Shown in pieces: positions 1 through 64,000 of a stretch of DNA of 64,000 nucleotides. Location: the NCBI RefSeq assembly GCF_002161675.1, contig NZ_NFIH01000002.1:62001-126000 (forward strand), read 5' to 3'. Below the pieces are notes generated by a model that was not told the origin of the DNA, made no database searches, and saw only the letters and a list, made by a program, of their open reading frames with translations. Both the position numbers and the translations under genes were made by a program. The stretch's first letter is position 1. Each line of letters starts with the position of its first letter. The DNA is from Pseudoflavonifractor sp. An44 (GTDB lineage Bacteria; Bacillota; Clostridia; Oscillospirales; Oscillospiraceae).

Positions 1-2274
1 CTGAAATGGGCAGGCAGATCGCTGAACAGCACACCACCGGAAATAAACATGGGACAGAAGACGAAGTACAGAAACAGATAGGTGGTAAAGTCGAAAATGG
101 AGCTGGTGGGGCCAATCCAGAGCATAAAGTTGCCCACACTGGAGGCGTCCCATTTCCGGGGCTTGGCGATAAATTCCTCGTCCACATTGTCCCAAGGAAT
201 GGCGGTGCAGGACAGGTCATAGATCAGATTCAAAAAGATCAGGTGCACGCTCATCATGGGCAGGAATGGCAGCAGCGCAGAAGCTGCCAGCACCGAAAAC
301 ATATTGCCGAAGTTGGAAGAGGCGGTCATTTTGATGTACTTGATCATGTTGGCGTAGGTTTTGCGCCCCTCGATGATGCCCTGCTCCAAGACCATCAGGT
401 CTTTTTCCAGCAGAATGATGTCAGCAGATTCCTTTGCCACATCCACGGCGGTGTCCACAGAGATTCCGATGTCGGCAGACTTCATGGCAGCAGCGTCGTT
501 GATACCGTCCCCCATAAAGCCTACAGTGTGTCCATTTTCCCGGAGGATGGAGACCACACGGGCCTTCTGCTCGGGGGTCAGCTTGGCGAACACATCGGTC
601 CTTTAGTGCTTGGATGGCGTCTGCGGTGGACTCCTTGGGTGGGTCTAAAAAGGCCAGATATCCCATCAGAACCATGTCGCACTCGTCTTTGACGCCGAAC
701 GCACCCACAGGAGAGGGATTGCTCTTTTGAGCAATGGCCAGTACACGGAAGCCCTTGTCGTTGAGGCTGTCTACGGTTTGGAGAATGTGGCGACGCACCT
801 CATCGGTCAGCGGCTGCACGCCGCCGTCATACTCTGCAAAGGTGCAGATGGAGAGCATTTCTTCCACCGCGCCCTTCGTCACCATCTGGGTCTTCCCTGT
901 CTGGTCCTGCACCACGGTGGTCAACCGACGGCGTGTGAAGTCAAAGGGAATTTCATCCACCTTCACATAGTGTTCCGACAAATCCACCAGCCGTAGGTCC
1001 TCTGCCTCAGCTTCCTCCGTCTTATGGATGATAGCCAGGTCCATCAAGTTCTTATAGCCGGTCTGGAAATAGCTGTTGAGATAGGCGTGGCGCAAGACCC
1101 GAGTGTCATCCTCACCATTGATGTTCAGGTGATATTCCAGCACCACTTGGTCTTGGGTCAAGGTTCCGGTCTTATCGGTGCACAGAATATCCATGGCTCC
1201 GAAGTTTTGAATGGAGTTGAGATTTTTCACAATGGTCTGCTTCTTGCTCATGGACACCGCCCCCTTGGCCAGGCAGGTGGTGACGATCATGGGCAGCATC
1301 TCCGGGGTCAGACCAACGGCGATGGAGATGCCGAACAAAAAGGCGTCCAGCCAGTCTCCCTTGGTGATGCCGTTGATGAAGAATACCAGGGGGACCATAA
1401 TGAGCATAAAGCGGATGAGTACCCAGGAGACGGCGTTTACGCCCTTGGTGAAGCTGGTCTCTACCGTCTCGCCTGCTACGGCGGAGGCCATGGAGCCAAA
1501 CAGAGTGTGGTCACCTACGCAGACGGCCACAGCAGTGGCGCTGCCGGAGACCACATTGCTGCCCATGAAAGCGATGTTGGTATAATCCGTGATGCTCTCT
1601 GCGGCGTCACACACATGAGGGGTCTTTTCCACCGGCTCGCTCTCACCGGTGAGGCTGGCCTGACTGACAAACAGGTCTTTGGCCTCCAAAATGCGCACGT
1701 CTGCGGGAATCATATCTCCGGCGGACAGATGCACGATGTCCCCCACCACAAGATCATCCATGGGAATCTCCACCTTTTCCTGTCCCCTGCGGGTGACGGT
1801 GCAGGTGGTGGTGATCATGGCCAGAAGCTTCTCCGCTGCGTTGCCGCTCCTGGATTCCTGTACAAACCGAAGGGTACCGGAAATCAGCACCATGGTGAGA
1901 ATAATCACCACCGTCAGACAATTGAAATCCTCCGGTGTGCTGCCCAACAGGGAGAAATAGGGGAAGATCATATCGGTCAGGGTGGATACCAGGGCCAAGC
2001 AGAACAAAATGGCGGTGAAGGGATTGATGAAAGCGCCAGCCAGCCGTTTGGCTAGGGATTTCTTCTTTTCATGGGTCACTTTGTTGTTGCCGTATTGGCT
2101 GCGGTGGTGAAGTACCGTCTCCTCGTCCAGTCCGCACAGGGCGGCTTGTAGGTTCATCAGGACATGTTTGTTGGAAGTGGTTGCCGCATCTTGGATGCGG
2201 CGATTTTGCTGTTTACGGGCGTTGTCTCTCTCGGCGGTGGGACGGAGCGCCATGGATTTTTCTTTCAGGTGCAT
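1..2274 (-). pseudogene. MgtA-type magnesium P-ATPase, broken by an internal deletion; 3' end beyond the window
   Basis: This gene encodes a type III P-type ATPase of the MgtA/MgtB family, which imports Mg2+ across the membrane. The phosphorylation motif DKTGTLT lies near residue 365, followed by the family-typical stretch [12 protein letters not shown]. The start is the ATG at 2272-2274, preceded by AAGGAGGTAAGACC. Near 597-602 the reading frame changes: AIQALK is followed directly, in another frame, by [16 protein letters not shown]. About 50 codons are missing compared with the intact paralogue at 2998-5652, including the conserved TGD hinge motif of the P domain. The frame from 600 down to 1 then continues normally through GDGIND and TASSNFGN. 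The deletion is not a multiple of three, so no full product can be made. A short ACC repeat at both deletion edges is plausible. An assembly error is the alternative. Confidence 0.85.
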
Positions 2275-2383
2275 TGGTCTTACCTCCTTGCATAGAATCA
2301 AGGCTAAGACAGACATGTGTAGACATGGGACTCCGGGTCCCCCATGCCGTGCCAAGCCTTCGTGTATGATCGTCAGAGTCCAT
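2213..2383 (-). CDS. Possible leader peptide overlapping the ATPase start (acidic N-terminus)
   Basis: A 56-codon frame starts at the ATG at 2381-2383 with a good ribosome site (GAGAGGTGAACGAC) and runs out of frame through the start of the first ATPase gene at 2274. Its product would begin [11 protein letters not shown]. MgtL-type leaders in enterobacteria control mgtA through an acidic/proline-rich N-terminus that destabilises ribosomes at low Mg2+. The acidic run here and the position before an MgtA homologue make that an attractive analogy, but it is inference. A hairpin with CATGGG/CCCATG arms lies within the frame. The frame could equally be chance. Confidence 0.3.
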
Positions 2384-2416
2384 GTCGTTCACCTCTCTTT
2401 CTCCATAAGTATAAAA

Positions 2417-2467
2417 AAATCGCAAGGAGAATCCCATGGTCAAAACCTTGCGATTTCCTTGCGATTT
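2417..2467 (-). promoter_or_regulatory. Tandem 11-bp repeats plus an inverted third copy: terminator and/or operator
   Basis: On the plus strand CCTTGCGATTT occurs twice back to back (2446-2456 and 2457-2467), and its reverse complement occurs at 2417-2427. Read on the minus strand, either tandem copy can pair with the third copy, which runs into TTTTTTT, giving a factor-independent terminator after the winged-helix gene. Two direct repeats at 11-bp spacing are also the usual architecture of OmpR/PhoB-type binding sites. A TATACT -10-like box follows without a clear -35 box, as expected for an activator-dependent promoter. Confidence 0.55.
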
Positions 2468-2482
2468 GGTCAGAATAGGCGG

Positions 2483-2980
2483 TTAGAGCTTGTCGTTAAA
2501 CTTGTACCCAATGCCCCAAATGGTCAGGATATACTCCGGTGCATCCGGGTTTGGCTCAATCTTCTTTCTGAGTTTTCGGATAAATGCCATGATATTGCTG
2601 TCATCCATAAGATAATCGTTTTCCCATACGGCCTGATAAATCTGTTCCTTGGTGAACACCTCGCCCTGGTTGCGAGCCAGGAAATAGAGAATGTCAAACT
2701 CCTTGGGGGTCAGGGAGATCTCGGTGTCGTCCCGCCTTACCCGCCGCAGTCTCAGGTCGATGGAGAGCGCGCCGCATTGGATGGTTTCGATGGAAGGAAT
2801 AACAGAGTCGGACTCTCCTATCTCCACCATCAGAGAGCTTGTCCGGCCATCCATCAAATCGCTCAGACCTTCCAGCAGTTCCTTGGCGGCAGGAGTATCT
2901 GGTGCGGAGGTGCGAAGCTTTTCCGTCAGCCACTTGGTGAGGGAGAAATCCAGAGCGATAAAACCGATGTTCTTTTTCAT
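2483..2980 (-). CDS. OmpR-type winged-helix regulator without a receiver domain
   Basis: The 165-residue protein has a C-terminal OmpR/PhoB winged-helix DNA-binding domain (about residues 65-165), with the typical segments LTPKEFDILYFLARNQGEVF, a VWENDY segment, IRKLRKKI and GIGYKF. The N-terminal 60 residues are too short for a receiver domain and lack its acidic pocket, so phosphorelay control is unlikely. The ATG at 2978-2980 was chosen because AGAGGAGGAG lies 6-8 bases upstream. A TTG seven codons earlier is possible but overlaps the ATPase stop. The gene sits between two Mg2+-ATPase genes and is probably co-transcribed with the upstream one, so control of Mg2+ uptake is inferred. What the N-terminal part senses is unknown. 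Confidence 0.8.
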   Translation of the reverse strand: MKKNIGFIALDFSLTKWLTEKLRTSAPDTPAAKELLEGLSDLMDGRTSSLMVEIGESDSVIPSIETIQCGALSIDLRLRRVRRDDTEISLTPKEFDILYFLARNQGEVFTKEQIYQAVWENDYLMDDSNIMAFIRKLRKKIEPNPDAPEYILTIWGIGYKFNDKL

Positions 2981-2997
2981 TCCAGACTCCTCCTCTC

Positions 2998-5652
2998 TCA
3001 AAGTAGTTCACGGTACTTCTTGATATAGAAGCTTTTTGCCCATGTGACCAGCAACAGGTACAGCAGGACCACCACCACCAGGAAGATGAAATAAGGGATG
3101 GGCAGCGCAGTCAATCCGATAAGGTGCCCCATGGGGGTGAAGGTCAAAATGGTGAAAAACAGAATGCCCAGAGTTGTGACTAACATCACGGGCCGGGAAG
3201 GCCTGCTCTGGAGCAACGGCACTTTTTTGGTACGGAGTAGGTGCAAAATCAAGACCTGTGTCCACATGGACTCCAAAAACCATCCCGTTTGAAACAGGGC
3301 GATAAATCGAAGCTGCTCCTCGCTCCCTGCCAGGGAGGCGAAACTGCCATGGCAGACGGTGGGACAGAGCACAAAGAACAGGAATGCAAAGGTCAACAGG
3401 TCGAAAATAGAACTGATAGGGCCAAAAAAACGCATGAAACGGCCCAGTGTGCGCCCAGACCATTCCAGCGGCTGGGCACAGGCTTCCTGATCCACATTGT
3501 CCCACGGGAGGACCAGACACAGCATATCATAGAGCAGGTTTAGCAGCAACAGCTGCACCGAGGTCATGGGGAAAAAGGGCAGGAATACGCTGGCGATCAC
3601 GATGGAAAAGATGTTTCCAAAATTGGAGGAGGCCGTAATCTTGATGTATTTGGATACGTTGGAAAAGGCTTTCCGCCCCTCCTGAATGCCTGCCTCCAGC
3701 ACGTTGAGGTCTTTTTTTAGAAGGATGACATCGGCGCCTTCCTTGACCGCGTCAGCAGCTGTATCCACCGAAATACCTACATCCGATTCCACAATGGCGG
3801 GCAAGTCATTCATGCCGTCCCCCAGGAATCCCACAGTATGTCCATTGGTCTGTAGGGTCTGTACAATCTGTACTTTCTGTTTGGGGGACAGCTCTGCAAA
3901 GACGGTGGTGCGTTCAATTTTGATGGGGAGCTCGTTGTCACCCAATTCCTCCAGCTCTGCTCCCGTCAAGGTCTCGGTGGCGTCAACGCCAAGCCTGCGG
4001 CAGATGGAGACCGCCACACTTTTTTGATCGCCAGTCAGCACACGAATACCCACGTGGTGGTCCTGTAATGCTTGGATGGCGGCGGCAGCGGTGTGCTTGG
4101 GGGCATCAAAGAAGGCCAGGTAGCCCAGAAGGATGAGGCCTTGCTCGTCTACCGTTTCCAGGCTCTCATGGCCCAAGGGCTTATAGGCAATGGCCAGGAC
4201 TTTCATGCCGTCCTCCAGCATTTCGTCCACAATGGCATGGACGCTGGCAAGGCCATCGGTAGCCATGACGCTGCGCTGGCCTCGATACTCCACGTGGCTA
4301 CACCGAGAACACACGGCGTCAATGCTGCCTTTGACCAAGAGTAGCTTTTTCTCCCCCTGTTTTACCAAAATGCTGGACAGCTTCCGGTCATAGTCAAATG
4401 GAAACTCGTCCAGCTTTCTGTACTCTGCTTCCAATGCTTGAAAATGGTCACCATGCCCCGGCATGTTCCGACATGTGAGAATGGCATCATCCAGATGATT
4501 TCGCACCCCGGTATGGTACAGGCTGTTCAAATAGGCAAAGTCCAGCACCTGCTGGCTTTCGTTGCCCAGCACGTCCATATAATACTCCAGGGCAATGCGA
4601 TCCCCCGTCAGGGTTCCGGTTTTATCCACACAGAGCACATCCATACTGCCAAAGCCCTGCATGGCATTAATGTTTTTCACCACCGTCTGCTTTTTGCCCA
4701 TGGCAGAGCTGCCTTTGGCCAGACAGGCGTTGATGACCATGGGGAGCAGTTCCGGAGTCAGACCCACGGCCACAGATAGGGCAAACAGGAATGCAGAGAG
4801 CCAGTTGCCCTTGGTGGCGCCACAGGCGATGAACACCACGGGGACCAGAGCGACCATGAAATGAATCAGGACCCGCGCGATGGAATTGGCCCCCCGGTCA
4901 AATCGGTTGTTGCGGCTTGTCTCTGAGCTGGAGAAACCGCCGTAGACGGTATCCGGACCCACGGCTAGGACCACGCCCTCCCCGGTTCCTCCGATGACGG
5001 AGGAACCCATAAAGGCCAGATTGCTGTACTCCGCATAGGAGCGGGCTGTTCCCTGGGAGAGTGTTTTTGCGTGTTTCTCCAGAATGGTGCTCTCGCCCGT
5101 CAGGACGGATTGGGAGACAAAGAGGTCCTTTACATCTGTGAGACGAAGGTCTGCCGGGACCCGATCTCCTGCAACCAGGCGAACGGTGTCACCTACTACC
5201 AGTTGTGTAGAAGGCAGCCTGAGCCATTGTCCATTCCGAAGCACTAAAACGTTGGAGGCGATCATCTTGGTGAGGTGGTCTGCCACACGTTTTGCCCGTA
5301 GCTCCTGGATAAACCGTACCACCCCGCTGATGAGCAGCATACTCACAATGAGGGTCACGGTGGTGAAGTTGCGGCTGAAGTTGGAGGCCAGAAATACATC
5401 GGTCACCAGGGAGATGGCCGCCAAGACAAACAGAATGATGGAAAACGGGTTGATAAAGGCACGGCGCAAACGGTAGAGCACAGTGTCCGATGCCCGGCCG
5501 GACAAAATGTTTTTGCCATATTGCCCGTGACTGTCCTCTACCTGCTCGTCGCTGTACCCCTGTTGGGAAATGTGAAACTCTTTGTACAGTACATCGGTTC
5601 CGGTATATGCATAATCCAGTACACGTGGGTGAATGGTTCGATCCCCTTTCAC
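2998..5652 (-). CDS. mgtA: Magnesium-translocating P-type ATPase (MgtA family), intact
   Basis: This is a full-length (about 884 aa) type III P-ATPase expected to drive Mg2+ import at the cytoplasmic membrane. Visible landmarks are the actuator motif TGES, the membrane segment with LTPELLPM, the phosphorylation site DKTGTLT near residue 341, TGDQ near 540, GDGMND near 607, TASSNFGN, and several C-terminal membrane helices. The GTG at 5650-5652 is the better start because GGAGGTGAGGCAA precedes it. An ATG five codons upstream would overlap that ribosome site. The winged-helix gene follows immediately. The gene resembles the damaged paralogue at 1-2274, so this copy probably supplies the function. 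Confidence 0.88.
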   Translation of the reverse strand: MKGDRTIHPRVLDYAYTGTDVLYKEFHISQQGYSDEQVEDSHGQYGKNILSGRASDTVLYRLRRAFINPFSIILFVLAAISLVTDVFLASNFSRNFTTVTLIVSMLLISGVVRFIQELRAKRVADHLTKMIASNVLVLRNGQWLRLPSTQLVVGDTVRLVAGDRVPADLRLTDVKDLFVSQSVLTGESTILEKHAKTLSQGTARSYAEYSNLAFMGSSVIGGTGEGVVLAVGPDTVYGGFSSSETSRNNRFDRGANSIARVLIHFMVALVPVVFIACGATKGNWLSAFLFALSVAVGLTPELLPMVINACLAKGSSAMGKKQTVVKNINAMQGFGSMDVLCVDKTGTLTGDRIALEYYMDVLGNESQQVLDFAYLNSLYHTGVRNHLDDAILTCRNMPGHGDHFQALEAEYRKLDEFPFDYDRKLSSILVKQGEKKLLLVKGSIDAVCSRCSHVEYRGQRSVMATDGLASVHAIVDEMLEDGMKVLAIAYKPLGHESLETVDEQGLILLGYLAFFDAPKHTAAAAIQALQDHHVGIRVLTGDQKSVAVSICRRLGVDATETLTGAELEELGDNELPIKIERTTVFAELSPKQKVQIVQTLQTNGHTVGFLGDGMNDLPAIVESDVGISVDTAADAVKEGADVILLKKDLNVLEAGIQEGRKAFSNVSKYIKITASSNFGNIFSIVIASVFLPFFPMTSVQLLLLNLLYDMLCLVLPWDNVDQEACAQPLEWSGRTLGRFMRFFGPISSIFDLLTFAFLFFVLCPTVCHGSFASLAGSEEQLRFIALFQTGWFLESMWTQVLILHLLRTKKVPLLQSRPSRPVMLVTTLGILFFTILTFTPMGHLIGLTALPIPYFIFLVVVVLLYLLLVTWAKSFYIKKYRELL

Positions 5653-5679
5653 TTGCCTCACCTCCATGTGGTCTGGTCT

Positions 5680-5707
5680 ATCATACCATAGAATGGCCAG
5701 TTGGAAA
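5680..5707 (-). promoter_or_regulatory. Putative promoter of the intact Mg2+-ATPase operon
   Basis: On the minus strand a TATGAT -10 box (5680-5685) lies 16 bases from a weak TTTCCA -35 box (5702-5707). The leader to the GTG start would be short. Confidence 0.45.
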
Positions 5708-5729
5708 TCTTGCTTTTTCCTTGTTTTGC
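5708..5729 (-). repeat. Degenerate tandem 11-bp motif upstream of the ATPase promoter
   Basis: Two adjacent 11-mers (TCTTGCTTTTT at 5708-5718 and CCTTGTTTTGC at 5719-5729 on the plus strand) match the CCTTGCGATTT unit at 2446-2467 at about 8 and 6 of 11 positions. They abut the weak -35 box. This is a candidate binding site for the winged-helix regulator encoded in the same cluster. Confidence 0.35.
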
Positions 5730-5736
5730 ACCGTAG

Positions 5737-5780
5737 CGAAAAAATAGCCTCAAGCCAAACCTGTGGCTTGAGGCTATTTT
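5737..5780 (-). terminator. Terminator after pfkA
   Basis: There is a perfect 17-bp stem (5741-5757 with 5764-5780, AAAATAGCCTCAAGCCA and its complement). On the minus strand it is followed by a T run. It separates pfkA from the ATPase operon and could work in both directions. Confidence 0.9.
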
Positions 5781-5797
5781 ATCAATCGTTGAATGAA

Positions 5798-6784
5798 TTA
5801 GCCGTGGACGCCGGTGAGGTCACGGAGCATGCACAGGCTGCCCTCGTCAATTTCCTTCTTCATGCCCAGGGCTTCGTTGATGTCGTAGTCCACAATGTCG
5901 TCCCCGTTCATGGCCACCACACGGCAGGTCTTGCCCTCGGCCAGGAGGCGGACAGCATGATAACCCATGTTAGTGGCTACCATACGGTCACGGGCGGTGG
6001 GAGAGCCGCCGCGCTGGACGTGACCCAACACGGTGACACGGGTGTCCAGAGCGGTGTACTCCTTGATCTGCTGTGCCACGCCGTAGCCGCCGCCGGGCAC
6101 GCCCTCGGCCACGATGACCATGAAGTGGGTGCGGCCACCCAGACGGGCCTGACGGATGGGGGTGATGACGTCCCGCTGGAAGTCCACGGGCTGCTCAGGG
6201 ACCAGCACCACGGTGGCACCGCAGGAAATGCCGACGGCCACGGCCAGGTGTCCGGCCCGGTGGCCCATGACCTCCACCACAGAGCAGCGCTCGTGAGACT
6301 TCATGGTGTCACGGAGACGGTCGATGCTCTCCAGAGCGGTGTTGCAGGCGGTGTCGTAGCCGATGGTGTAGGAGGAACAGGCGATATCATTGTCGATGGT
6401 ACCGGGGATACCGATGACAGAGATGCCGCTCTCAGCCAGGGTCAGCAGACCACGGAAGGTACCGTCGCCGCCGATACCCACCAGGGCATCCAGGCCCAGA
6501 AGCTTACAGGTGGCCAGGGCCTTCTCACGGCCGGCAGGCTCCTTGAACTCCAGGCTGCGGGCGGAGTACAGAATGGTACCACCCCGACGGGAGATATCGC
6601 TGACGCTTTCAAAATCCAGACGGGCAAAATCGCCGTTGATAAGGCCGTGATAGCCACGACGAATGCCGATACACTCAATTCCCATGTGCAGGGACGTTCT
6701 GACAACGGCGCGGATGGCGGCATTCATGCCGGGAGCGTCTCCGCCGCTGGTAAATACGCCGATACGATGCACTGCTGTATCCAT
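5798..6784 (-). CDS. pfkA: ATP-dependent 6-phosphofructokinase
   Basis: The 328-residue enzyme phosphorylates fructose 6-phosphate in glycolysis. The N-terminal TSGGDAPGMNAAIRAVV and the GGDGT motif (Gly after GGD) mark the ATP-using rather than the pyrophosphate-using type. PGTIDND carries the catalytic aspartate, and MGHRAGHLA and GHVQRGGSPTARDR are substrate-binding segments. The length matches bacterial PfkA. The ATG at 6782-6784 was chosen because GGGAGGA lies at proper distance. An ATG two codons upstream and a TTG further upstream are badly placed against that site. A strong terminator follows. purB lies just upstream in the same direction. Confidence 0.96.
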   Translation of the reverse strand: MDTAVHRIGVFTSGGDAPGMNAAIRAVVRTSLHMGIECIGIRRGYHGLINGDFARLDFESVSDISRRGGTILYSARSLEFKEPAGREKALATCKLLGLDALVGIGGDGTFRGLLTLAESGISVIGIPGTIDNDIACSSYTIGYDTACNTALESIDRLRDTMKSHERCSVVEVMGHRAGHLAVAVGISCGATVVLVPEQPVDFQRDVITPIRQARLGGRTHFMVIVAEGVPGGGYGVAQQIKEYTALDTRVTVLGHVQRGGSPTARDRMVATNMGYHAVRLLAEGKTCRVVAMNGDDIVDYDINEALGMKKEIDEGSLCMLRDLTGVHG

Positions 6785-6821
6785 GTTCATTCCTCCCAAA
6801 ATATAAAATTGATGCGTGAAA

Positions 6822-8258
6822 TTAAACCTTGAGTTCGGTGTGAACTCCAGTCAGAGCCTGAGAATGGGCCCCCAGTACGGGGGTGATGCACTCAGCAATG
6901 AAATCCTCCACCTGCTGGGGGCAGCGGCCAATGTAGCGGGAAGGCTCCATGTGGGCCACCAGTTCCTCCCGGCTCATGCCGAAGAGGGGATCTTCTGCAA
7001 TGAGGTCGATGAGGTTGTTGTTCAGACCCAGGTCCTTCACATTGCGGCCAGCTTCCAGGGCGTGGACGCGGATGCGCTCGTGGAGCTCCTGACGGTCGCC
7101 GCCCTTCTTCACGGCGTCCATCATGATGTTCTCGCTGGCCATAAAGGGCAGCTCCTCCAGGATGTGCTTCTCAATCACCTTCTCGTGGACCACCAGACCG
7201 GCGGACACGTTCTCGTAGATGTTGAGAATGGCGTCCACAGCCAGGAAGGCCTCGGGCACAGAGATGCGCTTGTTGGCGGAGTCGTCCAGAGTGCGCTCAA
7301 ACCACTGGGTGGCGGCGGTGAAGGTGGGGTTCATTACGTCGGCCATCACATAGCGGGCCAGGGCGCAGATGCGCTCGCAGCGCATGGGGTTGCGCTTATA
7401 GGGCATGGCAGAAGAGCCGATCTGCTTGCTCTCGAAGGGTTCCTCCACCTCTTTGAGGTGGCACAGGAGGCGCACGTCGGTGGCAAACTTGCTGGCGGAC
7501 TGGGCGATACCGGAGAGGGTGGAGACGATGGCGGAGTCCACCTTCCGGGAGTAGGTCTGGCCGGATACGGGGACGGAGGCCTCGAAGCCCATCTCCTTGG
7601 CGATGCGGCGATCCAGCTCCTTGCACTTCTCGTGGTCCCCTTCAAACAGCTCCAGGAAGGAGGCCTGAGTTCCGGTGGTGCCCTTGCAGCCCAGCAGCTT
7701 CAGGTTGGCGATGCGGTACTCGATCTCCTCCAGGTCCATGAGCAGCTCGTTCATCCACAGGGTGGCGCGCTTGCCCACCGTGACCAGCTGAGCGGCCTGG
7801 AAGTGGGTAAAGCCAAGAGTGGGCAGAGCCTTGTATTTCAGGGCGAACTGGGACAGGTTGGACAGCACCCGCACCAGCTTGTCGCGAATCAGCTCCAGGC
7901 CTTCCCGCATGATGATCACATCGGTGTTGTCGCCCACATAGCAGCTGGTGGCGCCCAAGTGGATGATGGGCATGGCCTTGGGGCACAGGGTGCCGAAGGT
8001 ATGAATGTGAGCCATGACGTCGTGGCGCAGCTCCTTCTCCTTCTGAGCGGCCAGGTCATAGTCGATGTCGGTCAGGTGGGCCTCCATCTCCTGAATTTGC
8101 TCCTGAGTCACGGGCAGGCCCAGCTCCATCTCGGCCCGAGCCAGCGCCACCCACAGCTTGCGCCATGTGGAGAACTTCTTGTCCGGAGAGAAGATGTACT
8201 GCATCTCATCACTGGCATAGCGAGACGAGAGAGGACTTTCGTAAATAGATTTGTTCAC
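6822..8258 (-). CDS. purB: Adenylosuccinate lyase
   Basis: This 478-residue enzyme of the fumarase/aspartase superfamily acts twice in purine synthesis, cleaving SAICAR and adenylosuccinate with release of fumarate. The superfamily signature SSAMPYKRNP lies near residue 282, and the HLGATSCYVGDN and GFTHFQAAQ segments supply active-site residues. Translation starts at a GTG (8256-8258) preceded by AAGGGGG. It lies 37 bp upstream of pfkA, so the two may share a transcript. A good promoter lies about 110 bp upstream. Confidence 0.96.
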   Translation of the reverse strand: MNKSIYESPLSSRYASDEMQYIFSPDKKFSTWRKLWVALARAEMELGLPVTQEQIQEMEAHLTDIDYDLAAQKEKELRHDVMAHIHTFGTLCPKAMPIIHLGATSCYVGDNTDVIIMREGLELIRDKLVRVLSNLSQFALKYKALPTLGFTHFQAAQLVTVGKRATLWMNELLMDLEEIEYRIANLKLLGCKGTTGTQASFLELFEGDHEKCKELDRRIAKEMGFEASVPVSGQTYSRKVDSAIVSTLSGIAQSASKFATDVRLLCHLKEVEEPFESKQIGSSAMPYKRNPMRCERICALARYVMADVMNPTFTAATQWFERTLDDSANKRISVPEAFLAVDAILNIYENVSAGLVVHEKVIEKHILEELPFMASENIMMDAVKKGGDRQELHERIRVHALEAGRNVKDLGLNNNLIDLIAEDPLFGMSREELVAHMEPSRYIGRCPQQVEDFIAECITPVLGAHSQALTGVHTELKV

Positions 8259-8364
8259 GGTGAAAAGAACCCCCTTATTGGATATGAGCAGGGAAAAACC
8301 TTGGATTCCCCACTTCGTTCAGGAACAAAAAACGGCTATCATTTCAATGTCCCGTAATGATAGC

Positions 8365-8393
8365 ATTATATCACAGTTCGACAACCGGAACAA
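8365..8393 (-). promoter_or_regulatory. Promoter of purB
   Basis: On the minus strand TTGTTC (8388-8393) and TATAAT (8365-8370) are separated by 17 bases. The leader of about 100 bases holds no riboswitch that I recognise. Confidence 0.6.
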
Positions 8394-8432
8394 GATGTCC
8401 TTAGAAAAACGTTACCATGAACTGGCGAATAA

Positions 8433-8463
8433 AAACGGAGTTGCCGAGAAGGCAACTCCGTTT
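8433..8463 (-). terminator. Terminator after the zinc-ribbon gene
   Basis: There is a 13-bp perfect stem (8433-8445 with 8451-8463, AAACGGAGTTGCC and its complement) with a 5-base loop. On the minus strand it is followed by TTTTTA. Confidence 0.85.
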
Positions 8464-8484
8464 GGATGCAACAAAGATTGAGGC

Positions 8485-8763
8485 TTAGCCCTCTTCACGC
8501 ATCTTGGCAAAGCACTCGCTGCAGTAAACAGGGCGGTCGGACTTGGGCTCAAAGGGAACCTTCGCCTCACGGCCACAAGCGGCGCAGGTGGCGGTGAAGT
8601 ACTCACGGGGACCACGGGCGGCAGCCTTGCGAGCGTCGCGGCAGGCCTTGCAGCGCTGGGGCTCATTCTGGAAGCCGCGCTCAGCGTAGAACTCCTGCTC
8701 ACCGGCGGTGAACACGAACTCCTGGCCACACTCTTTGCATACTAAAGTCTTGTCTTCGTACAT
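8485..8763 (-). CDS. Small double zinc-ribbon protein (CxxC-x17-CxxC type)
   Basis: This 92-residue protein has two four-cysteine zinc sites. The first pairs CKEC with CKAC about 25 residues later, as in the short zinc-ribbon family. The second pairs CAAC with CSEC exactly 17 residues apart, matching the CxxC-x17-CxxC domain. Such proteins are common in Firmicutes and their function is unknown. The ATG at 8761-8763 has AGAGAGGG upstream. It lies about 65 bp downstream of sigH on the same strand and ends at a strong terminator, so it may belong to the sigH transcript. Confidence 0.85.
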   Translation of the reverse strand: MYEDKTLVCKECGQEFVFTAGEQEFYAERGFQNEPQRCKACRDARKAAARGPREYFTATCAACGREAKVPFEPKSDRPVYCSECFAKMREEG

Positions 8764-8828
8764 GGAAATACCCTCTCTTTTGATGCCCAGAACCGGGAAA
8801 TGCCTCTGCTGGGACTGTAATATTTGCG

Positions 8829-9419
8829 TCAGCTCTCGCTGAAATCGCCATAATATGGGGCAACCTTTCGTCGAATCCGTTGTACTGCGTTGTCCACAGA
8901 CTTCACAGAGCGACCGACGTGGCAACTGATTTCCTGATAAGAGAGTCCTTGCAGGAACAGGGTCAAAACCTGCCGTTCAAGACAAGACAAACACTTGGTG
9001 AGCTGTTCCATCCGCTCCGTCTCTTCCTCTCTGGAGATATAGAGCTCTTCCGGACTGGAACCGCTCTCTGCCTCAATGGAGTCAAAGGGGACGCTGTCGT
9101 TCAAAGGTGTGTGTTTCCCCCGGGATGCAGAGGTAACGGCGGAACGAATGCGATTGCGAATGCAGACGTCGGCAAAGGTGCGAAAGGTAGCGTCACGACT
9201 GGGGTCAAATTCACGGATGGCTTTGATCAGTCCGAACATGGCCTCCTGAATCAAATCCTCGCTGTCGCCACCTGCCAAAAAGAAGGGGCGGGCACAGATG
9301 CGGACCTGCCGCTGATAGCGCAGAGCCAATTCTTCTTCAGCCGTCAAATCGCCCTCTCTGGCCTTTGCACAAAGTGCCTCATCAGAATATTCTGTTGTCA
9401 ACTCCTCAATGTCCTTCAT
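8829..9419 (-). CDS. sigH: RNA polymerase sigma factor, SigH (Spo0H) type
   Basis: The 196-residue protein has sigma-70 region 2 (DSEDLIQEAMFGLIKAIREF, then FRTFADVCIRNRI) and region 4 (LERQVLTLFLQGLSYQEIS, then VKSVDNAVQRIRRK). The region-4 text follows Bacillus SigH closely. SigH directs early sporulation and transition-state genes. The ATG at 9417-9419 fits the family N-terminus, with AAGG upstream. A longer start at 9464 would overlap the promoter. The gene lies downstream of ruvB but has its own promoter. Confidence 0.88.
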   Translation of the reverse strand: MKDIEELTTEYSDEALCAKAREGDLTAEEELALRYQRQVRICARPFFLAGGDSEDLIQEAMFGLIKAIREFDPSRDATFRTFADVCIRNRIRSAVTSASRGKHTPLNDSVPFDSIEAESGSSPEELYISREEETERMEQLTKCLSCLERQVLTLFLQGLSYQEISCHVGRSVKSVDNAVQRIRRKVAPYYGDFSES

Positions 9420-9435
9420 ACTGTAACCTTGTTTA

Positions 9436-9464
9436 TTTTTATCACAAACTGGCGCGATTGTCAA
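9436..9464 (-). promoter_or_regulatory. Promoter of sigH
   Basis: A consensus TTGACA (9459-9464, minus strand) is followed after 17 bases by TAAAAA (9436-9441), about 15-20 bases before the sigH start. Confidence 0.6.
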
Positions 9465-9519
9465 TGATTTTTATGCAAAATCTAAAAAGCATCTGGAAAG
9501 GTTCTGGAAAACCTGGCAA

Positions 9520-10581
9520 TCAAAAGGAAAGTTGTTCCATTTCTCCTCGGTTGGGTGGTGTCAGTCCCAGGTGTTCAAAGGCCTTGTAGGTGACGCAGCG
9601 GCCCCGGGGCGTGCGGGTGAGAAAGCCCAGCTGCATCAGATAGGGCTCGTACACATCCTCCAGGGTGACGGACTCCTCGTTGATGGTGGCGGCCAAGGTG
9701 TCCAGGCCTACAGGCCCGCCGTTGTAATTCTCGATGATGCTCAACAGCATGCGGCGGTCGATCTGGTCCAGGCCCAAGGCGTCGATCTCCAGCGCTTGCA
9801 GGGCCCGATCAGCTACCCCCTGGGTAATGACGCCCCCAGCAGTGACCTGGGCGAAGTCTCGCACCCGCCGCAGCATCCGGTTGGCAATACGGGGCGTGCC
9901 CCTGCTGCGTCGGGCAATCTCCATGGCTCCGTCTGGCTCGATGGGTACGTTGAGAATGCCGGCCGAACGGGTGACGATCTCGCTGAGCTCTTCGGGGGTG
10001 TACAGTTCCAGCCGGAGGGTGACGCCAAAGCGGTCCCGCAGAGGGGCGGACAACTGCCCTGCCCGGGTGGTGGCGCCGATAAGAGTGAACTTGGGCAGGT
10101 CCAGGCGGATGGAGTTGGCGGAAGGGCCTTTGCCAATCATAATGTCAATGGCGTAGTCTTCCATGGCCGGGTAGAGAATCTCCTCCACCGAGCGGTTCAG
10201 CCGATGGATTTCGTCCACAAACAGAATGTCATTTTCCTGGAGGTTGGTGAGCAGAGCCGCCAAATCCCCCGGCTTTTCAATGGCGGGGCCGGAGGTGATA
10301 CGGATCTGTACCCCCATCTCGTTGGCGATGATGCCGCTGAGGGTGGTTTTGCCCAGGCCCGGGGGGCCATGGAGCAGCACGTGGTCCAGGGGTTCTCCCC
10401 GCATTTTGGCCGCCTGGATGAACACCTCCAGGTTGGCCTTGGCCTTGGATTGGCCGATGTACTGATCCAGGGTCTGAGGCCGCAGAGAGGCCTCCCCGTC
10501 GTCCGCTGGGGTCAGAGAGGTGCTGACCAGGGGCTCAAAGTCCGACCCTTCATATTCGTGGTTGGAAAAATCAATGCTCAT
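9520..10581 (-). CDS. ruvB: Holliday junction branch-migration helicase RuvB
   Basis: The 353-residue AAA+ ATPase drives branch migration with RuvA. Walker [10 protein letters not shown] lies near residue 70, Walker B is LFVDEIHRL, sensor I is GATTRAG, and the RuvB winged-helix C-terminus ([18 protein letters not shown]) is present. The ATG at 10579-10581 has GAGGTG eight bases upstream. A GTG three codons earlier overlaps that site. It is the last gene of the ruvC-ruvA-ruvB cluster. Confidence 0.97.
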
Positions 10582-10597
10582 ATCTGTCACACCTCAT

Positions 10598-11200
10598 TTA
10601 GCGGACCATGCGCTTGAGCGCCTGCTTGATGATCTCTTCCAAGGTCAGCTGGTCCACATCCAGGCCCTTCAACGCAGCGGCAATCTCCGGTTGGCTGTAC
10701 CCCAGGACGGCCAGAGCCGCCGAGGCCTCGCTGGTTTTGTTTTCGGGAATGATGGTCACGCCGCCGGCAAAGGCTTCCCCGCTGCTGGTGGTGAGCTGTC
10801 CTTTGGACAGCTTGTCCTTGAGCTCCAGGATGATGCGCTGGGCGATCTTTTTTCCGATGCCAGGGGCGCAGGTCAGGGCCTTCTCGTTTTCCGAGACGAT
10901 GGCCAGAGCCAGTCCCTCCGGCGTATTGGAGGAGAGAATGGCCAGGGCAGCCTTGGGGCCTACACCGGACACTCCAATGAGCATCTGGAAGCTGGATAAT
11001 TCGCTCTCCGTGGAAAATCCGTAGAGCTCAAAAATATCCTCCCGGACGTGGAGGTAGGTGTAGAGCTTGGCCTGTGCCCCGCGGGTCAGACCAGCTAAGG
11101 TGTGGTTGGTGGTGCGGCAGGCATAGCCCACGCCGCCGCAGTCAATGACAGCCAGATAGGGGCCAATATGGGCCACCGTTCCGTTGAGATAGTAAAACAT
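10598..11200 (-). CDS. ruvA: Holliday junction DNA-binding protein RuvA
   Basis: The 200-residue protein has the RuvA order of domains: an N-terminal OB fold (FYYLNGTVAHIGPYLAVIDC), helix-hairpin-helix segments (GVSGVGPKAALAIL and APGIGKKIAQRIILELKDK) and a C-terminal RuvB-contacting domain (ALAVLGYSQPEI). It forms the tetramer that holds the four-way junction. Its end is 16 bp from ruvB and its start is 10 bp from ruvC, so the genes are co-transcribed. Confidence 0.97.
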   Translation of the reverse strand: MFYYLNGTVAHIGPYLAVIDCGGVGYACRTTNHTLAGLTRGAQAKLYTYLHVREDIFELYGFSTESELSSFQMLIGVSGVGPKAALAILSSNTPEGLALAIVSENEKALTCAPGIGKKIAQRIILELKDKLSKGQLTTSSGEAFAGGVTIIPENKTSEASAALAVLGYSQPEIAAALKGLDVDQLTLEEIIKQALKRMVR

Positions 11201-11210
11201 AGCTTACTCC

Positions 11211-11711
11211 TTAGGTATGGTTCATAGATCGAGATAGCAGCGAGGTGCAGCTGCGGGCATGGCACAGGGCGATGGCCACCGCATCGGCAGCGTCATCCGG
11301 CTTGGGTACACTGGCCAGGTGGAGTAACTTTCGGGTCATCTCCATCACCTGTCGTTTTTCCGCCTTGCCGTATCCCACCACGGCCTGCTTGACCTGGGAG
11401 GGATTGTATTCCACCACAGGCAGACCGCATTTCTCTGCGGTCATTAAAATCACCCCTCTGGCCTGGGCCACGCCGATGCCGGTGGTGACGTTTTGGTTGA
11501 AGAATAGCTCCTCGATGGCCAGAACCTCCGGGTGAAACTGCCCGATCAGTTCCTCCAGGTCTGTGGCGATTTGCCACAGTCGGGCGGGGAGTCGCACTCC
11601 TGCCGGGGTGTTGATGGCCCCGCAGGCCACCAGCTGCTGTCTACCAGGCTGGGAGTCGATGAGGCCAAATCCAACAATGGCATAGCCTGGGTCAATCCCC
11701 AATATCCGCAC
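11211..11711 (-). CDS. ruvC: Crossover junction endodeoxyribonuclease RuvC
   Basis: The 166-residue resolvase has the acidic catalytic residues in GIDPG (Asp7), AIEELFF and DDAADAVAIA, as expected for RuvC. It starts with GTG (11709-11711) behind GGGAGGGAG. It is the first gene of the ruvCAB operon and has a promoter just upstream. Confidence 0.96.
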   Translation of the reverse strand: MRILGIDPGYAIVGFGLIDSQPGRQQLVACGAINTPAGVRLPARLWQIATDLEELIGQFHPEVLAIEELFFNQNVTTGIGVAQARGVILMTAEKCGLPVVEYNPSQVKQAVVGYGKAEKRQVMEMTRKLLHLASVPKPDDAADAVAIALCHARSCTSLLSRSMNHT

Positions 11712-11750
11712 TCGGTTCTCCCTCCCCTGCTCTGAAAATTTACTCGAACT

Positions 11751-11779
11751 ATTGTATCATAATTTGCTACCAGCCGCAA
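11751..11779 (-). promoter_or_regulatory. Promoter of ruvCAB
   Basis: On the minus strand TTGCGG (11774-11779) and TACAAT (11751-11756) are 17 bases apart. Confidence 0.55.
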
Positions 11780-11810
11780 GGGAAAGGGAGTACCGGGTAC
11801 CCCGGACTTT

Positions 11811-12449
11811 TCAGCCTAAGGGGAGCATAGAGAGCAACTTTTGGCACAACCCCGGGAGAAGGAATGGGAGCAAATGCCCTTGAAGGAAGTAGGAGAGACC
11901 AAACAGGGCCCCACAGCAGACCAGCGCAGACCATGGAGGCAGGAGTTTGGCCGAGGACTCCTGGGGGATACATTTGCGCAGCGCATTGGTAAACGACCAC
12001 TTTGCCACATACAGGGTGAGAGGCAGCACCAAAATGGCGGAGATTCCAAAGAATAGAGCCCCCCATCCCAGACCAGAGAGGCCGAACATGGCTACAAAGC
12101 TGGAACAGGCATAGCTGAGGAGAAAGCACCGGATGAGGAGTACGCATGGTACCCCTACCACGCCGGGGGGCCCAAAACTCAGCAGCACCAACAGCAAGGG
12201 CCAGCAGAGAATGTCCCAAACGGTGGACCAGAAGGAGACGGAAGGAACTGTTCCCTGGGCCACCGACTGAAAATAGCTGGTCAATTGGTCGGAAAACTGG
12301 GGATGACGGCCCCCAAGCGCAGCAAAAATGCTGCCCAGCAGTACGCCCACCAGGCAGAATATGCATAGAAAGAAGAGCGGGCCTCTCTCCCGCCGTTTCC
12401 CCTGTCCCCGGGATGTTCGTGGCGAATATAGCCGCTTGGGATGCGTCAT
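11811..12449 (-). CDS. SpoIIM-like multi-pass membrane protein
   Basis: The 212-residue protein has a short basic N-terminus followed by about five hydrophobic segments. The layout, a first helix (FLCIFCLVGVLLGSIFAALG), an outside loop ending in FSDQLTSYFQSVAQG, and then paired helices around a glycine-rich stretch (FGPPGVVGVP), resembles SpoIIM, part of the peptidoglycan-degrading engulfment machinery. The match is by pattern and is not certain. The ATG at 12447-12449 has GAGGTGATG upstream. The SCIFF maturase terminator precedes it. Confidence 0.55.
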   Translation of the reverse strand: MTHPKRLYSPRTSRGQGKRRERGPLFFLCIFCLVGVLLGSIFAALGGRHPQFSDQLTSYFQSVAQGTVPSVSFWSTVWDILCWPLLLVLLSFGPPGVVGVPCVLLIRCFLLSYACSSFVAMFGLSGLGWGALFFGISAILVLPLTLYVAKWSFTNALRKCIPQESSAKLLPPWSALVCCGALFGLSYFLQGHLLPFLLPGLCQKLLSMLPLG

Positions 12450-12497
12450 CGTTTCATCACCTCTTGCTAACCTATGCATCCCCGGGGAAACTATGCA

Positions 12498-12534
12498 AAA
12501 GAGAATCGCCGCCCCTGTGAAAGAGGCGGCGATT
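12498..12534 (-). terminator. Terminator after the SCIFF maturase
   Basis: A 10-bp stem AATCGCCGCC (12504-12513 with 12525-12534) is followed on the minus strand by CTCTTTT. Confidence 0.8.
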
Positions 12535-12554
12535 GAGATAGCCTGGAAAGGAAT

Positions 12555-13916
12555 TTAGACCATACCGGCACGGTGGGCCTTCATGGCGATGGCGCACTCC
12601 AGACGCTTGCGCTGCATGTCGCAGCCAAACCGATTGGGAATCATCATGTCCCCGTTGACCTCCAGATTGGAGGCGGAGCAGCCGCCGCTGCAATAGAAGC
12701 GGGCCCAGCAGTCCTTACAGTCAGGGCGGGTGTAGATGTTCAGCCCGGCAAACTTCCGGGAGATGTCCATGTCAAAGGTGTTGTCGTACACGTTGCCCAG
12801 CTTGTACTCTTCCTTGCCCACAAACTGGTGGCAGGGATAGATATCACCGTCGGGGGTGATGGCCACATACTCGCAGCCAGCGCCACAGCCACGCATGCGC
12901 TTGATGACACAGGGGCCCTGGGTGAGGTCTACGTTGAAGTGGAAGAAGTTGATGTCGTCCCGGTCCAGCAGCTCCCGGGCCAGGTTCTCGTACTCCTCCA
13001 GAATGCCGGGCAGGTCCTCCTCCTTGAAGGTGTAGTCATACTTGGCATCTCCCACCACAGGCTCCACAGACACATTGCGGAAGCCCTGGTCAGCGATGTG
13101 GATGACGTCCTGGGCAAAGTCCCGATTGTGACGGGTGAAGGTACCACGCAAGTAGTAGTCCTTGTCACCACGTCCAGCCACCAGCTTCTGGAACTTGGGG
13201 AGAATCACATCGTAGCTGCCCTTGCCGTTGACGGTGGGGCGCATGTTGTCGTTGACCTCGGGGCGGCCATCCAGAGAGAGCACGGCGTTGGACATGTTCT
13301 CGTTGATGTAATCGATGGTTTCATCGTCCAGCAGAATGCCATTGGTGGTGATGGTGAACCGGAAGTTCTTGTTGTGCTCCTTCTCCAGGGAACGGGCGTA
13401 GTCCACGGTGGCCTTGACGGTGTCCATGGCCATGAGGGGCTCGCCGCCGAAGAAGTCCACCTCGATGTTGTGGCGCTTGCCGGAGCGGGCGATGACAAAG
13501 TCAATGGCCTTCTTGGCGGTCTCCACATTCATGGTCATGCGGTGGCCGGTACCGAAGTCGCCGGTGGAGGCAAAGCAGTACTTGCAACGCAGGTTGCAGT
13601 CGTGGGAGACGTGGAGGCACAGGGCCTTGACGGGGGCATCCTTCTGCATGAGCACAGCGGCCTCAGGGTCGATGTAGGTATCGTCCGTGAAGAGGAGCCC
13701 CTGCTGCTGCAGCTGGTAGAGATCGTCCCAGGCGCAGTTGAGAGATTCCCGGTCGTACTGAGGCAACTTGGCAGCCACCTCGTCCGGGCAGTGCTCTGCC
13801 ATGGGGCCGTCCAGCAGGGACAGCAGGTCGTAAGCGGTCTGGTCCAGCACATGCACGGCACCGCTGTTCACATCCACCGCGATATTCGCATCCAAACAGT
13901 GAAAAGTATGTACCAT
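12555..13916 (-). CDS. SCIFF peptide maturase (radical SAM/SPASM thioether-forming enzyme)
   Basis: The 453-residue enzyme is a peptide-modifying radical SAM protein. An N-terminal peptide-binding region precedes the cluster motif CNLRCKYC near residue 108, the SAM-contacting FFGGEPL follows, and the C-terminal SPASM domain carries cysteines around GCGAGCEYVA, GDIYPCHQF and CKDCWARFYCSGGC. This is the TIGR03974/CteB family, which forms thioether cross-links in the partner SCIFF peptide. The partner gene lies immediately upstream (13991-14134). The ATG at 13914-13916 has GAAGGAGA upstream. A hairpin between the two genes may make the enzyme less abundant than the peptide. Confidence 0.93.
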   Translation of the reverse strand: MVHTFHCLDANIAVDVNSGAVHVLDQTAYDLLSLLDGPMAEHCPDEVAAKLPQYDRESLNCAWDDLYQLQQQGLLFTDDTYIDPEAAVLMQKDAPVKALCLHVSHDCNLRCKYCFASTGDFGTGHRMTMNVETAKKAIDFVIARSGKRHNIEVDFFGGEPLMAMDTVKATVDYARSLEKEHNKNFRFTITTNGILLDDETIDYINENMSNAVLSLDGRPEVNDNMRPTVNGKGSYDVILPKFQKLVAGRGDKDYYLRGTFTRHNRDFAQDVIHIADQGFRNVSVEPVVGDAKYDYTFKEEDLPGILEEYENLARELLDRDDINFFHFNVDLTQGPCVIKRMRGCGAGCEYVAITPDGDIYPCHQFVGKEEYKLGNVYDNTFDMDISRKFAGLNIYTRPDCKDCWARFYCSGGCSASNLEVNGDMMIPNRFGCDMQRKRLECAIAMKAHRAGMV

Positions 13917-13944
13917 AATAACTAGTTCTCCTTCAAACACACAG

Positions 13945-13973
13945 AAAAAGGGTGGGACAAGGCCCACCCTTTC
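13945..13973 (-). terminator. Hairpin between SCIFF peptide and maturase genes (partial terminator)
   Basis: A 10-bp stem AAAGGGTGGG (13948-13957 with 13963-13972) is followed by a short T run on the minus strand. It lies between the stop of the peptide gene and the ribosome site of the maturase. Incomplete termination would give far more peptide message than enzyme message. Confidence 0.75.
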
Positions 13974-13990
13974 CGGTGTCTAATCAATGA

Positions 13991-14134
13991 TTAGTGATTG
14001 TTCTCACACTTCTGATTGGCGACAGTGCAGGAAGTCTTGCAAGCGGACTGGCAAGAGGTCTGGCACTCGCCACAGCCACCGTGAGCAGCGCTCTGCTTCA
14101 GAGTAGCACCGTTGAGAGTCTTGACGTGAGTCAT
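13991..14134 (-). CDS. SCIFF ribosomal peptide precursor (six cysteines in 45 residues)
   Basis: The 47-residue peptide starts MTHVKTLNGATLK, a conserved SCIFF leader. Its core contains six cysteines at 21, 24, 28, 32, 36 and 43. SCIFF peptides are near-universal in Clostridia and receive Cys-to-Thr-type thioether links from the adjacent radical SAM maturase. Their biological role is unknown. The ATG at 14132-14134 has GGAGGG at good distance. No export gene is seen next to the pair. Confidence 0.95.
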   Translation of the reverse strand: MTHVKTLNGATLKQSAAHGGCGECQTSCQSACKTSCTVANQKCENNH

Positions 14135-14165
14135 GGATATCCCTCCATTCAGCTTATTTAATGGC

Positions 14166-14194
14166 ATTGTACCACAGTTTTCACAGCATTTCAA
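14166..14194 (-). promoter_or_regulatory. Promoter of the SCIFF operon
   Basis: On the minus strand TTGAAA (14189-14194) and TACAAT (14166-14171) are 17 bases apart, about 30 bases before the peptide start. Confidence 0.6.
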
Positions 14195-14236
14195 TATGCA
14201 GTTTTTGCGGGTGGCTGTCAACCTGGGTGGGGATGG

Positions 14237-14244
14237 CATAGGAT
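14237..14244 (+). promoter_or_regulatory. Possible mother-cell (sigma-E/K-like) -10 box of the cotJ operon
   Basis: CATAGGAT resembles the CATAnnnT -10 element of sporulation sigma factors E and K, and it lies about 40 bases before the cotJ start. The upstream -35 candidate (an AC in GTCAACC) has non-ideal spacing, so this is only a suggestion. Confidence 0.25.
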
Positions 14245-14286
14245 GGTGTGGCATGTGATGCTAAAATGTTTGAGGAGGCCACTCTT

Positions 14287-14745
14287 TTGAATATGAACGA
14301 ACCCACCAACCGCCCCTGCGGTGACGGGATGGGGACACTCCCATCCTGCGCGCCCTTGGCGGTCCCCTATGTTCCGTTTCAGCAGAACGGGAGCCAGACC
14401 TATGCCCAGCAGGACGCTCTGGCCAACGGCACCCTGTTTCCCGGCCTGAATCTGCCCTTCCAGATCAACGCAGTGGCGGCCACTCCGCCCCAGACTGGGG
14501 CCTTGGAGCTCCAGGCCTTGAGTTTTGTCCTCACCGAGCTGGGCCTGTATCTGGACACCCATCCCCAGGACAAAGAGGCGTTCGACCTCTTCCGGGAGTA
14601 TGCCAAGCTGGCCAAGGAGGGCCGACGCCGTTACGAGGCCATGTATGGGCCACTCACCCAGCAGGCGGCGGCCAATCAGGACCAGTACACCTGGCTCAAT
14701 GATCCCTGGCCCTGGGAGTATCGTCAGGAAGGAGGAATGCGCTGA
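14287..14745 (+). CDS. CotJA-CotJB fusion, spore coat protein
   Basis: One frame of 152 codons holds both small CotJ proteins. The CotJA part comes first (AVPYVPFQ, then YAQQDALANGTLFPGLNLPF). The CotJB part follows (LQALSFVLTELGLYLDTHP, KEAFDLFREY, YGPLTQ and the family end WLNDPWPWE). In most spore formers these are separate genes, cotJA and cotJB, ahead of cotJC. The TTG at 14287 is the preferred start because GAGGAGG lies eight bases upstream. The ATG at 14293 is 14 bases away from it. The stop overlaps the cotJC start by one base, indicating coupling. The protein should sit in an inner coat layer with CotJC. Confidence 0.85.
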   Translation: MNMNEPTNRPCGDGMGTLPSCAPLAVPYVPFQQNGSQTYAQQDALANGTLFPGLNLPFQINAVAATPPQTGALELQALSFVLTELGLYLDTHPQDKEAFDLFREYAKLAKEGRRRYEAMYGPLTQQAAANQDQYTWLNDPWPWEYRQEGGMR

Positions 14746-14948
14746 TGTTTGTCTATGAGAAAAAGCTACAGTACCCCGTGCGCATCAAGAACACCAATCC
14801 CAAGCTGGCTGCCCTGATTATCAGTCAATACGGTGGCCCAGACGGCGAACTGGGTGCTTCCCTGCGCTATCTCAGCCAGCGGTATTCCATGCCATGGCCA
14901 GAGCTGAAAGGGCTACTCACCGATATCGGTACAGAAGGGTCAAAATGA
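14745..14948 (+). CDS. cotJC: cotJC 5' half (interrupted manganese-catalase-type coat protein)
   Basis: The frame starts MFVYEKKLQYPVRI and is the N-terminus of CotJC, a spore-coat member of the Mn-catalase family. Residues 1-61 (to 14927) are native and include the Mn ligand Glu35 in GGPDGELGA. After the crossover GG at 14928-14929 only a six-codon tail supplied by the inserted element follows before a TGA that lies inside the element's end repeat. The rest of the gene is at 22837-23259. GGAGGAATGCGCTG precedes the ATG, which overlaps the cotJA-cotJB stop. The truncated product lacks the second and later metal ligands and cannot be an enzyme. Confidence 0.93.
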   Translation: MFVYEKKLQYPVRIKNTNPKLAALIISQYGGPDGELGASLRYLSQRYSMPWPELKGLLTDIGTEGSK

Positions 14949-14952
14949 TACC
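14928..14952. repeat. attL core and P' arm
   Basis: The crossover dinucleotide GG (14928-14929) follows cotJC codon 61. The 23-base arm at 14930-14952, beginning TACAGAAGGGTCAAAATGA, is the inverted copy of the arm at 22814-22836 with one mismatch. The cotJC fragment's stop codon lies inside it. Confidence 0.85.
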
Positions 14953-14988
14953 ATGCAAGGTGCAGGTTCACACAGCCAGCCGAGGCAA

Positions 14989-15030
14989 TAAAAAAGACAC
15001 CACCGACCTTTGTCGATGGTGTCTTTTTTA
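14989..15030 (-). terminator. Terminator of tRNA-Pro
   Basis: A long stem (14990-15007 with 15012-15029, AAAAAAGACACCA and its complement) ends in a T run on the minus strand, directly after the tRNA. Confidence 0.9.
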
Positions 15031-15031
15031 T

Positions 15032-15108
15032 TGGTCCGAGTGACAGGACTTGAACCTGCGGCCTCTTGACCCCCAGTCAAGCGCGATACCAAACTTCGCC
15101 ACACCCGG
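15032..15108 (-). tRNA. tRNA-Pro(GGG)
   Basis: On the minus strand the acceptor arms CCGGGTG and CACTCGG pair (one G-T). The D arm is GCG/CGC-closed, and the anticodon stem CTTGA/TCAAG encloses the loop CTGGGGG, giving anticodon GGG. The T arm has TTCAAGT, and CCA is encoded. It decodes CCC/CCU proline codons. It lies inside the element, 80 bp from attL, with its own promoter and terminator. Host-gene attachment can be excluded because the att core is in cotJC, not in the tRNA. Confidence 0.95.
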
Positions 15109-15142
15109 ATGTTCAATTTTGCTCGGTCGATTGACCTTAGAT

Positions 15143-15171
15143 ATACTAGCATACGAGAAAGAAAAATGCAA
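15143..15171 (-). promoter_or_regulatory. Promoter of tRNA-Pro
   Basis: On the minus strand TTGCAT (15166-15171) and TAGTAT (15143-15148) are 17 bases apart, about 35 bases before the tRNA. Confidence 0.6.
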
Positions 15172-15209
15172 GAGGGAATTTGCGTTTTTTTGAAAAATTT
15201 TTTCGTCCA

Positions 15210-15239
15210 GGCGGCGGGGCTCAAAACTGCCCCGCCGCC
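15210..15239 (-). terminator. Terminator after the DUF218 gene
   Basis: An 11-bp GC stem GGCGGCGGGGC (15210-15220 with 15229-15239) is followed on the minus strand by TGGACGAAAAAATTTTTTC, so its T tract is displaced. Confidence 0.7.
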
Positions 15240-15246
15240 CCAGAGG

Positions 15247-15930
15247 TTAACCGTCGTTGGTCACATCTCCGTCTCCACTGACGGGGATGGCTTCGCCTAG
15301 ATAAGTAGGCTCAGGCTTCCAGATGGAGGTGAAGAAATCTTTGACCCGAGCCAGGACTTCCCGGGCATCTCTCTGCCACTGCCTTGCGTAGTCCTCCCCG
15401 TCGGCGGCGACTCCGTAGGCATCCAGCCCCAGCGCCTGGGCAATGTAGATGGCCCGATACAGGTGGTATTCCTGGGAGACAATGACCACCTTCTGGGCTT
15501 GGAAAATCTCCTTTGCCCGGTACATGCTCTCATAGGTGGAAAATCCGGCGTGGTCCATAAAGACGTCGGAGGACGGAACGCCGGCGGCCATGGCATACTG
15601 CTTCATGGCGTTCACTTCGTCATAGCCTTCCCGTCCGTGATCGCCGCTCATCAGCAGTTTCGGAGCAACATTCAGTTCATAGAGCTCCACGCTCCGCTCC
15701 AGACGATCCGCCAGCATGAGACTGGGGGTGCCATCGGCCTTGACGCCGCAGCCCAGTACCAGAATGCAGTCCACACCGGTCAGTTCTGCGGCCTGCTCTG
15801 CGGTGAGGATTCGCTCCCCTCCCACATGGGTGACCCGTGCGTTAATGGCAAATACGGACACAATGCCCAGCACCGTGCACGCCAGCACAATGCAGGTAAA
15901 AATCTTGGTGATACGCAGCAAGAGTTTCAT
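15247..15930 (-). CDS. DUF218/SanA-YdcF family membrane-anchored protein
   Basis: The 227-residue protein has one N-terminal membrane helix (about residues 8-30) and a DUF218 domain outside it: CILVLGCGVKADGTPSLMLADRLER, LLMSGDHG, the EVNAMKQYA helix and IVSQEYHLYRA. Relatives include SanA and YdcF, linked to envelope integrity, and the catalytic function is not established. It lies in the element, transcribed toward attL. A promoter-like TGGACA-17-TACACT lies at 15966-15994, so it is probably expressed separately from the recombinase operon. Confidence 0.85.
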   Translation of the reverse strand: MKLLLRITKIFTCIVLACTVLGIVSVFAINARVTHVGGERILTAEQAAELTGVDCILVLGCGVKADGTPSLMLADRLERSVELYELNVAPKLLMSGDHGREGYDEVNAMKQYAMAAGVPSSDVFMDHAGFSTYESMYRAKEIFQAQKVVIVSQEYHLYRAIYIAQALGLDAYGVAADGEDYARQWQRDAREVLARVKDFFTSIWKPEPTYLGEAIPVSGDGDVTNDG

Positions 15931-15965
15931 TGGGGAATCTTCCCCCTTTCTGTATAGGTAGCCAC

Positions 15966-15994
15966 AGTGTATCTCATTTGGTTACCGTTGTCCA
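15966..15994 (-). promoter_or_regulatory. Promoter of the DUF218 gene
   Basis: On the minus strand TGGACA (15989-15994) and TACACT (15966-15971) are 17 bases apart. Confidence 0.45.
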
Positions 15995-16049
15995 GAAACA
16001 AATTGTGAATAAAAGCAGCGATAAGACATAGCTTACCGCCGCTGTTCAA

Positions 16050-16532
16050 TCATAAAGTATGGTGTTGTTCCAGGGATAGAAGAAATCGCTTTAGTTCTAT
16101 CCCTCCGGCGTAACCGCCCAAAGAGCCGTCTGCTCCAATGACTCGGTGGCAAGGCACCACCAGCATCATGGGATTTCGGTGGTTGGCCATGCCTACAGCC
16201 CGGCAGGCTTTGGGCTGGCCAATTTCTGCGGCGATATCCCGGTAACTGCGTGTCTGGCCGTATGGAATGCGGCATAGAGCCTGCCAGACCCGCTCCTGAA
16301 ACGGGGTGCCGTGAAGAATGTGCGGAATGTCAAAGACCTTGCGTTTACCCTGAAAGTATTCCTCCATTTGGCTGGCCAGTTGCCGGGTCAGCGGTGTGGG
16401 GGTGCCATAGTCCAGAACAGGACCTTGCACAGCGGAGATAGAGACGATACAGTCCCCCACCTGCTCCACTCGAAACGAGCCACAAGGGAAGGTGTATACA
16501 GAGAAAATCTCCGTTGCTTCCCTCTTACTCAT
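16050..16532 (-). CDS. ogt: Methylated-DNA-protein-cysteine S-methyltransferase
   Basis: The 160-residue suicide enzyme removes methyl groups from O6-methylguanine onto its cysteine. The active-site PCHRVI lies near residue 127, preceded by the helix-turn-helix segment (ERVWQALCRIPYGQTRSYRDIA) and the AVGMANHRNP arginine finger region. The ATG at 16530-16532 overlaps the end of the preceding NifX-like gene by eight bases, so translation is likely coupled. No adjacent ribosome site is obvious. It is one of two alkylation-repair functions in the element, the other being AlkD. Confidence 0.93.
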   Translation of the reverse strand: MSKREATEIFSVYTFPCGSFRVEQVGDCIVSISAVQGPVLDYGTPTPLTRQLASQMEEYFQGKRKVFDIPHILHGTPFQERVWQALCRIPYGQTRSYRDIAAEIGQPKACRAVGMANHRNPMMLVVPCHRVIGADGSLGGYAGGIELKRFLLSLEQHHTL

Positions 16533-16941
16533 GGGAGCAGTGGCCTCCGTGGCCATGACCACCACAGCCATGGTCGCCACAGGTGTGGTCATGGTGATGG
16601 TGCTCCCCATGATGGCTGCACTTGACATCGGGGTTGTAGTTCAAGGTCTGGGCCAACAGTGCCTCTACTGCCTGATCGGCTTCACCAGAGACGCCGCCGT
16701 AGAGCTGAATGTTGGCGTTGGACAAGGCATTTTGAGCGCCTCCGCCGATGCCGCCGCAGATGACGGCATCCACATGCAGGTCGCCGAGGAATCCGGCCAG
16801 GGCTCCATGCCCGCTGCCGTTGGTGTCCACGATCTGGGTGCTCGCCACGGCTCCATCTACGATGTCGTATACTTTGAATTGCTTGGTGTGTCCGAAATGC
16901 TGATAAATCTGCCCGTTGTCATAGGTAACTGCAATTCTCAT
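16525..16941 (-). CDS. NifX/NifB-type dinitrogenase cofactor-like protein with a His-rich tail
   Basis: The 138-residue protein has the dinitrogenase iron-molybdenum cofactor fold (MRIAVTYDNGQIYQHFGHTKQFKVYDI, then AVICGGIGGGAQNAL). It ends in a tail of about 30 residues dominated by His, Cys and Gly (for example HHGEHHHHDH). The fold family binds metal-sulfur cofactors or acts as a small scaffold, and the tail suggests metal binding. No nitrogenase genes are near, so a nitrogen-fixation role is unlikely. The ATG at 16939-16941 has GAGAGGAG upstream. It is followed by overlapping ogt. Confidence 0.85.
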   Translation of the reverse strand: MRIAVTYDNGQIYQHFGHTKQFKVYDIVDGAVASTQIVDTNGSGHGALAGFLGDLHVDAVICGGIGGGAQNALSNANIQLYGGVSGEADQAVEALLAQTLNYNPDVKCSHHGEHHHHDHTCGDHGCGGHGHGGHCSHE

Positions 16942-16975
16942 GATAAAAACTCCTCTCAGTGTTTGGTATATAGAT

Positions 16976-17659
16976 TTATTTAACTCGTAGAGAGCGCAAA
17001 AATGTCTTTTGTTCCGGGTCAATGCGAAAACTCTCCGTGGCCTTCTGGATGGTCTTGTTGTGAATCCAGGGGGAGAGCCGATGTTGGGTGAGATAGGGCA
17101 AGGCGGCATCCCATTGCTTCACTAGGGCCTCTGCAAAGTACCACGCCACCATCATTTGGACATAGTAGTCCTCTGCTCTCACCTCTGCGGCCCAATCCAG
17201 GTACTCTGGTGAAAAATAGCTATCCAGGTAGAAACGCAACAGAACGCCCAGGCCAAAGCGCACGGTATAGGTGTGGTGGGATTGCATCCAGGTCCACGCC
17301 TGGCGAGGCAAGGCCTCCGGGTGTTTTCCAAAGGCCTTGGGGCTGAGCAAATCACAGGTGGCCCAGTTGTCCACATAGGGGAGAAAACGGTTCAGGGCCT
17401 CTACGGTCTCCTCATATCCCTTGTACTCACACAGCAACAAGCCGTGGAGGTTGTTTTCCTCGTAGTAGGTGTGGGGGAGCTGGTTGAGAAAGTGTTCCGC
17501 CTCAGGAGTGCCCCGCAATTGCTTTGCCAGTCGGCGGAGATCGGGCATGCGTACGCCGATGACCACGTCTGGGCTGACCGTGGGCATGAGTTTACACTGA
17601 AACTTCTGATAGGTCAAATCTTGCAGGGCGAACAGGCGCTGCACAATGGGAGTGTCCAC
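16976..17659 (-). CDS. AlkD-like 3-methyladenine DNA glycosylase (internal start)
   Basis: A GTG at 17657-17659 is preceded by AAAAGGAGGGGGTACC, a strong ribosome site within the recombinase frame. It would give a 227-residue protein, the normal length of AlkD-family enzymes, beginning VDTPIVQRLFALQDLTYQKF. Family features are KLMPTVSPDVVIGVRMPDLR, WATCDLL and the HEAT-like helical repeats. AlkD proteins excise bulky or cationic alkylated bases. No stop codon separates it from the recombinase, so it may be produced alone, as a fusion, or both. Confidence 0.8.
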   Translation of the reverse strand: MDTPIVQRLFALQDLTYQKFQCKLMPTVSPDVVIGVRMPDLRRLAKQLRGTPEAEHFLNQLPHTYYEENNLHGLLLCEYKGYEETVEALNRFLPYVDNWATCDLLSPKAFGKHPEALPRQAWTWMQSHHTYTVRFGLGVLLRFYLDSYFSPEYLDWAAEVRAEDYYVQMMVAWYFAEALVKQWDAALPYLTQHRLSPWIHNKTIQKATESFRIDPEQKTFLRSLRVK

Positions 17660-19180
17660 GGTACCCCCTCCTTTTCTGAGGATACCATTAGTATAGTCTT
17701 TTTCCTGCCCACTGGCAAGCGGAGCTCCATCTCGAAATCGGAACTTCATTGGGAGATGAGATAGCTTTAGTTCCACAATCCGTTGGGGGCAGACTGTGAT
17801 GCTCTCCACCAGCAGCTTACATAGGGCGTCGCTGGCCTCTGGGTGTTGGAGGATATGCTCCATTGCCTCCTCTGGGATGATATCTGGCGAAGGTGCCTGC
17901 AACCGCTGTTCCAGGCTGGTGAGTTTTCGGTCATACGTCTCTTTCATGAGGGCCAGTTCCTCCTTGGTGATATGCCCGGAGGCGTAGGCGTCCAGAAGAA
18001 CGGCTTTCCGGTCCAAGATGCGCAATTGTTCCCGCTCTATCTGTTCCCTGTTGGGGCTCTCTCCATGGAGCAGATGAGCGATGGAGGTACGTAGGCTGGA
18101 AGGACTCAACTCCAGAGCAAATAGGGCTTGACGGAACATCTGCCTGGCGTCATCGTCCCGGAGAATGCGGGCAACCTTACACCCTCCACGGACAGATGAG
18201 GCGCAGCTCCACCGGAGAATGACCCTTCCGTCCGGGAGCTTGCGCCGCCGAGCTACGAAGGTGGCGCCACATATCCCGCATTTGATCTTACCAGACAGGG
18301 CATAATGCACGGAACGGCTGCGAGGGGTGTGCTTGCTGCGCTGCTTTAATTCCTGCTGTACGGTATTCCACAGCTCTCGGGAGATGATGGGAACGTGATG
18401 GTCCGTCAGGGTGATCATCGGCTCTTCTCCGTGGTTTTGCCGTTTTGCATGGCTGAGATAATCGGGAGTATAGGTCTTTTTTTGTACCAGGTCTCCTACA
18501 TACTTTTCATTTTTTAACAGCTTCACCAGGTAGCTGCTGCTCCAATGGGAGTTCCCAGAACAGGTGCGCACGCCCTCCTGCTCCAGCATCCGGGCGATTT
18601 GTGTGGTGCCCAATTTTTCCGCCCCATACAGGTGGAAAATACGCTGCACCAGACGGGCTCCCTCTGGGTTGATGGAGAGTACCCCATCTTTCACATCGTA
18701 CCCCAGCATGGACCGCCCGAATACCACCCCCCGCTCCATCTGCCGGGTCTGTCCCCATTTCACCCGGGCTGAGGTCCTTCGGCTCTCCTCCTGGGCAATG
18801 GAGGCCATAATGGACAGCCGTAGCTCTGCGTCCGGGTCCATGGTGTTGATGCCGTCGGTGAGAAAGAGAACCGAGACCCCCAGGGCCTTGAGTTTCCTGG
18901 TATAGGCGATGGTGTCCAACAGATTTCGGGAAAAACGGCTGACTTCCTTGGTGAGAATGATGCGAAATTTCCCGTCCTGGGCGTCCTGAATCATCCGCTG
19001 AAAGGCTGCCCGCCGTTTGGTGCTGGTGCCTGTGATACCCTCGTCGGCATAGATGCGATACAGCTCCCACTTGGGGTGCTGGCGGATGTACTGGGAGAAG
19101 TAGCGCTGCTGAGCGGCAAAGGAGTTTGCCTGGTCCTCCTTGTCCGTGGAGACCCGGCAATAGCTGGCCACGGAAATCAT
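16976..19180 (-). CDS. Large serine recombinase read through in frame into an AlkD-like domain
   Basis: This single 734-codon frame starts with a serine-recombinase catalytic domain (SYCRVSTDKEDQ with Ser11, and KEVSRFSRN). The recombinase domain (LGYDVKDGVLSINPEGARLVQRIF, then KNEKYVGDLVQKKTY) and a zinc ribbon (CGICG, later C and C in WSCASSVRGGC) follow, then a coiled segment to about residue 490. It continues without a stop into a complete AlkD-type DNA alkylation repair domain (from about residue 508). It is the only recombinase in the element, so it presumably performs integration and excision at GG in cotJC. The ATG overlaps the upstream small gene by four bases. The second part may also be made separately (see 16976-17659). 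Confidence 0.9.
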   Translation of the reverse strand: MISVASYCRVSTDKEDQANSFAAQQRYFSQYIRQHPKWELYRIYADEGITGTSTKRRAAFQRMIQDAQDGKFRIILTKEVSRFSRNLLDTIAYTRKLKALGVSVLFLTDGINTMDPDAELRLSIMASIAQEESRRTSARVKWGQTRQMERGVVFGRSMLGYDVKDGVLSINPEGARLVQRIFHLYGAEKLGTTQIARMLEQEGVRTCSGNSHWSSSYLVKLLKNEKYVGDLVQKKTYTPDYLSHAKRQNHGEEPMITLTDHHVPIISRELWNTVQQELKQRSKHTPRSRSVHYALSGKIKCGICGATFVARRRKLPDGRVILRWSCASSVRGGCKVARILRDDDARQMFRQALFALELSPSSLRTSIAHLLHGESPNREQIEREQLRILDRKAVLLDAYASGHITKEELALMKETYDRKLTSLEQRLQAPSPDIIPEEAMEHILQHPEASDALCKLLVESITVCPQRIVELKLSHLPMKFRFRDGAPLASGQEKDYTNGILRKGGGTVDTPIVQRLFALQDLTYQKFQCKLMPTVSPDVVIGVRMPDLRRLAKQLRGTPEAEHFLNQLPHTYYEENNLHGLLLCEYKGYEETVEALNRFLPYVDNWATCDLLSPKAFGKHPEALPRQAWTWMQSHHTYTVRFGLGVLLRFYLDSYFSPEYLDWAAEVRAEDYYVQMMVAWYFAEALVKQWDAALPYLTQHRLSPWIHNKTIQKATESFRIDPEQKTFLRSLRVK

Positions 19181-19362
19181 AGCCGTTTGCCCTTCTCTAG
19201 CTGCTCTAAGGCCAGGTCTATCTGCTCCCGCTCCAATATCCCTTGTTCGCCTAGGGCCAGAAGTAGACTGGTACGGAGTAGCTGAAAAAATTCCGGGTCT
19301 GTCTCCGGTGAGACAGGGCGGGCATCTTGGATTTCATACAGGGTTGCAAATCTGGGCTTCAT
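19177..19362 (-). CDS. Small protein upstream of and overlapping the recombinase; candidate directionality factor
   Basis: The 61-residue acidic/helical protein (MKPRFATLYEIQDARPV, ending LEREQIDLALEQLEKGKRL) has no family that I recognise. The end has a SHOCT-like rhythm. The ATG at 19360-19362 has GGAGGGGAGA upstream. Its stop overlaps the recombinase start (ATGA), so the two are translated together. Large serine recombinases need a small accessory protein for excision, and this is the only candidate next to the recombinase. That role is inferred from position only. Confidence 0.75.
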   Translation of the reverse strand: MKPRFATLYEIQDARPVSPETDPEFFQLLRTSLLLALGEQGILEREQIDLALEQLEKGKRL

Positions 19363-19420
19363 GTGTCTCCCCTCCTCCCTCTTGGCTTCATGTATACGGA
19401 GACGGGTGGGCAAAAATCCC

Positions 19421-19449
19421 TTGACAACTATCTACTTCAAGTGTAGTAT
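19421..19449 (+). promoter_or_regulatory. Promoter of the blaI-blaR1 operon
   Basis: TTGACA (19421-19426) and TAGTAT (19444-19449) are 17 bases apart. On the other strand a TATACT box (19445-19450) with a weak -35 box could start leftward transcription toward the recombinase, so both directions may share control. Confidence 0.65.
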
Positions 19450-19474
19450 ATAATTAACTACTACATATGAAGTT
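19433..19474. promoter_or_regulatory. Two BlaI/MecI-type operators
   Basis: TACTTCAAGTGTAGTA (19433-19448) and TACTACATATGAAGTT (19459-19474) are imperfect dyads of the TACTACA-NN-TGTAGTA type bound by MecI/BlaI repressors. The first overlaps the -10 box of the blaI promoter. They fit autorepression by the adjacent BlaI. Confidence 0.75.
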
Positions 19475-19483
19475 GGTGATACC

Positions 19484-19858
19484 ATGAAGCATTTGCCAGA
19501 CAGCGAGCTGGAAGTGATGAAGGCCCTGTGGGCCTGCGGAGGTGATGCCTCCCGGGCGCAGCTGGAGGAGACCTTGGCGCCCCTGGGGTTGGCCTCCAAC
19601 ACGGTGAACACGTACCTGACCCGTTTGACGGAAAAGGGGTTTGTCAGTGCCAGACGGGACGGAAAGCTCAACCGCTACACGCCTCTGGTGAGTCGGGAGG
19701 AGTACCTCACCTTTGACAGCCATTCCATTCTCTCCAAGCTGTATGATGGCTCTCCCCGCAAATTTGTGGCCGCACTGGCCAAGGGGGGGATGACGAAACA
19801 GGAGGTGGAGGACCTCCGGTCGCTCCTGGACCAATTGGGTGGAGGGGACCATGGATGA
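19484..19858 (+). CDS. BlaI/MecI/CopY-family repressor
   Basis: The 124-residue winged-helix repressor (LPDSELEVMKALWACGGDASRAQL, then SNTVNTYLTRLTEKGFV) has the family N-terminal DNA-binding domain and a C-terminal dimerisation helix pair. Such repressors are inactivated by proteolysis triggered by a BlaR1-type partner. That partner is encoded next, overlapping by eight bases. The operators just upstream indicate autorepression. The ATG at 19484 fits the family start. Confidence 0.92.
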   Translation: MKHLPDSELEVMKALWACGGDASRAQLEETLAPLGLASNTVNTYLTRLTEKGFVSARRDGKLNRYTPLVSREEYLTFDSHSILSKLYDGSPRKFVAALAKGGMTKQEVEDLRSLLDQLGGGDHG

Positions 19859-20687
19859 GTGTTTGATGGATCTATTTGCCCTGTCCCTGGGGGGCGGCGT
19901 GGTGGCGCTGGTCCTCATGGGGGTGGCACGGCTCACCCGGGCCAGATATGGAGCCAAATGGCGGTGTGTGATTTGGGCGCTGCTGTGTCTGCGCCTGATC
20001 ATTTTGGTGCCCTCGGTACCCCAGGTCCAAGCCCCGGTTCAGATGACCGTGCCCCAGATAGACCGCCCAGTGGCGGTATCCGCTGCCCCATCAGTTACTC
20101 CGGATGAGGGAACCTCTTCCCCACTGCGTCCCGATGAAAAGGAAGAAGCGCCAGCAATTACCTTGTCTCACATCGTAGGTGGGGTGTGGCTGTTAGGCAT
20201 GTGCGGGGTTCTCGTATGGAGCGGGGTGGCCCACATGAGGCTACGCCGCTATCTGAGACGCTGGGCGGTAGTGGAGACACGGGAAGAGGTGTGTTGCCGA
20301 TATGCGGCACAGGCCCAGCGGCTGAATCTTAAGCGTGTACCTAAGTTATTGGCGTGCCCCGGGCTGGAGGTACCTATGTTGACGGGACTGGTGTCCCCTG
20401 CCCTGATGTTACCACAGGACGCATCACCAGAGGACGGATTGGACTATGCCCTGCTTCACGAGCTGATTCACTACCGCCGCAGAGATATCTGGCTGAAAGC
20501 GCTGGTGATGCTGACAGTTTCGGTGCACTGGTTCAATCCGGTGATGTGGCTGATGGTGCGTCAGGTGGACCGAGACATTGAACTGGCCTGTGACGAGATG
20601 GCACTGACCGTTCTGCCGGAAGAGGAGCGTCTGGCTTATGGGGAGACCATCCTCCAGGCGGCAGCCAGAGTCCATCGGCAAACATGA
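19851..20687 (+). CDS. BlaR1/MecR1-type M56 membrane metalloprotease, lacking the C-terminal sensor
   Basis: The 278-residue protein has N-terminal membrane helices and an M56 peptidase core with the zinc motif HELIHYRRRDIW near residue 203 and the later zinc ligand segment DIELACDEMAL. It stops at AYGETILQAAARVHRQT, the point where BlaR1 proteins continue into another membrane helix and an extracellular sensor. That missing piece resembles the N-termini of the two lipoprotein-like genes downstream. The partner repressor precedes it. The signal sensed is unknown, and no beta-lactamase is present. Confidence 0.88.
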   Translation: MDECLMDLFALSLGGGVVALVLMGVARLTRARYGAKWRCVIWALLCLRLIILVPSVPQVQAPVQMTVPQIDRPVAVSAAPSVTPDEGTSSPLRPDEKEEAPAITLSHIVGGVWLLGMCGVLVWSGVAHMRLRRYLRRWAVVETREEVCCRYAAQAQRLNLKRVPKLLACPGLEVPMLTGLVSPALMLPQDASPEDGLDYALLHELIHYRRRDIWLKALVMLTVSVHWFNPVMWLMVRQVDRDIELACDEMALTVLPEEERLAYGETILQAAARVHRQT

Positions 20688-20702
20688 TGGGAGGGATGGG
20701 AG

Positions 20703-21404
20703 ATGCACAAGAGAAAAAACCGGGTGATGATCCTGGCAAGTGTAGGAGTTTTGGTGTTGGCTGTGGTCTGGGTGTTGCAATATTACGGTATTTTGCCCAA
20801 GCGGACCTACTCCTCCCAGCACTTCGGCATTGACGTGGTGTATAGCTCCCAGGACTATAACCTCAACGGCGTGGATGACTACACGGATTTTCTGCTGGGC
20901 GCCAAGCAAGACGCAGAGAACCACCCCACCTATGACGGCACATACTATGCTGGCGGTTATCCACCGGAGGACATAGGGGTGTGTACCGATGTGGTTTGGA
21001 GGGCGTTCCGGCAGGCGGGCTATTCCTTGCGGGATATGGTGGACCAGGACGTGCGACAATACCCGGACCGCTATCCAGACATCCAATACCGGGATGCCAA
21101 CATTGATTTTCGCAGAGTGAAAAATCTATGGGCTTTCTTCCAGGCCTACGCCCTGGAGTTGACCTGTGATATCACGGATATTGACCAGTGGCAGCCCGGC
21201 GACATTGTGATCTTCAACGAGGGCAAACACATCGGGGTGGTGTCCGATCTGCGCAACCGCAGCGGACAACCCTATATTCTGCACAATGCAGGTCAATTTC
21301 GACGGGAAGAGGATTATCTGGGGCGGTCTCCAGTGGAGGCTCACTTTCGTTTTGACGCTTCTTGTGTGCCCCAAGAGGTTCTGGTGGCCTGGGGCGGTGT
21401 GTGA
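20703..21404 (+). CDS. DUF1287 secreted/membrane-anchored protein
   Basis: The 233-residue protein has one N-terminal membrane helix and a DUF1287 domain with the NlpC/P60-like cysteine segment GVCTDVVWRAFRQAGYSL and later QPGDIVIFNEGKHIGVVSD, where the histidine belongs to the presumed Cys-His pair. It is probably a cell-surface cysteine hydrolase or amidase; the substrate is not known. It lies 16 bp after the BlaR1-like gene, in the same operon. Confidence 0.85.
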   Translation: MHKRKNRVMILASVGVLVLAVVWVLQYYGILPKRTYSSQHFGIDVVYSSQDYNLNGVDDYTDFLLGAKQDAENHPTYDGTYYAGGYPPEDIGVCTDVVWRAFRQAGYSLRDMVDQDVRQYPDRYPDIQYRDANIDFRRVKNLWAFFQAYALELTCDITDIDQWQPGDIVIFNEGKHIGVVSDLRNRSGQPYILHNAGQFRREEDYLGRSPVEAHFRFDASCVPQEVLVAWGGV

Positions 21405-21419
21405 AAGGAGTTTGAAGCT

Positions 21420-22082
21420 ATGAAGAGAAACAAGCATCCGGTTCCACCTCATTCTCCCTTTACCACGCCCTTTTCTCCAACGGCACAGGAGATGGGATTG
21501 CGTCTGCGCAGTCTGTTCCAGTGGAAGAAGAAACGGCCTCCCCTGGCGGTGCTGGGCCTGGTGTGTGCTGGAGTGGTGCTCAGCGGCTCTCTGGTCTCCT
21601 GCCAAACTGCCGCTGTGGATGACTCGCCTCCTCTGGCAACGGACTCTGTGCCAGAGAGGACCGAGAAGCCGCAAGCTTCGGTGATGCCAGAGGAGACGGA
21701 ACAGACTTCGGAGGTACCCGACCTCAATTTCTTCTTTGGCGGCGGTTGGGGCGGTCTTTCCTGGGAGGAGCTGCTGAACAGTGGGGCGCGGTTTAATGGA
21801 AGCAGTCTATTGAATCCCGATGAGATCGCTCTGGACTATTCCATCCTCAACGGAAGCTTTACTCACACCATGCGCTTGCAGTCCGGCGATGTGTTAGATG
21901 TGGCGCTGCAGGTGGATGAAGGGATCTTGGGGATCGCCATTGAAGGGGGCAACGGCACCCCGCTCTACCAGAATGACAATCTAGATACCTCTCAATTCCA
22001 TCTGGAGATTTCTCAAACCGATTCCTATCAAGTCACCATCACCGGGAGTAATACCAAGGGAAGCATTCATTTGAAGGTCTGA
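21420..22082 (+). CDS. Lipoprotein-like protein 1, with a BlaR1-tail-like N-terminus
   Basis: The 220-residue protein begins with a basic segment (SPFTTPFSPTAQEMGLRLRSL, WKKKRPP) followed by one hydrophobic helix ending LSGSLVSCQ, which could be a lipobox. The region from residue 95 onward is beta-rich with no family that I recognise. The pattern of a basic loop plus helix matches the segment after the peptidase domain in BlaR1-type proteins. It may therefore be a detached sensor module. It is 38% alike by eye to the next gene only at the N-terminus. Confidence 0.7.
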   Translation: MKRNKHPVPPHSPFTTPFSPTAQEMGLRLRSLFQWKKKRPPLAVLGLVCAGVVLSGSLVSCQTAAVDDSPPLATDSVPERTEKPQASVMPEETEQTSEVPDLNFFFGGGWGGLSWEELLNSGARFNGSSLLNPDEIALDYSILNGSFTHTMRLQSGDVLDVALQVDEGILGIAIEGGNGTPLYQNDNLDTSQFHLEISQTDSYQVTITGSNTKGSIHLKV

Positions 22083-22100
22083 TGGGAAAGGAGAATTGCT

Positions 22101-22814
22101 ATGAAATCGTTTCGACCGACTCTGCCTCGTTCGCCTTTTACCACGGCGTTTTCCCGGACGGCTCGTGAGACGGGAATTCGCATTCTCAACCTGTTTGAGT
22201 GGAAGCGGAGACGTCCGCCCACGTTCCTTCTGTTGCTGATATGTGGAGCTGTGTTGCTGTGCGGGTCTCTGGTGTCCTGCCGACCGAAAGAGGCTACGCA
22301 TTCTCTGACCCAGGAGGAACTGGACTATTTCAATCAGGAGTTCTTCAACGGAAGCACCGGGAATATGCACAATCAATTTCTAACCAGTGAGTATACCTCC
22401 CCCGGTGAAATCAATCTATTTGAGCTGTTTTACAACGGGATAGACGGAACGGCTGCCCAGATCTCCCAGGGGGAGCGGGAGCAACTGAGTGAACTGGAAC
22501 CCATGACAGAGTACAGCGGTGTTATCAAGGTGACCAGGCAGGAGATGGACCAGGTGCTGGAGGCAGGTCTAGGCATGGGCCTGACGGAGACCCAGCAGCA
22601 GGGACTGGAACGGTTCCACTACCTGGAGCAACCGAACGCCTATTATCTGGTGCACGGAGATACCAACTTCCAATGGTGTACCATTACCTCCGGCACCCAT
22701 ATCTCGGACCAGCAGGTGCAGTTGCAATACACCAAGGATGACGGTACGGCATGGGAGGTTACCTTGGAGTCCCGGGGGGACAGCTATGTGTTCTGTTCCA
22801 ATGTGAAAAGATAG
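22101..22814 (+). CDS. Lipoprotein-like protein 2, paralogue of the preceding gene
   Basis: The 237-residue protein repeats the same N-terminal module (RSPFTTAFSRTARETGIRILNLFEWKRRRPP, shown only by its ends: RSPFTT and EWKRRRPP), then a hydrophobic helix ending CGSLVSCRP. The exterior part is not recognised. The stop TAG (22812-22814) touches the attR arm, so the gene ends exactly at the element edge. Together with the preceding gene it suggests duplicated sensors working with the BlaR1-like protease. Confidence 0.7.
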   Translation: MKSFRPTLPRSPFTTAFSRTARETGIRILNLFEWKRRRPPTFLLLLICGAVLLCGSLVSCRPKEATHSLTQEELDYFNQEFFNGSTGNMHNQFLTSEYTSPGEINLFELFYNGIDGTAAQISQGEREQLSELEPMTEYSGVIKVTRQEMDQVLEAGLGMGLTETQQQGLERFHYLEQPNAYYLVHGDTNFQWCTITSGTHISDQQVQLQYTKDDGTAWEVTLESRGDSYVFCSNVKR

Positions 22815-22838
22815 GTGTCATTTTGACCCTTCTGTAGG
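22814..22838. repeat. attR P arm and core
   Basis: The 23-base arm at 22814-22836, ending GTCATTTTGACCCTTCTGTA, is the inverted copy of 14930-14952 with one mismatch. The crossover GG (22837-22838) then begins the Gly codon of the 3' half of cotJC. Confidence 0.85.
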
Positions 22839-23259
22839 GACAGAGGAACTGGGACATCTGGAGATGATCGGCACCATTGTCCATCAGCTCACCCGAAACC
22901 TCACCCAGGAGCAGCTGCGGGAAGGCGGCTTTGCCCCCTACTTCATCGACCACACTGCCAGCGTCTATCCTACGGCCGCCTCCGGTTCCCCCTGGAATGC
23001 CGCCGGGATTGGGGTGAAGGGCGATATCATCGCAGACCTCACCGAGGACCTGGCCGCGGAGCAGAAGGCCCGTGTGACCTATGACAACATCCTGCGTATG
23101 TCGGATGACCCCGACGTCAACGATGTCATCCGTTTTCTGCGGGAGCGGGAGATCGTCCACTTCCAGCGCTTTGGCGAGGCCATTTACCGGGCCAAGGAGC
23201 GGATGGACCAGAAAAATGTCTATCTCACCAACCCCGCCTTCGATCAAAAGAGATCATAA
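22837..23259 (+). CDS. cotJC: cotJC 3' half
   Basis: This 140-residue continuation (GTEELGHLEMIG onward) is the rest of CotJC. It holds the Mn ligands Glu and His in TEELGH and the later Glu/His in AAEQKAR and REIVHFQRF. It has no start codon with a ribosome site of its own at the expected place and is open from the crossover to the TAA. Joined to codons 1-61 at 14745-14927 it gives a 201-residue CotJC, the normal family length. Its undamaged state argues that the joined gene is used. Confidence 0.93.
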   Translation, partial: GTEELGHLEMIGTIVHQLTRNLTQEQLREGGFAPYFIDHTASVYPTAASGSPWNAAGIGVKGDIIADLTEDLAAEQKARVTYDNILRMSDDPDVNDVIRFLREREIVHFQRFGEAIYRAKERMDQKNVYLTNPAFDQKRS

Positions 23260-23267
23260 GCGTAAAC

Positions 23268-23301
23268 TTGGGCCCGTTGCCAGATGCGGCAACGGGCCCA
23301 A
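23268..23301 (+). terminator. Terminator after cotJC
   Basis: A 14-bp perfect stem TTGGGCCCGTTGCC (23268-23281 with 23288-23301) is followed by TGATGTTTTTTTG. It also serves the convergent VOC gene. Confidence 0.9.
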
Positions 23302-23315
23302 TGATGTTTTTTTGT

Positions 23316-23681
23316 TTACTTTTCGGGGACGATCTCAATCCAGTACCCATCGGGGTCGGTGATAAAGTAAATTCCCATGTCGGGGTTCTCGTAACAGATG
23401 CATCCCATCTCCTGGTGCCGGGCGTGGAGGCCCTCGTAGTCGTCGGTGACAAAGGCCAGGTGAAACTCGCACTCGCCCAGGTTGTAGGCTTCCGCGCGGT
23501 CCCGCAGCCAAGTCAACTCCAGCTGGAACGGGGTCTTGCCGTCACCCAGATATACCAGTTTAAAAGAATCGTCCTCCGGGACGTATTCCCGCACGACCTC
23601 CAGGTCCAGGGCATTTTGGTAGAAGGTCAGGCTCTTCTCCAGGTCCAGAACGTTAAAATTGAAGTGCTGAAAATGAATCAT
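23316..23681 (-). CDS. VOC-family (glyoxalase I-like) protein
   Basis: The 121-residue protein has two paired beta-alpha-beta-beta-beta modules of the vicinal-oxygen-chelate family (NFNVLDLEKSLTFYQNALDL, then HLAFVTDDYEGLHARHQEMG and YFITDPDGYWIEIV). The metal-ligand pattern His-Glu-His-Glu resembles lactoylglutathione lyase, so methylglyoxal detoxification is possible, but many VOC proteins do other jobs. Its promoter is at 23718-23746. Confidence 0.85.
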   Translation of the reverse strand: MIHFQHFNFNVLDLEKSLTFYQNALDLEVVREYVPEDDSFKLVYLGDGKTPFQLELTWLRDRAEAYNLGECEFHLAFVTDDYEGLHARHQEMGCICYENPDMGIYFITDPDGYWIEIVPEK

Positions 23682-23717
23682 AAGGGGTCACTCCTCCAGG
23701 TAAAATAGACAAGCCAT

Positions 23718-23746
23718 ATTATACCGTCTCCTGTGTCGCCTTGCAA
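23718..23746 (-). promoter_or_regulatory. Promoter of the VOC gene
   Basis: TTGCAA (23741-23746) and TATAAT (23718-23723) on the minus strand are 17 bases apart. Confidence 0.65.
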
Positions 23747-23751
23747 TATGG

Positions 23752-23780
23752 TTGACGGGAGAGGTGATACCCCTTACAAT
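23752..23780 (+). promoter_or_regulatory. Promoter of the first Crp/Fnr gene
   Basis: TTGACG (23752-23757) and TACAAT (23775-23780) are 17 bases apart, about 35 bases before the start. Confidence 0.6.
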
Positions 23781-23815
23781 GAAATGGATGATCCGAAGCT
23801 CTGGGAGGAATTGCA

Positions 23816-24490
23816 ATGAATTTGACGTTTTTGGCCCAGACTCCTCTCTTTCGAGGGATAGCCCCTCAGGATATCACCGCCATGCTGGGGTGTCTCCACG
23901 GCAGGGAGCAGTCCTTTTCCAAGGGACAGCTGATCTATGGAGCTGGAGAATGTGTCACCGCCATGGGGATGGTGTTAGAGGGCAGCGTCTGCATTCAGCG
24001 GGACGACTTCTGGGGCAATACCAGTGTGTTAGACTCGGTGCAGCCGGGGCAGATGTTTGCAGAGACCTACTCCTGCATCCCGGATGAGCCGCTGATGGTC
24101 AGTGTGGTGGCGGAAAAGTCGTGTACCGTTCTCTTCCTGGAGACGCCCCACATGCTCCAGGTGTGCAGCAATGGATGCGGATTCCACCAGAGACTGGTGC
24201 AGAACCTACTGTCTATCTCGGCCCAGAAGAATTTGGCCCTCTCTCGGAAAATTGCCTTTACTACCGCCAAGACCATTCGGGGTCGACTTCTGACCTATCT
24301 CTCTGCCCAGGCAGCAGAGCACAAGAGCCCTTCTTTCACAATTTCCTTTAATCGTCAGCAGCTGGCAGACTATCTCAATGTGGAGCGTAGTGCCCTGTCC
24401 AACGAGTTGAGCAAAATGCAGCGGGATGGCCTGTTGACCGTGGAGGGCAGACAGTTTGTGCTGAAGGTACAGGAGGAAAACCTCCTATAA
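23816..24490 (+). CDS. Crp/Fnr-family regulator 1
   Basis: The 224-residue regulator has an N-terminal cyclic-nucleotide-type beta barrel and a C-terminal helix-turn-helix (SFNRQQLADYLNVERSALSNELSKMQRDGLL). This HTH variant (VERSALSNEL) is typical of a clostridial Crp/Fnr subgroup with unknown ligand. No N-terminal cysteine set for an FNR iron-sulfur cluster is seen. It lies upstream of ygiQ, with a separate promoter between them. Confidence 0.88.
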   Translation: MNLTFLAQTPLFRGIAPQDITAMLGCLHGREQSFSKGQLIYGAGECVTAMGMVLEGSVCIQRDDFWGNTSVLDSVQPGQMFAETYSCIPDEPLMVSVVAEKSCTVLFLETPHMLQVCSNGCGFHQRLVQNLLSISAQKNLALSRKIAFTTAKTIRGRLLTYLSAQAAEHKSPSFTISFNRQQLADYLNVERSALSNELSKMQRDGLLTVEGRQFVLKVQEENLL

Positions 24491-24510
24491 GACTGGAAAT
24501 GAAAAACCCA

Positions 24511-24539
24511 TTGCCAGGTGGAATCTTTTCGTATACAAT
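24511..24539 (+). promoter_or_regulatory. Promoter of ygiQ
   Basis: TTGCCA (24511-24516) and TACAAT (24534-24539) are 17 bases apart. Confidence 0.55.
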
Positions 24540-24580
24540 AGAGGGCTGTCAATTGATGCACAAATGAAGGAGGACGCACC

Positions 24581-26560
24581 ATGCGTGACTTTTTGCCAAT
24601 TTCCAAAGCGGATATGGAGCGGCGAGGCTGGGAACAGTGTGACTTTGTCTACGTCATTGGGGATGCCTATGTGGACCATCCCTCCTTTGGCCATGCCATC
24701 ATCAGCCGTGTGCTGGAAGCGGCAGGATATAAAGTGGGATTCATCTCCCAGCCTGATTGGAAGAACCCCCAGTCCATTACCGTCCTGGGTCGGCCCCGTC
24801 TGGGCTTTTTGGTCACTGGCGGCAACATGGACTCCATGGTCAACCACTACAGCGTGTCCAAAAAGCACCGCAAGATGGATGCCTTTACACCCGGTGGAGT
24901 GATTGGGAAGCGGCCCGACTATGCCACGGTGGTGTACTGTAATCTCATCCGTCGGGTGTACAAGGATATCCCCATTCTCATCGGCGGAATTGAGGCCAGC
25001 TTGCGCCGCATGGCCCACTACGACTACTGGTCAGACAAGCTCAAGCGCTCCATTTTGCTGGACAGCCAGGCGGACCTGCTCATGTACGGCATGGGCGAGC
25101 GGTCTGTGGTGGAGGTGGCGGACGCTCTGGACAGCGGCCTGAAACCCCAGGACATCACTTTTGTCAATGGTACCGTGTACCGTGCCACCCAGGTGGACCT
25201 GATGGTGCCCTATGTGACTCTCCCCTCCTACCAGGAGCTGTGTGAGGATAAGCGCAAGTATGCCCAGAGCTTCTACACTCAGTATTGCAATACGGACCCC
25301 TTCTCTGGGAAAACGCTGGTGGAGCCATATGGCTCCCGGGAATATGTCATCCAGAACCCCGCCCAGAAGCCGCTGAGTCAGGCGGAGATGGACCGGGTGT
25401 ACGGTCTGCCTTATATGCGTACCTATCACCCCTCCTATGAGGCCGCTGGCGGTGTGCCCGCCATTGAGGAGGTGCGGTTCAGCCTGGTATCCTGCCGTGG
25501 CTGCTTTGGTGGGTGTAGCTTCTGTGCCCTCACCTTCCACCAGGGGCGTATCATCCAGACCCGGAGCCACGAGTCCATCCTGGCAGAGGCCCAGCAGATG
25601 GTGTGGGAGCCGGACTTCAAGGGATACATCCACGACGTGGGCGGCCCAACCGCCAACTTCCGTCAGCCCGCCTGTAAAAAGCAGCTGACCAAGGGCGTGT
25701 GTCCCACCCAGCAGTGCCTCTTCCCCAAGCCCTGTAAAAACCTGATTGCGGACCACAGCGACTATCTGGCCCTGCTGCGCAAACTCCGGGCCATTCCCGG
25801 GGTGAAAAAGGTGTTCATCCGTTCCGGTATTCGCTTTGACTATCTGTTGGCCGATCAGGACGACACATTCTTCAAGGAACTGGTGAAGTATCATGTGTCC
25901 GGCCAGCTGAAGGTGGCTCCCGAGCACATCGCTGACCCGGTGTTGGAGAAGATGGGCAAGCCGCCCCGGGCTGTCTACGACAAGTTCCTAGCCAAGTACA
26001 AGCGGCTCAACGAGCAGTGTGGTCTGAAGCAGTACGTGGTGCCCTATCTCATGTCCTCCCACCCAGGCTCTACGCTGAAAGAGGCGGTAGCTCTGGCGGA
26101 GTATCTGCGGGATCTGGGTTATATGCCCGAGCAGGTTCAGGACTTCTACCCCACCCCCTCTACCCTGTCCACCGCTATGTACTACACGGGACTGGACCCC
26201 CGCACCATGAAGCCGGTGTATGTGCCCACCAACCCCCACGAAAAGGCCATGCAGCGGGCGCTCATCCAGTACCGCAACCCCAAAAACTACATGCTGGTCC
26301 ACGAGGCCCTGGTGAAGGCAGGTCGGGAAGATCTGATCGGTTACGACAAGTACTGCCTCATCCGGCCCAAGGGTGGCCAGTGGTCCGGAAAGAAGCCTGG
26401 AGCCTCCAGCCAGCGCCCCAACACATCCAAGGGCGGAAAGCCCAAGGTCAAGGGGGACACTTCCCGCACGACTTCTCCGAAAGAGCACAAGAAGAAAAAG
26501 GCTGGGTGGGCGGTAGCCAAGCCCAGCAATTCCCGCAAAAAGCGGACCGGAAGAAAATAA
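24581..26560 (+). CDS. YgiQ-family radical SAM protein
   Basis: The 659-residue protein has the YgiQ N-terminal domain ([17 protein letters not shown], then [19 protein letters not shown]-like text) and a radical SAM core with the motif CFGGCSFC near residue 309. Its C-terminal extension ends in a lysine-rich tail. YgiQ proteins are widespread and their reaction is unknown. GAAGGAGGA precedes the ATG. The next gene, a Crp/Fnr regulator, starts 13 bp after the stop, so the two are probably co-transcribed. Confidence 0.92.
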
Positions 26561-26572
26561 TCAGGTGAAACC

Positions 26573-27232
26573 ATGAGTATTTCTCAATATTTCCCCATTT
26601 GGGACCAACTGACCCCAGCCCAGCAGGAACTGCTCGCCGCCTCTGCCTCCAAAGCCCAGGCCACCAAGGGGACCGTGCTCCACAATGGTTCGGCGGACTG
26701 CCTGGGGCTGCTGTTGGTGTGCAGCGGACAGCTGCGGGCGTACATTCTCTCGGACGAGGGGCGGGAGATCACCTTGTACCGCCTCTTTGAGCGGGATATG
26801 TGCCTGTTCTCCGCCTCATGTATGCTGCAAAGCATCCAGTTTGACATTCAGATTGAGGTGGAGAAGGATGCGGAATTCTGGATTATCCCACCGGACGTGT
26901 ACAAATCCCTCATGGAGCAGTCCTCTGCCGTGGCCAACTACACCAATGAGGTGATGAGTGCTCGGTTCTCTGAGGTCATGTGGCTGATGGAACAGGTGAT
27001 GTGGAAGAGCTTTGACAAGCGTTTGGCCGACTTTCTCCTCCAGGAGAGCGTGCTGGATGGCACGGACCAGCTGGTCCTCACCCACGAGAAAATTGCAAAC
27101 CACATGGGGACAGCTCGGGAAGTGGTCACACGAATGCTTCGGTACTTCCAGTCCGAAGGCCTGGTCTCCCTCTCCCGGGGCGTGGTGAAGATCGAGAATG
27201 AAGCTGCCTTGCGACAATTAAGTGAGCGATAA
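26573..27232 (+). CDS. Crp/Fnr-family regulator 2
   Basis: The 219-residue regulator has a beta-barrel sensor domain and a C-terminal HTH with LTHEKIANHMGTAREVVTRMLRYFQSEGL, which is close to classical Crp/Fnr recognition helices. Three cysteines (RDMCLFSASCML and SADCLG) lie in the sensor domain. It is convergent with a ferredoxin/4Fe-4S membrane operon whose promoter contains a Crp/Fnr-type palindrome, which makes that operon a likely target. Confidence 0.88.
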   Translation: MSISQYFPIWDQLTPAQQELLAASASKAQATKGTVLHNGSADCLGLLLVCSGQLRAYILSDEGREITLYRLFERDMCLFSASCMLQSIQFDIQIEVEKDAEFWIIPPDVYKSLMEQSSAVANYTNEVMSARFSEVMWLMEQVMWKSFDKRLADFLLQESVLDGTDQLVLTHEKIANHMGTAREVVTRMLRYFQSEGLVSLSRGVVKIENEAALRQLSER

Positions 27233-27266
27233 AAAAGCTGCTGCGATTTCCTCGCAGCAGCTTTTT
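27232..27266. terminator. Bidirectional terminator between Crp/Fnr gene 2 and the 4Fe-4S operon
   Basis: A 15-bp stem AAAAAGCTGCTGCGA (27232-27246 with 27252-27266) has A and T runs on both sides, serving both convergent transcripts. Confidence 0.88.
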
Positions 27267-27268
27267 GC

Positions 27269-27847
27269 TCATTTGTCTCGGTATTTTGCTTGGCAAATCA
27301 GCTGTGTCATGGTGCCCATGGGGCAGTAGACGCACCAGGAGCGGGGCTTGAAGAGCACCATAGTCACAAGGCCCAGCAGCGTAGATGTGAGCATGACACT
27401 ATAGAAGCCAAAGGCAAACTGAGCCACACCGGGAGAGAACAACGTGCCGTGGTAGGCCCAGTGCCAGGGCAGCCGGAAGGTCCACAGCAGGGTCACCACC
27501 TGAGAGAGGTTCTGGGCACCTGCAAACACCAGATAAGTATTCCACAGCATGAGAAAGAACATGGCAAAGAAGAACACCAGAAAGCCGTAGCGGAATCCCC
27601 GGCTCTTCATCCACTTGGGCATGTCTTTCCGCCGGGATAGACCAAACCGGCCTCCCAGCAGGCCCAGAAGCTGACCTCGCCCACAGTAGCGGTTGCAGTA
27701 GCTCTTCTGCCCGGTGGCAACGGACAAAATCAGAGGAATGAAAAAGCACAGCAGGCCCAGCCAGGCAAAGAGAATGTTGAAAAAGCCTAGGACTAGGTAG
27801 AGGGCTGTGGCAATCCACAGATAGTCATACCAGCGCTTTCCCTTCAT
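27269..27847 (-). CDS. NapH/NosR-like 4Fe-4S membrane protein
   Basis: The 192-residue protein has about five membrane helices and cysteine pairs that resemble halves of 4Fe-4S sites (KSYCNRYCGRGQL and SWCVYCPMGTM). The pattern fits the NapH/CcoG/NosR-like electron-transfer family. It begins at the ATG 27845-27847 behind GGAGGTGGGGG and overlaps the ferredoxin gene by four bases. The pair probably passes electrons from or to a membrane partner that is not encoded here. Confidence 0.8.
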   Translation of the reverse strand: MKGKRWYDYLWIATALYLVLGFFNILFAWLGLLCFFIPLILSVATGQKSYCNRYCGRGQLLGLLGGRFGLSRRKDMPKWMKSRGFRYGFLVFFFAMFFLMLWNTYLVFAGAQNLSQVVTLLWTFRLPWHWAYHGTLFSPGVAQFAFGFYSVMLTSTLLGLVTMVLFKPRSWCVYCPMGTMTQLICQAKYRDK

Positions 27848-28047
27848 GCCCCCACCTCCTGAATGGTGATGATAGAGGCCGGGCACTCCTTAGCGCATTT
27901 CCCACACCCCACGCAGCGGGCCGGGTTTACCTTGGCATACAGCCCATGGAATACTTCAATGGCTGACAAGGGACAAACCTTGACACAACAGCCGCAGGCC
28001 ACACACAGGGCTTGGTCCACCACGGCGTTTCGTTTGACAACACGCAT
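27844..28047 (-). CDS. 2[4Fe-4S] ferredoxin-like protein
   Basis: The 67-residue protein has two cluster motifs, CVACGCCVKVCP and CVGCGKCAKECP, each with the four spaced cysteines. GGGAGGAAGACAG precedes the ATG (28045-28047), which begins MRVVKRNAVVD. It is the first gene of a two-gene operon with the membrane 4Fe-4S protein. Confidence 0.9.
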   Translation of the reverse strand: MRVVKRNAVVDQALCVACGCCVKVCPLSAIEVFHGLYAKVNPARCVGCGKCAKECPASIITIQEVGA

Positions 28048-28076
28048 CTGTCTTCCTCCCACGATTTGATACGTGT

Positions 28077-28118
28077 ATCATACTATGCCGGGAGTTTTCG
28101 TTCTGTGACCAGGTCACA
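28077..28118 (-). promoter_or_regulatory. Crp/Fnr-type palindrome and -10 box of the ferredoxin operon
   Basis: The perfect palindrome TGTGACC-A-GGTCACA (28104-28118) has its centre at 28111. A TATGAT -10 box (28077-28082, minus strand) puts the centre at about -41, the class II activator position, and no good -35 box is present. The palindrome overlaps the metH stop codon. Confidence 0.65.
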
Positions 28119-30516
28119 TAGCGGTAGAAAAAACCCGCTTTGCAATGTCTACGGAGTCTTTGGCGTCTTTTGCATAGAAATCAGCGCCGATTTGAGCGGC
28201 ATATTCCGGGGTAAGCACGGCTCCACCCACCATCACCTTGCAGGTCAATCCGGCCTGACGGAGTTGGGCGATGGTCTCTTCCATGTTCTTGACGGTGGTG
28301 GTCATCAGGGCGGACAGTCCCACCAGGGGGGCGTGATGGCGCTGAGCGGCCTCCACTACCTTCTGGGGGTCCACATCCCGGCCCAGGTCCACCACGGTGT
28401 AACCGTAGTTCTCCAGCAGTACCTTGACGATATTTTTTCCGATGTCGTGGATATCCCCCTTCACCGTGGCGATCACGATGGTACCCCGGTCCACTTGCTC
28501 CTGGTCGCCCGTGGCCATGTACTGGCGGATGACGTCAAAGGCGGCTTGAGCGGCTCCAGCAGACTGGATGAGCTGGGGCAGAAACACCCGGTTTTGTTCG
28601 AAGTCGGCTCCTACCTTGTCCAGAGCGGGAATGAGCATCTCATTGACAATGTCCATGGGCTCCCGCTGCTCCAACAGACTGTGGGTGGCAGCGGCGGCCT
28701 CTGCTTTTAGCCCAGCCACTACGGCTTCTTCCAGCGTTCGAGTGCCGGAGGTACTGGTGGGAGAAGCGGAAGTCCCGGCTGTGGTGGTGATGGAGGTGGA
28801 TACGGTGGCGTTGCCGTAGGCAGCGATGAAGTCGGCGGCGTTTTCGTCCACCGTGGTCAGCAGATGGTAGCAGCGCACGGCTGCCATCATGGCGTCCACG
28901 TTGGGGTTGAGAATGGGCAGGTCCAATCCCGCCGCCATGGCCATAGTCAGGAAATTCTGGTTGACCAGTCCCCGGGCGGGGAGGCCGAAAGAGATGTTGG
29001 ACACTCCCAGCACCGTTTTCAGGCCCAACTCCTCCTTCACCTGTCGGAGGGCCTGGAGGGTCTGCACCGCCCCAGTGGGCTCGGCAGACACCGTGAGGGT
29101 GAGACAGTCAATATACACGTCCTGTTTGGGAATGCCGTAGGACATGGCTCGGTCCAGAATGTGGCGGGCGATCTCCACCCGCTTCTGGGCGGTCTGGGGA
29201 ATTCCCTCTTCGTCCAGAGTGAGGCCCACCACAGCAGCGCCGTATTGTTTCACCAGGGGGAGAATTTTGTCGCTGGTAGCGTCTTCCCCGTTCACGGAGT
29301 TGACGATGGCCTTGCCGCAGTACACCCGCAGGGCCCGCTCCAGCACGGCTGGGTCAGTGGAGTCCAGCTGCAAGGGGGCGTCTGTCACCCCTTGAATGGC
29401 CTTCACCGCTGCCACCATCATCTCAGCCTCATCAATGTCAGGCAAACCCACGTTGACATCCAGAATGTCCGCCCCTGCGTCCACCTGAGCCAGGGCCTGC
29501 CCCAGCATATAGTCCACATCGCCCCGGCGGAGCGCTTCTTTCATCAGCTTTTTGCCCGTGGGATTGATGCGCTCACCAATGACGCGCACCCGGTCAATGG
29601 GCACCACTTTGGTGGCGCTGCACACCGCCGGAGGCACCTGTCGGGGCACCTGGCGCACCTGGGCCTGGCTAAGCGCCTCCCGCAGCAGCCGGATATATTC
29701 CGGTGTGGTGCCGCAGCAGCCGCCAAATACCTGTACCCCCATCTGGGCCAGAGAGGCCAGACTCTGAGCAAACTCCTCCGGGGTGATGTCGTAGCCAGAG
29801 CCGTCCGGATGGGGCAGGCCTGCATTGGGCTTGAGCACGATGGGAAGATTGGTCCAGGCAATCAGTTCCTCCACCAGGGGAGGCATCTCCCGGGGGCCCA
29901 GGGAACAGTTGATACCGATGGCATCGGCCCCCATTCCCTCCAGGGTCAGAGCGGCGCAGGCGGGGCTACAACCCAGGAAGGTGCGCCCGGTGGCCTCGTA
30001 GGTCATGGTCACCATGACGGGCAAGGAACTGTTTTCTTTCACGGCCAGCAGAGCGGCTCGGGCCTCCTGTAGGTCGGTCATGGTCTCGATGACGGCCAGG
30101 TCGGCCCCAGCGGCCACACCAGCCCGTACCACCTGGGCAAATATATCCACCGCCTCTTCAAATTCCAGAATACCAGTGGGCTGAAGCAACTGGCCGATGG
30201 GGCCGATATCCAATGCTACCAGTCCCCTGCCCTGGGCAGCTTGCTTGGCCAGAGAGACGGCAGCTTGTACGACTTCTTCCACAGTGACCCCGCAATGGGC
30301 CAGTTTTTCTCGGTTTGCCCCAAAGGTGTTGGCGTAGACAATCTGACTGCCTGCGGCCAGATAGGCTGTGTGTATGTCCAGCAACCACTGGGGGTGTTCC
30401 AGGGCAACCAACTCAGGGGTTGCGCCTGTGGGCAGCCCTTTGGCCTGGAGCATGGTGCCCATGGCGCCGTCCAGCAAGATGGGTTGACCGGAGGTAAGTA
30501 ACTTATTTAGATCCAC
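28114..30516 (-). CDS. metH: Cobalamin-dependent methionine synthase, short form
   Basis: The 800-residue enzyme transfers a methyl group from methyltetrahydrofolate to homocysteine. It contains the homocysteine domain (with GGCCGTTPEYI), the pterin-binding domain (VIGERINPTGKKLMKEAL) and the B12-binding modules (DIHDIGKNIV, and VMVGGAVLTPEY). A Thr/Ser/Gly linker sits near residue 590. It lacks the C-terminal SAM-dependent reactivation domain, which is a separate gene just upstream (30503-31183), as usual in Clostridia. The start overlaps that gene by 14 bp. Confidence 0.95.
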   Translation of the reverse strand: MDLNKLLTSGQPILLDGAMGTMLQAKGLPTGATPELVALEHPQWLLDIHTAYLAAGSQIVYANTFGANREKLAHCGVTVEEVVQAAVSLAKQAAQGRGLVALDIGPIGQLLQPTGILEFEEAVDIFAQVVRAGVAAGADLAVIETMTDLQEARAALLAVKENSSLPVMVTMTYEATGRTFLGCSPACAALTLEGMGADAIGINCSLGPREMPPLVEELIAWTNLPIVLKPNAGLPHPDGSGYDITPEEFAQSLASLAQMGVQVFGGCCGTTPEYIRLLREALSQAQVRQVPRQVPPAVCSATKVVPIDRVRVIGERINPTGKKLMKEALRRGDVDYMLGQALAQVDAGADILDVNVGLPDIDEAEMMVAAVKAIQGVTDAPLQLDSTDPAVLERALRVYCGKAIVNSVNGEDATSDKILPLVKQYGAAVVGLTLDEEGIPQTAQKRVEIARHILDRAMSYGIPKQDVYIDCLTLTVSAEPTGAVQTLQALRQVKEELGLKTVLGVSNISFGLPARGLVNQNFLTMAMAAGLDLPILNPNVDAMMAAVRCYHLLTTVDENAADFIAAYGNATVSTSITTTAGTSASPTSTSGTRTLEEAVVAGLKAEAAAATHSLLEQREPMDIVNEMLIPALDKVGADFEQNRVFLPQLIQSAGAAQAAFDVIRQYMATGDQEQVDRGTIVIATVKGDIHDIGKNIVKVLLENYGYTVVDLGRDVDPQKVVEAAQRHHAPLVGLSALMTTTVKNMEETIAQLRQAGLTCKVMVGGAVLTPEYAAQIGADFYAKDAKDSVDIAKRVFSTAM

Positions 30517-31183
30517 AGTGACCGCCTGCCTTTCGATATTGACAATGTTCCCCGGCAGGACAGCTCAGACAGCTTCGCTTGGCGTCTGTCACGGGTGTGT
30601 GAGACACACCGATGAGAGCGGTGACCGATTTTCGGGGGGTTAAAATGTGGGTGGCGCTGGCGCACAGCCCGATTTTTCGGGGGGCGTCCAGCAGGGCCAG
30701 CAGCGGGCCCTGGAGAGACAGAGGCAAATCCCCATATCCGGGGCTATACCGGAAGGGGAAATAGCACCCCGGATACTCTCCGTGAAGGAACGTCTCGATT
30801 TCATCGCAGACCTGTTCCACCGCAGCAGTGGCGCAGCAATCCAGAGCCAGGGCCTGGAGCATGTCCCGGCTCTCCGCCTGCCGGATGAGGCTGTCTGTCT
30901 GCGGGGACAGGGTGGCACAGAACACTGCCACCTGATGGCAGCCGCTGAGATGGGCGCGAAGGTCCTGGCCAGGTAGAAGAAGCCCGGTGGACAGGCGCAC
31001 CCCCTCCTCCTCCAGAGAGATGGAGAAGGTGCGATAGGTCCACCGGGGACGAGCCGTTTTTACAAGTGCCTGGGCGCAGGTCGTTACCGTCTCCACCAGC
31101 GCTTGGTCCGCCTGGTGGGCGGGACAGCCCATATACCGCAGAACCTCAGAGATGTCCAGGGACGAAAGCTGTACTTCCATCAT
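30503..31183 (-). CDS. Methionine synthase reactivation subunit (Met_synt_B12 domain)
   Basis: The 226-residue protein carries the activation-domain segments HQVAVFCATLSP, YFPFRYSPGYGDLPL, THILTPRKSVTALIG and the cysteine-containing end LSCPAGEHCQYR. It would bind SAM to rescue oxidised cobalamin on MetH. It overlaps metH by 14 bp and metF by four bp, so the three form one operon. Confidence 0.9.
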   Translation of the reverse strand: MMEVQLSSLDISEVLRYMGCPAHQADQALVETVTTCAQALVKTARPRWTYRTFSISLEEEGVRLSTGLLLPGQDLRAHLSGCHQVAVFCATLSPQTDSLIRQAESRDMLQALALDCCATAAVEQVCDEIETFLHGEYPGCYFPFRYSPGYGDLPLSLQGPLLALLDAPRKIGLCASATHILTPRKSVTALIGVSHTPVTDAKRSCLSCPAGEHCQYRKAGGHCGSK

Positions 31184-32049
31184 ACGCTGCGGATGGCGGT
31201 GATGCTGTCGCTGATCTGACGGGCCACCTGAGGGTTGTTCATGGTGTACAGGTGAATTCCATCCACACCGGCGGCAATCAGGTCGGAAATCTGATCAATG
31301 GCATAGGCGATGCCCGCCTCCCGCATGGCCTGGGGGTGATCACCGTAGCGGGCCAGAATACGGGTCAGCTTCCGAGGCAGAGAGGCACCGCACATGGACA
31401 CCATGCGCTGGATGGAGGCTTTGCTCAGCACCGGCATGATCCCCGCCTCAATGGGCACTTCAATCCCAGCCAGACGGCACCGCTCCCAGAAACGGAGAAA
31501 ATCGTCGTTGTCAAAAAACAATTGGCTAACCAGGTGAGTCACACCGGCATCCACCTTCTGCTTGAGGTAGCGGATGTCAGAGACCACGTCGGGGCTCTCC
31601 GGGTGTCCCTCGGGGTAGCAGGCCCCGGAAATGCCGAAGTCCCCGTGCTGCCGAATCCAAGACACCAGGTCATCGGCGTGGAGAAAATCCGTGTGAGAGA
31701 CTGCGTTGGGGTTGTGATCTCCCCGCAGCGCCAGAATGTTCTCCACGCCTCCGGCCTTAAGGGTGTTCATCACCTCTAGAGCACTCTCCTTGGTGCAGCC
31801 CACACAGGTCAAATGGGCCATTGCGGTAATGTGGTACTCATTTTCAATCATGCAGGCAATCTCTTGGGTGGAGTGGTTGACGTTACCGCCACCCCCTGCG
31901 CCGTAGGTCACACTGATGAAATCAGGGCGAATATCCTTCAATCCATCTAACGTGCGATAGATGCTGTCAATGGGGGAATCCCGCTTGGGCGGGAAGATCT
32001 CACAGGAGAATACAGGGCGGCCTTGGCCAAACAATTCTGCAATTTTCAT
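31180..32049 (-). CDS. metF: 5,10-methylenetetrahydrofolate reductase
   Basis: The 289-residue flavoenzyme supplies methyl-THF to MetH. It has the MetF segments VFSCEIFPPK, FISVTYGAGG, AHLTCVG, ILALRGDH and HLVSQLFFDNDDF. The ATG at 32047-32049 has GAGGTACCCC upstream; a longer start is unlikely. It is the first gene of the operon, with a promoter 50 bases upstream. I saw no S-box or B12 riboswitch in the leader. Confidence 0.96.
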   Translation of the reverse strand: MKIAELFGQGRPVFSCEIFPPKRDSPIDSIYRTLDGLKDIRPDFISVTYGAGGGGNVNHSTQEIACMIENEYHITAMAHLTCVGCTKESALEVMNTLKAGGVENILALRGDHNPNAVSHTDFLHADDLVSWIRQHGDFGISGACYPEGHPESPDVVSDIRYLKQKVDAGVTHLVSQLFFDNDDFLRFWERCRLAGIEVPIEAGIMPVLSKASIQRMVSMCGASLPRKLTRILARYGDHPQAMREAGIAYAIDQISDLIAAGVDGIHLYTMNNPQVARQISDSITAIRSV

Positions 32050-32100
32050 GGGGTACCTCACTCGTTTGCTTTTTTTCGCTAAATAGCTGTATCTTTTGTG

Positions 32101-32129
32101 AGTATACAGGAAAATAAGGCAAAATGCAA
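32101..32129 (-). promoter_or_regulatory. Promoter of the metF-metH operon
   Basis: TTGCAT (32124-32129) and TATACT (32101-32106) on the minus strand are 17 bases apart. Confidence 0.65.
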
Positions 32130-32363
32130 GATGTCTTGGGAAGCGAAGGGAAAATGTTAACAAAGTATGAAATGTTAATTTCCTCACAAAAATTCGACCA
32201 TTTGCGAAAAAGGATATCTGAAACGATAAAACGGGAAAAATTGTCGTGGTATGGAAGGAGTTTCTAGATAAATGCGGTACGAATCAAATAAGAACGGTTG
32301 AAATGCATTAGAAAAAACCGGAAAACGCAAGACGGGAAAAATGATCTTGCAAGAAAAGAGTGG
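32130..32363. other. AT-rich intergenic stretch between metF and the DUF4914 gene
   Basis: This part of the 396-bp gap between divergent genes is AT-rich and has no frame with a ribosome site. I see no RNA gene, riboswitch or clear repeat in it. The two promoters lie at its edges. Confidence 0.5.
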
Positions 32364-32391
32364 TTGACAAGTCGCCGTCAAGTTTGATACT
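32364..32391 (+). promoter_or_regulatory. Promoter of the DUF4914 gene
   Basis: TTGACA (32364-32369) and GATACT (32386-32391) are 16 bases apart, about 55 bases before the start. Confidence 0.6.
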
Positions 32392-32403
32392 CTACGTGTA
32401 GTA
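32388..32403. promoter_or_regulatory. BlaI/MecI-like operator at the DUF4914 promoter
   Basis: TACTCTACGTGTAGTA matches the blaI operator at 19433-19448 at 13 of 16 positions and overlaps the -10 box at the equivalent place. An outer pair AGTTTGA (32381-32387) and TCAAACT (32413-32419) surrounds it. Confidence 0.4.
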
Positions 32404-32445
32404 TGTTAAATTTCAAACTATGTCACGGAAAAGAGGTTGCGGTAC

Positions 32446-34326
32446 ATGAACGTGTTGTTGGAAGAGTTTGTGCTCCCTCCCGACCTGGAAAAGATACTGG
32501 ACAACAGCCCTAGTATCATCATTCCCAAGACGGAGGAGATGCTGTACGGCCTGATTTTTGGCAATAACGGAACCAATACCAATCAGGTGGATGTCTGCTA
32601 CCGGGTCAATGGTGAGCTGGTGAAGGAGGCAGTGGTCTCCCGCTGCAAGAACGGTGCTGCCGTCAACTTCACCGAGGACTATATGCGCCGTCGTGATCCG
32701 GACTGTATGCGCATTGGCGATGATCTCCCCACGGATAAGCCCCGCTTTAAGGATGTGTACGGCTACGACTTCGAGAAGTTGAAGATCGAGACCTATAAGT
32801 GGCTGGCCCGTCAGGAGTTGATTCTGGTGCCCTTTATGGCGGGCGGCAAGGAGTATGGCTATGAGGCTTTGCTGGTGTGTCCCCGCAATGCGGCCTTCTT
32901 TGCCTTTGCTCTGTCTCAGCTCCAGTCCTTTGTCAGCGGCAAGGACATTCACAACTTTAAGCCCCGCGCCATTGTCTATGTCGCTCCCCCCTTCCGCCAC
33001 ACCCACTTCAACGGCAGACAGGTGTGCGTGCACAATCGTCTGGAGGACCGCCATGAGGTGTTCTCTTATAACCTCTATCCCGGCCCCTCCGCCAAGAAGG
33101 GCATTTACAGCGTGCTGCTGGATATCGGCGAACAGGAGGGCTGGGTGACTGCCCATGCCTCCGCTGCCCGTATTGTCACTCCCTATGAGAATGAGATGGT
33201 GATGATGCACGAGGGCGCTTCTGGCGGCGGCAAGAGCGAGCTGCTTCAGGATGTGCACCGTGTGTCCGATGGCCGTGTGCTGCTGGGCACCAACCTGGAG
33301 AACGGCGAGCGGGATTACCTGCACATGAGCGATACCTGTACCATTCACCCGGTCACCGATGATATGGCCATCTGCCACCCCTCTTTCCAGACGGAGAGCG
33401 GCAAGCTGGCTCTGTACGACGGTGAGGACGGCTGGTTCCTCCGTGTGGACGGCATCACCGAGTATGGCAGCGATCCCATGTACGAGCGCATCACCATTGA
33501 AAGCGAGAAGCCTCTGATGTTCTTCAACATCGACGGTGTTCCCGGTGCTACCTGCTTGGTTTGGGACCACACCATGGACTCCAACGGCAAGCCCTGCCCC
33601 AACCCCCGTGTGATTATTCCCCGCACCATGGTGGACAACATTGAGATGTCCCCTGTGGAGGTGGATGTGCGCAGCTTCGGCGTGCGTATGCCTCCCTCCA
33701 GCGCCGCTCACCCGGACTACGGCATTATGGGTTTGATGCACATCATCCCCCCTGCTCTGGCTTGGCTGTGGCGTCTGGTGGCCCCCCGTGGCTTTAAGAA
33801 CCCCAGCATCAGCGGAAACTCTCCCCTGGCCAGTGAGGGCGTGGGCTCCTATTGGCCCTTTGCCACTGGCCGTAAGGTGGTGCAGGCTAACCTGCTGCTG
33901 GAGCAGATTCTGAACTCCCCCAATACCAAGTATGTCCTGATTCCCAACCAGCACATCGGTGTGTATCGCATCGGCTTTGCTGCGGAGTGGATTGCCAGAG
34001 AGTATCTGGCCCGCCGCGGCGGCGTGAATATGAAAATGGACCGTCTCACCCCCGCCCCCTGCTCCCTGCTGGGCTACTGCATGAAGGAGATGAAGGTAGA
34101 CGGTCAGGAGATCCGCACCACCTTCCTGCACCCTGAGACCCAGGAGCAGATGGGAATGGAGGGCTACCAGAAGGGCGCCCAGATTCTCTACGACTTCTTC
34201 GCCAAAGAGCTGGAGGCCTTTGACGTGGAAGAGCTCCACCCCGTGGGCAAGGAAATCCTGGAGTGCTTCAAAAAGCACGGCACCATCGAAGACTACTGCG
34301 CAATTACTCCCCTCGGCCTGAAATGA
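32446..34326 (+). CDS. DUF4914 family P-loop protein (PEPCK-like)
   Basis: The 626-residue protein has a P-loop EGASGGGKSE near residue 255, in the style of the kinase motif of ATP-dependent PEP carboxykinase. Other conserved segments are IYVAPPFRHTHFNG, ERDYLHMSDTCTIHPVTDDM and IPRTMVDNIEMSP. It belongs to the DUF4914 family, with no proven reaction. A nucleotide-dependent phosphotransfer or carboxykinase-like role is inferred. The ATG at 32446 has AGAGG upstream. The codon choice is strongly biased, like the PTS genes, suggesting high expression. It is followed by a terminator, so it is monocistronic. Confidence 0.85.
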   Translation: MNVLLEEFVLPPDLEKILDNSPSIIIPKTEEMLYGLIFGNNGTNTNQVDVCYRVNGELVKEAVVSRCKNGAAVNFTEDYMRRRDPDCMRIGDDLPTDKPRFKDVYGYDFEKLKIETYKWLARQELILVPFMAGGKEYGYEALLVCPRNAAFFAFALSQLQSFVSGKDIHNFKPRAIVYVAPPFRHTHFNGRQVCVHNRLEDRHEVFSYNLYPGPSAKKGIYSVLLDIGEQEGWVTAHASAARIVTPYENEMVMMHEGASGGGKSELLQDVHRVSDGRVLLGTNLENGERDYLHMSDTCTIHPVTDDMAICHPSFQTESGKLALYDGEDGWFLRVDGITEYGSDPMYERITIESEKPLMFFNIDGVPGATCLVWDHTMDSNGKPCPNPRVIIPRTMVDNIEMSPVEVDVRSFGVRMPPSSAAHPDYGIMGLMHIIPPALAWLWRLVAPRGFKNPSISGNSPLASEGVGSYWPFATGRKVVQANLLLEQILNSPNTKYVLIPNQHIGVYRIGFAAEWIAREYLARRGGVNMKMDRLTPAPCSLLGYCMKEMKVDGQEIRTTFLHPETQEQMGMEGYQKGAQILYDFFAKELEAFDVEELHPVGKEILECFKKHGTIEDYCAITPLGLK

Positions 34327-34333
34327 GAACCAG

Positions 34334-34376
34334 CACCCTCAGCTTTCCGGCAACAGAAAGCTGAGGGTGTTATTTT
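34334..34376 (+). terminator. Terminator after the DUF4914 gene
   Basis: A 14-bp stem CACCCTCAGCTTTC (34334-34347 with 34356-34369) is followed by TTATTTT. Confidence 0.85.
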
Positions 34377-34464
34377 GCGCCCACTTGAAAAGAATACCAC
34401 TTGTACTCTGCGCAATTTTTGTTTATGATATATAAAAGCATTCTACCGATGACAGGAGACGGTC

Positions 34465-35202
34465 ATGATGACTTTGGAAATTTGTGTCGACAGCGTGGAA
34501 TCGGCCCGTGCCGCAGCGGCGGGTGGAGCCACCCGACTGGAGCTATGCGGCAATTTGATCATTGGCGGGACCAGTCCCAGCCCCTATCTCATTGAGGCGG
34601 TACAGAAGCTGGGTGTGCCAGTGCGTGTGTTGCTTCGCCCTCGCTTCGGCGATTTCCTGTATACCCCCTCCGAACAGGAGATCCTGTACAAAGAGGTGGA
34701 GTTGTGCCGCTCTCTCGATGTAGACGGCGTGGTGATTGGTGCGCTGTGCCCGGATGGGACCTTGGATGTCCCCTTCCTCTCTTCCCTGGTTGAGGCCGCC
34801 GGGCCTTTGGGAAAAACGCTGCACCGGGCGTTCGATGTGTGCGCCGATGCCCAGCAGGGCCTGGAGACGGCGGTCACCCTGGGCTTTGACACCATCCTTA
34901 CCTCCGGTCAGGCGGCCACAGCTCTGGAGGGAGTGGAGACTTTGGCCCAGCTGCAACAGCAGGCGGATGGGCGGATTACCCTGTTGGCAGGCAGCGGCGT
35001 GAGCCCGGAGAACATTCCTGTCATCCGGGAGCGCACAGGAATTTCTGCGTTCCACATGTCGGGAAAACGCACGGTGGAGGGCGGTATGCAGTTCCGTCGG
35101 GAGGGAGTTCCCATGGGATTGCCCTTTGCCAGTGAATATGAGCGATTTTACACAGATGAGGGCTTAGTACGCAGCGCTTATGCAGCACTAACCCAAAAAT
35201 GA
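34465..35202 (+). CDS. cutC: CutC-family protein
   Basis: The 245-residue TIM-barrel protein has the CutC segments EICVDSVESARAAAAGGATRLELCGNL, VRVLLRPRFGDFLYT, HRAFDVCADA and ILTSGQAATALEGV. CutC was first linked to copper tolerance, but its biochemical role is not established. The ATG at 34465 has GGAGACGG upstream. It stands alone between the DUF4914 gene and the PTS operon. Confidence 0.92.
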   Translation: MMTLEICVDSVESARAAAAGGATRLELCGNLIIGGTSPSPYLIEAVQKLGVPVRVLLRPRFGDFLYTPSEQEILYKEVELCRSLDVDGVVIGALCPDGTLDVPFLSSLVEAAGPLGKTLHRAFDVCADAQQGLETAVTLGFDTILTSGQAATALEGVETLAQLQQQADGRITLLAGSGVSPENIPVIRERTGISAFHMSGKRTVEGGMQFRREGVPMGLPFASEYERFYTDEGLVRSAYAALTQK

Positions 35203-35288
35203 CTCAAAATGCAAAGGTAAATATCAACAAAAATTTCAGTGAAATTTTGTGAATGAGTCCGGTCTTATCTCTTTTGTCTAAAATACTA

Positions 35289-35317
35289 TTGACAAATCCA
35301 AGCTTATTTTATAATAT
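35289..35317 (+). promoter_or_regulatory. Promoter of the PTS operon
   Basis: TTGACA (35289-35294) and TAATAT (35312-35317) are 17 bases apart, a few bases before the RAT element. Confidence 0.7.
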
Positions 35318-35331
35318 TTATCCAGTAGCTT

Positions 35332-35360
35332 GGATTGTTACCGCATAGGCGGGCAAAACC
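35332..35360 (+). promoter_or_regulatory. RAT: ribonucleic antiterminator for a LicT/SacY-type protein
   Basis: The 29-base sequence begins GGATTGTTACCGCATAGG and ends GGGCAAAACC, a near-consensus ribonucleic antiterminator. Its 3' end overlaps the 5' arm of the terminator at 35356, so binding of the antiterminator protein would prevent termination. Confidence 0.93.
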
Positions 35361-35446
35361 GGGACTCACCTTGACGAAATTACAGAGCTGATGTGTCTGG
35401 GCGGTGCCCAATTCTCTGTTACGGGTGAGGCCTGGTTTTTCTCTTT
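35356..35446 (+). terminator. Conditional terminator controlled by RAT
   Basis: The arm AAACCGGGACTCACC (35356-35370) pairs with GGGTGAGGCCTGGTTT (35423-35438), followed by TTCTCTTTTTT. About 50 bases lie in the loop, including a possible secondary hairpin. Confidence 0.75.
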
Positions 35447-35484
35447 TTTCGTCCTTTCGATTTCCGTTCAGAGGAGGAATTACG

Positions 35485-36351
35485 GTGGTATTCCATGTGC
35501 TTAAAACGATCAATAATAACATTGTTAGCTGCTTAGACGAGAACAAACAGGAACACATCGTCATGGGACGCGGACTTGGGTTTGGTGTCAAGCAGGGCGC
35601 GGTGATTGATCAGGAGCGCGTGGAAAAGGTGTTCAGCATCTCCAATCCCGCCAATCTGGAACAGTTGAAGGACCTGCTGGCCCGCTGTCCACAGCCTCAG
35701 GTAGAGTTTTGTACAGAGCTGATTCAATACGCCACTCAGGTGCTGGATCATCCCCTCAACGAGGGAATTTATCTGACGCTGTGCGACCACATCTGCTTTG
35801 CCATCCGCCGGGCGGAATCCGGTATGGGGTTTACCAATGCCCTGCATACGGAAGTCCGTCTGTTTTATCCCCAGGAGTACAACATCGGCTGTCACGCTTT
35901 GACGGAGATTCAGCGTCGTTTCAACGTGACGCTTCCCCAGGACGAGGCGGCCTCCATTGCCCTACACCTGGTCAACGCTGAGCATGAGATGTCTCTGGGT
36001 ATTACCTTAAAGGTCACCCAGGCGCTGGGCCAGATGCTGCATACGCTGGAGTCCAATGACAAGTTCCATTTGGATCGAACCACCATCTATTATGATGAGT
36101 TGGTCATTCATCTGAAGTTCTTGGCATTGGACCTCTATTCCCCCCGGGATACTCTCCCGGCAGACGAGCAGTTCTCTGACCTGATTATGCAGGCATTCCC
36201 GCAGGACTATCATCTGGCGGAAATCCTCACCAAGGAGCTGGAAACAGCCTGCGGAAAAGAATTATCCAAGGAACAGAAAGCCTATCTGGCTGTTCACTTA
36301 CACCGCATCAATAAAGGAAAAGAAGGAGTGAAGGAACATGGGACTATTTGA
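35485..36351 (+). CDS. LicT/GlcT-type transcriptional antiterminator
   Basis: The 288-residue protein has an N-terminal RNA-binding domain (VLKTINNNIVSC, then GRGLGFGVKQGAVI) and two PTS regulation domains with the phosphorylatable histidine segments (DHICFAIRRAESG, LHLVNAEHE, and a PRD2 KAYLAVHLHRI). It starts with GTG (35485) behind GAGGAGGAATTACG. It is expected to be phosphorylated by the PTS and to bind the RAT in front of its own gene. Its end overlaps the EIIA gene by 14 bp. Confidence 0.93.
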   Translation: MVFHVLKTINNNIVSCLDENKQEHIVMGRGLGFGVKQGAVIDQERVEKVFSISNPANLEQLKDLLARCPQPQVEFCTELIQYATQVLDHPLNEGIYLTLCDHICFAIRRAESGMGFTNALHTEVRLFYPQEYNIGCHALTEIQRRFNVTLPQDEAASIALHLVNAEHEMSLGITLKVTQALGQMLHTLESNDKFHLDRTTIYYDELVIHLKFLALDLYSPRDTLPADEQFSDLIMQAFPQDYHLAEILTKELETACGKELSKEQKAYLAVHLHRINKGKEGVKEHGTI

Positions 36352-36832
36352 CAAATTGCTGGGCAAGTCTTCGCATGCAGACGATCTGGTGATCTACGCC
36401 CCGATGGACGGAGAGGCCGTTCCGGTCAGCCAGGTCAACGATCCTACGTTCAGCGAGGAGATCCTGGGCAAGGGCATCGCCATCCGCCCCACTGGCACTC
36501 AGGTGGTTGCTCCCTGTGACGCCACCGTGGAGATGATGTTTGACACCGGCCACGCTGTGAGCCTCCAGGCTGACAACGGTGCTGAGGTGCTCATCCACGT
36601 GGGACTGGACACCGTGAACCTGAAGGGTGCCCACTACACCGTTCACGCCGCCAACGGCGACAAGGTGAAGAAGGGTCAGCTGCTTATCACCTTTGACCGT
36701 GAGGCCATCAAGGCGGACGGTTACGACACCATCACCCCCATGGTGATCTGCAATTCCGATAACTTTTCCACTGTGGAAGGACACACTGGCCCCGTGAAGG
36801 CTGGCGATGTGCTGCTCACTCTGAAAAAGTAA
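36338..36832 (+). CDS. crr: PTS glucose-type EIIA protein
   Basis: The 164-residue EIIA-Glc protein has IYAPMDGEAVPVSQVNDPTFSE and the active-site region ADNGAEVLIHVGLDTVNLKG (with phosphohistidine in LIHVG). It accepts phosphate from HPr and passes it to an EIIB. It overlaps the antiterminator gene and precedes ptsI in the operon. Confidence 0.94.
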   Translation: MGLFDKLLGKSSHADDLVIYAPMDGEAVPVSQVNDPTFSEEILGKGIAIRPTGTQVVAPCDATVEMMFDTGHAVSLQADNGAEVLIHVGLDTVNLKGAHYTVHAANGDKVKKGQLLITFDREAIKADGYDTITPMVICNSDNFSTVEGHTGPVKAGDVLLTLKK

Positions 36833-36865
36833 AAAAAGAAATCAGATAAATTTAGGAGGCACATT

Positions 36866-38488
36866 ATGATACGAGGTTCGGGATTGCCGGTTTGCTCCGG
36901 CGTGGCCATTGGCCCAGTTTATCTCTATCGCAAGGGGCAGGCCACCCTGCCCGTCTCCTGCGGCGACCCCGCCGTGGAGCAGCAGAAGTTTGACAAAGCC
37001 AAGGAGGTTGCTCTTTCTCAGCTGCAGCACCTGGTGGATCAGGCCACTAAGGAGCTGGGCGAGGAGCAGGCCATGATTCTGGATGTCCAGATGATGATGC
37101 TGGACGATCTGGACTATCTGGAGAGCATCCAGGCCAAGATCCAGAACGGCCTGGGCGCCGCACAGGCTGTCAAGCAGACTGGTGAAGAGTTTGCCATGGA
37201 CTTTGCTTCCATGGACGACTCCTACATGCAGGCCCGTGCTACGGACGTGCGCGACGTGTCCACCCGTGTGGTCAACATCCTGTGTGGCGGCAGCTCCGGT
37301 TTTGAGATGGATCGGCCCGGCATTCTGATTGCCGAGGACCTGACTCCCTCTGAGACCGTTCAGCTGCCTAAGGACAAGATCCTGGCTTTTGTCACTCAGC
37401 ACGGTTCCGCCAACAGCCACACCGCCATTTTGGCCCGCATCATGGGTATCCCCTCCCTGGTGAAGGCTGACATCGCCATGGATGACTCCCTGAGCGGTCA
37501 GATGATGGTGGTGGACTGCATCGAGGGCAACTATTACATCCAGCCCGACGATGAGACGCTCAAGACCATGACCGAGAAGCGCGAGGCCGTGATTCGCCAC
37601 CAGCAGGAGCTGGAGGCCTACCGTGGTAAGCCCTCCGTGACCCGTAATGGTCAGAAGATCAAGCTGTACGCCAACATCGGTAACCCCTCCGACGTGGAGC
37701 ACGTCATCAAGGGCGACGCCGAGGGCGTGGGCCTGCTGCGCAGTGAGTTCCTCTACCTGGGCCGCGAGGACTATCCCACCGAGGATGATCTGTACCAGGC
37801 CTACCGCAAGGTGGTTGAGGGCCTGCAGGGCCGTCCCTGCGTCATCCGTACTCTGGATATCGGTGCGGATAAGCAGGCTGACTACTTCAACCTGGACGCC
37901 GAGGAGAACCCCGCTCTGGGTTTGCGCGGCATCCGTATCTGCATCCGCCGTCCCGAGGTGTTCCGCACTCAGATGCGCGCCATCTACCGCGCCAGCGCTC
38001 ACGGCCCCGTCAGCGTCATGTTCCCCATGATCGCCTCTGTCTGGGAAGTCAAGCGTGTGCGTGAGATGTGCGACGCCTTCCGCAAGGAGCTGGAGGAACA
38101 GGGCATCCCTGTGGGCGAAGTGGAGCACGGCATTATGATCGAGACCCCCGCCGCCGCCGTCATCAGCGACGAGCTGGCCAAGGTGGTTGACTTCTTCAGC
38201 ATCGGCACCAATGACCTGACCCAGTACACCCTGGCTGTGGACCGTCAGAACCCCTCTCTGGAGGAGTTTGGCGATACCCACCACCCCGCCATCATGCGTC
38301 TGCTGCGGATGATTGCCGAGAACGCCCACAAGGCTGGCATCTGGTGCGGCATCTGCGGCGAGCTGGGTGCCGATCCGTCTTTGACCGAGACATTCCTGGA
38401 TATGGGCTACGACGAACTGTCCGTCTCCCCCACCCGGGTGTTGGAACTGAGAAAGAAAGTTTGTGAAAGTGAGGGAAAACCCCAATGA
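36866..38488 (+). CDS. ptsI: PTS enzyme I
   Basis: The 540-residue phosphotransferase starts the PTS relay with PEP. It has the phosphohistidine motif HGSANSHTAILAR, the PEP-binding segments EGVGLLRSEFLY and GLRGIRICIRRP, and ICGELGADP with the catalytic cysteine. The stop overlaps the ptsH start by four bases (ATGA). AGGAGGCACATT precedes the ATG. The order ptsI then ptsH is the reverse of many bacteria. Confidence 0.96.
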   Translation: MIRGSGLPVCSGVAIGPVYLYRKGQATLPVSCGDPAVEQQKFDKAKEVALSQLQHLVDQATKELGEEQAMILDVQMMMLDDLDYLESIQAKIQNGLGAAQAVKQTGEEFAMDFASMDDSYMQARATDVRDVSTRVVNILCGGSSGFEMDRPGILIAEDLTPSETVQLPKDKILAFVTQHGSANSHTAILARIMGIPSLVKADIAMDDSLSGQMMVVDCIEGNYYIQPDDETLKTMTEKREAVIRHQQELEAYRGKPSVTRNGQKIKLYANIGNPSDVEHVIKGDAEGVGLLRSEFLYLGREDYPTEDDLYQAYRKVVEGLQGRPCVIRTLDIGADKQADYFNLDAEENPALGLRGIRICIRRPEVFRTQMRAIYRASAHGPVSVMFPMIASVWEVKRVREMCDAFRKELEEQGIPVGEVEHGIMIETPAAAVISDELAKVVDFFSIGTNDLTQYTLAVDRQNPSLEEFGDTHHPAIMRLLRMIAENAHKAGIWCGICGELGADPSLTETFLDMGYDELSVSPTRVLELRKKVCESEGKPQ

Positions 38489-38745
38489 CTACCTTTACCT
38501 ATGTGATTCAAGATCCCCTGGGCATCCACGCCCGTCCCGCCGGCCAGCTGGCTAAGACTGCCGCTACCTTCGCCGACTGTGACATCAAGGTTTCCGCCAA
38601 CGGTCAGACCGCCGATGCCAAGCGCATCATGGGCCTGATGAAGCTGGGCGCCAAGCAGGGCCACACCCTGACCATCACCTGCGAGGGTGGTGACGAGGCC
38701 GCCGCTGCTGCCGGCATGGAGGCCTTCCTGAAGGAGAACCTGTAA
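38485..38745 (+). CDS. ptsH: HPr phosphocarrier protein, without the regulatory serine
   Basis: The 86-residue HPr has the catalytic His15 in GIHARPAG. The second regulatory site normally reads NLKSIMG with Ser46 in Bacillus, but here it reads DAKRIMG, with an Arg at the serine position (residue 47). HPr kinase/phosphorylase could therefore not phosphorylate it, and CcpA-type repression through this HPr would be impossible. It is coupled to ptsI. Two hairpins follow before the EIIBC gene. Confidence 0.95.
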   Translation: MTTFTYVIQDPLGIHARPAGQLAKTAATFADCDIKVSANGQTADAKRIMGLMKLGAKQGHTLTITCEGGDEAAAAAGMEAFLKENL

Positions 38746-38802
38746 GAGGATTTCTCCTGCATCTTAATTCGCATACTCCTGCATTCTTTTTGGGTGTAAA
38801 AT

Positions 38803-38857
38803 AGGTGGCCGATGTGGGCAACGGCCACCTAAAATAAGGGTCAGCGGATGCTGACCC
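38803..38857 (+). other. Two hairpins between ptsH and the EIIBC gene
   Basis: AGGTGGCCG pairs with CGGCCACCT (38803-38811 with 38822-38830), and GGGTCAGC pairs with GCTGACCC (38838-38845 with 38850-38857). Neither is followed by a T run, so they may set message stability or partial termination rather than end the transcript. Confidence 0.6.
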
Positions 38858-38888
38858 ATACATCTATTGAGGGAGGGTATCATTTATT

Positions 38889-40406
38889 ATGATGCGATTT
38901 TTACAACGTCTCGGCAAAGCATTGATGCTGCCCGTGGCAACTTTGCCGATCTGCGGTATCCTGATGGGTATCGGTTACGCTCTCAGCCCCAATGCTATGC
39001 AGGGCGGCGCTATTGAGGGCGCTCTCGAGATTATTGGTTTCTTCCTGATCAAGGCCGGTGGCGCTCTGATCGACAACATGGCTATTCTGTTTGCCATCGG
39101 TGTCGGCGTCGGTATGGCTGATGACAAGGATGGCACCGCTGGTCTGGCTGCTCTGGCCTCTTGGCTGATGATCACCAGCCTGCTGAACACCAATGTGGTG
39201 GCCACCATTGCTCCCCACATGCTGCCTCTGAATGCTGAGGGTGTCATCGATACCACCAGCACCAACTATGTGGCTTTCTCCAAGGTCGCCAACCCCTTCA
39301 TCGGCATCCTGTCCGGTCTGATCGGTGGTCTGAGCTACAACAAGTTCAAGAACACCAAGCTGCCTGACTTCCTGTCCTTCTTCAGCGGCAAGCGCTGCGT
39401 GGCCATCGTGGCTGGCGTGATCTCCGTTGTGGTTTCTGCCATCCTGCTGTTCGTGTGGCCCGTGGTGTTCGGCGCTCTGGTTGCTCTGGGTAAGGGCATC
39501 GCTAGCATGGATGCTGTTGGCGCCGGTCTGTACGCCTTCTTCAACCGTCTGCTGATCCCCACCGGTCTGCACCACGCTCTGAACAACGTGTTCTGGTTTG
39601 ACACCATCGGCCTGGGCGACCTGTCTGCTTACTGGGGCTCCCTGGTTCAGGGTGACACCATGGCCAATGGCACTAAGATCACCTGGTCCGTCGGTATGTA
39701 CATGTCCGGCTTCTTCCCCTGCATGATGTTCGGTGTTCCCGCTGCTGCTTTCGCTATGTATCGTAGCGCTAAGCCCGAGAAGCGCAAGGTTGCCATGGGC
39801 ATTCTGCTGTCCGCCGCTATCGCCTCCTTCGTGTGCGGCGTGACTGAGCCCTTCGAGTTCGCTTTCATGTTCCTGGCTCCCGGCCTGTACGTTGTGTATG
39901 CCGCTCTGTACGGCATCTTCGTGGCTGTCACCACCATCGTGGGCTTCCGTGCCGGCTTCTCCTTCTCCGCTGGTCTGACTGACCTGGTCTTCTCCTCCAC
40001 TCTGCCCGCTGCTAAGAACACCTGGATGATCATTCCTCTGGGCGTTGCCGCTGCCATCATCTTCTACGTTGTGTTCCGCTTCGCCATCACGAAGTTCAAC
40101 CTGAAGACTCCCGGCCGCGAGGATGACGATCCCGATGAGGTTTCCGACGGCGCTCTGGCTAACAATGACTACACTGCCATTGCCAAGGCCGTTCTGGAGG
40201 GCCTGGGTGGCGCTTCCAACGTGACCACCGTGGACAACTGCATCACCAGACTCCGTCTGGAGGTGAAGGACTCCAACCTGGTCAACGAGAAGGCCATCAA
40301 GGCTGTCTCTTCCGGCGTGATCCGCCCCAGCAAGACCTCTGTTCAGGTCATCATCGGGCCCAAGGTCCAGTTCGTGGCCGACGAGTTCAAGAAGCTGGTA
40401 AAGTAA
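38889..40406 (+). CDS. PTS glucose/N-acetylglucosamine-type EIIBC
   Basis: The 505-residue protein has the glucose-superfamily EIIC (MMRFLQRLGKALMLPVA, PTGLHHALNNVFWF and GVTEPFEF) with about ten membrane helices, and a C-terminal EIIB domain (residues about 425-505) with the phosphocysteine in VDNCITRLRLEV. EIIA is separate (36338). Substrate choice between glucose and GlcNAc cannot be settled by reading, and the text leans to the NagE-like branch. Codon bias is strong. Confidence 0.88.
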   Translation: MMRFLQRLGKALMLPVATLPICGILMGIGYALSPNAMQGGAIEGALEIIGFFLIKAGGALIDNMAILFAIGVGVGMADDKDGTAGLAALASWLMITSLLNTNVVATIAPHMLPLNAEGVIDTTSTNYVAFSKVANPFIGILSGLIGGLSYNKFKNTKLPDFLSFFSGKRCVAIVAGVISVVVSAILLFVWPVVFGALVALGKGIASMDAVGAGLYAFFNRLLIPTGLHHALNNVFWFDTIGLGDLSAYWGSLVQGDTMANGTKITWSVGMYMSGFFPCMMFGVPAAAFAMYRSAKPEKRKVAMGILLSAAIASFVCGVTEPFEFAFMFLAPGLYVVYAALYGIFVAVTTIVGFRAGFSFSAGLTDLVFSSTLPAAKNTWMIIPLGVAAAIIFYVVFRFAITKFNLKTPGREDDDPDEVSDGALANNDYTAIAKAVLEGLGGASNVTTVDNCITRLRLEVKDSNLVNEKAIKAVSSGVIRPSKTSVQVIIGPKVQFVADEFKKLVK

Positions 40407-40464
40407 TTTTTACCAAAACCCCCAAAAAGAATGCTTTTCATGAGAGAAATCTCATAGAAAGATT

Positions 40465-40501
40465 CCCTGTCCTACAGCCCACTGTAGGACAGGGTTTTTT
40501 T
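40465..40501 (+). terminator. Terminator of the PTS operon
   Basis: A 13-bp perfect stem CCCTGTCCTACAG (40465-40477 with 40482-40494) is followed by TTTTTTT. Confidence 0.93.
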
Positions 40502-40514
40502 ATTCGTGTAAGTT

Positions 40515-40555
40515 ATAAGAGCACAGTTCGAGATCATCTCGAACTGTGCTCTTAT
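40515..40555 (-). terminator. Terminator after the helicase gene
   Basis: A very long perfect inverted repeat (40515-40534 with 40536-40555) includes the helicase stop codon at its edge. Convergent with the PTS terminator. Confidence 0.8.
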
Positions 40556-42606
40556 ACTTTGGTCAATAGGCCATTTTTCACTGTGGTGGATAGGGAGAAC
40601 TTCTTCTCCCCTGCTTGCGAAAAGAAGATGGTCACAATGTCCTGGGATAGATCAATGATCTTCCCTTCCCCGTATTTTTTATGCCGAACCTTTACGCCCG
40701 GATGGAACATGGCCGCATGGACTTTAGCCGCTTGCTCCTTTGGCGTAATGGGAGGGAACAGCTCCTGAGCAAACGCAGAGGGTAACTCCTGCGCCTTGTA
40801 AGAGAGCACCCATAGAGAGTCCTGTGCTCGGGTCATAGCCACATAGAAGAGCCTGCGCTCCTCCTGGTAGGTATCAAAGTCGGGGTCCTCTGCGGAGACA
40901 TTAAATACTTTGGGGAGAATCCCGTCTACCACATCCATAAGGATGACGTGAGGGTACTCCAAGCCCTTACTGGAGTGGATGGTGGACAGGGTGACGACAC
41001 TCTCCTGCTCGGTATTAGGGCCCTCCTGCATCAGCTGATACAGGTCGCTTAACCGGTCTAGCAAATTCATAGGTGTGGCTTCTTGAAAGCCTAACGCCTC
41101 CAGAATCTCTGCTTTGCGTAGATCACCACCGCGATCTTCCACATACCTCCCGTACCCCATGTAGTGGACAATGCGATGAATGGCCCGGTGGGCTGGTTGT
41201 TGCAGCAGGTAGGAAACATGGGATTGTAGAGCTGCACACTGCTTTCTAGACCATGGGGAGAGCATGGTGCACTTGGACAGATACTCCAGGATGGTTACCC
41301 CCTCCCCTTCACATCGATTGACCGCCTCTACTGCGGCCAACCGGGTGATTCCGGCCCCAAGCTTGTAGTATAGATCCAGAAAGAGCTCCCCATTGCATGG
41401 CTGGGCGGCAAAGCGAATGATGTTACAGATATCCCGCACCACCCGATGGGTGAAGAAGCCACAGTCCACTTGACGGCACCGATAGGGAATCTGCTGGCGC
41501 TGGAAGAGATCGATGAGGGGGATGACACTGTCGTTGTCCCGATAGAGAATGGCGATGGGATGGGTGGCTCTCTTCGCCACAGTGGCCAGATAGGCATACT
41601 GGCTGGTTCGGTTCTGCACCATCACTTGACGAATGCTGGGCCCGGTGCGCCCTGTGGAGACCATGGTCTTAGGGTGGCGGTTTTTGTTCTTCTCAATAAA
41701 CGTCTGAGCGGCACTGACAATCTCTTTGGTAGAGCGATAATTGGTCTCCATGTACAGCACCTGCGCCTTGGGATAGAGCTCCTGAAAGTGGAGCAGGGCC
41801 TGGGGATAAGCTGCTCGAAAGCCATAGATGCTCTGGTCCTCATCTCCCACCATGAACAGATTTCCACTGCTTTGGGCCAGGAGGGAGATGATGGCGTGTT
41901 GGATTTTAGAGGTGTCCTGGGCCTCATCCACACAAAAATAGCGGTAGTGAGTCTGGAAGCGCTGGAGCACAGGGGGGCAGCGCAGGAGGATTTGACGGGC
42001 ATAGACCAGTTGATCATCATAATCCATCTTTTGCTGTTGTTGCAGGGCCTGACCATAGGCGTGGTACAGGGCGGGAAAATCGGTCACACCTTCCACTTCC
42101 ACCTGTGCCAGCTCCTGCTCAGAGGTGATCATCTGGTTTTTTACATAGGTGATGGCGGTTTGTACCGCCTTGATGGTACTCTCTGTAGCATATTCTCCAG
42201 TCAGACGATGGTAGAGGGTCCCAATGAGGGAACTCTGTTGGGAAGCCTGTTCCATCAGGGTGTAAGCTTTCCGTCCGGTGATGCGCTCATAGCAGGAAAT
42301 GATGCGGCTGCATACCCCGTTGATGGTGCGAAACTCCAGCCGCTGGGCTACCTCTGGCCCAAAGAGGGTGGCAAAGCGTTGCCGCATGTCCTGAGCTGCC
42401 GACACGGTGTACGTCATGGTGAGGATGGACTCCGGAGGTATGCCACGCCCCAGGACCATGTATCCAATGCGGCTGACCAAGACGGTGGTCTTGCCGCTGC
42501 CTGGAACGGCCAACAGCAGCACCGGGCCATCCAGAGTTTGGACGGCTCGCTGCTGCTGTGCATTCAGGGACAGCCGATAAGTATGCAGAAATTGCGTCAA
42601 TGTCAT
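40552..42606 (-). CDS. UvrD/PcrA-like superfamily 1 helicase
   Basis: The 684-residue helicase has Walker A AVPGSGKTT near residue 34, the DEAQD box, VGDEDQSIYGFRAA, METNYRST, VTLSTIHSSKGLEYPHV and AMTRAQDSL. The C-terminal 60 residues (FHPGVKVRHKKYGEGKI) form a PcrA-like Tudor domain. It is shorter and more divergent than the housekeeping PcrA, so a second, accessory helicase is likely. The ATG at 42604-42606 has GGAGATACAT upstream. Four codons earlier another ATG is possible. Confidence 0.88.
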   Translation of the reverse strand: MTLTQFLHTYRLSLNAQQQRAVQTLDGPVLLLAVPGSGKTTVLVSRIGYMVLGRGIPPESILTMTYTVSAAQDMRQRFATLFGPEVAQRLEFRTINGVCSRIISCYERITGRKAYTLMEQASQQSSLIGTLYHRLTGEYATESTIKAVQTAITYVKNQMITSEQELAQVEVEGVTDFPALYHAYGQALQQQQKMDYDDQLVYARQILLRCPPVLQRFQTHYRYFCVDEAQDTSKIQHAIISLLAQSSGNLFMVGDEDQSIYGFRAAYPQALLHFQELYPKAQVLYMETNYRSTKEIVSAAQTFIEKNKNRHPKTMVSTGRTGPSIRQVMVQNRTSQYAYLATVAKRATHPIAILYRDNDSVIPLIDLFQRQQIPYRCRQVDCGFFTHRVVRDICNIIRFAAQPCNGELFLDLYYKLGAGITRLAAVEAVNRCEGEGVTILEYLSKCTMLSPWSRKQCAALQSHVSYLLQQPAHRAIHRIVHYMGYGRYVEDRGGDLRKAEILEALGFQEATPMNLLDRLSDLYQLMQEGPNTEQESVVTLSTIHSSKGLEYPHVILMDVVDGILPKVFNVSAEDPDFDTYQEERRLFYVAMTRAQDSLWVLSYKAQELPSAFAQELFPPITPKEQAAKVHAAMFHPGVKVRHKKYGEGKIIDLSQDIVTIFFSQAGEKKFSLSTTVKNGLLTKV

Positions 42607-42629
42607 ATGTATCTCCATGGTGGATCAGA

Positions 42630-43499
42630 TTATGGGTGACATAGGCCACAGGGGGAGTATCCCTGTTCCACCAGTGCCGCTCGGCTGCCCTGATAGTCCT
42701 GGCGGTTGGAGCCATTCATATCCCGCACCCCAGAGCATTCTGGCAGGTGGAACTTTTTTGAGCTGGTATTGAGGACATAGTGGGTGGCGGTTACTTCTGA
42801 GGTCCAGCTCTCCCCCGTGGCGTAGTCAATGGTAATGCCAGGCTGGACGTTGTAGACATACACGTTAAAGCATACGCCCTCTCCCTGGTCCTCTACGGAC
42901 CAGGCTTCCATCTGTACCCCGGAGGCCACCAGGTTGTCCCCTTGGAAGATGGGAGTGACTCGGTAGAGTACGTGGTGGTCAGTCTCCTCTACATAGTCCG
43001 CCACCTGGTTTTCAAAGGGCAGCATCCCCTCCACATTCATGTATCGAGTGCCTGTGATGAGGTTTTGCTCGTTGGCGTTCTCCCCTGCCAATTGAAAACC
43101 AATGAGGTGACAGCGGTTGTAGAGGTATTTCCCATCCACATTGTCATAGGTGACGGTGTGCCAGCCGGAGGGCTTTACTTGGCCAATGGAACCACGTTCC
43201 TCGGTGGGCATCAACTCCGTGCAGATGTTGGCGTAAGCCACCCCGCAGCGGTCCAGCTCATCTAAGGGGGCGTAGGTCTCAAAGGCCTGGGTGGTGAAGT
43301 CGGAGGAATCAAAGTCAGGGACGTTTTCTTGTAAGAGCACATAGGGCTGGTCTGTGTAAGGAGGGACGGTCTCCAAATCATAGCTGACCACCTGGGCGGT
43401 GGGGGTGGGAGTTGGAGCAATCTCTGTGAGAAGAGAGCAGCTTGACAAGGAAAGGGCTGCCAACACCCCGGCGAGGAGAAGGGATACGTTACGCTTCAT
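42630..43499 (-). CDS. DNA/RNA non-specific endonuclease, lipoprotein
   Basis: The 289-residue protein has an N-terminal lipoprotein signal (LAALSLSSCS). A nuclease domain related to the EndA/NucA family follows, with YLYNRCHLIGFQLAGENANEQNLITGTRYMN (written here by its ends YLYNRCHLIGF and ITGTRYMN). A final domain (YVLNTSSKKFHLPECSGV, then GYSPCGLCHP) carries His and Cys residues of an Ada-like metal site. It probably degrades extracellular DNA, for nutrient use or DNA uptake. It overlaps the upstream aminotransferase gene by 11 bp. Confidence 0.88.
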   Translation of the reverse strand: MKRNVSLLLAGVLAALSLSSCSLLTEIAPTPTPTAQVVSYDLETVPPYTDQPYVLLQENVPDFDSSDFTTQAFETYAPLDELDRCGVAYANICTELMPTEERGSIGQVKPSGWHTVTYDNVDGKYLYNRCHLIGFQLAGENANEQNLITGTRYMNVEGMLPFENQVADYVEETDHHVLYRVTPIFQGDNLVASGVQMEAWSVEDQGEGVCFNVYVYNVQPGITIDYATGESWTSEVTATHYVLNTSSKKFHLPECSGVRDMNGSNRQDYQGSRAALVEQGYSPCGLCHP

Positions 43500-44667
43500 G
43501 GTTCAGCATCCCACTTTTCGCCACAGCAGATACGATCTCCTGCATCACGGGCACGGGCTGCACCAGGGCAAAGCGCACATGCCCCTCACCCAGCTGGCCA
43601 AAGGCGGCGCCAGGGGTGCACAGCAGCCCGGAGCGCTCCAGCAGCTCGAAGCAGAAGTCCACGGAGTTGTGATATCCCTTGGGCAGGGGTGCCCATACAA
43701 ACATGCTGCCCTGGCTGTCTGGCACATCCCAGCCAATGGAGCGCAGGCCACCACAAAGGGCGTCCCGCCGGGCCTGATATTCCGCCTGGTTGCGTGCTAC
43801 GCTGTCTTGGGGGCCGTTGAGGGCAGCGATAGCGGCGTACTGTACCGGCAGGAAGATGCCGTAGTCGATCTGGGAGCGCAGCCGACGGAAGGTCTGGATG
43901 ATTTGACGGTTGCCCAGCACAAAGGAGATGCGAGCACCGGTGAGGTTGTAGGTCTTGGACAGGGAGTTATACTCCACCCCCACCTCCTTGGCTCCCTGGT
44001 AGGCCAGGAAGGACTTCCCCACCCGTCCGTCAAAGATGATGTCGGAATAGGCGTTGTCGTGAAGAATGATGATATTGTGGGCCTTGGCGAAGGCGATGAG
44101 CTTGTGGTAGAACTCGTCGGGAGCGGTGACGCACACAGGGTTGGCGGGATAGGACACCACCATCATCTTGGCTCGGTCTGCCAGCTCCGGTTCTATCCCG
44201 TCCAAATCAGGAAGGTAGCCGTTTTCTTCCTTCAGCGGGTAATGGACGATTTCTGCCCCACATAGGGCGGGGCCCATTTCAAAGATGGGATAGCCGGGGT
44301 CAGGTACCAGCACCACATCTCCTGGGTCACACAGAGCCCAGCCGATGTGGGTCAGCCCTTCCTGAGAGCCGTAGATGCTCATCAGCTCATCCGTCTCCAA
44401 TTCCACGCCGTAGCGGCGCAGATACCAGCGCTGGACTGCCTCCACCAGCTCCGGCAGTTCGGTGAGAGAATAGCGGTAGTTGGTGGGCTGGCTGGCCGCC
44501 TGGGCCAGGGCTTGTACCACGTGGGGGTCTGGGAGAAAGTCCGGGGTACCAATGGACAGATTGTACACCGGAAGCCCTTGGGCCAGCCGCTGCTGGCGGC
44601 GTTCATCCAAGACATTGAAAATACCAGGCTGGAATTCTTCCATGCGCTGGGCAACGTTGAGTTTCAT
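43489..44667 (-). CDS. Class I/II aminotransferase (DapL-like)
   Basis: The 392-residue PLP enzyme has NLSIGTPDFLPDPHV, the PLP-contact segment YGSQEGLTHIGWAL, SYPANPVCVTA, HDNAYSDIIFDG and the Schiff-base lysine in YNSLSKTYNLTGARISF. The text is close to LL-diaminopimelate aminotransferases and alanine-type relatives. No other lysine-pathway gene is near, so the exact substrate is open. It is coupled to the nuclease gene and lies downstream of ligA. Confidence 0.85.
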   Translation of the reverse strand: MKLNVAQRMEEFQPGIFNVLDERRQQRLAQGLPVYNLSIGTPDFLPDPHVVQALAQAASQPTNYRYSLTELPELVEAVQRWYLRRYGVELETDELMSIYGSQEGLTHIGWALCDPGDVVLVPDPGYPIFEMGPALCGAEIVHYPLKEENGYLPDLDGIEPELADRAKMMVVSYPANPVCVTAPDEFYHKLIAFAKAHNIIILHDNAYSDIIFDGRVGKSFLAYQGAKEVGVEYNSLSKTYNLTGARISFVLGNRQIIQTFRRLRSQIDYGIFLPVQYAAIAALNGPQDSVARNQAEYQARRDALCGGLRSIGWDVPDSQGSMFVWAPLPKGYHNSVDFCFELLERSGLLCTPGAAFGQLGEGHVRFALVQPVPVMQEIVSAVAKSGMLNHEA

Positions 44668-44685
44668 GAAAGGATTACCTCGATT

Positions 44686-47410
<2,725 letters not shown>

Positions 47411-47436
47411 TGTATGCCCCCGGGGGCCTGACCCAT

Positions 47437-48687
47437 TCAGTGACCCAGCAGCTCTTGAGCGGCCAGCATCAGACCGGCCTTACCCGACTCGTAGGTCAGG
47501 CCGCCCTGGAGATATACCGTATAGGGCTCCCGCATGGGGGCGTCTGCCGACAGCTCAATGGAGGCACCCTGAATGAAGGCACCAGCTGCCATGATGACCT
47601 GACAGTCGTATCCAGGCATATCCCAGGGCTCTGGGGTGACATAGGAGTCCACAGGGGCGCCGGACTGAATTCCCCGGCAGAAGGCTTTGACACCTTCCCC
47701 GTTGCCCAGGTGAATCATCTGAATGATGTCGTGGCGGGGTGCCAGAGAGTGGGGCTCGGTCTCATACCCCATCTGCTCCATGAGGGCGGCTCCGAACACA
47801 GCGGTTTTCAACGCCTGCGCCACAGTGTGGGGGGCCATGAACAGGCCCTGATACAGCAGACGGTTGTTGCCCAAGGTGGAGCCGCACTCCTTACCGATGC
47901 CGGGGCAGGTCAGACGCATAGCAGCCCCTTCGATGAGGTCGTGACGTCCGGCCAGATAAGCTCCGGTGGGGGCCAGACCGCCGCCGGGGTTCTTGATGAG
48001 GGAGCCTACCACCAGGTCAGCGCCCACGTGGGTGGGCTCCTTCTCCTCCACAAATTCCCCGTAGCAGTTGTCCACCAAAATGGCAACATTGGGGTTGTGC
48101 TGGCGAATGATCTCGCACATGTGGCCAATCTCGTCCACAGACAGAGAGGCCCGAGTGGAGTAGCCCTTGGAGCGCTGAATGAGCACCGCTTTCACCTTGG
48201 GGTCAGACACGGCCTGGGCCAGTCCCTCCAGGTCGGGCGTATTCTCCGGGGTGAGGTCCACCTGGCGGTATTCCACGCCAAAGTCCTTCAGGGACCCAGT
48301 GCCCTTGTCGGTGACACCGATGACACCCAGCAGGGTGTCGTAGGGAGCGCCTACGGCGGAGACCAGCACGTCTCCGGGACGCAGGCAGCCAAACAGGGCC
48401 GCAGAAATGGCGTGGGTGCCGTTGACAAACCCGATGCGCACCAGGGCGTCCTCAGTGCCAAACAGATGGGCGTAGATCTCGTCCAGCTTATCCCGGCCCA
48501 AGTCGTCATAGCCGTAGCCAGTGGTCCCGGCAAAATAGCTCTCCGCTACCCGATACTGGCGGAAGGCGTCCAGCACCCGCAGGGTGTTGGCCTCAGCCAC
48601 TGCGTCAATGCGGGCAAACTGCTCTTTCAGCGTCTCCTCTGCCCGGCGGGCCAGAGTGAGCAACTCCTCAGAAAACTGTAAAGACAT
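47437..48687 (-). CDS. Methionine gamma-lyase-like PLP protein (YnbB family)
   Basis: The 416-residue protein belongs to the Cys/Met metabolism PLP family, in the aluminium-resistance/YnbB branch. It has SYFAGTTGYGYDDLGRDKLDEIYA, SAVGAPYDTLLGVIG, LIQRSKGYSTRASLS, VDNCYGEFVEEKEP and the PLP-lysine region GSLIKNPGGGLAPTGAY. Its physiological reaction is not settled. The ATG at 48685-48687 follows the stop of the M42 gene by five bases. Confidence 0.9.
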   Translation of the reverse strand: MSLQFSEELLTLARRAEETLKEQFARIDAVAEANTLRVLDAFRQYRVAESYFAGTTGYGYDDLGRDKLDEIYAHLFGTEDALVRIGFVNGTHAISAALFGCLRPGDVLVSAVGAPYDTLLGVIGVTDKGTGSLKDFGVEYRQVDLTPENTPDLEGLAQAVSDPKVKAVLIQRSKGYSTRASLSVDEIGHMCEIIRQHNPNVAILVDNCYGEFVEEKEPTHVGADLVVGSLIKNPGGGLAPTGAYLAGRHDLIEGAAMRLTCPGIGKECGSTLGNNRLLYQGLFMAPHTVAQALKTAVFGAALMEQMGYETEPHSLAPRHDIIQMIHLGNGEGVKAFCRGIQSGAPVDSYVTPEPWDMPGYDCQVIMAAGAFIQGASIELSADAPMREPYTVYLQGGLTYESGKAGLMLAAQELLGH

Positions 48688-48692
48688 ATTCC

Positions 48693-49697
48693 TTAACACT
48701 CTTTCTCTAACTTAGTTTGGGCCAGTGCGGCCACCAGCTCCACGCAGGCCTCCACATCGGTGGCATACACCATCTCACAGGGGGTGTGGGTGTAGCGACA
48801 GGGGATGGAAATGCCCCCGGTGCACACGCCGCTGCGGGTCTGATGGATGGCTCCGGCGTCGGTTCCACCCGCCTGGATAACATCTCGCTGGGTGGGAATG
48901 CCCTGCTTCTGGGCCAGCTCCATCAGAAGGTTTACCATCTTGGGGTGGCAGATTACCGAGCGGTCCATCACCTTCACCGCCGCCCCTTGCCCCGCCAAAC
49001 TGCTGGCGGTGTGCTTGGCACCGGGAATGCCGTCCTCACTGGTGACGTCCACGGCGATGCCGTAGTCCGGGTCAATGGACCATGCGGCGGTTTTGGCCCC
49101 TCGTAAGCCTACCTCCTCCTGGGTGGAGAAGACAAAGTACACGTCGTTGGGGCAGTCATGCAGCCGCTCCATGGCCTGTAACAGCACCAGGCAGGAGCTG
49201 CGGTTGTCCATATAGGGTCCGGCTACCAGAGCACCCGCTGGAAAAACCGGGGTGTTGTACACCGCCACATCGCCAAGCTGCACCTGTTGTTCCGCCTCCT
49301 CTCGGGAGGTGGCTCCAATGTCCAGGTACAGGTCAGCCATGGTGCGCTTTCCCGGCGTGGAACCCACCTGGGCGGCGATGACGCCGCAGGTGCCGTTTTG
49401 AAAGCGCACCGGGGTGTTGACCACAGCGTCGGCGTGAACGCCGCCGATGGCTCCCACTCGCAAAAAGCCCTTGTCGTCGATGTGGGTCACCACCAGGCCA
49501 ATGCTGTCCATGTGGGCGGAAAACATGAGCCGGGGGCCACTTCCCTTTTTGCGGCAAATGAGATTGCCCATGGTGTCCCGGGTGATCTCATCCACATAGG
49601 GGCGGGCCATCTCTTCTATGATCTGTGCCACTCCCCCCTCGGCCCCAGATGGGCCAAAGGCGTGGCACAGGGTATTGAGTGTATTGATCCATTCCAT
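48693..49697 (-). CDS. M42 family metallo-aminopeptidase 1
   Basis: The 334-residue enzyme has the M42 metal-site segments FSAHMDSIGLVVTHID, YMDNRSSCLVLL, STQEEVGLRGAKTAAW and the final His (YTHTPCEMVYATDVE). M42 enzymes are tetrahedral aminopeptidases that clear peptides. It is the third of three tandem paralogues downstream of murD. Confidence 0.9.
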   Translation of the reverse strand: MEWINTLNTLCHAFGPSGAEGGVAQIIEEMARPYVDEITRDTMGNLICRKKGSGPRLMFSAHMDSIGLVVTHIDDKGFLRVGAIGGVHADAVVNTPVRFQNGTCGVIAAQVGSTPGKRTMADLYLDIGATSREEAEQQVQLGDVAVYNTPVFPAGALVAGPYMDNRSSCLVLLQAMERLHDCPNDVYFVFSTQEEVGLRGAKTAAWSIDPDYGIAVDVTSEDGIPGAKHTASSLAGQGAAVKVMDRSVICHPKMVNLLMELAQKQGIPTQRDVIQAGGTDAGAIHQTRSGVCTGGISIPCRYTHTPCEMVYATDVEACVELVAALAQTKLEKEC

Positions 49698-49712
49698 GTT
49701 GGGTTCCTCCTG

Positions 49713-50738
49713 TCAGCAATCCCCGGCAACAGACTGTAAAAACAGCCAGGCCAGTTCCAGCACCTGCTCCACATCGTTCATGTTCACTACACTGGCAGGG
49801 GCGTGAAGATATCGCACGGGGGCAGAGATACCGGCTACTCGCACACCGGACTTGGTGCGTTGAATGGCTTTGGCATCGGTGCTGCCCGCCACGTAGTGTT
49901 TCAGCTGCCAGGGAATGTGATGCTCCTGGGCCACGGCACGCAGGCGCTCAAACAGGTCCCGGTCATAGATGGTGCCCTTGTCCATCCAGGACAGCACCGG
50001 GCCTTGCCCCAAGTGGCAGATTTGAGCCTCCGGGTCCTGGCTGGGGGCGTCCACTGCGGTGGTGCCTTCCAGCACCAGGGCGATGTCTGGAGTCACAGAG
50101 AAGGCCGCTCCAAAGGCACCCCGGGTCCCCACCTCCTCCTGGACGGTGAAGACGAAGGTGCAATCCATGGGAAGGTCCCGACGCAGCAGCTCCAGGAGAA
50201 CTGCGCAGCCAATACGGTCGTCTAAAGCCTTGGCCTTGAGGCATCCGTCTCCAAACTCCACACAGTCGCTGCGGAAGATGCAGGGGTCTCCCACCTCCAC
50301 CAGTGTCTCCGCCTCTTCCCGGCTGGAAGCTCCGATGTCGATGTAGTAGTCCTCCAGTTTGGGGACCTTCTTGCGCTCCTCGGCAGTGGTCATATGGATG
50401 GCTTTCAGGCCAATGACGCCGGGGACCTGGCGGTCCCCCACCAGCACCTGCTTGCCCAGCAGCACCCGGCGGTCCATCCCCCCCACACAGACGAATTTCA
50501 GATACCCGTCCTCGGTGATGGAGCGGACCATAAGCCCCACCTCGTCCATGTGAGCACAGAGCATCAGCTTAGTTTCAGTGGCCTTTTCGCCCTTTTTGAA
50601 GCAAATCAGATTGCCCATAGCGTCCACATTCATGGTGTCCACATAGGGGGCGACCTGTTCTTTGATGTAATCTCGTACGGCGTCCTCAAAGGAGGACACA
50701 CCGGGGAGGGCACACAGCTGTTTCAACAAATCCATCAT
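49713..50738 (-). CDS. M42 family metallo-aminopeptidase 2
   Basis: The 341-residue paralogue has LCAHMDEVGLMVRSIT, ALDDRIGCAVLLELL, TVQEEVGTRGAFGAAF and APVRYLHAPASVVNMND. Its start overlaps the stop of the preceding paralogue by four bases. Divergence from the other two suggests different side-chain preference. Confidence 0.9.
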   Translation of the reverse strand: MMDLLKQLCALPGVSSFEDAVRDYIKEQVAPYVDTMNVDAMGNLICFKKGEKATETKLMLCAHMDEVGLMVRSITEDGYLKFVCVGGMDRRVLLGKQVLVGDRQVPGVIGLKAIHMTTAEERKKVPKLEDYYIDIGASSREEAETLVEVGDPCIFRSDCVEFGDGCLKAKALDDRIGCAVLLELLRRDLPMDCTFVFTVQEEVGTRGAFGAAFSVTPDIALVLEGTTAVDAPSQDPEAQICHLGQGPVLSWMDKGTIYDRDLFERLRAVAQEHHIPWQLKHYVAGSTDAKAIQRTKSGVRVAGISAPVRYLHAPASVVNMNDVEQVLELAWLFLQSVAGDC

Positions 50739-51772
50739 ACCTGTGCTCCCTCCTCTCCCAGCTTTCGGGTGAAGGCGGCCAACAGCTGAGCGGTCTGCTC
50801 CAGGTCAGCCAGGTCCACCACCTCCACGGGGGTATGCATATAGCGCAGGGGCAGAGAGAGCACCGCTGTGGCAATGCCCTCATTGCAAATCTGCATGCCC
50901 CAGGCGTTGGTTCCGGTGTCTCCGCCCATGACTTCCTTTTGGACTGGAATGCCCAGCTCTTGGGCTTTGTCCAGCATGCGACGGGTCATCCAGCGGGTCA
51001 TATTGGGGCCAATGCCCACGGCGGGGCCGCCGCCCAGGTCATAGGCCCGACCTTTGGCGCTGTCCGGAGTGGCGCCATGGGTGACATCCACCGCCACGCA
51101 GAAGTCCGGGTCGATGGTACAGGTGCCTACCATGGCACCAGTACCCCCGGTTTCTTCCCGGGTGCTGCCCATGATGTACAAATCCACGTCCAGTTGCTCT
51201 AGGTTGAGCAATTCCACGGTACGCAGCAGAGCGGCGAAACAGGCCCGGTCGTCCAAAGCGCCGGAGCAAATCTTTCCACCGGCCAGCTCTAAAAAGCTCT
51301 CCCGGAACACCATTGGGGTGCCCACGGGAATCTCCCGCTCCACCGTCTCCTGAGAGAGGCCGGTGTCCACATAGTATTCCCCTAGGGCTGGGGCCTTCTC
51401 CCGGTCCTCCGCCGACAGTACATGGGGAGGCAGACATGCAATCACGCCCAGTCTGGGCGGCTGGGTAAGGATGGTTACCTCCCGGTCGGGGAGCATCCGG
51501 GGGTCTACCCCGCCGATGGAGGCAAAGCGCAGGTACCCGTCTTCTGCTCCAGTGACCATTAGGCCGATCTGGTCCAGATGGGCGTCCAGCAGCAGCTTTT
51601 TGGCGTTGGGGTTGCCACAGCGGCGCAGGCCGATGACGTTGCCCAGCCGGTCCGTCCACACCTCATCCATCCAGGGGGTGAGAAGCTGGGCGGCCAGGTC
51701 TGCCACGGGTGCCTCATAACCGGAGGGGCCTCCGGTCTGGCACAGGGTTTTGAGACATTCCAGGGTATTCAA
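50735..51772 (-). CDS. M42 family metallo-aminopeptidase 3
   Basis: The 345-residue paralogue has LLDAHLDQIGLMVTGAE, ALDDRACFAALLRTVE, GSTREETGGTGAMVGTC and PLRYMHTPVEVVDLAD. In place of QEEVG it has REETGG, so the catalytic Glu pair is kept but the context differs. Its start overlaps the murD stop by four bases, so the whole set is co-translated with murD. Confidence 0.88.
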   Translation of the reverse strand: MNTLECLKTLCQTGGPSGYEAPVADLAAQLLTPWMDEVWTDRLGNVIGLRRCGNPNAKKLLLDAHLDQIGLMVTGAEDGYLRFASIGGVDPRMLPDREVTILTQPPRLGVIACLPPHVLSAEDREKAPALGEYYVDTGLSQETVEREIPVGTPMVFRESFLELAGGKICSGALDDRACFAALLRTVELLNLEQLDVDLYIMGSTREETGGTGAMVGTCTIDPDFCVAVDVTHGATPDSAKGRAYDLGGGPAVGIGPNMTRWMTRRMLDKAQELGIPVQKEVMGGDTGTNAWGMQICNEGIATAVLSLPLRYMHTPVEVVDLADLEQTAQLLAAFTRKLGEEGAQV

Positions 51773-53160
51773 TGGGCGGTCACTCCCTCCAGGGCATTGA
51801 CGTACTGCTTGAACTTGTTGCCCCGCTCCTCAAAGTTGCGGAAGCAGTCAAAGGAAGCGCTGGCAGGAGACAAAATCACCACGTCTCCAGGCTGTGCCAC
51901 GTCGTGGGCGGTATGGACGGCCTGTTCCAGATTCTCGCAGCGCCGGATTTCGGGATTGCCAGGGGTGTAGTCTGGAGCCTGCTGGGTGGCCTGCTGGATT
52001 TTGTCCGAGGTGGCACCAGTGAGAATGAGACACTTCACGGATTTGACGATCTCCGGGCCCAGCACATCATAGGGAATGTGCTTGTCGTAGCCGCCGGCAA
52101 TGAGAATTACCTTCTCCGAGAACGAGCGCAAGCCGGCAATGGTACGGGTAGGGCTGGAGGCGATGGAGTCGTTGTAATAGCGTACACCGTCCAGCTGGCG
52201 TACCAGCTCAATGCGGTGGGCCACACCGCCAAAGGACTTGGCGTACTCCCGAATGGTCTCATCGGACACCAGACCGTCCACAGCCGCAATGGCGGCCATG
52301 TAATTTTCCAGGTTGTGGACTCCGGGAATGAGAATGTCGTCGGCTGCCAGGATGGGGCGGGTGTGGTAACAGATCATCCCGTCCCGGACACAGACGCCCC
52401 GCTCCAGGCTCTTTTTGCGGCTGAACAGGGTAACTTCGCCCCGGGCCTGAGAGGCAAATCCAGCGGTGATCTCATTGTCTGCATTGAGCACCAGCTTGTC
52501 CCCGGTATCCTGATAGGCGAAGATGTTGCGCTTGGCAGCAATGTACTCCTCCATGTCCTTGTGGACGTCCAGGTGGTTGGGAGACAGGTTGGTGATGACA
52601 GCCACGTTGGGACTCTGACGCATGGTCATCAGCTGGAAGGAGGACAGCTCCAACACCACCATGTCGTCGGGACGGATCTCGTCCACCTCGCACAGCAGCG
52701 GATGGCCGATGTTGCCGCCCACAAAGGTGCGATAGCCTGCTGCTTTCAGCAGTCCGGCAATGATGGTGGTAGTGGTGGTCTTTCCGTCCGAGCCGGTGAC
52801 TGCAATGACACTGCATGGACACAGGTCCAAAAATGTCTCCATCTCGGAGGTCAACTGTGCGCCTGCCGCCACGGCGTTGGCGATCTGGGGCAGGTCAGGC
52901 CGCACACCAGGGGTGCGGAAAATCACATCTGCCCCCTCCAGGCCGTCCAGATAGTTGGGGCCCAGGCTCACCTTCAAGCCCTTGGACTCCAGCTCAGACA
53001 GACCGTCAAAATCATCTCTCTCTCGTTTATCACACACACGGACCGTCAGTCCGGCCTGTAACATTTTCTTTACCAGCGGGGCGTTGGACACCCCCATGCC
53101 GATGACGGCAATTTTTTTACCCTTGAGTGAATTCAAATAATCCCATAGAATTGATTGCAT
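51769..53160 (-). CDS. murD: UDP-N-acetylmuramoyl-L-alanine--D-glutamate ligase
   Basis: The 463-residue ligase adds D-Glu in peptidoglycan precursor synthesis. It has an N-terminal Rossmann-like domain (KKIAVIGMGVSNAPLV), the ATP loop GSDGKTTTTTIIAGLL, the central SPNHLDVHKDMEEYIAAK and the C-terminal SPASASFDCFRNFEERG. The ATG at 53158-53160 has GGGAGG upstream. No other mur gene is adjacent. Confidence 0.97.
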   Translation of the reverse strand: MQSILWDYLNSLKGKKIAVIGMGVSNAPLVKKMLQAGLTVRVCDKRERDDFDGLSELESKGLKVSLGPNYLDGLEGADVIFRTPGVRPDLPQIANAVAAGAQLTSEMETFLDLCPCSVIAVTGSDGKTTTTTIIAGLLKAAGYRTFVGGNIGHPLLCEVDEIRPDDMVVLELSSFQLMTMRQSPNVAVITNLSPNHLDVHKDMEEYIAAKRNIFAYQDTGDKLVLNADNEITAGFASQARGEVTLFSRKKSLERGVCVRDGMICYHTRPILAADDILIPGVHNLENYMAAIAAVDGLVSDETIREYAKSFGGVAHRIELVRQLDGVRYYNDSIASSPTRTIAGLRSFSEKVILIAGGYDKHIPYDVLGPEIVKSVKCLILTGATSDKIQQATQQAPDYTPGNPEIRRCENLEQAVHTAHDVAQPGDVVILSPASASFDCFRNFEERGNKFKQYVNALEGVTAH

Positions 53161-53228
53161 GGACCGTTGCCTCCCTTTCCTCATAGGAGTAAAATGACAT
53201 CAGATTATTATAACGCATAAACTCCCAT

Positions 53229-53257
53229 TTGACAATCATGCAAAGTTGAAGTACAAT
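53229..53257 (+). promoter_or_regulatory. Promoter of rnpB
   Basis: TTGACA (53229-53234) and TACAAT (53252-53257) are 17 bases apart. The expected start is near 53263. Confidence 0.8.
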
Positions 53258-53262
53258 CATAG

Positions 53263-53613
53263 AGCAAGTAAGCTGGACAGCCGCGTGGGCAGGTCGAAAG
53301 GCCGTCCATGAGGAAAGTCCGGGCTCCGTAGGGCAAGGATAACGGGTAACGCCCGCCGAAGGCGACTTCAGGAAAAGTGCAACAGAGATATACCGCCTTG
53401 CTTTTGCAAGGTAAGGGTGGAAAGGCGGAGATAAGCGCCCGCCCGATGACTGGGAACTGCTCATCGCTGTAAACTCTATCCGGAGCAACACCGTGGAAAC
53501 GCACACAAAGCCGGCCCGGCTGCGTTGAGGAGGTGGCTGGAGTGCAGCGGCAACGCTGTGCCTAGATAGATGGCTGTCTTAAAGGACAGAACCCGGCTTA
53601 CAGGCTCACTTGT
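53263..53613 (+). ncRNA. rnpB: RNase P RNA
   Basis: The RNA has the conserved 5' region (GAGGAAAGTCCGGGCTCC), the CAGGAAAAGTGCAACAGAGA segment, the ACCGCC core and the closing region ending in CCCGGCTTAC. The 5' GTAAGC near 53268 pairs with GCTTAC near 53596, the P1 helix. It is the catalytic RNA for tRNA 5' maturation. A promoter and a terminator frame it exactly; the ends are estimated. Confidence 0.95.
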
Positions 53614-53616
53614 ACC

Positions 53617-53655
53617 AAAAACGGCTTGCCCCGTCCGGGGTGAGCCGTTTTTCTC
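53617..53655 (+). terminator. Terminator of rnpB
   Basis: AAAACGGCTTGCCCCG pairs with CGGGGTGAGCCGTTTT (53618-53633 with 53637-53652), followed by TTCTC. Confidence 0.88.
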
Positions 53656-53683
53656 TTGACAGGCGGGGAAAATCCGTTATAAT
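53656..53683 (+). promoter_or_regulatory. Promoter of the queuosine-salvage operon
   Basis: TTGACA (53656-53661) and TATAAT (53678-53683) are 16 bases apart. Confidence 0.75.
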
Positions 53684-53703
53684 AAAATCCGCAATTCCAT
53701 AAC

Positions 53704-53743
53704 AGACAGTTCGGAACCATCCTGTCTCTAAACAAAACTACGG
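53704..53743 (+). promoter_or_regulatory. preQ1-I riboswitch aptamer (probable)
   Basis: AGACAG (53704-53709) pairs with CTGTCT (53722-53727), enclosing TTCGGAACCATC. An A-rich tail CTAAACAAAACTACGG follows, whose GG can pair with the loop CC to form the H-type pseudoknot. This is the layout of preQ1-I riboswitches. The downstream genes (QueL-like and YhhQ-type transporter) are exactly the expected targets. A stem CCACAGCC/GGCTGTGG at 53749-53767 with TTTT shortly after may be the expression platform. Confidence 0.7.
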
Positions 53744-53793
53744 GAAAGCCACAGCCTTGGGCTGTGGTGCGCTTTTGTGCGCAAACAACGAGG

Positions 53794-54567
53794 ATGGTGT
53801 ACGCTCCGAAACCGGAGGGTGCACCTTATTTTTTGTCCATGGAGGGATTCAAGGTGGAACTCAGTCGCTATTCTGTCATCGAAGATAAAAACCCGCGGGA
53901 AATTGTTTTGCTGCGGGGCCGGGGGTGCGCCTGGAAGCGGTGTCGGTTTTGCGATTACCATCTGGATGCCTCCCAGGACGAGGAGGCCAACCTGATTCTC
54001 AACCGGGAGGCGCTGTCCCATGTCACGGGGCGCTATGGCCGCCTGGAAGTCATCAACTCCGGGTCCTTTGCCGAGCTCCACCCCTCTACCCTGGCGGAGG
54101 TGGACCGGGTGTGCCAGGAGCGGGGCATCCGGGACCTGCATGTGGAGAGCCACTGGCTGTTTCGCAAGACCATTCCGGCTCTGCGGGAGCACTTTGCAAA
54201 GCTGGGGGTGACCCTCCACGTGAAAATTGGAGTTGAGACCTTCGATGCCGACTACCGGGAGCGCATCTTGGACAAGGGCATTGACGAGACGGACCCTGCC
54301 GCCATTGCTGCCCCCTTTGATGAGTGCTGTCTCCTCTTTGGCCTGTCGGGCCAGAGTGTGGAGGGCATGAAGCGGGACGTGGAGACAGGCCTTGCTCACT
54401 TTCACCGGGTTTGTATCAACGTGATGGTTCCAAACACCACCCCAATTCTTCCTGATTTGGAGGTTCGGGCAGCCTTTGTGCGGGAGGTCTACCCTCTGTA
54501 CAAGGACAACCCCCGGGTGGACATTCTGTTGGAGAATACAGACTTTGGTGTAGGAGAGAAATTATGA
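53794..54567 (+). CDS. Radical SAM protein, QueL-like (queuosine salvage)
   Basis: The 257-residue protein has the cluster motif CAWKRCRFC, spaced CX4CX2C rather than the usual CX3CX2C. FSMEGFKVELSRYSVI-like text precedes it and VKIGVETFDADYR follows. It is co-translated with a queuosine-precursor transporter (overlap of four bases) and lies behind a preQ1-type riboswitch. A queuine-releasing lyase of the QueL type, a noncanonical radical SAM enzyme, is the best proposal. The start is uncertain: the ATG at 53794 sits immediately after GAGG, and a GTG at 53764 is in frame. Confidence 0.7.
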   Translation: MVYAPKPEGAPYFLSMEGFKVELSRYSVIEDKNPREIVLLRGRGCAWKRCRFCDYHLDASQDEEANLILNREALSHVTGRYGRLEVINSGSFAELHPSTLAEVDRVCQERGIRDLHVESHWLFRKTIPALREHFAKLGVTLHVKIGVETFDADYRERILDKGIDETDPAAIAAPFDECCLLFGLSGQSVEGMKRDVETGLAHFHRVCINVMVPNTTPILPDLEVRAAFVREVYPLYKDNPRVDILLENTDFGVGEKL

Positions 54568-55268
54568 GAAATGAACTGCTATTGATTGTCACCCTTTTGG
54601 TTCTATACGGCTCTGTGCTGCTGTGGTTTTTCCTGTTTGGCACCAGTGGCCTCATGTCCTTTACCGTCTTTGCCACCATTGCCGCCAACATCGAGGTGCT
54701 GATTTTGGTCCAAGCCTTTGGCATGGAGATGACCCTGGGCAATATCCTCTTTGCCACGACCTTTTTGGTCACGGATATTCTCAGCGAGATTGCAGGAAAA
54801 AAGCAGGCCCAACAGGCGGTATGGATTGGCATTGCCGCCAATGTTCTCTTTGTGCTGGTCTCCCAGTCCTGGCTGATGTATGTGCCCTCGGTGAACGACT
54901 GGGCTACTCCGTATATGCAGGCCATTTTCTCCAATACCCCCCGGCTTATGCTGGCCTCTCTGGCCGTGTACGCCATTGTCCAGGTGTTTGATGTGTGGCT
55001 GTACCACAAGTGGTGGGAGTTCACCCAGCGCCGCAGCGGAGATCGGCGGGCCTTTTTGTGGTTGCGAAACAACGGCTCTACCCTGATCTCCCAGCTGCTC
55101 AACGCTATTTTATACACCCTGTTTGCCTTCTACGGCAGATACGACCTGCCTACCCTGGTGTCCATTGTCCTCTCCAGCTATGTCATTTTCATTTTCACTT
55201 CTCTGCTGGACACCCCCATTGTGTACTGGGCTCGGCTCATCCACGAAAAGCGTCAGGCGGTTGGATAA
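54564..55268 (+). CDS. Queuosine precursor transporter (YhhQ/COG1738 family)
   Basis: The 234-residue membrane protein has about six helices with the family segments LGNILFATTFLVTDILSEIAGKK, VFDVWLYHKWWEFTQ, WLRNNGSTLISQLLNAI and SLLDTPIVYWAR. YhhQ-type proteins import preQ0/preQ1 or queuine. The start overlaps the QueL-like gene (ATGA), and the probable preQ1 riboswitch upstream controls both. Confidence 0.92.
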   Translation: MRNELLLIVTLLVLYGSVLLWFFLFGTSGLMSFTVFATIAANIEVLILVQAFGMEMTLGNILFATTFLVTDILSEIAGKKQAQQAVWIGIAANVLFVLVSQSWLMYVPSVNDWATPYMQAIFSNTPRLMLASLAVYAIVQVFDVWLYHKWWEFTQRRSGDRRAFLWLRNNGSTLISQLLNAILYTLFAFYGRYDLPTLVSIVLSSYVIFIFTSLLDTPIVYWARLIHEKRQAVG

Positions 55269-55275
55269 ATCTTTT

Positions 55276-55310
55276 CCCCTCCACGGGTTTGCACCGTGGA
55301 GGGGTTTCTC
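55276..55310 (+). terminator. Terminator of the queuosine operon
   Basis: An 11-bp stem CCCCTCCACGG (55276-55286 with 55294-55304) is followed by TTTCTC. Confidence 0.85.
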
Positions 55311-55381
55311 TTGTGAAACGAAAAGAGCTATGGTATAATCACCGAGATTTCATAGGTTTTGATATAAAGGAGAGACAAGCA

Positions 55382-56179
55382 ATGATCAAACTGGTTGTCA
55401 GCGATATCGACGGCACCCTGCTGCCCTACGGGGAGACCAAGCTGTCCGGAGAAATCTTTTCTCTCATTGAGCAGCTCAAAGAGCGGGGCATTCCCTTCTG
55501 CCCTACCTCCGGTCGGCAGTACCACTCCATCCGCTCCCTCTTTCCCCACATTGCCGATGAACTGTCCTATGTGTGCGAAAACGGCGGCGTGATTTACGGG
55601 CCAGGCACCGAGGACACCGCCCCCATCTTGGGTTCTACGCCCATGGAGCGCTCCTCCGCTCTGGCTCTGGCACGGGAGATTTTAAACTTGCCTGACAGCC
55701 AGCTGCTCATCACCGGCCCCAAATATGCCTACCTGTGCCAGTGCACCCAGGACTACGTGGTACACATGCGGGATTTCAAGGGCTTCCAGCTGAAAATTGT
55801 GGAGGACGTGGAAGAGATTCCGGAGGAGATTTTGAAGGTTTCCGCCTACTGTCCTCTGGGCACCAAGCCCGCCGCAGAGGCCCTGGGCCCTGCCTGGTCC
55901 ACCGTCTTCCACATGGCTGTGGCCGGAGAGGACTGGCTGGACTTCACCCTGGCAGACAAAGGCGTGGGGGTGCTGGGCCTGTGCCGCTCCATGGACATTG
56001 ACCCAAAGGATGTGCTGGCCTTCGGCGACAACTGGAACGATGCGGCCATGCTCTCTGTGGTGGGCCATCCTTACCTCATGGCTGCCGCAGAGCAGGGGCT
56101 TCTGGAGCAGTTCCCCACCACCTGCCACCGAGTAGAGGACGTGCTGCGCTACTTCTTAGATACCAACCAACTGCCCTAA
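55382..56179 (+). CDS. HAD hydrolase, Cof/YbiV type
   Basis: The 265-residue phosphatase has SDIDGTLLPYGETKLS with the nucleophile Asp, TSGRQYHSI, a type IIB cap, the Lys in ADKGVGVL and FGDNWNDAAML. The family dephosphorylates sugar phosphates or FMN-like substrates, and the substrate here is unknown. AAAGGAGAGACAAGC precedes the ATG. A TATAAT box lies at 55333-55338 with TTGTGA 17 bases upstream. Confidence 0.92.
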   Translation: MIKLVVSDIDGTLLPYGETKLSGEIFSLIEQLKERGIPFCPTSGRQYHSIRSLFPHIADELSYVCENGGVIYGPGTEDTAPILGSTPMERSSALALAREILNLPDSQLLITGPKYAYLCQCTQDYVVHMRDFKGFQLKIVEDVEEIPEEILKVSAYCPLGTKPAAEALGPAWSTVFHMAVAGEDWLDFTLADKGVGVLGLCRSMDIDPKDVLAFGDNWNDAAMLSVVGHPYLMAAAEQGLLEQFPTTCHRVEDVLRYFLDTNQLP

Positions 56180-56207
56180 TCTCACCATATAAGACGGAGG
56201 ACAACTC

Positions 56208-57551
56208 ATGTTTCCAGAAGGATTTCTCAAACGGCTGGAGGCCCAGCTGGGCCCGGAAGAGCTGGCGGAGTTTCTGGCGGCGGCCGAACATCCCCGGTGG
56301 GTGGCGCTGCGCCTGAACAAACTGAAAACCCACACCCCGCCCCCTCTGCCCCAGTTTGGCCTCTCCCCGGTGCCTTGGGCAGACAGCGGCTATTACTATG
56401 ACCCCGATACCCGGCCCGGCCTGTCTCCCTACCATGAGGCGGGGCTGTATTATCTCCAGGAGGCCAGTGCCATGGCCCCGGCAGGGCTGCTGGATGTGCA
56501 GCCAGGCATGCGGGTGCTGGACCTGTGCGCTGCCCCTGGCGGGAAGTCCTCCCAGCTAGCTGCCCTGTTGGACGGACAGGGGCTGTTGGTGTCCAACGAG
56601 ATCGAACCCAAGCGGGCGGTGATTCTCAGCCGCAATCTGGAGCGCATGGCAGTGGCCAATGCCCTGGTGCTCAACGAGCATCCCCGCAAGCTGTCGGAGC
56701 GGTTTGTGGAATATTTTGACCGTATCCTGGTGGATGCTCCCTGTTCCGGCGAGGGTATGTTCCGCAAGGAAGAGGCGGCTTCCACCGACTGGAGTGTGGA
56801 GACGGTGCAGATGTGTGCCCACCGCCAGGGCGAGATTCTCCACTCCGCCGCCCAAATGCTCCGGCCCGGCGGCCGCATGGTGTATTCCACCTGTACCTTT
56901 GCCCCTGAAGAGAACGAGGGGGTCATTGCCGCCTTTCTCCAGACCCACCCTGACTTTTCCCTGGTCTCCGTGGACGCCCCTTGGTTTGCACCGGGCCGCG
57001 CGGACTGGGTGGACGCCCCGCCCTGCGGCTTAGAGCATACCTTCCGCCTCTGGCCCCATAAGCTCCACGGCGAAGGCCACTTTGCAGCGGTGTTGGAGCG
57101 TCAGGGAGATGCAGCGGGTCAGGACCAGCCTTTGGAGCCCGCCATTGCCACACCCAAGGAATTGAGGGAGTTCTGTGACGCCGCTGGGGTCACGCTGCCC
57201 CAGGGTAAGCTCATCTCTTTTGGAAAGAATCTGTGGATGGTCCCGGAAGATATGCCCGCCTTGAAGGGGCTCAAGGTGCTGCGGGCTGGCCTGGAGCTGG
57301 GCCAACTGCTGAAAAATCGCTTCGAGCCCGCCCACGCCCTGGCCCTGTGGCTGAAAGAATCGGCCTCTCAGGTGGACTATTCGGTAGACGCTCCGGAAAT
57401 TGCCGCCTACTTATCCGGGAACACCATCCCCGGTACCCAGACGGGATGGACCCTTCTCAAAGTGGACGGGCTGTCTCTGGGTTGGGTCAAGGGCAGCAAC
57501 GGCGTGCTGAAAAACCACTTTCCCAAGGGCCTGCGGCGTACGCTGCGCTAA
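56208..57551 (+). CDS. rsmF: RsmF-type rRNA cytosine-5 methyltransferase
   Basis: The 447-residue enzyme has a short N-terminal domain, the SAM-binding core LDLCAAPGGKSSQLA, the catalytic cysteines in VDAPCSGEGMFRKE and VYSTCTFAPEENE, and a C-terminal RsmF/PUA-like region (residues 300-447, ending VLKNHFPKGLRRTLR). It methylates cytosines of 16S rRNA. It starts 28 bp after the HAD gene with CGGAGGAC upstream. Confidence 0.93.
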   Translation: MFPEGFLKRLEAQLGPEELAEFLAAAEHPRWVALRLNKLKTHTPPPLPQFGLSPVPWADSGYYYDPDTRPGLSPYHEAGLYYLQEASAMAPAGLLDVQPGMRVLDLCAAPGGKSSQLAALLDGQGLLVSNEIEPKRAVILSRNLERMAVANALVLNEHPRKLSERFVEYFDRILVDAPCSGEGMFRKEEAASTDWSVETVQMCAHRQGEILHSAAQMLRPGGRMVYSTCTFAPEENEGVIAAFLQTHPDFSLVSVDAPWFAPGRADWVDAPPCGLEHTFRLWPHKLHGEGHFAAVLERQGDAAGQDQPLEPAIATPKELREFCDAAGVTLPQGKLISFGKNLWMVPEDMPALKGLKVLRAGLELGQLLKNRFEPAHALALWLKESASQVDYSVDAPEIAAYLSGNTIPGTQTGWTLLKVDGLSLGWVKGSNGVLKNHFPKGLRRTLR

Positions 57552-57621
57552 GGATGCATCAAGATGGGAAAATCGGGCAAACTGATTTTGCCATGTGAAA
57601 TGTGTTGAGAGGTGAGGGAAA

Positions 57622-58200
57622 ATGCGCATTGCATGTATCGTCCTGGCCGCTGGGAAGAGCACCCGGTTCGGCGCAAACAAGCTGCTGGCGCCTCTGGTGG
57701 ACAGACTGCTGCTGGAGCACACCCTGGAGGCCATTCCCCTCCCCTGCTTTTCTCAAGTGGTGGCGGTGGTCAGCGACCCTGAGGTGGAGACTCTGTGCCG
57801 TCGTCATGGGGTGAAGACGGTGGCTTACCAGGGTGGCCCCCAGAGCCAGTCCATCCGCCTGGGGTTGGAGGCTATCCAGGACGCAGATGGATGCCTGTTT
57901 GTTTTGGGAGATCAGCCCCTATGCAGCTCGGATAGCATCCGCCGCTTGGTATCTGACTTTCAGGCACAGCCCAAGGCGGTGCACCGCTTGGCATATCAGG
58001 GCCAGCCCTCCAGTCCCACCCTATTCCCTGCCCGCCTCTTCCCTGCTCTGAAGAAGCTCACGGGAGAACATGGGGGTATGGCTGCCGTGGGAGATGCCCC
58101 AGTGTGGTATACCGAGGCGGCGGGGCCCCAGGAGCTATGGGATGCGGACACGCCGGAAAAATTGTCCAGAATTCAGCAATATTTACAGGCACACCCCTAA
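57622..58200 (+). CDS. MobA/MocA-like nucleotidyltransferase
   Basis: The 192-residue protein has the NTP-binding start CIVLAAGKSTRFGANKLL, the metal-binding FVLGDQP and the HGGMAAV segment of the MobA-like NTP transferase fold. MocA relatives attach CMP to molybdopterin, but no molybdenum genes are next to it here. It is the last gene of the GC-rich host region before the AT-rich block. Confidence 0.88.
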   Translation: MRIACIVLAAGKSTRFGANKLLAPLVDRLLLEHTLEAIPLPCFSQVVAVVSDPEVETLCRRHGVKTVAYQGGPQSQSIRLGLEAIQDADGCLFVLGDQPLCSSDSIRRLVSDFQAQPKAVHRLAYQGQPSSPTLFPARLFPALKKLTGEHGGMAAVGDAPVWYTEAAGPQELWDADTPEKLSRIQQYLQAHP

Positions 58201-58219
58201 AGTCAGTCTAAAGAATAAA

Positions 58220-58264
58220 AAAGAGCCGATGTCTGTGAGATCACTCACAGGTTCATCGGCTCTG
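58220..58264 (-). terminator. Terminator at the edge of the AT-rich block
   Basis: AGAGCCGATG (58223-58232) pairs with CATCGGCTCT (58253-58262), with an inner CTGTGAG/CTCACAG stem. On the minus strand TTTTTTATT follows. Confidence 0.8.
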
Positions 58265-58438
58265 CGTCTTTGCGGCTGGCTCTTTGATGACAGTAATGTG
58301 TAAATGTTCTGCTTTGATTAAACATTCATGTTTGCATTTCGGGCAGTAGAGAGGATAATTAACCAAAACTGTGTCCTCTCTTATTTTATCACGGGTTTTA
58401 CCTCCACAAAGAGGACACAATATCCATTTTGCGTCCAT
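58253..58438 (-). CDS. Cysteine-rich KTR domain protein
   Basis: The 61-residue protein has CPLCGGKTRDKIREDT and YCPKCKHECLI, the four-cysteine zinc knuckle with the KTR signature. The family is typical of Tn916-like and other conjugative elements in Firmicutes and has no known function. It is the first gene of the AT-rich block. Confidence 0.88.
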   Translation of the reverse strand: MDAKWILCPLCGGKTRDKIREDTVLVNYPLYCPKCKHECLIKAEHLHITVIKEPAAKTQSR

Positions 58439-58541
58439 ATCATCCCCCCTTTATCTTTACCCTTTGTTCTTAGCGCAGAAAATGTTAATTGCGTTACTGA
58501 AGTGTGATGCTTAATTTCCGCGCTAGGGGCGTGTTAAAGGG

Positions 58542-58578
58542 CTGCTGGACGATGGATTTTTTGGGCGTCGTCCAGCAG
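58542..58578 (-). terminator. Hairpin after the ABC permease gene
   Basis: CTGCTGGACGA (58542-58552) pairs with TCGTCCAGCAG (58568-58578). On the minus strand CCCTTT follows, so it is a weak terminator or a message end. Confidence 0.6.
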
Positions 58579-58595
58579 ATTGAAATTCATACTGG

Positions 58596-60794
58596 CTATA
58601 CCATATAATCACTTCGTAGTGCTTCCACCAGGTTGCATTTCAGGATTTGTTTGCCGCCCAGGTAATATGCCAGTGCGACAAAGCCAAAAAGTGCCACGAT
58701 AAAAAGTAGGATGGGAACGATTGGAGCCACCGCCAAAAATTCCATTGGGTTCAGGTAGCTTGCCGTTATCATAAACCACACGAATAAGGAGGTAACGGGC
58801 AACGTGATCAAAACGGGACGGCCAGCGATGACAAGGGCCTCGATCCAGAACATTTTTCGCATACTCTCAGGAGTCATTCCGATGGACATATATCTTGCAA
58901 ATTCTCTTTTTCTTTGACGGATAAATCCCAATGTATTAGAAAATACGTTGGCAATCCCGATGATGGCCAACAACACACACAACGCCCCGACTACCAGTTT
59001 GTACCCGTTCAGCATAGCATCGTTGTCTATCTTTTCCTGAACCCGGTTTTCTACCTCAAAAGATAAGTCATGTCCCAGCACATTCGTTAGTTCGGTTTCA
59101 ATCGCATTCAGTTTTGTTAGAGTTCTCTCATTTTCTGAAAGAATGCGAATATAGGTGTCTGGTCCCGCATTTCCAATCGTTTCCTGAATCTGTTTCCAGG
59201 TGGAAAGGGAAACAAATTGAACTAAAGCATAATTATCATATTCTTCTCTTAAAATCGGAGGTTCTTGTGTAAGGCCCAAAACCGGGATCGACACAGTTGT
59301 AGCCATGTCTTCCTTGTTTTGCAAAGTCATCGTGTCTTGGTTCTCTGATAAAAATGGAACGTATTCCTTGTATCTGAAATTGCTGTTTATGTTGTCCCAA
59401 ATACGATTCAGAACAACGCTTCCGTTCTCCGCTGAAGAAACACCAATCTGTTCACAATACTTGACAAAACTGCTGTCATCCATAATTACAATGGGAGCCT
59501 GAATGGTATAAATTCCATCCGCCGCACCGACATCGCTTCCTGCGATTGCTTCAAGGCCTCCCAGACTTTTTACTTCTTCGCTAATAGCGTCCGCCGGAAC
59601 AAAGCAAGTGGCATCTGCCTTTTGATAGATTACACTGTCTGTATCAGCCAAAGCATGGATTTCATTCGTATAAGCAAAGTCCTCGATCTTTGTGTCCTCA
59701 AGCGTTCCCATAACATCCCAGGCATCCTGGTAGCGTTCAAAATAGGTATGGTTTGTACTGATTCCAGATAGAGTAAAAAAGCTCAGCATTAGAGCGAAGC
59801 CCAAAAAAGAAAGAGTCAATGACAGCGTAGCGGTTCGCAGAGATTTCTTCTGTGCTTTCAGCGCATTCCCGGCAAGCTCTCCTTCGGTTCCAAACAAAAG
59901 CGCAAGAATACGGGATTTTTTTCTCCGTTTTAGCTGCAATTCCTCCGTATTTTTTGTGGCTTCCAGTGGGGTCATCTTGCTCAATTTCCTGGCTGGCAGC
60001 CAGGTGGAAATCAGCACTGTCAAAAACGAGGTTAGAATCGTGACTGCAAATACCAGCGGATGATAAGTAAAGACAGCTTCATGCCTGCCGACAATACCCT
60101 CTGCGAGGACATTGACTGCCTGGATAGTTCCAAACGTCAAAGTGATTCCGAAAAAACTTCCAAGCAAAATAGGAATGACGCAAAGCATCACCGCTTCCTG
60201 TAAAAGACAGATCCGAATTTGCCCAGGTGTCGCCCCAATGCTGGAAAAGATGCCAAATTGATGTACACGGGTATTCATAGATACAGCAAACGAGTTATGA
60301 ATGATTAAAATCAAAGACACCGATACAAGTAGGAGTACAAAGAGATAAAAAGCCATCAATAAGGGCGGATTGCTGTCCTGCGGATCGTTGATGAAATAAT
60401 TTGACAACAGTGATTCGTGATACGATACGGAAGTTTCAGGAACACCCAACTGCCGGGCGATAAGAGGCATATCCTGATACACAGCCCTCATGTTATCAAA
60501 GCAAATATCAACTACAAGAGTTTGATCGTCTGATAACTCCTCATTGAGCACAGCCGTTTTTACAGTGGCGAAATTTTCAATTTCCGACACTGTATCTTCT
60601 TCAAACGACCCGCTGATGCGTCCCTGCCAGTTTCCTTCTTCTAAAACAACAGATTCTATTTCATAATTCCAGAAGTTATAAAACAAACCGCACAATAAAG
60701 AAAGAAATAGAGCAGAAATAAACGCCGCAACCAAAACGGAGACACTGGAAGCTCGATTCTTTTTGATGAATCCTATCGAATAGTCTTTCCACAT
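58596..60794 (-). CDS. ABC transporter permease, FtsX/MacB-like
   Basis: The 732-residue protein has an N-terminal helix, an outside domain (about 60-150), three helices (NPPLLMAFYLFVLLLVSVSLILI onward), a further helix near 350, a large outside domain (about 370-610) and three C-terminal helices. This is a duplicated FtsX-type permease of the kind paired with MacB-like or Bce-like ATPases. Such pairs export or remove peptides such as bacteriocins. The ATG at 60792-60794 has CGGAGGTAAGGAT upstream. It follows the ATPase gene by four bases. Confidence 0.88.
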   Translation of the reverse strand: MWKDYSIGFIKKNRASSVSVLVAAFISALFLSLLCGLFYNFWNYEIESVVLEEGNWQGRISGSFEEDTVSEIENFATVKTAVLNEELSDDQTLVVDICFDNMRAVYQDMPLIARQLGVPETSVSYHESLLSNYFINDPQDSNPPLLMAFYLFVLLLVSVSLILIIHNSFAVSMNTRVHQFGIFSSIGATPGQIRICLLQEAVMLCVIPILLGSFFGITLTFGTIQAVNVLAEGIVGRHEAVFTYHPLVFAVTILTSFLTVLISTWLPARKLSKMTPLEATKNTEELQLKRRKKSRILALLFGTEGELAGNALKAQKKSLRTATLSLTLSFLGFALMLSFFTLSGISTNHTYFERYQDAWDVMGTLEDTKIEDFAYTNEIHALADTDSVIYQKADATCFVPADAISEEVKSLGGLEAIAGSDVGAADGIYTIQAPIVIMDDSSFVKYCEQIGVSSAENGSVVLNRIWDNINSNFRYKEYVPFLSENQDTMTLQNKEDMATTVSIPVLGLTQEPPILREEYDNYALVQFVSLSTWKQIQETIGNAGPDTYIRILSENERTLTKLNAIETELTNVLGHDLSFEVENRVQEKIDNDAMLNGYKLVVGALCVLLAIIGIANVFSNTLGFIRQRKREFARYMSIGMTPESMRKMFWIEALVIAGRPVLITLPVTSLFVWFMITASYLNPMEFLAVAPIVPILLFIVALFGFVALAYYLGGKQILKCNLVEALRSDYMV

Positions 60795-60798
60795 ATCC

Positions 60799-61479
60799 TT
60801 ACCTCCGTTTCTGATCGCCAACGATTTTCCCATCTTCTATAGTAATAATGCGATCTGCCTCCAATGCGATCTTTTCATCATGGGTAATCAGAAGAATCGT
60901 CTGTTCCAGGTTACGGTTAGATAGTTTTAGCAAGTCAATAATTTCCTCTCCGCTTTTCCGATCCAGATTGCCGGTTGGTTCATCAGCAAGCAGGAGCGCC
61001 GGACGGTAGATCAAAGAACGGGCGATAGCAACACGTTGTTGCTGTCCGCCAGATAGTTGGCTGGGCAGTGCTTCCAGCTTATCTTCAATCCCCAACGAAT
61101 GTACGATCTTCTCAAAGTATTCCTTATTGGGGTTGCGCTTATCTAGCAGAAGCGGCATGAGAATATTTTTTCGGACAGTAAGGGTGGGGATGAGATTATA
61201 AAACTGATAGACCAGCCCGACCTTCCTGCGCCGAAAGATAGCTGCCTGTGTTCGGTTCATGGTGGAAATATCCGTTCCCTCTATCAGGACTTTCCCATCT
61301 GTCGGCTTATCCACACTTCCCAAAATATGCAATAGGGTAGATTTCCCGGAACCGGATGCTCCTACGATTGCTACAAATTCTCCTTTTTGTACGGACAGGT
61401 TAATGTGATCCAGCGCCACGACCTGATTGTTTCTATCGCCATATACTTTTCGGACGTTTTCACATCTTAGTATTTCCAT
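60799..61479 (-). CDS. ABC transporter ATP-binding protein (MacB/LolD type)
   Basis: The 226-residue ATPase has Walker A GASGSGKST, the signature LSGGQQQRVAIARSL, Walker B ALLLADEPTGNLD and the H-loop LLITHDEKIA. It is coupled to the FtsX-like permease at 58596. A two-component system lies upstream in the same direction and probably controls it. Confidence 0.94.
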   Translation of the reverse strand: MEILRCENVRKVYGDRNNQVVALDHINLSVQKGEFVAIVGASGSGKSTLLHILGSVDKPTDGKVLIEGTDISTMNRTQAAIFRRRKVGLVYQFYNLIPTLTVRKNILMPLLLDKRNPNKEYFEKIVHSLGIEDKLEALPSQLSGGQQQRVAIARSLIYRPALLLADEPTGNLDRKSGEEIIDLLKLSNRNLEQTILLITHDEKIALEADRIITIEDGKIVGDQKRR

Positions 61480-61539
61480 GCCACTTTCTCCTCTCTACCA
61501 AATGGTCTTACGTAAAGTATAACAAAGTAAAGTGACATC

Positions 61540-62727
61540 TCAGTGACTGTATATCCTTATTTCAAAACAAGCACCACCATTTTGTAAGTTACTGGCAGTT
61601 ATGGTTCCGTTCTGCAATTCAAAGATGGAACGGGCAAGAGCCAGGCCAATTCCGATTCCATCTCCAACCGCACGTTGTCCCCGATAAAAACGATCGAAAA
61701 GATGTGGTAAGTCCTCTGTGTCAAAGCCAGCCCCGTCATCCCATACCCGAATTTCTACATAAAGAGGATTACCTGAGTAGTCACAATGAACTACGCCACC
61801 CGGTTTGGAATGTTCCATACAATTCTTTATGAGATTGATGAGGGCTTCCATTGTCCACTCCAAATCCCCAGAAAATTCGATACAGCCATTTTCTGGAATG
61901 TCAACGGAAATATGATTTTCCCGCAATAGATCATTTAGATTATCTGCCGCCAGATTTAACGCGGTATAAAGATCAACCTTTTCCCGCTTGAGCGGGAGTG
62001 TTCCAGCGTCGATTTTTGAAAGCATGAGCAAAGATTCTTCCAGACGATTTAATCGCTTCAACTGCCATTTGACTTGTTCTGTGTAAGCCACCGGAATCTC
62101 TTTTTCCATAAGCTGCAACGATAAAAAGGCTGCTGTGATCGGTGTTTTCAGTTGGTGCGCTATATTAGCAAGGTTCTCTGCAAAATTGTTCTTTGCAGCA
62201 ACTGCTGTTTCCCTTGTTTGATAAAGCGTTGTGACAGTTTTGTATATTTCGTCCTGCAAATGAGAATATTCATCTTCCTGTGTTTGTACCAATGTCCCGT
62301 GTGAACCGATATTGACTTGCTCCAAATACGCAGTCAAATCAGCAATTCTCTTGTGAATTTTTATGCGGGAGAGTAAGATTTCGGCTGCAAAGGCACAGGC
62401 GGTCGCAAGGAAAAATAGAATAGGAAAAAACACTGTATCCGGCGGAAAACCATTGCAAAAATCATCGGCCCGGTATCCGTACTTTTCCAGATAATCGTTC
62501 CCTCTGAGCTCTTGTTCGGTCAAGGAATGATAATCTTTCAGGGCCTCTAATAACTGCGGTTCGGCTTCAGGAGAGCTTTTTAATATAATTTCACATAGCG
62601 CCGAGGTGTGTTCAAACGCTATCTGCCGATAGGTGTACAAGAAAAAAGTCGAGATAAGTATCATGCCCGCCGCAAGAATAGCAAACGGAAAAAACAAAAG
62701 TATTCTTTGCTTCCATTTTTCGCTCAT
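61540..62727 (-). CDS. Sensor histidine kinase
   Basis: The 395-residue kinase has two membrane helices (about 10-30 and 100-118) around a 70-residue outside loop, a HAMP-like linker, the phosphorylated His in NIAHQLKTPITAAFL, and the N, G1 (DDGAGFD) and G2 (GIGIGLALARS) boxes. The short sensor loop fits a peptide or envelope-stress signal. It overlaps the response regulator gene by four bases. Confidence 0.93.
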   Translation of the reverse strand: MSEKWKQRILLFFPFAILAAGMILISTFFLYTYRQIAFEHTSALCEIILKSSPEAEPQLLEALKDYHSLTEQELRGNDYLEKYGYRADDFCNGFPPDTVFFPILFFLATACAFAAEILLSRIKIHKRIADLTAYLEQVNIGSHGTLVQTQEDEYSHLQDEIYKTVTTLYQTRETAVAAKNNFAENLANIAHQLKTPITAAFLSLQLMEKEIPVAYTEQVKWQLKRLNRLEESLLMLSKIDAGTLPLKREKVDLYTALNLAADNLNDLLRENHISVDIPENGCIEFSGDLEWTMEALINLIKNCMEHSKPGGVVHCDYSGNPLYVEIRVWDDGAGFDTEDLPHLFDRFYRGQRAVGDGIGIGLALARSIFELQNGTITASNLQNGGACFEIRIYSH

Positions 62728-63395
62728 TTTGTGTCCTCCATACGGTAACCAAAACTTCGGATCGTTTTCAGACAGGATGGGTTATTTAGCTTTTCCCGCA
62801 GTCTTTTCATTGTGACCGTTAGCGTATTGTCGTTTACATAGTTCCCGCTGCAATCCCAGACTTGCTCTAACAGCTGGTTTCTGGTAATTGTTTTCCCCTT
62901 GTTTTCCATCAGAATCAGGAGAATGCGATACTCCGGCTGGCTTACGAAGATTTCTTCCTGCCCATCATAGACAGCCGTTCTTTCTTTATCCAACATCAAG
63001 TCATCGCAGGACAGCTTTGTATTGTCTATGCCTTCGATTCTTCGTAACAGAGCTAAAATGCGGGAATACAAAACAGCAAGATCAAAGGGCTTCACCACAT
63101 AATCATCTGCCCCATTTTGGAATCCGGTAACAATGTCGTGGGAATCGCCACGAACCGTCAAATATATAATAGGGATATATTTCCATCTCTCCCGAATCCA
63201 AAGACACAATTCATTTCCTTGTCCGTCCGGCATATTCCAATCCAGCAAAACGACAGTAGGCAGGTGACCAATTAATGCTTTCCTGACATCGGAAATTCTA
63301 TCAAAAACAGTCACTTTGCAATTCTGCTGTTCCAGATATTCTTTTACAGATTTTCCAATTGTTTCATCATCTTCCGCATAATAAACTTCAATCAT
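62724..63395 (-). CDS. OmpR-family response regulator
   Basis: The 223-residue regulator has a receiver domain (YYAEDDETIGKSV, phosphoacceptor Asp in VVLLDWNMPDG, Thr in YLTVRGD, Lys in VVKPFD) and a winged helix (VSQPEYRILLILMENKGKTI, then NTLTVTMKRLREKL). The ATG at 63393-63395 has GGGAGGAGAAC upstream. It likely drives the adjacent ABC exporter. Confidence 0.94.
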   Translation of the reverse strand: MIEVYYAEDDETIGKSVKEYLEQQNCKVTVFDRISDVRKALIGHLPTVVLLDWNMPDGQGNELCLWIRERWKYIPIIYLTVRGDSHDIVTGFQNGADDYVVKPFDLAVLYSRILALLRRIEGIDNTKLSCDDLMLDKERTAVYDGQEEIFVSQPEYRILLILMENKGKTITRNQLLEQVWDCSGNYVNDNTLTVTMKRLREKLNNPSCLKTIRSFGYRMEDTK

Positions 63396-63454
63396 ATTGT
63401 TCTCCTCCCAGTTGCTTCGCACTCTTGTAAATAAGCAGAACACTAGCTGTTTTC

Positions 63455-63500
63455 ACGGCTCTGAATATGCGCCCATCGGTGCAGAAATAATTTACCTACA
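63455..63500 (-). pseudogene. Remnant copy of the small HTH gene
   Basis: Read on the minus strand, this stretch translates as VNYFCTDGRIFRAVKT, clearly related to VNYYCADGRIPGAIKM of the gene at 63529. No start or continuation remains, so it is a decayed duplicate. Confidence 0.6.
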
Positions 63501-63528
63501 AAGTTTCTTGTCGTCTATAATCAAAACA

Positions 63529-63714
63529 CTATTCATGCTTTAACCTTCCTTGTTTGGTTCTACCGTCTATCGGCTTTTCCGCGTCTTTCGGAATCAGCCA
63601 GATTGTAGCCATCTTGATAGCGCCGGGAATACGGCCATCGGCGCAGTAGTAGTTTACCCTGCGAGGGGTCACGCCCCATTTTTTACTCGCTTCTTTCAAG
63701 GTCATATAGTCCAT
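63529..63714 (-). CDS. Small helix-turn-helix (excisionase-like) DNA-binding protein
   Basis: The 61-residue protein begins MDYMTLKEASKKWGVTPRRVNYYC and continues DGRIPGAIKMATIWLIPKDAEKP, the MerR-like helix-turn-helix of excisionase/Xis-type and plasmid-associated small proteins. The ATG at 63712-63714 has GTGGAGGTG upstream. It fits the mobile-element interpretation of this end of the window. Confidence 0.85.
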   Translation of the reverse strand: MDYMTLKEASKKWGVTPRRVNYYCADGRIPGAIKMATIWLIPKDAEKPIDGRTKQGRLKHE

Positions 63715-63783
63715 AGCGCACCTCCACAAAGTGCATTATAGTTCTGCTGCTCGAATAAAGCAAGGAACAGAAAATATACAAAG

Positions 63784-63987
63784 ATGTATATCGAATTGAA
63801 AATGAAGGGGAAAAGCCCAGTTAATAAACTAATCTGTGAATTAACGATTGTCCCACATCAGATTTTCTTCCTTGAAAAACAGGTTGAGGATTCTGAAGTG
63901 GAAACGATTGTTCGTATGCTACATAACTGTGATGAGCGGTCTATGCAAATCATCAAAGTCACAATAAGAGCCGCAATGGAAAGCTAG
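63784..63987 (+). CDS. Small protein of unknown function
   Basis: The 67-residue frame (MYIELKMKGKSPVNKLICEL, ending MQIIKVTIRAAMES) has no family that I recognise. The ribosome site is poor. It could be a remnant of a larger regulator, whose C-terminal helix it resembles. It lies at the window edge. Confidence 0.45.
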   Translation: MYIELKMKGKSPVNKLICELTIVPHQIFFLEKQVEDSEVETIVRMLHNCDERSMQIIKVTIRAAMES

Positions 63988-64000
63988 CCGAAAGAATAGT

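Follow-up and report, generated by a model that had tools for sequence, protein, structure and literature searches.

The cotJC locus

The window, that is, the whole stretch of 64,000 nucleotides analysed here, contains a cotJC gene with a 7.9-kb element lodged between its codons 61 and 62. The 5' part (14745..14927, + strand; codons 1-61, ending LLTDI) matches the Mn_catalase domain PF05067 over profile positions 1-65 (E 1.3e-19), and the 3' part (22837..23259, + strand; codons 62-201 plus the stop) matches positions 64-200 (E 1.3e-31), both above the cut-off. Just upstream lies a fused cotJA-cotJB ORF of 165 aa (14248..14745, + strand; CotJB E 1.7e-27, CotJA E 7.8e-13). Rejoined, the cotJC halves give a protein of 201 aa that has the metal-ligand motifs of the family, with GE, EExxH, AEQ and HFQRF all present, and comparison of an unbroken CotJC orthologue with solved Mn catalases yields a best E of 4.6e-29. 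The joined product is thus predicted to be CotJC, a member of the Mn catalase family. Going by its family name, cotJC is a spore-coat gene.

Past codon 61, the frame of the 5' part runs through GG (14928-14929) into element bases, encoding GTEGSK and then a stop, so that this ORF ends at 14948. The 3' part opens GGG ACA GAG GAA CTG GGA CAT, and a scan of its frame finds no ATG, GTG or TTG start upstream of the internal ATG at 22864 (Met70). With the 5' ORF ending in GTEGSK and no start ahead of Met70 in the 3' frame, neither half alone can give a translated Glu65 together with His68, and the idea that the two halves serve as separate proteins was rejected. A preliminary description of this DNA had placed the break after codon 61, rejoined the halves to 201 residues, numbered the ligands Glu35, Glu65 and His68, and noted the startless 3' half; the coordinates, the PF05067 matches, the joined protein and the frame scan bear out each of these statements. 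It had also named a second intact cotJC as an argument against its reading. The own genome (2.75 Mb in 51 contigs, listed as 100% complete) was searched with the profile; PF05067 matches only the two cotJC parts, and no further Mn-catalase gene was found.

Element ends and crossover core

The element is bounded by a 23-nt inverted repeat, 22/23 paired, whose left and right copies lie at 14930..14952 and 22814..22836 (both given on the + strand). Within 14001-23500, pairing of at least 20/23 occurs only in this terminal pair, in several registers, and in one local hairpin. Outside each repeat lies a GG dinucleotide. The left one (attL, 14928..14929, +) is placed by arm symmetry and by the empty site of a relative (G009), from which we infer the exact exchange point; the right one (attR, 22837..22838, +), placed by sequence and arm symmetry, doubles as the opening two bases of codon 62. 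The GG core has the same orientation at both ends, a geometry for excision that rules out inversion in its place. Judged from the sequence, such ends would permit precise, in-frame restoration of cotJC. When IMG/VR viral contigs were searched for the excised circle with one degenerate attP pattern, no exact match was found.

The recombinase and the cargo

A 734-aa ORF (16976..19180, - strand) encodes a large serine recombinase whose Resolvase, Recombinase, Zn_ribbon_recom and DNA_alkylation domains all exceed their Pfam cut-offs. With its ends, core and recombinase domains found in the sequence, the element is of the kind that the preliminary description had recognised. The active-site motif (Y7 C8 R9 V10 S11) is invariant in 23 relatives, related recombinases align to the SPbeta YokA structures (E 1.4e-31), and the protein strongly matches the phage integrase family PHROG 95 (E 9.9e-120). 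The DNA_alkylation domain at the C terminus is AlkD-like; in one relative (G015), the recombinase and the AlkD-like protein are separate genes, and the presence of this domain in the same ORF might impair the window recombinase. The best NCBIfam match is CcrB; at 130.5 bits it falls short of the curated cut-off of 900, and membership in the Ccr family of SCC elements was rejected. SCC elements are alike in this match and in carrying non-phage cargo, but SCC is not known to split its target gene.

A 61-aa ORF (19177..19362, - strand) overlaps the recombinase start by 4 nt and is, by position, the best candidate for a directionality factor. A similar small ORF lies upstream of 17 of 23 recombinases at site 61; these were aligned, with a 35-aa ORF (from G010) left out of the 17. 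The candidate has no significant match among solved structures.

Near the left end of the element is a terminator-like hairpin (14986..15033; arms of 22 nt, 95% paired) with A/T runs alongside. It is followed on the - strand by cargo, namely a tRNA-Pro (GGG) (15032..15108; ARAGORN), of which an identical second copy lies on another contig (C48), and by genes for a DUF218 (SanA/YdcF-like) protein (15247..15930; PF02698, E 1.9e-26), a methylguanine-DNA methyltransferase-like protein (16050..16628; PF01035, E 3.6e-36), and a Nitro_FeMo-Co domain protein (16525..17109; PF02579, E 3.6e-19, residues 64-152) whose true start is probably internal. On the other side of the recombinase operon, a divergent intergenic region (19363..19483) contains two dyad boxes, conserved in a five-species alignment, that are probable BlaI operators. 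The + strand then encodes a BlaI-type repressor (19484..19858; PF03965, E 9.2e-26), an M56 (BlaR1-type) membrane protease (19839..20687; PF05569, E 3.8e-44), a DUF1287 protein (20703..21404; PF06940, E 1.7e-50), and two ORFs without a Pfam or NCBIfam match (21420..22082 and 22101..22814). The DUF1287 gene and the first of these two ORFs are likewise cargo. The first ORF is lipoprotein-like by its look only; the second is lipoprotein-like as well and partly similar to it, the cross-similarity having been seen in relatives. A search for sigma-E and sigma-K promoters gave loose matches, none of them convincing. Compared with PHROGs, ten window proteins matched nothing beyond integrases, DNA methyltransferase-type proteins and regulators, and a phage origin of the element was rejected, as no phage structural gene is found among the ten.

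Split cotJC genes in relatives

Both flanks of a cotJC break are seen in 20 of the 35 genomes of the genus that have a match, and the breaks fall at just three positions, after about codons 31, 61 and 135. Site 61 here includes two genomes that fit less neatly, one with an odd right edge (G013) and one perhaps cut a few codons further on (G033); in the stretches fetched, the latter has only distant recombinases and the former none. The comparison with unbroken relatives that the preliminary description had proposed proved feasible, since 12 genomes of the genus have an unbroken cotJC. G009, in which the gene is unbroken, provides the empty site to the filled site of its sister, G010.

In the wider family, cotJC is split in at least 93 of 339 genomes, at the same positions as in the genus, and two genomes have the gene in four pieces. 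When 113 family genomes outside the genus were chosen by eye for their weak best matches, a bulk tally found both flanks in 85; the remaining 28 show a single flank, a break elsewhere in the gene, or hits that resemble other proteins. A class-wide search gave matches in 193 of 293 genomes, many with two or more weak matches; as positions were unchecked, these are excluded from the split counts.

A single recombinase clade accounts for most of the site-61 elements examined, though G033 and G013 indicate that it is not alone at this site. It adjoins cotJC pieces in 17 of 24 family loci picked by eye among the best recombinase matches (the fetched stretches of the other 7 have no cotJC piece) and in 55 of 80 species-level loci, cultured isolates included, these being the best 80 of 589 (25 are without a site-61 flank). 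Frameshifted 3' halves in other isolates, which the preliminary description had held would speak against use of the joined gene, did not turn up in the loci that gave a pair of halves. Of 33 loci tried, 26, from other species, have both halves open, with AEQ in 25/26 and an exact HFQRF in 21/26; the 7 dropped had no pair under the search pattern. Because the pattern itself requires two edge motifs, this result indicates open frames on both sides and is not an independent test of phase. At one locus (L200), the element itself holds an unbroken copy of cotJC, so that repair by excision need not apply to every split.

SpoIVA is present in 41 of 42 genomes of the genus. In the own genome, two open-frame matches cover most of the sigK model at scores below the curated cut-off, so that sigK is not firmly named; no skin-like split was seen in these sigK-like genes.

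Conservation and inheritance

In a five-species clade that shares the window element, the startless 3' half has a median dN/dS of 0.022 and a maximum of 0.027 (10/10 pairs); it is under strong purifying selection. Host and recombinase trees agree on this clade, and the element was inherited vertically within it. Over eight species of the genus, dN/dS for the 3' half is 0.084, with 26 of 28 pairs computable and synonymous changes near saturation, and unbroken genes (n=12) likewise give 0.084. Three of the eight (G005, G010 and G014) probably gained the element separately.

Proposed excision and its alternatives

Both halves are intact and the gene is cut at the same few points in many relatives, suggesting that the cassettes are probably removed at spore formation. 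We consider it likely that the window cassette is excised when CotJC is needed, and that it is a non-phage element of the gin and skin kind in a newly recognised target gene. The preliminary interpretation of the split gene is supported by features read from the DNA: the ends, the core orientation, the recombinase domains, the empty sites in relatives, the open halves with their catalytic motifs, the purifying selection on the startless half, the vertical inheritance in one clade, and the recurrence at the same codon. The recombinase would integrate the cassette by pairing a symmetric attP centred on GG with an attB in cotJC (codons 61-64); its precise excision would again be the work of this enzyme, probably assisted by a directionality factor (best candidate, the 61-aa ORF), and would leave cotJC restored with no scar. 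We infer that this happens in cells and that the sporulating mother cell is where it does, since CotJC is a spore-coat protein and excision there would supply it; the cassette would stay in the spore genome, an arrangement already described for skin and gin.

An artefact of assembly or misbinned contigs is hardly credible as the source of the splits. Many of the genomes are metagenome-assembled, and the pieces are often found on separate contigs; on the other hand, 48 pairs share a contig, two genomes (G138 and G352) consist of one contig, named isolates have the split (Pseudoflavonifractor phocaeensis An507, 5' part; Lactonifactor longoviformis DSM 17459, both parts), and the breaks are confined to three positions. 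It is also improbable, though less so, that the element is a rarely mobile parasite using a gene unneeded for growth as a safe harbour, its host living without CotJC. Insertion into a gene used only in sporulation costs growing cells nothing, and where the element was probably gained separately (the three species named above), conservation could predate insertion; the open frames and very low dN/dS of the startless half in the five-species clade argue otherwise.

Somewhat greater, yet still small, is the chance that excision occurs in some cells at any time, through phase variation or ordinary mobility, rather than specifically in the mother cell. No result here links excision to sporulation, the BlaI/M56 pair adjoining the recombinase operon could answer another signal, and the yabG element is reported to be excised at all growth stages (PMC10747680). 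However, cotJC is a coat gene, and excision in the germline would tend to lose an element that has in fact persisted while five species diverged.

A broader reading, which we offer tentatively and consider somewhat less probable than its opposite, is that in spore-forming Clostridia the gene cotJC is a standing landing place for multiple serine recombinases. Three places beside metal-site motifs would then be att sites for different enzymes, and a cotJC in two, three or four pieces would have to be rebuilt in the mother cell by as many as three precise excisions. The ordinary genes for metabolism and repair in the cassettes would be lost by the dying mother cell and kept by the spore, making a split in gene content between germline and soma routine in gut bacteria.

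Relation to known elements

A handful of genes are known to undergo rearrangement during sporulation. Two features of sporulation gene-intervening elements, insertion within the coding region of such a gene and a large serine recombinase encoded by the element, are found at cotJC. The preliminary description had taken skin (sigK) and SPbeta (spsM) as models. The likeness stands in that a serine-recombinase element splits a sporulation gene and the joined gene is restored; those elements are prophages or prophage-like (PMC4191935), whereas the cotJC element has no recognised phage structural gene. For this reason, the closer published analogue is gin, which interrupts gerE of Bacillus cereus ATCC10987, spans 28.6 kb, has three recombinase genes, and is excised as shown by experiment (PMC5595907). 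It too is a non-phage element in a short sporulation gene, with its own serine recombinase and a second factor; the cotJC element differs in its size (7.9 kb), its single recombinase and its target gene, and is known from DNA alone. In C. botulinum, yabG is split by yin, likewise a serine-recombinase element in a coat-related clostridial sporulation gene, but reported to be a prophage unique to one strain (PMC10747680), whereas splitting of cotJC recurs in many genera. A further skin case is that of C. difficile (PMC5025042), and in the same species the phi027 prophage is noted to adjoin a CotJC-like gene (PMC11222575). The word cotJC is absent from the main text of PMC5595907, PMC10747680 and PMC4191935, and searches of PubMed Central's open-licence text turned up no account of an interrupted cotJC.

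Roughly one in four of the sampled family genomes that hold cotJC have it interrupted; the codons are fixed, the halves are conserved, and the carriers include both cultured isolates and metagenome assemblies. Programmed excision can therefore be tested as a common trait of sporulation among gut Clostridia. A split cotJC should not be annotated as broken or absent. The recombinases constitute a large natural set with one common target site, raising the question of why one small gene draws several recombinase clades. In the same genome, a second conserved gene is split by another such element, so other genes may be targets too.

Structure of the split gene

The structure, precision and recurrence of the insertion that splits cotJC, and selection on the two gene halves, are established here by sequence comparison. 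The break after codon 61 claimed in the preliminary description is borne out: the 5' part of the gene (14745-14927) ends ...LLTDI, and the 3' part (22837-23259) restarts at GTEELGHLEM. To the 5' reading frame, the element contributes GTEGSK and then a stop. Directly upstream of cotJC, cotJA and cotJB form one fused ORF. A second intact cotJC, which would have made this one dispensable, is not present, since the two parts are the sole Mn_catalase matches in the 2.75-Mb genome. By its family name, CotJC is a spore-coat protein.

The element (14930 to 22838) ends in 23-nt inverted repeats that pair at 22 of 23 positions; within 14001-23500, only this terminal pair and one local hairpin pair at 20 or more of 23. 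When the element ends are joined, as in a circle, the resulting site is symmetric about GG (22/23), and the rebuilt host site is without symmetry (9/23). A symmetric attP is usual among serine integrases, according to the portions of PMC5595907 consulted. The GG has the identical orientation at the left and right ends, so recombination would give excision, not inversion, of the element.

Recurrence of the break

The Mn_catalase family, PF05067, is matched in 35 of the 42 genomes of the genus, and SpoIVA in 41 of the 42. Classed by match ranges and edges, 12 of the 35 carry an unbroken cotJC, 20 carry both flanks of a break and one (G037) carries a single flank; G026 and G028 are ambiguous. The breaks occupy three positions. 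Twelve genus genomes are broken after codon 61 (site A), three (G019, G021 and G033) after roughly codon 31 (site B) and nine after roughly codon 135 (site C). G033 is broken at all three, leaving cotJC in four pieces. Relatives with an unbroken gene, proposed earlier for comparison, do exist: unbroken G009 is the sister of split G010, and the two represent an empty and a filled site.

In the family sample, 339 of 398 genomes match PF05067. When the 113 genomes outside the genus with a weak best match were relisted, 85 had both flanks of a break at one of the three sites (A in 44, B in 28, C in 23); nine of these 85 are broken at two or more sites, and G386 at all three. Together with eight genus members present in the sample, cotJC is split in at least 93 of the 339. 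Among the relisted genomes, 48 flank pairs share a contig in collinear order, 3.0-41 kb apart. G138, split at site A with a gap of 3.1 kb, and G352, split at site C with a gap of 12.8 kb, each consist of one contig, which excludes contig-end artefacts in these two.

The recombinase and its site

The recombinase of the window has Resolvase, Recombinase and zinc-ribbon domains, all above Pfam cut-offs, and shares a single 734-aa frame (16976-19180) with an AlkD-like domain. This frame may encode a fusion protein; in the nearest relative, G015, and others, the two are separate genes. One recombinase clade is present at most of the site-A elements examined. Of the 12 genus genomes with a site-A break, 10 carry a recombinase like the window's in the stretches fetched (eight full proteins, 46-90% identity to that of the window); in the corresponding stretches only distant recombinases were found in G033 and none in G013. 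Recombinases near sites B and C have at most 31% identity to the window's. Among 24 family loci chosen for a close recombinase, 17 have a cotJC piece in the fetched stretch. Among the best 80 of 589 species-level loci, 55 have a site-A flank of cotJC, 24 of them both; the 55 include Pseudoflavonifractor phocaeensis An507, Lactonifactor longoviformis DSM 17459, Ruminiclostridium papyrosolvens C7, Eubacterium sp. 14-2 and records labelled Lachnospiraceae. In IMG/VR, 3 of the best 80 loci have a cotJC piece; in two of them (L221 and L222) the piece is a short one from the middle of the gene, starting at about codon 28-30 and ending at about 66-69, and a second recombinase, unlike the first, borders it on the opposite side.

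A 61-aa ORF (19177-19362) overlaps the recombinase start by 4 nt and, by its position, is a candidate directionality factor. Small ORFs (52-74 aa) lie within about 80 nt upstream of 17 of 23 site-61 (site-A) recombinases, ten with the same 4-nt overlap, and align weakly with one another. AlphaFold models the 61-aa ORF as a helical hairpin (mean pLDDT 84.5), with which a fold search returned no significant match. In 7 of the 23 elements (L082, L111, L114, L117, L118, L125 and L126), the recombinase frame reads through attL onto the cotJC antisense strand, and excision would therefore give the protein a different C-terminus.

Selection and inheritance

The undamaged state of both halves noted in the window extends to other loci: from 26 of 33 site-A loci both halves could be extracted, the 5' half being an open frame up to the junction and the 3' half an open frame from there to its stop. 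At site C all nine genus pairs keep the reading frame across the joined edges; at site B two of three do, the left edge of G019 not being found. Median dN/dS in eight split genus species is 0.034 for the 5' half and 0.084 for the 3' half; for 12 unbroken genes, it is 0.087 and 0.084 in the corresponding regions.

The window's genome (G000), G015, G002, G017 and G004 group together in both the cotJC and the recombinase trees (support 100/100 in each), and both trees part G000 and G015 from the other three. Their elements have common cargo, the BlaI-to-lipoprotein side not being found in G002. Given this shared cargo and the agreeing trees, the element was most likely already in the ancestor of the five. 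For the start-less 3' half, the median dN/dS among these five is 0.022 (maximum 0.027, 10/10 pairs). Selection thus acted during the split state; the joined cotJC is probably in use. The remaining genus recombinases are intermixed with those of other genera, which suggests separate gains of the element elsewhere in the genus.

Cargo and control

The window element carries a tRNA-Pro (GGG) gene (15032-15108), DUF218, methylguanine-methyltransferase-like, Nitro_FeMo-Co, BlaI, M56 and DUF1287 genes, and two lipoprotein-like ORFs. The tRNA is also cargo of cotJC elements in G002, G004, G015, G017 and G019, and the window's genome has an identical copy at another place. A comparison of ten window proteins with PHROGs gave matches for three (integrase, DNA methyltransferase-type and regulator), and none matches phage structural families. 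Cargo varies among site-A elements (ten proteins scanned): aldose epimerase in G005, pyrimidine nucleoside phosphorylase in G138, HypA and HypB-type proteins in G010, and lactate permease, amino-acid-kinase and PucR types in G017.

The BlaI-type repressor gene is divergent from the recombinase operon. The region between them (19363-19483) contains two dyad boxes that are kept in five species, the remainder being variable. The repressor may be one control; its gene was not found in the fetched stretches of the G002 element.

Relation to known elements

The recombinase, together with a directionality factor, would excise the element. The mother cell is the most likely place for this, since CotJC belongs to the spore coat and an element excised in the germline would tend to be lost. 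The element would thereby work like gin (in gerE), skin (in sigK) and SPbeta (in spsM), whose kind of target, recombinase and ends it shares by sequence; it falls outside their prophage-like subclass. Split targets named in the portions consulted of PMC5595907, PMC10747680 and PMC4191935 are sigK, spsM, spoVFB, spoVR, gerE and yabG; their main text does not mention cotJC, and no report of an interrupted cotJC was found in open-licence PubMed Central text. New here are cotJC as a target, three fixed sites in one gene with up to four pieces, the link, across Clostridia, of a recombinase clade to a single codon and, in the elements examined, metabolic cargo.

Other split genes and recombinases

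At another locus (L200), a complete second cotJC-like ORF is carried between two pieces of a split cotJC (pieces and ORF at about 6843-7068, 7578-8313 and 11395-11869). The window's genome has a second split gene (L136; contig C24, 13213-13755 and about 9147-9545, both on the minus strand), for a conserved Cys-rich protein with no match in Pfam or NCBIfam. The break lies near residue 155 and is filled by an element of about 3.6 kb that carries a NagB-type gene and a further large serine recombinase. Seven genus genomes (G000, G015, G017, G004, G019, G002 and G001) have the same left edge, the 3' part of the gene was found in G000 only, and the gene is unbroken at that point in nine relatives listed. 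The window's genome also has a tandem array of three serine recombinase genes (L137, C16:20203-23814).
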